Shown: in pieces, positions 1 through 20,731 of the stretch
Layout: each line of letters starts with the position of its first letter
Numbering within the stretch: position 1 is the stretch's first letter
From: a virus
DNA length: 20,731 bases
Strand: one strand, 5' to 3'
Virus record (IMG/VR): IMGVR_UViG_3300027784_000068
Span: 1-20,731 of that record
Program-made: the position numbers and the translations under genes
Notes under the pieces: model-generated
Databases searched by the model: none
The model's input: only the letters and a program-made list of their open reading frames with translations
Told to the model about the DNA's origin: nothing

Positions 1-216
1 AACTGAACCTTCAAAATTACCATCTTCATCTTTCATTATTACTGTGGCAAGTTCCGTTTCGCCTTCCTCAAGGCTATCACTCTCGCCCCACTCGAAAAAC
101 ACCAATGCACCGTCATATATATCAGCTAACTCTGCAAGCTCTGCCTGTAAATTCAAGTGGTTAAAACCAATATCGCCAATTTCAGCTGTTTCTATATTAA
201 AATCTGGTTGTGACAT
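1..216 (-). CDS. Acidic phage protein, C-terminus cut by window edge
   Basis: Seventy-two codons are open from the ATG at 214-216 to the left edge with no stop, so the gene is truncated. It begins MSQPDFNIETAEIGDIG and is rich in Asp and Glu, with a predicted sequence that includes a FFEWGESDSLEEGE segment. An AGGAGTG ribosome binding site lies at about 225-231, well spaced from the ATG. It is the most distal visible gene of the leftward late operon, 15 bases after the preceding stop. I do not recognise the family. Its place after head genes suggests a head-tail or tail protein, but that is inferred from order only. Confidence 0.75.
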   Translation of the reverse strand, partial: MSQPDFNIETAEIGDIGFNHLNLQAELAELADIYDGALVFFEWGESDSLEEGETELATVIMKDEDGNFEGSV

Positions 217-231
217 TATAATTCACTCCTT

Positions 232-465
232 TTATGATTCAGTCGTTGCTGACATTAATTCACTTTTATCAACTGCAACACCTAAGGTTGTAGCAGTCAT
301 AATTTGACTTTCAAAAGGAGAAGATGTATTTGCAGATTTAACTTCAGTTTCGCTAATTGATACACCTAGAGTAGTAGCCGACATTAATTCGCTAGTATCA
401 CTAGGAATAGTATCAACATCTGCCCCTCTTATTGAGCTTATACTTATATTTGAGGTTATTTCCAT
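232..465 (-). CDS. Small phage protein with internal repeats, function unknown
   Basis: This 77-residue protein carries near-repeats of one short motif: SELMSATTLGVSI, SQIMTATTLGVAV and, at the C-terminus, SELMSATTES. The rest is rich in Ser and Thr, with no Cys and no membrane segment. It starts 5 bases after the stop of the Gp80-like gene and has only a weak ribosome binding site, so translation is probably coupled to that gene. The repeats suggest a beta-structured or fibrous virion accessory protein, but I recognise no family. A late structural role is an inference from its position. Confidence 0.6.
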   Translation of the reverse strand: MEITSNISISSIRGADVDTIPSDTSELMSATTLGVSISETEVKSANTSSPFESQIMTATTLGVAVDKSELMSATTES

Positions 466-470
466 ATAAA

Positions 471-893
471 TCAGTCCAATCCGGCTTCAATATTACCTTC
501 ATCTATAATTAATGAATTGCCTTCAGTTATACTTTCTGGACCATCATCAATTTCTAACCACCACCATATATTACCCTCACCAAAAGTTTCACTATCCATT
601 ATCGCTGCATATTGAACAGTAACATCAGGCATACCTTCAAGTTCTATTTCAGCTAAAGAATGGCAAAATGTAGGGTCAGTATCTTCACTTCTTGTTGGTT
701 CATCAAATTCCACTTCTACTCTTTCTGATTCATCATATTCATCAATTTCATGGGTCAAACTGCTAGTTTCCATGCTCGTTTCGCTTGCGTCGCTATCAAA
801 AATTGCTAAATAAAAATTTTCTGGAACAGATATATTTTCTCCACGAAGAATATGGTTTAATATTTCTTCTTCAGCATGATTAGATAAGTGCAT
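471..893 (-). CDS. Gp80-like phage tail fibre/structural protein
   Basis: This protein has 140 residues. The N-terminus (MHLSNHAEEEILNHILRG, then a YLAIFDSDAS segment) follows the pattern of small phage proteins annotated as Gp80-type tail fibre proteins, which begin with LSNHxExxxLNHxLR and a YLALF-like strand. The end also fits: an Ile-Thr-xx-Asn-Ser-Leu segment, then GNIEAGLD, resembling the family's closing GxLxxxLD. The centre is strongly acidic (residues about 40-75) and a WWWLEID patch precedes the end. The ribosome binding site AAGGAGG is ideally spaced and sits on the stop of the upstream gene. Family assignment is by recalled pattern and the exact virion role is not established. Confidence 0.68.
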   Translation of the reverse strand: MHLSNHAEEEILNHILRGENISVPENFYLAIFDSDASETSMETSSLTHEIDEYDESERVEVEFDEPTRSEDTDPTFCHSLAEIELEGMPDVTVQYAAIMDSETFGEGNIWWWLEIDDGPESITEGNSLIIDEGNIEAGLD

Positions 894-905
894 TAGATTT
901 CCTCC

Positions 906-1148
906 TTATCGTAAAGCTATAAACTCGCTTACTGTAGTATTATCTTCTAAAACTTCTACTGCTATAAGTGGGTGCACCATACCTGGTGATAAGTTTTCAA
1001 ATACTATAGATTCACCACTTTCCATACTTTTAAGCCTAAGCTCTAAATCTCCTTCATCACCCAAATATATACCAGCTGTTTGTCTAAACTCTTTATCGCC
1101 ATCAACAGTTATTTTTTCGCCTGATGTAGCTTTATTCCGATTTTGCAT
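906..1148 (-). CDS. Small phage structural-type protein
   Basis: This 80-residue protein has the pattern GDLELRLK, then SIVFENLSPGMVHPLIAVEVL, then TTVSEFIALR. The order (a Gly-Asp strand, a V-x-F-x-N-x-x-x-G turn, a P-x-x-V-x-x-V strand and a closing TT-x-x-x-x-x-AL) is common in small phage proteins encoded beside Gp80-like genes in head-tail clusters. The protein is probably all beta. The start has an AGGAGTG site 6 bases upstream. It sits between the Cys-motif protein and the Gp80-like protein, 13 bases from the latter. A decoration or tail accessory role is plausible but inferred. Confidence 0.65.
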   Translation of the reverse strand: MQNRNKATSGEKITVDGDKEFRQTAGIYLGDEGDLELRLKSMESGESIVFENLSPGMVHPLIAVEVLEDNTTVSEFIALR

Positions 1149-1158
1149 TATATCACTC

Positions 1159-1551
1159 CTACTGCACCTTATTAATAACTCTGCGAAGATTATTTATAGA
1201 ATTAATATGCTTTAAGAAAGCTAAAGCCTTATCATCATTAGAAGTTTGCCACATACCACCTTTAAATTTAGCTTCTTCTTTTTCTCCTTTATAAGGAAAA
1301 ACTACAGTATGTCGTGTTCTTCTACTAGAAAAAATATGCTTAGCCACATCAAAATTCACATCTTCTTTTATAGTTGAATCTTCATCTTTTTCGTTGTTTT
1401 CTTCTTCCTCAACGATACTTTCAGAGCCAAACATTTCTTGATGTTGTGGTAAATGGCAATACTTAGGGTCATCTTCGGGGAATACAGCTATATTTTGACA
1501 AGACTTGCCCGATTTTGTTTTAGCTTCACAAAGTTTTATATCTTCATTCAT
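1159..1551 (-). CDS. Small Cys-motif protein downstream of capsid gene
   Basis: The chosen ATG at 1549-1551 has GGAGG 8 bases upstream. An in-frame ATG five codons earlier overlaps that ribosome binding site and is unlikely to be used, which leaves 130 residues. The N-terminus has CEAKTKSGKSCQN then YCHLPQHQ, a C-x7-C...C-x-x-x-x-H pattern seen in small zinc-binding phage and bacterial domains. An acidic linker follows (about residues 45-70). The C-terminal part, with FKGGMWQTSNDDKALAFL, resembles short phage domains that end in a strand plus helix. It follows the capsid terminator directly, so its level may be lower than that of capsid. Function unknown. Confidence 0.72.
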   Translation of the reverse strand: MNEDIKLCEAKTKSGKSCQNIAVFPEDDPKYCHLPQHQEMFGSESIVEEEENNEKDEDSTIKEDVNFDVAKHIFSSRRTRHTVVFPYKGEKEEAKFKGGMWQTSNDDKALAFLKHINSINNLRRVINKVQ

Positions 1552-1567
1552 CAATATAACCTCCAAT

Positions 1568-1600
1568 TAAAATTTAAAGGAGAGGGAATTAACCCTCTCC
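1568..1600 (-). terminator. Intrinsic terminator after the capsid gene
   Basis: A perfect 8-bp stem (GGAGAGGG with CCCTCTCC) and a 6-base loop lie at 1579-1600, 15 bases past the capsid stop. Reading leftward, the stem is followed by TTTAAATTTT. It would end or reduce transcription between the capsid gene and the gene at 1551, a common way to keep capsid mRNA in excess. Confidence 0.68.
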
Positions 1601-1614
1601 CCTTAGTTTAACTA

Positions 1615-2898
1615 TTAATAGTGGGTAGAACCACCACCTAAGGCATTATGCAATACCCTATGAGTTTTTGGAAGTCTAACTTTCAAGGTCATTTGAGTTA
1701 GGTATTCATCTTTCCAACCTAACCTATCATTTTCCTGAATGTTAGTTCTTAAGGTAGTGTTATAGCCGGCAAAAGGCATTATGGATATATTCTCCATATC
1801 AAGCACGACTGCCATTTCTTCATAGTCATTTTCAAACATCTGAGTAGATACTAGATGTAAGCGACCATGAGTAGAAATATAGGTGCTGATAGTTAATCCA
1901 TAAGTTTCTTCTTGGCTTCTAGTTTGAATATTATCTCTAGCAAACTTATCAATTTCTTGCAATATAGATGGGGAAGCAATCATAAGTTTTTCGCTAGAAC
2001 CATACCAGAAAGCGTCTTTTAAGAAAGCGTTAAATTCTGTTTCATCAGAAGTAATATCTCGGCTTTCAAATTCATCTTCTAGGAATTGGAAAAGACCTCC
2101 CATCAAGCGTCTTTTTTCGGATACTATCTCTTTTCTTTCGCCGAATAATAAAGCTCTTTCAATGTCAAATCTGTGTTCAACAGCTTTACGCCTTCTTAAT
2201 CGCTGCCTTTCAGATTCATTAGTTCGTTTGCCTTCTTCTTCATTATCCCATGAGCCTGCAAAGGGAGTTCTAAATGTTTGTACAAAGTTAAACTCCTTTT
2301 TAGGCTGAGTAGCTCTAGGCTCTGGAGAAAGAGAGTTCTCCTCCATAGCGTTACCTAATCTCATAAGATAATCGTCATCTTGGATATATGGGTCGTCAGA
2401 ATCACCATCACGACCACCACCTGGTTCAGTACCATGCGATTCAGAGTTCCAGGTATCATAAGTGATACCTGCTTTAAGTTTAAGAGTATTATCAGAAGCT
2501 GTACCAGTTACTCTAAAAAGTTCACCAGTAGATGTATTTTTGACTATATCGTCTTTTCTGAACATTGAATAGTCATCAACATCAACTTCTATTTCATCAC
2601 CTTGGTCGTAATCGTAGTCGTCATCATCTTCAAAATCGCCATCAGCCTGCGTGTACCATTGGTCTAAATCATCATCATACCATACAACTTCAAGTGATTC
2701 AGCTGTTTCTTCACTTACCTGTCCACCAATTACTAAAAATGGTGTTTCGTCTGGCCTAAGTTCATAAATTTCCGGGGCAACACTAATATCCCTGCGTTCT
2801 CTATCAATGTTAAAAGTCATATTAGCATTATCGCCATGTTCCATTTCAGAGCCAGACCAAATATTCTGACCTGAACCGGGATATCTTTCTTCATCCAT
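1615..2898 (-). CDS. Major capsid protein, SU10-like
   Basis: This 427-residue protein fits the SU10-type (HK97-fold) major capsid family. The N-terminal part has IYELRPDETPFLVIGG, matching the family's L-x-P-x-x-TPF segment, followed by EVVWYDDDL. The middle (about residues 195-260) has QPKKEFNFVQTFRTPFAG, then an Arg-rich helix and DIERALLFGERKE, the most diagnostic stretch. The C-terminal half carries the expected STHGRLHLVSTQMF and later strands. An acidic insert at about residues 85-110 is unusually dense in Asp. It lies between scaffold and small head genes. The ribosome binding site AAAGGAGTG is partly enclosed in a hairpin (2905-2931). Confidence 0.9.
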   Translation of the reverse strand: MDEERYPGSGQNIWSGSEMEHGDNANMTFNIDRERRDISVAPEIYELRPDETPFLVIGGQVSEETAESLEVVWYDDDLDQWYTQADGDFEDDDDYDYDQGDEIEVDVDDYSMFRKDDIVKNTSTGELFRVTGTASDNTLKLKAGITYDTWNSESHGTEPGGGRDGDSDDPYIQDDDYLMRLGNAMEENSLSPEPRATQPKKEFNFVQTFRTPFAGSWDNEEEGKRTNESERQRLRRRKAVEHRFDIERALLFGERKEIVSEKRRLMGGLFQFLEDEFESRDITSDETEFNAFLKDAFWYGSSEKLMIASPSILQEIDKFARDNIQTRSQEETYGLTISTYISTHGRLHLVSTQMFENDYEEMAVVLDMENISIMPFAGYNTTLRTNIQENDRLGWKDEYLTQMTLKVRLPKTHRVLHNALGGGSTHY

Positions 2899-2904
2899 TA
2901 TTTT

Positions 2905-2931
2905 TCACTCCTTTTGTCAGCAAAGGAGTGA
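2905..2931 (-). promoter_or_regulatory. Hairpin enclosing the capsid ribosome binding site
   Basis: A perfect 10-bp inverted repeat, TCACTCCTTT and AAAGGAGTGA with a 7-base loop, lies 6 bases before the capsid ATG. In the leftward mRNA the AAAGGAGTG ribosome binding site is the 3' arm of the stem. It has no U-tract, so it does not look like a terminator. It may gate translation or protect the 5' end of a processed capsid mRNA. Confidence 0.7.
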
Positions 2932-2941
2932 ACCTATAATC

Positions 2942-4126
2942 CTAGCCTAAAAATCCTTTCTTTTTCTTTTGGAAAAGATTTTTCTTCAATTCCTGCTCAA
3001 ATATTTTTTCATTATTCTGGTTAGGAACATTTCTTCTCGTGTTAGAGAATATCTGAGCAGTTTCTTTTTGTGCCTGTATTTTATCCTGCTGGTTTCTACC
3101 CTGAACCCCAGGAGATTGTGGTGATTGTTGCTGTCGCCCTAAGTTTCTCCTGGCTATATTATAAGCTAACTTCAAGTTTTCGCCATTAGGATAAATATTG
3201 GCTATTTTTAGGTGAGGATTTGAGTTCATCACCTTTGCCATTTCTTGTTCAATTTGTTGGTCAACCTCGTTATTCTGCCTAAAATTTTGAATTTGTCTTG
3301 CCAACTGCTGTTTGCGCCTTTGGTGAAACTGTTGTTTGGATAAAGTATTGTCTTGTTGTCGCTGGCCTTGTTGCTGTTGTTCTGTATCAAAATCAGCTTG
3401 GCCTTGCTGCTGAGTTTCACCAGTATTCTCTTGGGCCTGTTGGTCCGGCTGATTCTGTTGAGCTTGTCCGGCATCACCCTTTTTATTCTTTTGATACTTT
3501 TCCTTTAGCTTTTCAAAGCGTGATTTCGGGGCTCTAGAATCTTGCCTTTCCTGCTGGGCAGGTTGTCCAGAGTTCTGGTTACTACTCTGTGCAGCAGGCT
3601 GTTGCTGATTTTGGGGTCGCTGTTGACCCTGATTTTGACTGGATTGCATTTGTTGTCGCCTACTTAACCTTGCCAGGTAACCTTTAATTTTACTGAGCTC
3701 ACTTTTAAGTTCCTGGTTTTCCTGTCGTACTTGGTCAACATCAGAAGTTTTGCCTAATTCTGTTTCTAGCTGCCTGTAATGGCTTTCCAATTCTTGATTA
3801 GACATATTTTTAATAGCGTCATGATTAAGTCTGCCTTTATTAAGTTTTAAACCTAGTTCGTTCATGCTTTTAACTAAATCTTCTCTAGACTTAAATTTAC
3901 CAGCTAACTTTCGGTCCTTTTGTTTTTGTTGAGTATTTTGAGTGTTTTCAGGTTCTCCAGTCTGATTTTGCTGGGCCTGTTGGTTTTGAAGGTTATCAAA
4001 AGTTTCCTTCTGGCCTTCTTGATTGTCTTGAGAAGGTTCTCCAGTATTCTGGGCCTTCCCTTCAGCTTCAGCAACCTTTTGGTCAAAACTTTTAGAATGG
4101 TTGCTGAGCTTAGATAATAAGTTCAT
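2942..4126 (-). CDS. Gln-rich capsid scaffold protein
   Basis: This 394-residue protein is dominated by Gln, Asn, Lys and Glu and is largely disordered and helical. Coiled-coil stretches lie at about residues 100-160 (LESHYRQLETELGK) and near the C-terminus, and the end is basic (NLFQKKKKGFLG), as in scaffolds that bind the inner capsid surface. It sits in the normal scaffold slot between portal and capsid. Its start overlaps the upstream stop as TAATG and has AGGAGG 8 bases before. No protease motif is visible. Scaffold identity rests on position, composition and the basic C-terminal helix rather than on a sequence match. Confidence 0.75.
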   Translation of the reverse strand: MNLLSKLSNHSKSFDQKVAEAEGKAQNTGEPSQDNQEGQKETFDNLQNQQAQQNQTGEPENTQNTQQKQKDRKLAGKFKSREDLVKSMNELGLKLNKGRLNHDAIKNMSNQELESHYRQLETELGKTSDVDQVRQENQELKSELSKIKGYLARLSRRQQMQSSQNQGQQRPQNQQQPAAQSSNQNSGQPAQQERQDSRAPKSRFEKLKEKYQKNKKGDAGQAQQNQPDQQAQENTGETQQQGQADFDTEQQQQGQRQQDNTLSKQQFHQRRKQQLARQIQNFRQNNEVDQQIEQEMAKVMNSNPHLKIANIYPNGENLKLAYNIARRNLGRQQQSPQSPGVQGRNQQDKIQAQKETAQIFSNTRRNVPNQNNEKIFEQELKKNLFQKKKKGFLG

Positions 4127-4437
4127 TAATTTACCTCCTTATTGTCCCTGTGGTATTCTTCTATTTTCCCTGTTATTTCTCTTAAAACTTTAAGTTTGCC
4201 TTTAATCCGGGCTATTTTGTGTGATTTTTCTGCCGGTGTACTTAGTATTTGATTAACATATTTTTTCTCTTTTTCCTCAATAAAATCTAAAAAGTGTGTA
4301 TAATAAGCGTGAGTGTACAAACTACCTAAAGCTCTATCTCTACTAATTTCTTCCCTGTGCCTGTCCCTGATTTGTGAATTGGGTATAGTTTGCACCTCCT
4401 CGCTGTCCCATAAACTGGGGTTGTGGAGTGCCATCAT
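4126..4437 (-). CDS. Small helical protein between portal and scaffold
   Basis: This 103-residue reading frame overlaps the 3' end of the portal gene by 95 bases. The first two codons are both ATG, and GGTGG lies about 9 bases upstream. No internal ATG exists, so an overlapping start is most likely, although a later alternative start cannot be excluded. The protein is helical, with THFLDFIEEKEKKYVNQIL and KIARIKGKLKVLREITGKI, resembling the small phage proteins that follow portal genes and end in an R-x-x-G-x-x-x-x-L-R-x-x helix. The role is unknown. Confidence 0.6.
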   Translation of the reverse strand: MMALHNPSLWDSEEVQTIPNSQIRDRHREEISRDRALGSLYTHAYYTHFLDFIEEKEKKYVNQILSTPAEKSHKIARIKGKLKVLREITGKIEEYHRDNKEVN

Positions 4438-6328
4438 TAGCTATTCCACCAGCGTGTCTATTAGGGCTTTCTAGCTTCTTACCTCCTAAATGGCCGGTAT
4501 TGGCTGTAGAACCTAAACTATTTTGCTGTTGGGTTACTCCTTCAAGTCCTGATAGCTGTGATAAATACCTTTCTCTTATCTCAGCCATTTCCTCATCAGT
4601 CAAGAAAAACTTCTCAGGATTCTTAAAGTCGAATGTTGATAGCCACTCCATGATAAACTTCCTGTAATTTATGAATGGAACATCAGCCTGGATTAAGAAA
4701 CCTAATGCTTCAGTAAGCTGCTCTCTCCTAAGCTGTTTGTTTGCTGCTTCATCTATAGTGGTCATGGCCGGAGAATAATCAAACTCACCTATTAAATCAC
4801 CAGGTTTAACTTCCTGCCATTTAGCTAAATCCTCTGGGTCGTATCTAACCACTCTAGGGTCAGTAATAAACTGCTGGTTGTTTAAATCCATCATTCTGGC
4901 TATTTCATTAACTATCTGCTCCTCAAGTATTCTGAGCTTAGCCTGATACCTGCCTAAAGCATTTTGCTGTAAATTTTGAGCTTCAGTAGCTGTTTGCCTT
5001 CCTGAAGATTCAACACCTCTTAAAATCGGTGGTGTAGGTAATGAAGATTCTATTTCGTTATGCAATAAATCCTCGTTAACATAGGCTGATTCAGGTATAT
5101 CTCCCATTTCTAACTTTTGGATTTCGTCCATTTCATCAACATCAATAACCTTGTTAGGTTCAGATACTAGCTGTGATTCGTCAATATCTGAATGTCTTTG
5201 CCTTAGCCACATATTGTTTAAAATCATAGTAGCATTATCTATGCGTTGATTGTGCATAGTATTGATTTCTTCCTGTATTTCATAAACTATCTCTATAGCT
5301 GACATACCATATAACTCGTTAGGCAGCTCCTCATAGCTCGCCATAGCAAAAGGTATGCTGCCATGTCGCCAGTAAGGATTAGGGCCATCATACATACACA
5401 TATCCCTGTTAACAATAATAGAGTGCCTGTCATCTTCCCAATAGTGCAATAACTCTATTTCGCTTTTACCTTTTAACCCTTTATCCTCAGATTTGTAGTA
5501 AGGGTCCCTGCCTTCAGGGGTTATCCCTACTTCTCTCATTCTAAGGTTTCTATCATCATCATGCTTTCTAGGGTTTCGCTGCTCTAGCCTATCAACATCA
5601 AGGTCGTATAATATACCTTCTTCCAGGTCTTTAAACCGGTTATACCTGTTAGCCAGCTCCTCCAGGGTTACATATTCCCTATGAAACACTCCTCTAGCGT
5701 CCTGTATCGACTTAGCTTCAGGGTCAGCCCAAAAGTCGAAGAAGTCTATATTTACTACCTCGTTATCGTCATAGACCACTTCTGGAGCTTCTATAATGTC
5801 CCATACCCTGTTGCCGGTATATAAGCCATCAATAACCTCTGGCACCTGAGCTTTACGCCTTACCATCTGCTGCTCAAACCTCCAGCCTACACCCAATATA
5901 CCGGCTGGAAAGATAAGATAAGAAGTGATAAACTCGTAAAATTCCTTGTTGATAGTGCATTTTTCTAGCTGTTCATCAACAATAGCAGCAGCTATTTCGG
6001 CTTTATCCTCGGAAACAACATAACTCCTTAAAGAGCCTGTTTCTGGCATAGGGATAAACTCAATATATGGTCTTTGCCCAAAAAAGCTAGTTACCAGCTG
6101 GCTTCTTATAGTATCAATAGCTTGATAGACTTTAGGTATATTCAGGTTAGACAGGTTACTATCACCATCTTTTCTGTCCTCCATATATCCCCTATAAGTC
6201 TTATAGTGGTCTAAGGCTTTTTCTTCATATTGCTGCCTAAAAGACTTATAATACTGGAATATACCTAATAGCTCTTGCGTTATATCATCTTGTTCGTATG
6301 AACGCCTTGCTAGGTGTCGTTTTGCCAT
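4343..6328 (-). CDS. Portal protein
   Basis: This 661-residue protein forms the dodecameric ring through which DNA is packaged. Portal traits are visible: an N-terminal helical part (residues 10-50), the SQLVTSFFGQRPYIEFIP segment near residue 80, a central EIQEEINTMHNQRIDNATMI stem-type helix, and GVESSGRQTATEAQ at about 435-450, a crown-side motif frequent in large phage portals. The C-terminal 60 residues are low in complexity and rich in Gly, Gln and Asn. The start has AGGAGG. It follows large terminase and precedes scaffold and capsid, the standard order. At 661 residues it is longer than many siphophage portals and closer to podophage-type connectors. Confidence 0.9.
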   Translation of the reverse strand: MAKRHLARRSYEQDDITQELLGIFQYYKSFRQQYEEKALDHYKTYRGYMEDRKDGDSNLSNLNIPKVYQAIDTIRSQLVTSFFGQRPYIEFIPMPETGSLRSYVVSEDKAEIAAAIVDEQLEKCTINKEFYEFITSYLIFPAGILGVGWRFEQQMVRRKAQVPEVIDGLYTGNRVWDIIEAPEVVYDDNEVVNIDFFDFWADPEAKSIQDARGVFHREYVTLEELANRYNRFKDLEEGILYDLDVDRLEQRNPRKHDDDRNLRMREVGITPEGRDPYYKSEDKGLKGKSEIELLHYWEDDRHSIIVNRDMCMYDGPNPYWRHGSIPFAMASYEELPNELYGMSAIEIVYEIQEEINTMHNQRIDNATMILNNMWLRQRHSDIDESQLVSEPNKVIDVDEMDEIQKLEMGDIPESAYVNEDLLHNEIESSLPTPPILRGVESSGRQTATEAQNLQQNALGRYQAKLRILEEQIVNEIARMMDLNNQQFITDPRVVRYDPEDLAKWQEVKPGDLIGEFDYSPAMTTIDEAANKQLRREQLTEALGFLIQADVPFINYRKFIMEWLSTFDFKNPEKFFLTDEEMAEIRERYLSQLSGLEGVTQQQNSLGSTANTGHLGGKKLESPNRHAGGIANDGTPQPQFMGQRGGANYTQFTNQGQAQGRN

Positions 6329-6345
6329 GAAACTTACCTCCTAAC

Positions 6346-6573
6346 TTACATAGGTGGGGTGCCTCCACCACCTGGTGCACCACCAGCTTGAGCTTGCTGG
6401 GCACCTTGAGCCTGCTGTATCATTTCGGTTGCTAGCTGTATAGCCAACTGTTCAAGTTCTTCCCTGGGCATAGCCTGTATTTCCTGGGCAATTTGCATTT
6501 GTGGGTCCTGTCCTTGTGCTTGAGCACCTTCTTGAGCACCTTGTGGCTGTTGTGGTTGTGGCTGCATAGCCAT
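6346..6573 (-). CDS. Small Gln/Ala/Gly-rich protein between terminase and portal
   Basis: The ATG at 6571-6573 has GGGAGTG about 6 bases upstream. A GTG three codons earlier sits inside that site and is rejected. The 75-residue product has a PQPQQPQ start, one helix with MPREELEQLAIQLATEMI, and a tail of Gly, Ala and Pro. The helix resembles short phage proteins encoded just before portal genes. The Gln-rich ends match the composition of the scaffold protein and the portal C-terminus. Function unknown. Confidence 0.68.
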   Translation of the reverse strand: MAMQPQPQQPQGAQEGAQAQGQDPQMQIAQEIQAMPREELEQLAIQLATEMIQQAQGAQQAQAGGAPGGGGTPPM

Positions 6574-6590
6574 TAATAACACTCCCTTAG

Positions 6591-8189
6591 TTAATAATTA
6601 GTTACTTTTGACCTTGGTTTTAACCTGTTTTGTCTAAATTGCTCTCTGTAAAAACTTTCGTCTTTCGGACTACTTCTCTCCATTGGCCTTGACATACAGA
6701 AATATCTTAATGAATCAGCCCCATGCGTTATGTCATGGGGCTGTGTGGCTACATCATTGGGGTCATCATCATCTTGCTGTAGTTTAGGTAAATTGTTTAT
6801 CAAATCATCAACCCTGTTGTTGATAAACATAAGCCTGGCTACCTTCTTAGCGTCCTCATCATCAACATCATCAGTTTCTAGAGGGTCAGGTATCGGTCTA
6901 AGCATTTCTTTGACCACCCTCCAGCCTTCTACACGCCTGGTATCGGCCATTTTAAACCTGATACCTTTAAGTCCATTCTCTCTCAGTATAACTTTGCCTG
7001 ATTTACCGGTATCTCGTTCTCTGCGATTAAATAAATCCGGTGGACCGACAATATAAACTAAAGAATCTTTCTCAATCGGGTTCATGTAATCTAAAATCTT
7101 CTTAGCTAGTGATGAAAGTATTAAATCGGGCACTTCAAAGCCTTTATAGCAGTAATAAATACCAAAAGTATCGACTGCATACCAATAGACTGCTGAACAG
7201 TCCAATCCATAGTCGATACTGATAAATCTTTTCCAATTATCGTTAATATCTATATCTTCAGGCTCTAAAACATGAATATCACGCCTAAATTCGCTGAAAA
7301 ACTGGCCTTCGTGTATGTCCCAGCTACCTTCTAGCAATCTTTCCTTGTCTTTTTCAGATTGACCCTCCAATTTTTTACGATAACGGGGGTCCCTTTTCTC
7401 AAGTATGTAATTATCGGCTAGTTTGGCCGGTATGAACATATGTTTCCTGTAAACACCGGGTCTAATTTCGACATCATTGGCTTTTTCGGGCTTGCCAGGT
7501 GAAATAAAGTCCCTTTTAGCCCAGTTATGGCCTATATTGCCGGGGTTAGACGCCAAAAGCATAACAGGAATAACGCCATTGACTGACGACCTGTTCCTGG
7601 AAGTCATGTATGTGTACATTCTCTCGGTAAACTGGGTAGCTTCATCAAAAGCCATGAAGCCAAACTGCTGTGATTGGTAGTCGTACAGGTTTTCCTCGTG
7701 TTTTATGTGGTTAAAGTCGATAATTGAGTTGTTTTGTTCGGTAAAAGTCCATCTGTGGTCCTTCTTGTTGTACTGGGCACCGGGAAAATCGCTGAAAAGC
7801 TCTCTCGAACGCATTATCGGGCCTTTTGCACCTTCTAGCTGGGTGAATTTACGCCTGAAATACCCACAAGAACAGCCTGGAAACGATAAAGCAGCGATAA
7901 ATAAGGCCATAAGTAAAGCGTCTGACTTGCCACCACCGGCTGCACCACCATACAAAATAATATCAGCCTTAGGTTCGGTCGGCCCAGAGGGTATTTCTTC
8001 CCTTCTCACCTTCGTTATCGTGCCATCTTCATCTTCGATAACATAATACCGGAAAGGATAGTCTAATCCAATAGATTTGAGAAAGGTCAATTGCCTTTTC
8101 TGGGGCAACCAGGGTATGTTGAAGTCGATATTGTTCTTGATATTCTCTTTTTTCTGCTCTAACCTTCGCTTCAACCCTACAGCTGGCAT
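6591..8189 (-). CDS. terL: Terminase large subunit
   Basis: This is the ATPase-nuclease that cuts concatemeric DNA and drives it through the portal. Numbering from the ATG at 8187-8189, Walker A is GGAAGGGKS (about 81-89), Walker B is FMAFDEA (about 178-184), a coupling motif ASNPG lies near 213-217, and the nuclease domain begins with FISIDYG, whose Asp is near 326. The ATG has GGAGG and GGAG upstream at good spacing; a GTG three codons earlier is too close to them. The length of 532 residues is normal. It overlaps nothing, and starts 2 bases past the small terminase stop. Confidence 0.95.
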   Translation of the reverse strand: MPAVGLKRRLEQKKENIKNNIDFNIPWLPQKRQLTFLKSIGLDYPFRYYVIEDEDGTITKVRREEIPSGPTEPKADIILYGGAAGGGKSDALLMALFIAALSFPGCSCGYFRRKFTQLEGAKGPIMRSRELFSDFPGAQYNKKDHRWTFTEQNNSIIDFNHIKHEENLYDYQSQQFGFMAFDEATQFTERMYTYMTSRNRSSVNGVIPVMLLASNPGNIGHNWAKRDFISPGKPEKANDVEIRPGVYRKHMFIPAKLADNYILEKRDPRYRKKLEGQSEKDKERLLEGSWDIHEGQFFSEFRRDIHVLEPEDIDINDNWKRFISIDYGLDCSAVYWYAVDTFGIYYCYKGFEVPDLILSSLAKKILDYMNPIEKDSLVYIVGPPDLFNRRERDTGKSGKVILRENGLKGIRFKMADTRRVEGWRVVKEMLRPIPDPLETDDVDDEDAKKVARLMFINNRVDDLINNLPKLQQDDDDPNDVATQPHDITHGADSLRYFCMSRPMERSSPKDESFYREQFRQNRLKPRSKVTNY

Positions 8190-8191
8190 AT

Positions 8192-8827
8192 CTAGCACTC
8201 CTCCGGGGTAACATCAATAGCTTTCTCGTCAACCTCCCTTATCTCACCATCAACTTCAGGCATTTGGAAGTTAACATTTACACTACCTTCATCACCAGCG
8301 TTGATATTGACATTGGTGGAGTTATCCTTGTACTGGGGTAGTCTAGCCTTAATAGCAAACATAAGCAAATTATCACTGTACTCTCTTTCCTCGCCGACCT
8401 TCTCGCCTTGATACCATACACCTTTCTTCGTGCCCTGGGCTCCTCGCCTTATCGCTTCTGCTACCAGTAAATCGTCATGTAAAGCGTCCATCTGCTCCTC
8501 TAACTCGTTAAATAAATTGCAGTCAACAGGTGGTTTATCCACATCACCACGCCACAATCTGATACCTTCACTCGTTACATCAGCCATCTTGGCAGCTAAA
8601 CCAACTCTGCCGGTAGCTGCTAAACCTGCAAGATATATAGCCTTCCTCGTATTCGTCAACCTACCCTTGTAATCGTTCATTATCTGCTTGAATGTCCGAA
8701 GAAAGATAGCTTTCATGTTAAACGCACTTTCCTCGTTATCGGCTTTACTAAAATCAGGCAAAAAATTGTCGCTTATCTCTATAGCCTTATCAAAATCTAC
8801 CTCAGCCGGCATACTAGATTCTGACAT
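8192..8827 (-). CDS. terS: Terminase small subunit candidate
   Basis: The 211-residue product has a helix-turn-helix at about residues 66-95 (AATGRVGLAAKMADVTSEGI then LWRGD), the typical small terminase DNA-recognition pattern. An acidic middle and a C-terminal region that would be used for oligomerisation or large-terminase contact follow. The frame is open 30 codons further upstream, but AGGTGGGG precedes the ATG at 8827 and the upstream frame overlaps another gene, so 8827 is chosen. It immediately precedes the large subunit, whose ribosome binding site lies in its last codons. No direct family match was possible, so the call rests on HTH, size and position. Confidence 0.8.
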   Translation of the reverse strand: MSESSMPAEVDFDKAIEISDNFLPDFSKADNEESAFNMKAIFLRTFKQIMNDYKGRLTNTRKAIYLAGLAATGRVGLAAKMADVTSEGIRLWRGDVDKPPVDCNLFNELEEQMDALHDDLLVAEAIRRGAQGTKKGVWYQGEKVGEEREYSDNLLMFAIKARLPQYKDNSTNVNINAGDEGSVNVNFQMPEVDGEIREVDEKAIDVTPEEC

Positions 8828-8984
8828 TCGTTTCACCCCACCTGGAATCAGGACCGTACTCCTCCCAGTATCTCTCGCAAATTGTCCTCCTGTGCTCCCC
8901 CTGAGGAAACTCCTCACTCATCTCAGTATCAGTCATGCACCTTCCCACAAAATCTTCTCTGCTCTCTGTCTTTTTCGGTCGCAT
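8814..8984 (-). CDS. Small RCM...IC motif phage protein
   Basis: The 56-residue frame begins MRPKKTESREDFVGRCMTDT and continues EEFPQGEHRRTICERYWEEY. The pattern E-x-x-x-x-F-x-x-RCM-x-D, then E-(F/Y)-P-x-x-x-x-R-x-x-IC-x-x-x-W is common in phage proteins and domains near head genes. An AGGTG ribosome binding site is 8 bases upstream of the ATG, and the frame overlaps the start of the small terminase by 14 bases. It is the first gene of the leftward operon, about 175 bases from the leftward promoter. Function unknown; the two conserved Cys could bind metal. Confidence 0.75.
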   Translation of the reverse strand: MRPKKTESREDFVGRCMTDTEMSEEFPQGEHRRTICERYWEEYGPDSRWGETNVRI

Positions 8985-9057
8985 TAACTAACACCTGCCC
9001 TTTCTACCAGTAAAACATCAGGAGCCGGAGCTACCGACCCCCTAATGCTTTACCAAT

Positions 9058-9102
9058 CTGCTAAATACAAGCTAACTGCTATAAACCCAGCTCCCTGCTA
9101 AA
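9058..9102. repeat. Three CTGCTAWA-type direct repeats in the leftward leader
   Basis: CTGCTAAA at 9058, CTGCTATA at 9076 and CTGCTAAA at 9095 are spaced 18 and 19 bases apart. They sit in the leader of the small terminase operon, about 75 bases upstream of the first gene. Small terminase or a regulator could bind them, but this is inference. Confidence 0.5.
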
Positions 9103-9165
9103 AGCTGGCCTTGAAGGAGGAAACTAAATCTATAAAAAAATATTTCTAGGAGGGTGGTTCACTAT

Positions 9166-9186
9166 CAGTATATATCACATATACTG
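9166..9186. promoter_or_regulatory. Palindromic operator candidate
   Basis: CAGTATAT and ATATACTG form a perfect 8-bp inverted repeat around ATCAC. It covers the -10 box and part of the spacer of the leftward promoter and lies 25 bases upstream of the rightward -35 box. A repressor here would block leftward transcription and could also affect the rightward promoter. Confidence 0.6.
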
Positions 9187-9196
9187 CATAAGTCAA
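9167..9196 (-). promoter_or_regulatory. Leftward sigma-A-like promoter for the packaging/head operon
   Basis: Read leftward, TTGACT (9191-9196) is followed by 18 bases and TATACT (9167-9172). An alternative TATATA at 16-base spacing overlaps it. The start point would be near 9160, giving a leader of about 175 bases before the gene at 8984. Confidence 0.58.
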
Positions 9197-9211
9197 ATTA
9201 TATTTAGAAAA

Positions 9212-9241
9212 TTGACACTCCAAACCCCATTATGCTATACT
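9212..9241 (+). promoter_or_regulatory. Rightward sigma-A-like promoter for the short RNA
   Basis: TTGACA (9212-9217), an 18-base spacer and TATACT (9236-9241) form a near-consensus promoter. Its architecture matches the leftward promoter exactly. Transcription would start near 9248 and meet an intrinsic terminator after about 115 bases. Confidence 0.65.
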
Positions 9242-9247
9242 CTACTC

Positions 9248-9369
9248 GTACCACTCCTTTTTCCCATACCACTCTCCTTTCCATAATATAGCCAGGTTTA
9301 TCGGGTATTTAATCTAACCTCCAATGTCAACACCAATCCCCGGTAAGTCTGGCTCTTTTTTTGTTTTTT
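9248..9369 (+). ncRNA. Predicted short RNA with anti-Shine-Dalgarno stretches
   Basis: A promoter just upstream and a strong terminator at the end bound a transcript of roughly 115-120 bases with no frame of note. Its 5' part is pyrimidine-rich and has two 18-base-spaced copies of TACCACTC followed by CTTT or CCTTT. These are complementary for 10-11 contiguous bases to ribosome binding sites of several phage genes. The 33-base terminator loop contains TAACCTCC, another anti-Shine-Dalgarno stretch. Existence as an RNA is inferred from signals only. It could also be an attenuated leader of the rightward genes. Confidence 0.5.
9291..9369 (+). terminator. Intrinsic terminator with 15-bp stem and long loop
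   Basis: GCCAGGTTTATCGGG (9291-9305) pairs along its whole length with CCCGGTAAGTCTGGC (9339-9353), using three G-U pairs. The loop is 33 bases. A T-rich tract, TCTTTTTTTGTTTTTT, follows directly. The G-U pairs weaken the reverse-strand version of the stem and so point to a function in rightward RNA. Confidence 0.75.
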
Positions 9370-9407
9370 AAAATAATTTTTAGGGCTTTTATGTTTGCTA
9401 ATGTGAT

Positions 9408-9454
9408 GGGGGGATATATATATTATGGTGGCGGTCAAAGGTCGCCTGCCCCCC
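9408..9454. repeat. G6/C6 nested inverted repeat
   Basis: GGGGGG (9408-9413) can pair with CCCCCC (9449-9454), enclosing a smaller GGCG/CGCC stem (9430-9433 with 9443-9446). G-runs of this length stand out in this AT-rich region. No good T-tract follows on either strand, so a terminator is doubtful. Confidence 0.4.
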
Positions 9455-9724
9455 TGGGTTTTCTTGCCTTCTAAATGGCTTTTAAAACCCTAGCTCCAGC
9501 TAACTACAGACTATTGCAAATTTATTAGTCTACCTTCCTCTGTTTTTGCTCCTTCTGGTTAACTTCCTTCCTTCCTTCTAACTTCTCCTTTGATTGATGA
9601 ATAAATCCAGCAAGCAAATATTTTTTTCTTATTGATCAGCGTTTTGGAATTTCCTTAGCCTATTTTTGGCCAGCTGGATTGAATTAATTCGTTGGGGGGG
9701 GATTCGCTTTAACACCAGAGAAAA

Positions 9725-9788
9725 AGCTATCAGCTCCAATTATAAAGCTATTAAGTTATATAAGAGCTATAAAAACTTATAGAGCTAT
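9725..9788. repeat. AGCTAT iterated repeats
   Basis: AGCTAT occurs at 9725, 9746, 9765 and 9783, at spacings of 21, 19 and 18 bases. The last three copies lie in longer near-repeats that also share an A/G-rich step and TTAT. Another copy is at 9906. Spacing near two helical turns suggests protein binding sites, either operator or replication iterons. Confidence 0.5.
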
Positions 9789-9911
9789 ATTTTAGGTTAT
9801 GGAGGTGTGTGCTATCAACCAGATTATTACATCAAACAATCAATACAAGGCCAGATAGATATAAGAGAAAACTACATAGAGGTAAAAGCAATTAAGCAGT
9901 TATATAGCTAT

Positions 9912-10002
9912 AAGTAATTAAGTAATTAAGTAATTAGTTATTAAGTAATTAATAAGTACTTAAGTACTTAAGTAATATAATAAGTACTAAGTAATATAAT
10001 AC
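9912..10002. repeat. AT-rich AAGTAATT/AAGTACTT repeat array
   Basis: AAGTAATT repeats in an 8-base period at 9912, 9920 and 9928, and again at 9943. AAGTACTT follows at 9954 and 9962, then AAGTAATATAAT and related units to about 10002. The tract is almost pure A+T and would melt easily. It may be a DNA-unwinding element or a regulatory array; no gene crosses it. Confidence 0.65.
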
Positions 10003-10171
10003 ATAGATTAAAGCATTAAAGATAATATAAAGTTATAAGATAGAGTTATAAACTGCCAAGATGTATGATATTACAGCAATGACGGGAGTAATCAAGTTAA
10101 TTAAAGGTAAACCTATATATAACAGATGGAAAAAGAATAAAAAAGAATAAAAAAAATCGGGGAAAAAAGAA

Positions 10172-10209
10172 GGAGAATCAAGAGGTATCTATAAGTATAT
10201 AGTAGGACA
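10172..10209 (+). repeat. 38-bp upstream element, copy A
   Basis: This 38-bp stretch is 33/38 identical to 11958-11995. It ends 21 bases before the GTG of the first rightward gene and includes AAGAGGTATCTA shared by both copies. No classical -35/-10 pair is clear in either copy. It may be a phage-specific promoter or a regulator site. Confidence 0.6.
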
Positions 10210-10230
10210 CAAAAAAAGGAGGTGGTTGGA

Positions 10231-10419
10231 GTGAAGAAAATATCTATTATCTGCAAGAGCTGTAATTACCTTTTCGAGACGATGGCAGAAATTAGCGAGG
10301 AAATTGAAGAATTGACCTGCAGTCAATGTGGCAGGACAAACAGATACCTGCCGCACAAAATTAAGGCAGGCAGGGAATATTATCAAGAAATATGGTCAGC
10401 AAAAACCAAAAAGGAGTGA
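10231..10419 (+). CDS. Small zinc-ribbon protein
   Basis: AGGAGG lies 8 bases before the GTG at 10231; a GTG at 10222 overlaps that site and is rejected. The 62-residue product has CKSCNYLF and, about 25 residues later, CSQCGRTNRY, a two-knuckle zinc ribbon. The order CxxC near the N-terminus and CxxCxxxN later is faintly like the Com translational regulator of Mu-like phages, but that is a resemblance only. It is the first gene of the rightward block and directly follows repeated element A, so it is probably expressed early. Function unknown. Confidence 0.78.
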   Translation: MKKISIICKSCNYLFETMAEISEEIEELTCSQCGRTNRYLPHKIKAGREYYQEIWSAKTKKE

Positions 10420-10425
10420 ATAAAA

Positions 10426-10854
10426 ATGGCAAAAGCAAAAACTGATAAGAAGGCAACAACTAGAAAGCTTGCAGAGTATATCAGAGCCAAAGGCAGAGCT
10501 ACAGCTATGGATGGTCTTGAGGAGTATGTAATGACTTTTGAATTGAACCGGTCATTGAGCCTTAATGACCTTACTGACCTCCTAAATAATAATAAAAGGA
10601 TGAAGGGTAGGATTAAGCTACAGGATGGTATGGGTCACGTCATAGTCAACTCAAAGATTGCTAATGAGATTTTTGTTTCGCATGATATGGATAGAACCTT
10701 GTATTTGTCCGATGGTCAGGAAATAAGGATGGGCTATAATCAGCCCATCAATATCCATGTGAATAAACATGGTGCAATGGACATTATACTTCATATTGAT
10801 GTGCCTGACAACTATGACTTATTGGTTCACTTCTATCTCAATACAGAGCTTTAA
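10426..10854 (+). CDS. Hypothetical early protein
   Basis: This 142-residue protein begins with a basic stretch (MAKAKTDKKATTRKL) and continues with a mixed alpha/beta sequence that includes FELNRSLSLNDLTDLL, VSHDMDRTLYLSDG and IILHIDVPDNYDLLVHFYL. There are no Cys, no membrane segment and no recognised motif. The AAAAAGGAGTG ribosome binding site is the longest perfect match (11 bases) to the predicted short RNA at 9248. It follows the zinc-ribbon gene by 6 bases, so the two are probably cotranscribed. The basic N-terminus might bind nucleic acid, but I recognise no family. Confidence 0.78.
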   Translation: MAKAKTDKKATTRKLAEYIRAKGRATAMDGLEEYVMTFELNRSLSLNDLTDLLNNNKRMKGRIKLQDGMGHVIVNSKIANEIFVSHDMDRTLYLSDGQEIRMGYNQPINIHVNKHGAMDIILHIDVPDNYDLLVHFYLNTEL

Positions 10855-10908
10855 AGCACTTGCATAGGGCAGGAACTAAAAAGCCTGCCCCTTGCTGGTA
10901 CTTTAAGC
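10848..10908 (+). promoter_or_regulatory. Long imperfect stem-loop after the gene at 10426
   Basis: A core stem, GGGCAGG with CCTGCCC (10867-10873 and 10884-10890), has a 10-base loop. It is extended by a partly paired stretch and by an outer GCTTTAAAG/CTTTAAGC stem that includes the stop codon of the upstream gene. No T-tract follows, so it may stabilise or process mRNA instead of ending it. Confidence 0.5.
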
Positions 10909-10938
10909 AACACAATAATATTAAGGAGAGTGGAAAAA

Positions 10939-11472
10939 ATGACTAAAAAAGAGACAACTAGCCTAAGGATTTGTGTCGAAGAATTTACCACAAGGAGCTG
11001 GATTTGGATAAGTCTGCCTGAGGATAACAAAGACCTTTGGGATATCATTAATGACTTCCTTGACCAAAATAACGCTGAAGAGTGGGCAATCGCTGATATT
11101 GAGGGCTTTGGAGACTATGGAGTCGACTTTGATGACATCCAGACAATAGACCAAGCAAATGAACTGGCTGAGATACTTGAAGACCAAGAAGACCCTGAAG
11201 TGACATACCTGTTAAATGGAACCTTTGACCTTGAGGAGACTCTGGAAATACTTGAGACTGAAAACTATAGAATTGTCGAAGCTCCAACTGACTTAGGCTT
11301 TGCTGATGGCGACCTTGCACATCAACTTTGGAATAAATTTGACTACTGGATGGAGATACCTGAAGAACTTGAGAACTATATTAACTGGGAAGACTTAGAA
11401 CGTGACTTGCTCCTAGATGATTCTGCAACATATATCATAGGGGAGAAGATGGCAGTCATAGTATATGCTTAG
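10939..11472 (+). CDS. ardA: ArdA-like antirestriction protein
   Basis: ArdA proteins mimic DNA and inhibit type I restriction enzymes. This 177-residue protein is very acidic and fits the ArdA outline: an N-terminal strand with WIWISLPED, then EEWAIADIEGF near 47-57, QTIDQANELAEIL near 68-80, and the C-terminal YINWEDLERDLLLDD near 147-161, which parallels the family's Y-x-D-x-E-x-x-x-RDL segment. Length matches the family. The ATG is chosen over a GTG three codons upstream because AAGGAGAG precedes it at ideal spacing. It would act early, protecting incoming DNA. Confidence is fair, because the match was recalled and not searched. Confidence 0.75.
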   Translation: MTKKETTSLRICVEEFTTRSWIWISLPEDNKDLWDIINDFLDQNNAEEWAIADIEGFGDYGVDFDDIQTIDQANELAEILEDQEDPEVTYLLNGTFDLEETLEILETENYRIVEAPTDLGFADGDLAHQLWNKFDYWMEIPEELENYINWEDLERDLLLDDSATYIIGEKMAVIVYA

Positions 11473-11481
11473 TATATGCTT

Positions 11482-11510
11482 AAGGCTGGAGTCAATAAGG
11501 CTCCAGCCTT
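11482..11510 (+). promoter_or_regulatory. Stem-loop after the ArdA-like gene
   Basis: AAGGCTGGAG (11482-11491) and CTCCAGCCTT (11501-11510) make a perfect 10-bp stem with a 9-base loop, 9 bases past the stop. No T-tract follows on either strand, so it is more likely an mRNA end-stabilising or processing hairpin than an intrinsic terminator. Confidence 0.55.
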
Positions 11511-11530
11511 CTAGAAGAAAACCTAAAAAA

Positions 11531-11626
11531 ATGGGTCACCTGTATCTTAAGTTTGAGGAGTTGAATGAAGATGACTTGACAGTTAATGATTATCTACAAG
11601 GCCATTACAACTCAGAGGAGTGGTAA
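11531..11626 (+). CDS. Possible 31-residue microprotein
   Basis: The frame reads MGHLYLKFEELNEDDLTVND and ends SEEW, with the acidic bias of neighbouring proteins. Its stop lies just before the next gene, whose ribosome binding site falls within its last codons, as in coupled genes. The only upstream purine stretch is AGAAGAAAA, a weak site. It could be real and coupled, or a chance frame. Confidence 0.4.
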   Translation: MGHLYLKFEELNEDDLTVNDYLQGHYNSEEW

Positions 11627-11629
11627 AAA

Positions 11630-11851
11630 ATGTTAACAGGTAAAAAAATGATTAAACAAGCTAAATTGAAAGAAGAATTGAGAAAAACATTAGAAGGCAA
11701 AACGAATTCTGAAAAGGTCAAGTATCTGAACAATAATTTGATTGCAAAAGAGAATAGTAACGGGAAGAGATTCTGGTATCACTCAAATTTTGATGGTGAT
11801 TATATTGCTTGGCAGAACAATGTATTTCAAGGAAGTGAAATAATAATTTAA
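11630..11851 (+). CDS. Hypothetical small protein
   Basis: This 73-residue protein has a basic helical N-terminal half (MIKQAKLKEELRKTLEGKT) and a C-terminal half with KRFWYHSNFDGDYIAWQNNVF, rich in aromatic residues. No known motif is visible. The ribosome binding site AGGAGTGG is well placed. An intrinsic terminator follows 45 bases after the stop, so it closes the first rightward transcription unit. Confidence 0.65.
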   Translation: MLTGKKMIKQAKLKEELRKTLEGKTNSEKVKYLNNNLIAKENSNGKRFWYHSNFDGDYIAWQNNVFQGSEIII

Positions 11852-11895
11852 GGGGTGAAAAAAGATAGCAATTAATGCAAGATGTTCCTGGAGAT

Positions 11896-11934
11896 TTAGG
11901 GCAGGTTAACTGCCTGCCCTAATTAATTTTTTTT
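11896..11934 (+). terminator. Intrinsic terminator of the first rightward unit
   Basis: TTAGGGCAGG (11896-11905) and CCTGCCCTAA (11913-11922) form a perfect 10-bp stem with a 7-base loop, followed by TTAATTTTTTTT. The stem core AGGGCAGG is the same as in the stem-loop at 10866. The next gene has its own copy of the 38-bp element. Confidence 0.88.
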
Positions 11935-11957
11935 GAGATTTTTTAAAAATTGATGCA

Positions 11958-11995
11958 GGAGAATTAAGAGGTATCTAGAAGTATGTATTAGAACA
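11958..11995 (+). repeat. 38-bp upstream element, copy B
   Basis: This copy is 33/38 identical to 10172-10209 and lies right after the terminator and 31 bases before the ATG at 12027. A position after a terminator and before a new unit is what one expects of a promoter. TTGATG stands upstream of TATCTA at 16 bases, a poor sigma-A fit. Confidence 0.6.
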
Positions 11996-12026
11996 GGAAA
12001 ATACTAATGATAAGGAGCGGTTATTA

Positions 12027-12191
12027 ATGGATAAGGAGTTATCCAGAGCTAAGGAGAATCAAGGGAATGGAATGGAAGGCATAAGGAAGGCAGAACAGAT
12101 AAGAAATTGCTTTTTCTGTGGAGAGAAGGTCAAGGGAGAAGGGAATGTTTGCGACAATCAAGTTTGTCAAGCGACTGCCAAAAATTTATAA
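12027..12191 (+). CDS. Small zinc-finger protein
   Basis: The 54-residue product has a charged N-terminal helix and a Cys cluster, CFFCGEKVKGEGNVCDNQVC, which can bind one zinc with C-x2-C and C-x4-C pairs. AAGGAG is well spaced before the ATG. It starts the second rightward unit, just after element B. This mirrors copy A, which also precedes a small zinc-ribbon gene. I do not recognise the family; a nucleic-acid or protein contact role is inferred from the motif. Confidence 0.72.
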   Translation: MDKELSRAKENQGNGMEGIRKAEQIRNCFFCGEKVKGEGNVCDNQVCQATAKNL

Positions 12192-12211
12192 GGATATAAG
12201 GAGTGGTTAAA

Positions 12212-12586
12212 ATGAAATATAGAGAAGTTAAAGAGGTTATAACGATACTGGAAGACATTAAATGCTCATTAATCAATCTAGAAAGCATTATGGAGGATAG
12301 CTCTGAAGATATGAACAAGAGTTTTTGCAAGGCATGGGTATGGCCGGTTGATATATCAGCAATGGCTATTGATTTCAAGAATATGATTAAGGAATTAAGG
12401 GAAGAACAGAAAAGACAAGAAGTAAAATTAGACTTGAAGGAGTTAAGGGAAATAATCGCAAAGATTCAGCAAAAAAATGATTTTGAAGATTATGGAGATA
12501 TATTTAAAGAATTATATCAAGGCAATACAAGAGAAATAAAAGAGGTCAGCTATAGCCTTAATGAATCTCTGGAGAATTTAGATTAA
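12212..12586 (+). CDS. Hypothetical coiled-coil protein
   Basis: The ATG at 12212 has AAGGAG 8 bases upstream, better than a GTG three codons earlier. The 124-residue product is mostly helical and charged, with likely coiled coils at about residues 60-90 (MIKELREEQKRQEVKLDLKE) and at the end. A WVWPVDIS turn breaks the helices near residue 42. There are two Cys but no motif. Unknown function; it is part of the small-gene early cluster. Confidence 0.65.
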   Translation: MKYREVKEVITILEDIKCSLINLESIMEDSSEDMNKSFCKAWVWPVDISAMAIDFKNMIKELREEQKRQEVKLDLKELREIIAKIQQKNDFEDYGDIFKELYQGNTREIKEVSYSLNESLENLD

Positions 12587-12630
12587 TGAGTGGTATCAAT
12601 GATTGAAAAGGGAAAAGGAGGACGAATAAA

Positions 12631-12798
12631 ATGGATAAAGAGATAAGATATAACCAGACTAGGAACGCAATTTTGGCAGCCAAAAAAGCATTAGAAAACA
12701 AAGACCACACAGGATTCAGGAGAAAGCAGTTAATTAATAATTTAGAGGACGCAATGGTATATCTAAAAGACTTAAAACCTGCTAAGGAGAGTGAATAA
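12631..12798 (+). CDS. Hypothetical 55-residue protein
   Basis: The protein begins MDKEIRYNQTRNAILAAKKA and consists of two helices with a basic FRRKQLINNLEDAMVYL stretch. AAAGGAGG is about 8 bases before the ATG. Its end overlaps the ribosome binding site of the next gene, so the two are probably coupled. The helical hairpin form is common among small phage proteins; no function can be assigned. Confidence 0.68.
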   Translation: MDKEIRYNQTRNAILAAKKALENKDHTGFRRKQLINNLEDAMVYLKDLKPAKESE

Positions 12799-12799
12799 G

Positions 12800-13114
12800 A
12801 TGGAAGAATATAAGCAAAGATTACAGGAAGCAGCAGAGAAAAATAATGTTCCTAATAGCATTGCACAAGCTTTTATCGACCATGCTTTATATGGTCGAGG
12901 ACTTGCTCATGGTGGATTTGTTAAAGCATTGATGGATAACGATTTTGTCAACGCAGTTTGCAGAGCTGATAGCGAAAATGGAGAGAATCTAAGGGGAATA
13001 GCCTTATTCATGTATAACTATCTTCCAGAAGGCAGCTGGGGGAGCATGGAAAAGGCTAAGGAATGGGAAGGCTTAGCAAGAAATCAAAAGGAGGGTAAAA
13101 AAGAGAATATTTAA
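12800..13114 (+). CDS. Conserved-type phage hypothetical protein
   Basis: The ATG at 12800 follows AGGAGAG at 8 bases; a GTG three codons earlier overlaps the previous gene. The 104-residue product has IDHALYGRGLAHGGFVKALM, DNDFVNAVCRAD and YLPEGSWGSMEKAKEWEG. The order (IDH-x-x-Y-x-x-G, GGF, L-x-ND, AD-x-EN, W-G-S) is a pattern I recall from a widespread family of phage hypotheticals encoded among early genes. No catalytic motif is evident. Role unknown. Confidence 0.74.
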   Translation: MEEYKQRLQEAAEKNNVPNSIAQAFIDHALYGRGLAHGGFVKALMDNDFVNAVCRADSENGENLRGIALFMYNYLPEGSWGSMEKAKEWEGLARNQKEGKKENI

Positions 13115-13164
13115 TATTGGAAACTGCATTTTCAAAAGGCAATAAAGACAATATCTGATTAACC

Positions 13165-13225
13165 ATATATAGACTGGTCGGTGGCCTGTTGCCACTCCCA
13201 GCAGGCCACTAGCGAATCTATATAT
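13165..13225 (+). promoter_or_regulatory. Two-part stem-loop with an alternative pairing
   Basis: An outer stem ATATATAGA/TCTATATAT (13165-13173, 13217-13225), a symmetric 7x7 internal loop and an inner GTGGCCTG/CAGGCCAC stem (13181-13188, 13202-13209) precede the small membrane gene at 13251. GTGGC can instead pair with GCCAC at 13191-13195. The two folds exclude each other, as in switch-like leaders. No T-tract follows. Confidence 0.55.
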
Positions 13226-13250
13226 ATCACTACCATAAGGAGGGAAACTA

Positions 13251-13370
13251 ATGATAATCACTATCTTTGACCTGCTGCATTATCCATTGTTGCTTGTATC
13301 TTTAGCTGGTTTAATTGTCGGTGGAGTTATTATTATTGACTTCATGGAAGGAGGGAACAATGAGAGCTGA
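13251..13370 (+). CDS. Membrane microprotein, 39 residues
   Basis: The frame starts MIITIFDLLHYPLLLVSLAG and continues through a hydrophobic LIVGGVIIIDF stretch, one membrane-spanning helix. AAGGAGGG lies about 8 bases before the ATG, a strong site that supports translation. It overlaps the next gene by 11 bases. Such small phage membrane proteins may affect the host envelope or exclude other phages, but the function is unknown. Confidence 0.68.
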   Translation: MIITIFDLLHYPLLLVSLAGLIVGGVIIIDFMEGGNNES

Positions 13371-13521
13371 ATGGAGCTTTTTCTGCCCTAAGTGCTGGAA
13401 ATCAGTAGAGATTGCTGGGAATTATATCTGCTATATGGATAGGCAAAAAGGTTGTCCTGCTAATGAAATACTGCGACTTAGAGCTAAGGAGAGGAGGGAG
13501 GAGGCTAAAAATGAAACTTGA
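13360..13521 (+). CDS. Small zinc-ribbon protein
   Basis: The 53-residue protein begins MRAEWSFFCPKCWKSVEIAG and has further Cys at NYIC and KGCP, giving C-x2-C and C-x8-C pairs. A basic helix ends it (LRLRAKERREEAK). GGAGGG is upstream of the ATG. The gene overlaps both neighbours by about 11 bases, so it is translated as part of a chain. The motif would bind a zinc ion; targets are unknown. Confidence 0.7.
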   Translation: MRAEWSFFCPKCWKSVEIAGNYICYMDRQKGCPANEILRLRAKERREEAKNET

Positions 13522-14209
13522 CAAAATATTAAATGACCATGAAAAATGGCTCAATAATTGTGGTGGGGATAAGGCTGATTTGAGTTATACTGATTTAAGC
13601 AGTGCTGGTTTGAACCATGCTAATTTAAGAGATGCTAATTTAAGAGGTGCTGATTTAAGTAATGCTGATTTAAGAGATATTGATTTGAGCTATGCTGATT
13701 TAATCAATGCTGATTTGAACCATGCTAATTTAAGAGATGCTAATTTAATCAATGCTGATTTGAGAAGTGTTGATTTAAGAGATGCTGATTTAAGAGGTGC
13801 TAATTTAAGTAATGCTGATTTAATCAATGCTGATTTGAGAGGTGTTGATTTAAGCAACATAAAAACAAATGAACACACATTAGGAGTATCTAATCTATGT
13901 CCCGAGGAGGGGAGTTTTATAGGGTATAAAAAAGCTAGAAATTGTTTAATTAAATTAAAAATTACAGAAGATGCTAAAAGAAGTAATGCAACAACAAAAA
14001 AATGCAGGTGTAGTAAGGCAAAAGTTTTAAAAATAACTGATTTAGATACAGGTAAAGAAAAAGAAAAAGTTGCAAGTAATTGGGATGGAAATTTTATCTA
14101 TAAAAAAGGGAAAATAGTGGAAGTTTCTGATTTTGATGAAGATAGGTGGAATGAATGTAGTACAGGAATACATTTTTTTATAGATAAAAGATTAGCCATA
14201 AATTATTAA
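13511..14209 (+). CDS. Pentapeptide-repeat protein with DUF5758-like C-terminus
   Basis: The ATG at 13511 follows GGAGG and gives 232 residues. Residues about 18-112 contain 19 A(D/N)LXX pentapeptide repeats, which fold as a right-handed quadrilateral beta helix. The C-terminal part has CPEEGSFIGYKKA, then ATTKKCRCSKAKVL, DFDEDRWNECSTGIHFFI and a closing AINY, a module I recall as DUF5758, found after pentapeptide repeats in phages. The repeats are built from near-identical 15-base DNA units, a sign of recent expansion. DNA mimicry as in Qnr proteins is possible but unproven. Confidence 0.85.
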   Translation: MKLDKILNDHEKWLNNCGGDKADLSYTDLSSAGLNHANLRDANLRGADLSNADLRDIDLSYADLINADLNHANLRDANLINADLRSVDLRDADLRGANLSNADLINADLRGVDLSNIKTNEHTLGVSNLCPEEGSFIGYKKARNCLIKLKITEDAKRSNATTKKCRCSKAKVLKITDLDTGKEKEKVASNWDGNFIYKKGKIVEVSDFDEDRWNECSTGIHFFIDKRLAINY

Positions 14210-14245
14210 AGGAGGATTATAAGAAGGAGAGGGAGGAATCTAAAA

Positions 14246-14338
14246 ATGGTGTGGAGTAGAGTTGTTGGATTGTTTGCTGCATGGGTGATAATTTATCACT
14301 TGATTAAATTATATCATCACTTAAAGGAGGGTAAATAA
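14246..14338 (+). CDS. Membrane microprotein, 30 residues
   Basis: The frame starts MVWSRVVGLFAAWVIIYHLI and ends in a short basic tail, one likely membrane helix. GGGAGG lies about 7 bases before the ATG. Its stop is 1 base before the ATG of the ATPase gene, whose ribosome binding site is inside it. Real translation is likely because of the site and the packing, but nothing shows its function. Confidence 0.6.
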   Translation: MVWSRVVGLFAAWVIIYHLIKLYHHLKEGK

Positions 14339-14339
14339 G

Positions 14340-16226
14340 ATGGAAGTTAAGCTAAAACAATTGAAAATAGATAATTTTCAAGGTATCAATTCACTAAGAT
14401 TGGTACCAGAAGGTGATGACCTATTTATTTACGGCGCTAATGAATCTGGCAAAACCACTATTTTCAATGCTTATTCATGGCTGATACTTGACCAGGATTC
14501 AGAGGGTAACAAGAGATTTAAGATTCTACCGGAAAATGCTGCACCGGTAGAACTTAAAAAAGGTATGGCAGCAAAAGTGGAAGGCATATTCACAGTTACT
14601 AATGAAGATGGGGAGCAGGAGGAACTAAGACTTAAACGAACTATGAATCAGGACTGGCAGGAGAATGGCCTTGATTATGTAAGGCAGGGTAATCAATACG
14701 ATTACTATGTTAATAAGTCGAATGTGCAGAAGTCAGATTATATGGGGACTATAAGCAAGTATTTTGGAGAGCAGATAGAGTTATTAACTAATGCTTATCA
14801 ATTCCCAGGTTTGCATTGGGAGGAACGCAGAAAGTTACTGCTGGATATGATAGACACTCCTAAAATATGGGAGCAAGAAGCATTTAAGGAGCTGGCAGAG
14901 TATGTTGACAAGCCAGACCAGATAAGGCAGGTTGGTAAGGATTTTCAATCTAAGAAAAGAGAGATAAAAGACAAGCTGGAGGAACTGAAAGTCAGACTGG
15001 AAGAACATCAGGTAGATGAATCCTTCAATATTGACGCAGCGAGAGCCAGAATAGAAACCATTGAGCAGGAAATCAAGGCTAAGGATAAGGAGCTGGAACA
15101 GGCTATTAGCCAAAAGGGTAGTATGCAGGCTGATAGCGAGAAGGCACGAATGCTGGAATCAATCCAGCGAATCAAAAATGAAATAATTAAAATTGAAGGC
15201 AGGCACGAACAGAAAATAGAGGAAAAGGCCAGCGATTTGAACTTTGCTATCAGGAAAAAAGATAAAGAGATTCAGAACTATAAAGATAGCATGGAAGCTG
15301 CTAAGGAGAAACTCAAAGAACTAAAGGCTGACTGGAAAAAATGGAAGGAAGCTGATAATACTACCTGCCCTGAGTGTGGTCAGGAGTTACCAGAGGAACA
15401 AAAGGAGGAAGCACTTAATAAGAAGGCAGAAAAGCTCAAAGAAATTGAGCAAGAAGGCCAGAAATATTCAAAGGAATTTGAAGAATATAGAGAGAAGGTG
15501 CAAGAGGGTAAAGAAGAAATTACAGAAATCCAGGATAAATTTAACGAAGTCAAAAACACCCCAGAACCTGATGAATTGAAGGAGCTTAGAGAAAAGAAAC
15601 AACAGCTTATTGAAAAAATGGAAGACACAGATGAAGAAATAGACACCGAACAATTAGATAAAAAGATAGCAAAATTGAGAGCAAGACTGGAAGAATTGAG
15701 AGAAGAAAAGTCAGACCTTGTTGGCCGAATTAAAGACATTGAGAGGATTGAAGAATTGCAATCAGAGGTGCAGGAATTGCAGGAGGAATATGAGAAATAC
15801 TCCTACCTGGCAGATTTAGCTGCTAATGCAGCAGTTAAGCAAGATGAATTACTTCAGAAGGAGGTAAATGAGCTATTCAACTTGGCTGAAATAGATATGT
15901 TTAGCTATACTCAAAAAGGCAAAGCTAATCCTGCCTGTACTATCAAATATAAGGGGGTGGAATATGATAATGGCCTTAACTATGGACACAGGATACTGAT
16001 AGGGTTAGATATTATTAAGACGCTGTCAGACTATTATAATTGTGTTTTACCAGTCTTTATCGACAACGCAGAGAGTATTACCGAAAATGTTTCTGCTCCA
16101 GGGCAGTTAATTTGCCTAATAGCAACACCTAATCAGCATATTAAAAATGCTGATAATGAGCAAAAAGCAAATGCTGTCAGAGAGAACGATAAAGAATTAT
16201 TAATAATTAAGGGAGGTAAAAAGTAA
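14340..16226 (+). CDS. SbcC/Rad50-like recombination ATPase
   Basis: This 628-residue protein has the Rad50/SMC layout. The N-terminal ATP half has Walker A GANESGKTT at 32-40. A long coiled coil runs from about 165 to 500, interrupted near 343-346 by CPECGQELPEE, a zinc-hook CxxC. The C-terminal half has NYGHRILIGLDIIKTLSDYY and LPVFIDNAESI, a Walker B with Asp near 575. Such phage ATPases are encoded with RecT and an MBL-fold hydrolase and are thought to process DNA ends for annealing. Note that Asn-Ala replaces the usual Glu-Pro after Asp, unlike Rad50. The stop overlaps the RecT start as TAATG. Confidence 0.85.
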   Translation: MEVKLKQLKIDNFQGINSLRLVPEGDDLFIYGANESGKTTIFNAYSWLILDQDSEGNKRFKILPENAAPVELKKGMAAKVEGIFTVTNEDGEQEELRLKRTMNQDWQENGLDYVRQGNQYDYYVNKSNVQKSDYMGTISKYFGEQIELLTNAYQFPGLHWEERRKLLLDMIDTPKIWEQEAFKELAEYVDKPDQIRQVGKDFQSKKREIKDKLEELKVRLEEHQVDESFNIDAARARIETIEQEIKAKDKELEQAISQKGSMQADSEKARMLESIQRIKNEIIKIEGRHEQKIEEKASDLNFAIRKKDKEIQNYKDSMEAAKEKLKELKADWKKWKEADNTTCPECGQELPEEQKEEALNKKAEKLKEIEQEGQKYSKEFEEYREKVQEGKEEITEIQDKFNEVKNTPEPDELKELREKKQQLIEKMEDTDEEIDTEQLDKKIAKLRARLEELREEKSDLVGRIKDIERIEELQSEVQELQEEYEKYSYLADLAANAAVKQDELLQKEVNELFNLAEIDMFSYTQKGKANPACTIKYKGVEYDNGLNYGHRILIGLDIIKTLSDYYNCVLPVFIDNAESITENVSAPGQLICLIATPNQHIKNADNEQKANAVRENDKELLIIKGGKK

Positions 16227-17122
16227 TGAGTAATCTTAAATTAAAAAAGAAATCTAATAGTTTGGTCGGGAAGGCTTACCAGACAATTGAAAAGCAGATG
16301 GATAAGGGTAGTTTAGATTTGCCGGATAACTATTCGGCAAAGAACGCTTTGCAGAGTGCTGCTTTAGTATTGCAGGAAACTAGGGACCGGAAAGGAAGGC
16401 CGGCCCTGGAGGTAGCGACTGATATTAGTATCGTTAACTCTCTGCTTCAAATGGTACAGGCTGGCCTTAACCCTGGGAAAGACCAGGTTAACTTCATAGT
16501 TTATGGCAAGAGACTTGTAGCCCAGCCTTCTTACTTTGGTAATATGGCTCTTGCTAAGAGGATAGGAGCCACCCATGTAGTAGCACAGGCAGTCTATGAA
16601 GATGATGATTTTGAATATCACCAAAACCAGGCAGGCCTTACAATCATTGATAAGCATAAGCAGACTTTGCAGACGAAAGATGGAGATATAATAGGAGCCT
16701 ATGCTTCTATATACTTTGATGATAGGCCACCATTAATCGAGATAATGACCATTAAGCAAATTAAAAGAGCATGGGAGCAGGGTAATTATAAGGAGGGTAG
16801 CAATAAAACTCCTCACTCCCAGTTTAGCGAGGAAATGGCTAAAAAGACTGTAATTAATCGAGCTTGCAAGAGCTTCATCAAGTCTAGTGATGACAGCAGC
16901 CTGGCTATGCAGGATATAGTATCTGGTAGCCGGCCAGAAGCTGAAATCGAGGAAGAACAGGAAGAAAAGATGGCAACAGGTGAAACCATTGATGTTACAC
17001 CAGAAGAACCTACTGATGAGCCAGAGGAAGAACCAACAGAAGATACCGAGGAAGAAGAAGGACCAGAGGAAGGGCAGGAAACCTTTGGATTTGATGGCGA
17101 CATAAAACCACCTTGGGAGTGA
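16226..17122 (+). CDS. recT: RecT-family single-strand annealing protein
   Basis: RecT proteins anneal complementary single strands in phage recombination. This 298-residue protein has the family signatures: LLQMVQAGLNPGKDQVNFIVYG, then QPSYFGNMALAKRIG, then GAYASIYFDD and EIMTIKQIKRAWEQG. The core ends near residue 225. The last 60 residues are acidic, disordered and rich in Glu and Pro, ending IKPPWE. An acidic tail with a Pro-Trp end could be a partner-binding tip, like that of SSB, but this is inference. It is translationally coupled to the ATPase gene upstream and precedes the hydrolase gene, the usual order. Confidence 0.92.
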   Translation: MSNLKLKKKSNSLVGKAYQTIEKQMDKGSLDLPDNYSAKNALQSAALVLQETRDRKGRPALEVATDISIVNSLLQMVQAGLNPGKDQVNFIVYGKRLVAQPSYFGNMALAKRIGATHVVAQAVYEDDDFEYHQNQAGLTIIDKHKQTLQTKDGDIIGAYASIYFDDRPPLIEIMTIKQIKRAWEQGNYKEGSNKTPHSQFSEEMAKKTVINRACKSFIKSSDDSSLAMQDIVSGSRPEAEIEEEQEEKMATGETIDVTPEEPTDEPEEEPTEDTEEEEGPEEGQETFGFDGDIKPPWE

Positions 17123-17127
17123 TGTAG

Positions 17128-17313
17128 ATGGCTAAAGAAGATTGTAAGCATATTTTCAAAAAGGAGAACAAAGAGGGAGCAAAGCATTACTATTGTGAAG
17201 CCTGGGGCCAGTATTTAGCTGGCCGGGCTTACAATAAGTGCAAAGAATGTGTTGTCTATAAGAGCAAAGGTATTCTAGAAAAAGTTTTGGAGAGAGTAAG
17301 GGGGTGCTTGTGA
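17128..17313 (+). CDS. Small Cys-rich protein
   Basis: This 61-residue protein has Cys at about positions 6, 23, 38 and 41 and a His-Tyr-Tyr-Cys stretch, with KCKECVVYKSKG as a CxxC knuckle, so it probably binds zinc. A GGGAGTG site precedes the ATG. Its TGA overlaps the GTG start of the hydrolase gene. It lies between RecT and the MBL-fold gene, which suggests a role with that recombination module, but I know no family for it. Confidence 0.7.
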   Translation: MAKEDCKHIFKKENKEGAKHYYCEAWGQYLAGRAYNKCKECVVYKSKGILEKVLERVRGCL

Positions 17314-18083
17314 TTAAAACTATAGCTAGTGGCAGTAGTGGGAACTGCTATGCTATTGAGCATAAGGGTAAGTATCTATTGCTGGAAGCAGGCGTACCTT
17401 TTGACGAGGTGCGTCCTGCTATAGACTACAACACCCAGGATATAGTAGGTTGCCTTATCTCTCACGAACATGGGGACCATGCTAAGTATGTGCAGGATTT
17501 TATAGACAGAGATATTGATGTATTTGCCAGCGAAGGGACTCAAGAAGCCTTAGGGGTTGAAGATATACTAACACCAAAAAAGCATATAAGGACTGATTTA
17601 ACTGAGGACTTTAGGGTAGTTAGCTTTGATGTAAACCATGACGCAAAAGAGCCTGTAGGCTGGCTAATAGGATTATGGACTGGCAGTAGATATAGGAGAG
17701 TATTATACCTTACCGACTGTGGTTACTGTGAATACAAATTTAATGACCTTGAAGTAATAATGATTGAATGTAATTACACTAAGAAAAAGTTAATTAACAA
17801 TATCAGGCAGGGCAGAGTAAAGACAGCATTAAAGCCCAGGTTGATTGAGAATCATATGAGCTTAGAGAATGTAAAAACCTTTTTGAGGAGGAATGATATA
17901 TCTAATCTGCTGGAGATACATTTACTCCACCTATCAAGAAAGAATGGGGAACCGGCCAGAATGATTAAAGAGATTCAGTTAATGACTGGCTGCCCTACCT
18001 ATGTGGCAGGTGATGATAACCATGAAAGCTATCCAGGAGAGGGCATTACACCTTTTAGACGAACTCAACGAGAAGGGATTTAA
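17310..18083 (+). CDS. MBL-fold metal-dependent hydrolase (YycJ-like)
   Basis: This 257-residue protein has the metallo-beta-lactamase fold. The signature HEHGDH is at about 52-57, after TIASGSSGNCYAIEHKGKY, the usual SGSSGN start of the YycJ-like group. Later metal-site regions are VNHDAKE, LTDCGYCEYKF and HLLHLSRKNGE. The GTG start chosen overlaps the upstream TGA as GTGA and has GGGG in front; a GTG two codons earlier is possible. Phage members beside RecT and Rad50-like genes are likely 5'-exonucleases or end-trimming nucleases that expose single strands for RecT. The substrate is inferred, not shown. Confidence 0.85.
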   Translation: MIKTIASGSSGNCYAIEHKGKYLLLEAGVPFDEVRPAIDYNTQDIVGCLISHEHGDHAKYVQDFIDRDIDVFASEGTQEALGVEDILTPKKHIRTDLTEDFRVVSFDVNHDAKEPVGWLIGLWTGSRYRRVLYLTDCGYCEYKFNDLEVIMIECNYTKKKLINNIRQGRVKTALKPRLIENHMSLENVKTFLRRNDISNLLEIHLLHLSRKNGEPARMIKEIQLMTGCPTYVAGDDNHESYPGEGITPFRRTQREGI

Positions 18084-18321
18084 GAAAGCTGATGTGGCTA
18101 AAATACTGGGGGTATCTAACCAGGCAGTACACGACTGGTATAAACGCAAATACCCCCCTTCAGAGATTAATTCTAAAAAGATAAGGATACTGCACAGAGA
18201 ATTTGCCGACTTAATAGAGAAGGAAAACGACCTTGAAATAGATATTCAGGCTTATATCAATAGAAAATATAAATTTAGAAATATTTATCGGAGGTGGAAA
18301 AAGTGGAACAAAAAATGTTAA
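18022..18321 (+). CDS. Helix-turn-helix DNA-binding protein
   Basis: AGGTGA lies 8 bases before the ATG at 18022, chosen over upstream in-frame ATG codons at 18001 and 18013. The 99-residue product has a helix-turn-helix at about 20-50 (KKADVAKILGVSNQAVHDWY) and a basic C-terminus (IYRRWKKWNKK). The gene overlaps the hydrolase by 62 bases, so the DNA encodes two proteins there. It probably regulates early or replication genes. The exact family is not clear. Confidence 0.68.
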   Translation: MKAIQERALHLLDELNEKGFKKADVAKILGVSNQAVHDWYKRKYPPSEINSKKIRILHREFADLIEKENDLEIDIQAYINRKYKFRNIYRRWKKWNKKC

Positions 18322-18503
18322 GTGTTGCTGATGTTGCTGAAATGCTAGATGTGCATAAGAGGACTGTTAGACGCTGGATAAACAGTGGGAAGATAGGAGC
18401 TATCAATATAGGCTCCAGTACACCTAAAGGCACTAGGTATCGAATTCCCCTAGACGCTTACAGGGAATTTGTGAGAGAAAGGCAGCAAGATAAAAATGAA
18501 TGA
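18303..18503 (+). CDS. Excisionase-family helix-turn-helix protein
   Basis: GGAGG 8 bases before the GTG at 18303 sets the start, giving 66 residues; a GTG three codons earlier is too close. LSVADVAEMLDVHKRTVRRW is the MerR/excisionase-type helix-turn-helix, followed by INSGKIGAINIG and GTRYRIPLDAYREFV, the usual wing and helix. Though such domains are named excisionase, many serve as regulators, and no integrase is visible here. It overlaps the previous gene by 19 bases and the next by 8. Confidence 0.8.
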   Translation: MEQKMLSVADVAEMLDVHKRTVRRWINSGKIGAINIGSSTPKGTRYRIPLDAYREFVRERQQDKNE

Positions 18504-18720
18504 TAAGATAGGATATGTTTACCCTGATATAGAGCATTACAGGGGAATTAGAGAGGAGGAAGGATATAGTCAAAGGGATATGGCTGAAGAAATGGGGATT
18601 AGCCGACAAGTTTACAGTAGAAGGGAAAGAAAAATAAGCAGATTTACTCTAACTGAAGCCTATTTTCTTGCCAGGCTATTCGATAAATCAATAGAAGAAT
18701 TGTTTTTCCCTAATCAATAG
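18496..18720 (+). CDS. XRE/Cro-type regulator
   Basis: The 74-residue product is a Cro/C1-type HTH: YRGIREEEGYSQRDMAEEMG, then ISRQVYSRRERK, then LTEAYFLARLFDKSIEELFF, the standard closing helices. The ATG overlaps the previous stop and has no strong ribosome binding site, so translation is coupled. It is the last gene before a terminator. A repressor of early or head genes is possible; the palindrome at 9166 is a candidate target but nothing ties them. Confidence 0.8.
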   Translation: MNDKIGYVYPDIEHYRGIREEEGYSQRDMAEEMGISRQVYSRRERKISRFTLTEAYFLARLFDKSIEELFFPNQ

Positions 18721-18727
18721 AGTGATG

Positions 18728-18757
18728 GGGGAGGGATTTATTTCTCTCCCCTGTTTT
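18728..18757 (+). terminator. Intrinsic terminator after the HTH genes
   Basis: GGGGAGGGA (18728-18736) and TCTCTCCCC (18743-18751) form a 9-bp stem with one G-U pair and a 6-base loop, followed by TGTTTTAT. It ends the recombination and HTH unit 7 bases past the stop. Confidence 0.82.
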
Positions 18758-18774
18758 ATAAAAATTATTGATTT

Positions 18775-18793
18775 TTATGATAACTTATGATAA
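18775..18793 (+). promoter_or_regulatory. Tandem TTATGATAA operator candidate
   Basis: TTATGATAA at 18775-18783 and again at 18785-18793 is a direct repeat with a 10-base period, one helical turn. It lies 23 bases before a gene for a ribbon-helix-helix protein, a class that commonly binds tandem sites and regulates its own gene. A promoter must overlap here, since a terminator lies just upstream. Confidence 0.6.
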
Positions 18794-18816
18794 GGTTATA
18801 GCAAGGAGGGATAGAT

Positions 18817-18990
18817 ATGGAAAGCGAATTTATGAGAGCAACATTTAATATCGAGAAAAAACAAAAAGAAATGCTGGATAAAGTTAATGACCAAATGGGA
18901 ATACCATTAAGTTATATTGTCCGACAGGCTATTGATGTTTATATGGAACAATACCACAGCTGGGCAATAGACGAATTAAAGGAGGGTTAA
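18817..18990 (+). CDS. Ribbon-helix-helix (Arc/CopG-type) regulator
   Basis: The 57-residue product starts MESEFMRATFNIEKKQKEML, a beta strand and helix, then GIPLSYIVRQAIDVYMEQY, the second helix. This is the ribbon-helix-helix fold used by Arc, MetJ and CopG, whose dimers insert the strand into the DNA major groove. AAGGAGGG precedes the ATG. It is the first gene of the replication unit and the tandem repeats upstream are its likely target. The next gene starts 2 bases after its stop. Confidence 0.82.
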   Translation: MESEFMRATFNIEKKQKEMLDKVNDQMGIPLSYIVRQAIDVYMEQYHSWAIDELKEG

Positions 18991-18992
18991 GG

Positions 18993-19859
18993 TTGCCTGT
19001 TTACAGAGTGCACAAAAATACTAATTATTCTACAATTCATAATGGATTTTTAGAAAGAGAGGATTTATCCTGGAAAGCTAAAGGAATTTTGGCTTATCTT
19101 CTTAAATTGCCAGATGATTGGGAATTGCATTTTAATGAGCTAAAAAGAAACGCCACAGATGGAAAATCATCATTAAGAACAGGTATAAATGAATTGAGAG
19201 AAGCTGGTTATATCATTTATAACCGGTTTAAAGACAAGGAAGGTAAGTTTAAACACGAATATAATATATATGAGGTGCCACAAACCGAAAATCCAGATAC
19301 CGAAAATCCGGAGCTGGATAATCCGGATACCGAAAATCGGGATATATTACTAAGTACTAATGAACTAAATACTAATAAACTAAATACTAATAAAACTAAT
19401 AAATCAAGTAATTCTTGTTCGGACTCTAAAAATTCAAGTCCGAACCCTACTTCAGATAAACCTAAATTTGATAAAGAATCTACTCCATATAAAGCAGCAG
19501 TTCATTTAAGAAAATTGATATTAAAAAATAATCCTAGAGAACCAGTACCAGAAAAAAACCCAAACGACCTTGAAGATTGGGCAATAGAATTGGACAGGCT
19601 TAATAGATTAGGACCAGTCGGAGCGAAAAATAAAGGATATAGCTGGGAGGAAATCGGAAAAATAATGGAGTGGTGTCAAGATGATAGTTTTTGGAAAAAG
19701 AATATAAAGTCAGCAGGTAAGTTTAGAAAACAAATTACTAGATTAGAGGATAATATGAAGGAAGAAAACAATAGCAACTCTGATAGGATTACACGAGAGT
19801 TATTAGAGGAGTTTAGAGAAGAAGAAGAAGAAGTAATTGATGTTGGTGATATACAATGA
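18993..19859 (+). CDS. Winged-helix phage replication initiation protein
   Basis: A TTG start follows AAGGAGGG at 6-base spacing; no better start is present. The 288-residue protein has a winged helix at residues 12-95 (FLEREDLSWKAKGILAYLL, then LREAGYIIYNRF), the form seen in Firmicute phage and plasmid replication proteins. A low-complexity linker (98-160) has four TENPD-like repeats and then Asn/Thr/Lys repeats. The C-terminal domain (about 165-260) contains YSWEEIGKIMEWCQDD, and an acidic tail ends it. It would bind the origin and load the replisome. The linker DNA is itself an origin candidate. Confidence 0.82.
   Translation: MPVYRVHKNTNYSTIHNGFLEREDLSWKAKGILAYLLKLPDDWELHFNELKRNATDGKSSLRTGINELREAGYIIYNRFKDKEGKFKHEYNIYEVPQTENPDTENPELDNPDTENRDILLSTNELNTNKLNTNKTNKSSNSCSDSKNSSPNPTSDKPKFDKESTPYKAAVHLRKLILKNNPREPVPEKNPNDLEDWAIELDRLNRLGPVGAKNKGYSWEEIGKIMEWCQDDSFWKKNIKSAGKFRKQITRLEDNMKEENNSNSDRITRELLEEFREEEEEVIDVGDIQ
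19284..19405 (+). other. Replication origin candidate within the initiator gene
   Basis: Four contiguous 15-bp units lie at 19284-19343: ACCGAAAATCCAGAT, ACCGAAAATCCGGAG, CTGGATAATCCGGAT and ACCGAAAATCGGGAT. They are followed by a nearly pure A+T tract to about 19405 with tandem copies of an ACTAATAAACTAAAT-like unit. Iterons plus an AT-rich unwinding tract inside an initiator gene is the layout of the lambda O origin. Function is inferred. Confidence 0.6.
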
Positions 19860-20731
19860 AATTTCTAGACCTATTTGCAGGTATTGGAGGTTTTAGAATG
19901 GGGTTGCAGCAAGCCGGAGATTATGAATGTATTGGCTATATAGAGAAGGATAAATACGCTAGAGAAAGTTACGAGGTGATATATGATGTCCAAAACGAGT
20001 GGACAGCTAAAGATGTTCGAGAAGTCGAGCCAGAAGGATTGCCAGACTTCGATTTGCTCACAGCAGGATTTCCTTGCCAGAGTTTCTCAATTGCTGGAAA
20101 GCGAGGAGGTTTCGAAGATATGCGAGGAACTCTCATTTTTGAAGTCTTCCGGTTGGCTAAAGAAAGACAGCCTAAATATTTATTCTTGGAAAACGTCAGA
20201 GGATTGCTTTCCCACGATGGAGGAAAGACTTTCGCAACAATCCTCAACGCCCTTCACGAATGTGGGTATGAGTTTGTTGAATGGCAGGTGTGTAACAGCA
20301 AAGATTTCGGAGTCCCCCAAAACAGAGAGCGAGTGTTTATTATCGGACATCTTAGAGGAGAAAGCACCAGAAAAGTATTTCCTATCAGAAGAAAAGACTC
20401 AAAAGCTATTAAAAGAAATCAATGTGATGTAAGTGGAAAAGGTTACGATAGTCAACAAGGCAAAATAAAAATTCTTGAAGGATTAAACACAACAAAGGAA
20501 GGCAACAGTTACTGTATTGATAGCAATTATCACAAAGGTACTTCGCCAGGAGATATAAATTCAGGCAGAAGGACACAGATAAAAGATGGTTTAAAAATTA
20601 GAAAATTGACTCCACTTGAAACTTGGCGACTTCAGGGATTTCCTGATTGGGCTTACGAGAAAGCAGCAGAGGTCAATTCTGATAGTCAACTCTATAAACA
20701 GGCAGGAAACTCAGCAACAATACCAGTAGTG
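19856..20731 (+). CDS. DNA (cytosine-5) methyltransferase, C-terminus cut by window edge
   Basis: The frame is open for 292 codons to the edge. All main motifs are present: motif I DLFAGIGGFRMG (5-16), motif IV GFPCQSFSIAGKRGG (71-85) with catalytic Cys74, motif VI ENVRG (112-116), motif VIII QNRERVFIIG (155-164), motif IX RKLTPLETWRLQGFPD (249-264) and motif X QAGNSATIPVV at the edge. The target-recognition region (about 170-245) is short, about 75 residues. Only a few residues should be missing. The ATG overlaps the stop of the replication gene as ATGA. It probably protects phage DNA from host restriction, alongside the ArdA-like protein. Confidence 0.95.
   Translation, partial: MKFLDLFAGIGGFRMGLQQAGDYECIGYIEKDKYARESYEVIYDVQNEWTAKDVREVEPEGLPDFDLLTAGFPCQSFSIAGKRGGFEDMRGTLIFEVFRLAKERQPKYLFLENVRGLLSHDGGKTFATILNALHECGYEFVEWQVCNSKDFGVPQNRERVFIIGHLRGESTRKVFPIRRKDSKAIKRNQCDVSGKGYDSQQGKIKILEGLNTTKEGNSYCIDSNYHKGTSPGDINSGRRTQIKDGLKIRKLTPLETWRLQGFPDWAYEKAAEVNSDSQLYKQAGNSATIPVV

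Follow-up and report, generated by a model that had tools for sequence, protein, structure and literature searches.

The window analysed here, a 20.7-kb virus fragment, contains two divergent gene blocks separated by an intergenic region at positions 8985-10221. The minus-strand genes at 1-8984 are structural and include those for the major head protein, an SU10-type portal and the large and small terminase subunits, while the plus-strand genes from 10222 onward look early and code for a zinc ribbon, ORFans and ArdA (gene 10939, ArdA-like, Pfam PF07275), with an SbcC-like ATPase, RecT and a methyltransferase recognised farther right by tblastn or by eye. The early region also harbours a pentapeptide-repeat protein (ADLxNADL..., 13412-14209) that may act as a DNA mimic alongside the ArdA-like gene. 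Ahead of the early genes, at 9880-10000, lie A+T-rich direct repeats (AAGTAATT, AAGTACTT) that represent a possible replication origin; a similar A+T-rich stretch also precedes the early genes of the relative L007. A search of the window for tRNA and tmRNA genes found none. The best genome matches of RecT are an archaeal-binned contig and a Halanaerobiaceae MAG from one sediment series, with other Firmicutes next, and our guess is that the host is a halophilic Firmicute.

On the plus strand of the intergenic region we predict a near-consensus extended -10 promoter of the sigma-70 type at 9212-9241 (TTGACA, 18 nt, TATACT, with TG ahead of the -10; 11/12). Sites scoring 11/12 occur twice in the window, the extended -10 at this one only, and the number expected on the plus strand of the intergenic region is 0.04. 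Transcription is predicted to start at about G9248 and to yield a non-coding RNA of about 115 nt (9248-9362), as judged from promoter, fold and U-run. From about G9248 the RNA comprises the unpaired GUACCACUCCUUUUUCCCAUACCACUCUCCUUUCC followed by a hairpin of 16 bp and a U-run ending at 9362, the last two forming an intrinsic terminator at 9290-9362 (stem 9290-9305/9339-9354, long loop, U-run 9356-9362). A reading made from the sequence alone (the sequence-only reading) had proposed that a promoter and a terminator bound a short transcript here, which is borne out, with a stem of 16 bp. The plus-strand fold has a z-score of -3.4 and beats 200/200 shuffles; the fold of the minus strand here is within the range of chance (z -1.4). 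A divergent minus-strand promoter that faces the terminase and structural genes (9167-9196, TTGACT-18-TATACT) overlaps a palindrome (AGTATATatcacATATACT, 9167-9185) that covers its -10 element and is likely an operator, fit for a repressor.

The predicted RNA contains no ORF with a Shine-Dalgarno (SD) sequence. A plus-strand peptide starting at ATG 9323 was considered and rejected, this codon sitting in the terminator loop without an SD sequence. Rfam 15 covariance models (LhrC, RsaE, C4 and others) gave no match at the gathering threshold, and the sole result of a lax Rfam search of 8900-10300 was a chance eukaryotic miRNA (E 0.63).

Complementarity of the tail to phage ribosome-binding sites

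The unpaired pyrimidine tail at 9249-9280 holds two TACCACTC units. Seed 1 (UACCACUCCUUUUU, 9249-9262, plus strand) is complementary to the ribosome-binding sites (RBSs) of genes 10426, 11630 and 12212 and of the capsid gene 2898, and seed 2 (UACCACUCUCCUUU, 9267-9280, plus strand) to those of genes 10939 (ArdA) and 12800; in the predicted fold both are unpaired with a probability of at least 0.96. The promoter, the unpaired seeds and the terminator all share the same orientation. On the plus strand, the matches comprise 11 nt at 10408-10418 (gene 10426, seed 1) and at 10923-10933 (gene 10939, seed 2), and 10 nt at 11616-11625 (gene 11630, seed 1), 12198-12207 (gene 12212, seed 1) and 12784-12793 (gene 12800, seed 2). 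This confirms the complementarity of two pyrimidine units to phage RBSs noticed in the sequence-only reading, with 11 nt at two sites and 10 nt at the three it had listed; the site of gene 12800 was absent from its list. Five of the six matched sites are RBSs of neighbouring early genes (10426-12800), 1.2-3.5 kb from the RNA. Their sequences are GGAGTGGT, GGAGTGAA and GGAGAGTGG/GGAGAGTGA, whereas GGAGGT or GGAGGGT is found in the late genes and at the sites further right.

The sixth site, at the RBS of the major capsid gene (2906-2915, minus strand), is a doubtful target. Its 10-nt match is present, but the site is predicted to be buried in mRNA structure with an opening cost of 10.5 kcal/mol, and the capsid gene is therefore not supported as the target it had been taken for. 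The terminator loop had likewise been assigned to the site of the gene at 1551. The match stands at 14 of 15 bases, 11 of them contiguous, but a target role is unsupported: one site only is concerned, and a single 11-nt match with a GGAGG core is likely fortuitous. Elsewhere in the RNA, positions 9283-9296 (ATAATATAGCCAGG) match window 3149-3162, in the sense orientation of the gene at 2942-4126, exactly over 14 nt, which is probably coincidental.

Because all sites share an SD core, as had been cautioned from the outset, our controls were centred on this core. Long matches were defined as at least 10 contiguous bases, and the window has 26 SD sites. When both CTCCTTT cores were kept fixed and the rest of the tail was shuffled, 1.26 ± 1.21 sites were matched compared to six for the actual tail (1/1000). 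When every 40-nt segment of either strand was scanned blindly, the antisense strands of real RBSs included (self excluded), the tail matched 6/26 SD sites and the runner-up two. That it outscores even these antisense strands marks the tail as a hub of complementarity rather than the copy of a single RBS. No second-order Markov shuffle of the window in which the sites stayed fixed reached six at any position (0/300; best five, once). This is further supported by 134 control loci of phage and prophage type (2.0 Mb), in which we scored the best segment not opposite an RBS: none exceeds five, the sole locus scoring five does so with a plain canonical anti-SD stretch, and the others reach at most three. 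The tail itself matches 48 of 2075 SD sites in the controls (2.3%) versus 6/26 (23%) here (Fisher p = 3e-5). Taken together, the shuffles and control loci indicate that the excess of complementarity is specific to this phage rather than a property of SD sequences.

The early preference of the tail is seen in predicted binding energies that include the opening energies of target and RNA. These average -13.75 kcal/mol over the first eight early sites and -6.1 kcal/mol over eight late sites, a difference equalled by 1/400 core-kept shuffles. The early set was chosen on the same sequence as the finding, and the blind scan corrects for place though not for each statistic that could have been chosen. 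The 16S anti-SD, taken over all early and all late sites, yields a much smaller difference (early -9.4, late -6.9 kcal/mol). The mean duplex energy over all sites, however, is not beyond core-kept shuffles, and judged on mean duplex energy only the tail does no more than tie with the antisense strands of real early RBSs. The shuffle comparison suggested earlier thus favours the tail in long-match count and early-late contrast but not in all-site mean energy.

As read from the letters, the 16S end (GAUCACCUCCUUU) pairs with the full length of GGAGTGGT or GGAGAGTGG only via a bulge, whereas the seeds complement both of these types of early-module site without one. The 16S end binds better than the tail at sites 893, 1551, 6328 and 16226; a mimic of the anti-SD would bind canonical GGAGGT at least as well as 16S does, and the tail does not. 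The view of the RNA as a general mimic of the 16S end is not supported, since the seeds fit early-module RBSs and several GGAGGT late sites prefer 16S. With an all-site mean energy that is not significant and antisense strands of early RBSs that bind equally well, the RNA behaves like a consensus sequence antisense to the early RBSs.

Relatives and alternative explanations

The closest relative, L006 (TerL 76%, portal 83% identical), is the only close one covering the place. It aligns with window 9354-9426, from the U-run to the GGGGG.TATATATATTAT element (score 46, against 27 for the best of 100 shuffles). While this flank is kept, nothing in L006 corresponds to the RNA body, and the RNA thus has no comparative support. 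In L007 and L086 (TerL 54-57%), which like L006 came from alignment scans, the region is entirely different. These comparisons indicate that the RNA is of recent origin or changes rapidly, a common trait of phage regulatory RNAs. No DNA-level homologues were found in phages; single-protein scans of viral contigs with TerS, the 10426 protein and TerL likewise yielded none, and a RecT search of viral contigs for the early side of relatives gave at best 24-28% identity. A scan of viral contigs for ACCACTCCTTTN{2,16}ACCACTC returned 14 matches, nearly all overlapping ORFs, and on inspection none has a similar promoter-tail-terminator layout. No further genome of the lineage with both the intergenic region and the early operon was found.

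The conserved element just 3' of the RNA (TTTG(C/A)TAAT.TG.TGGGGG(.)TATATATATTAT; window 9354-9426, L006 264-191) is a candidate early promoter or origin element. It contains a promoter candidate at 9395-9424 (TTGCTA-18-TATATT, 9/12), and L007 has a similar GGGGGGGGTGTATATACTAATA near 1590-1560. Other features of the relatives were noted in passing. On the minus strand of L007, an extended -10 promoter (TTGACA-17-TACAAT) precedes a strongly structured RNA of about 420 nt (930-1352, z -4.5) with a weak full-length match to Rfam HOLDH (16 bits, E 0.28). An intergenic element of about 90 nt is near-identical in L007 (about 1920-1825) and L086 (about 130-30), minus strand, its hairpin being kept by a two-sided change (ATCAAA-GGAGAG-TTTGAT versus ATCACA-GGAGAG-TGTGAT). 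L006 carries at 680-1060 two tandem copies of a small ORF whose counterpart in the window (8814-8984) precedes the small terminase.

Two alternatives stand out as the main ones. In the first, the transcript is a short terminated RNA, of the OOP kind or made as a by-product of regulated promoter activity, with an accidental anti-SD resemblance and no pairing function. This would fit the SD core common to all sites, the lack of the RNA in L006 and the all-site mean energy, but it is at odds with the early-late contrast and with the surplus of long matches seen in the blind scan and against controls and shuffles, and we consider it unlikely. In the second, the RNA is an attenuated leader at the 5' end of the rightward early operon: the promoter at 9212 would also drive 10222 onward upon read-through of the terminator, with the tail acting in cis on its own mRNA or termination alone being important. 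It has the orientation of the early genes, the next of which lies 860 b downstream with no other plus-strand promoter of at least 10/12 in between. A leader is nevertheless distinctly improbable: the conserved TTGCTA-18-TATATT element 3' of the terminator provides a candidate promoter or control element, the terminator is strong, no antiterminator helix was noticed, and the complementarity of the tail to RBSs would be left unexplained.

Alternatively, the minus strand may be the functional one, AAAGGAGAGTGGTATG serving as RBS of a leader peptide (MGKRSGTSRV) in leftward transcription and the plus-strand similarity being its shadow. GGAG is indeed placed at spacing 6 ahead of an ATG, but the ORF has 10 codons only, no start codon is suitably spaced from the second unit, and the nearest minus-strand promoter (9196-9167) lies downstream of the ORF and hence does not transcribe it. 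The minus strand of the DNA for the RNA shows no plausible RBS-gene pair, and this explanation is very unlikely. Hardly any weight can be given to a general anti-SD mimic covering host mRNA SD sequences and shutting off host translation. While the CU-rich tail pairs with many SD cores and about 2% of SD sites elsewhere (phages, Firmicutes loci) have 10-nt matches, this rate is tenfold below that of this phage, and canonical GGAGGT sites, including those of late phage genes, are bound worse than by 16S.

A predicted antisense RNA among known regulators

We favour, with moderate confidence, a trans-acting antisense sRNA of about 115 nt that blocks translation of several early genes of the phage itself. 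The strong sigma-70-type promoter would start the RNA at about G9248, and its own terminator would end it. The single-stranded 5' tail would present tandem seeds, one for GGAGTGGT-type and one for GGAGAGTGG-type RBSs, which could pair with the SD regions of several genes in the proximal portion of the rightward early operon (10426, ArdA 10939, 11630, 12212, 12800) and probably with those of 12631 and 13511. Pairing would keep 30S subunits off and thereby lower translation of the early genes together, probably once late transcription from the divergent promoter takes over, a timing that we infer solely from the divergent layout of the RNA and the leftward promoter at 9196-9167. The earlier suggestion that one RNA silences several phage genes is in line with the complementarity and the predicted early preference, but not with respect to the capsid and 1551 targets.

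More speculatively, the RNA and an early operon with matching non-canonical RBSs (GGAGTGGT, GGAGAGTGG) might constitute a dedicated address system that GGAGGT late genes escape, a possibility we view with some doubt. Here 16S would translate the early genes via bulged pairing and the RNA would switch them off together. The antisense RNAs known from phages have in most cases a single mRNA as target, and the early-to-late shut-off is commonly explained by transcription factors, nucleases or proteins. If true, one RNA would coordinate an early-gene set at translation via a shared operon-specific RBS form, and any phage could be searched for non-coding segments that form a complementarity hub to its own SD sites.

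The phage-encoded RNAs C4 (P1/P7), sar (P22) and OOP (lambda) are short and block translation or stability of phage mRNAs, C4 acting around the ribosome-binding site (PMC12197685). Like these, the predicted RNA is phage-encoded and complementary to RBSs of its own phage. They are described as controlling one mRNA each (ant, ant and cII), whereas here a consensus anti-RBS would address several unlinked RBSs of one operon, and in place of a single main target opposite or adjoining we find five early sites 1.2-3.5 kb off. VpdS (VP882) and PreS (lambda) are also trans-acting phage sRNAs but are Hfq-dependent, VpdS targeting phage and host RNAs and PreS host dnaN, with no description of binding to an array of phage SD sites (PMC12197685).

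By analogy, the best supported assignment is a mechanism akin to that of the CU-rich SD-blocking sRNAs of Firmicutes, LhrC and RsaE (PMC4132741, PMC9217828). RNAs of this type have at least two single-stranded C-rich seed motifs, here 9249-9262 and 9267-9280, and pair with several SD regions beyond the SD core, as computed for the tail; an own promoter and intrinsic terminator without an ORF are likewise predicted here. RsaE/RoxS and RNAIII of Staphylococcus and Bacillus use a duplicated C-rich seed pairing with the SD sequences of many mRNAs, but have host metabolic or virulence targets and other sequence and structure (PMC9217828). LhrC of Listeria is similar in being a short terminator-ended RNA with several redundant CU-rich motifs, each of which can block translation by pairing with an SD region (PMC4132741). 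While LhrC is chromosomal and multicopy, targets host adhesin mRNAs and has its UCCC motif partly in loops, the predicted RNA is phage-encoded, carries ACCACU(CU)CCUUU at its extreme 5' end and would target the phage's own early genes.
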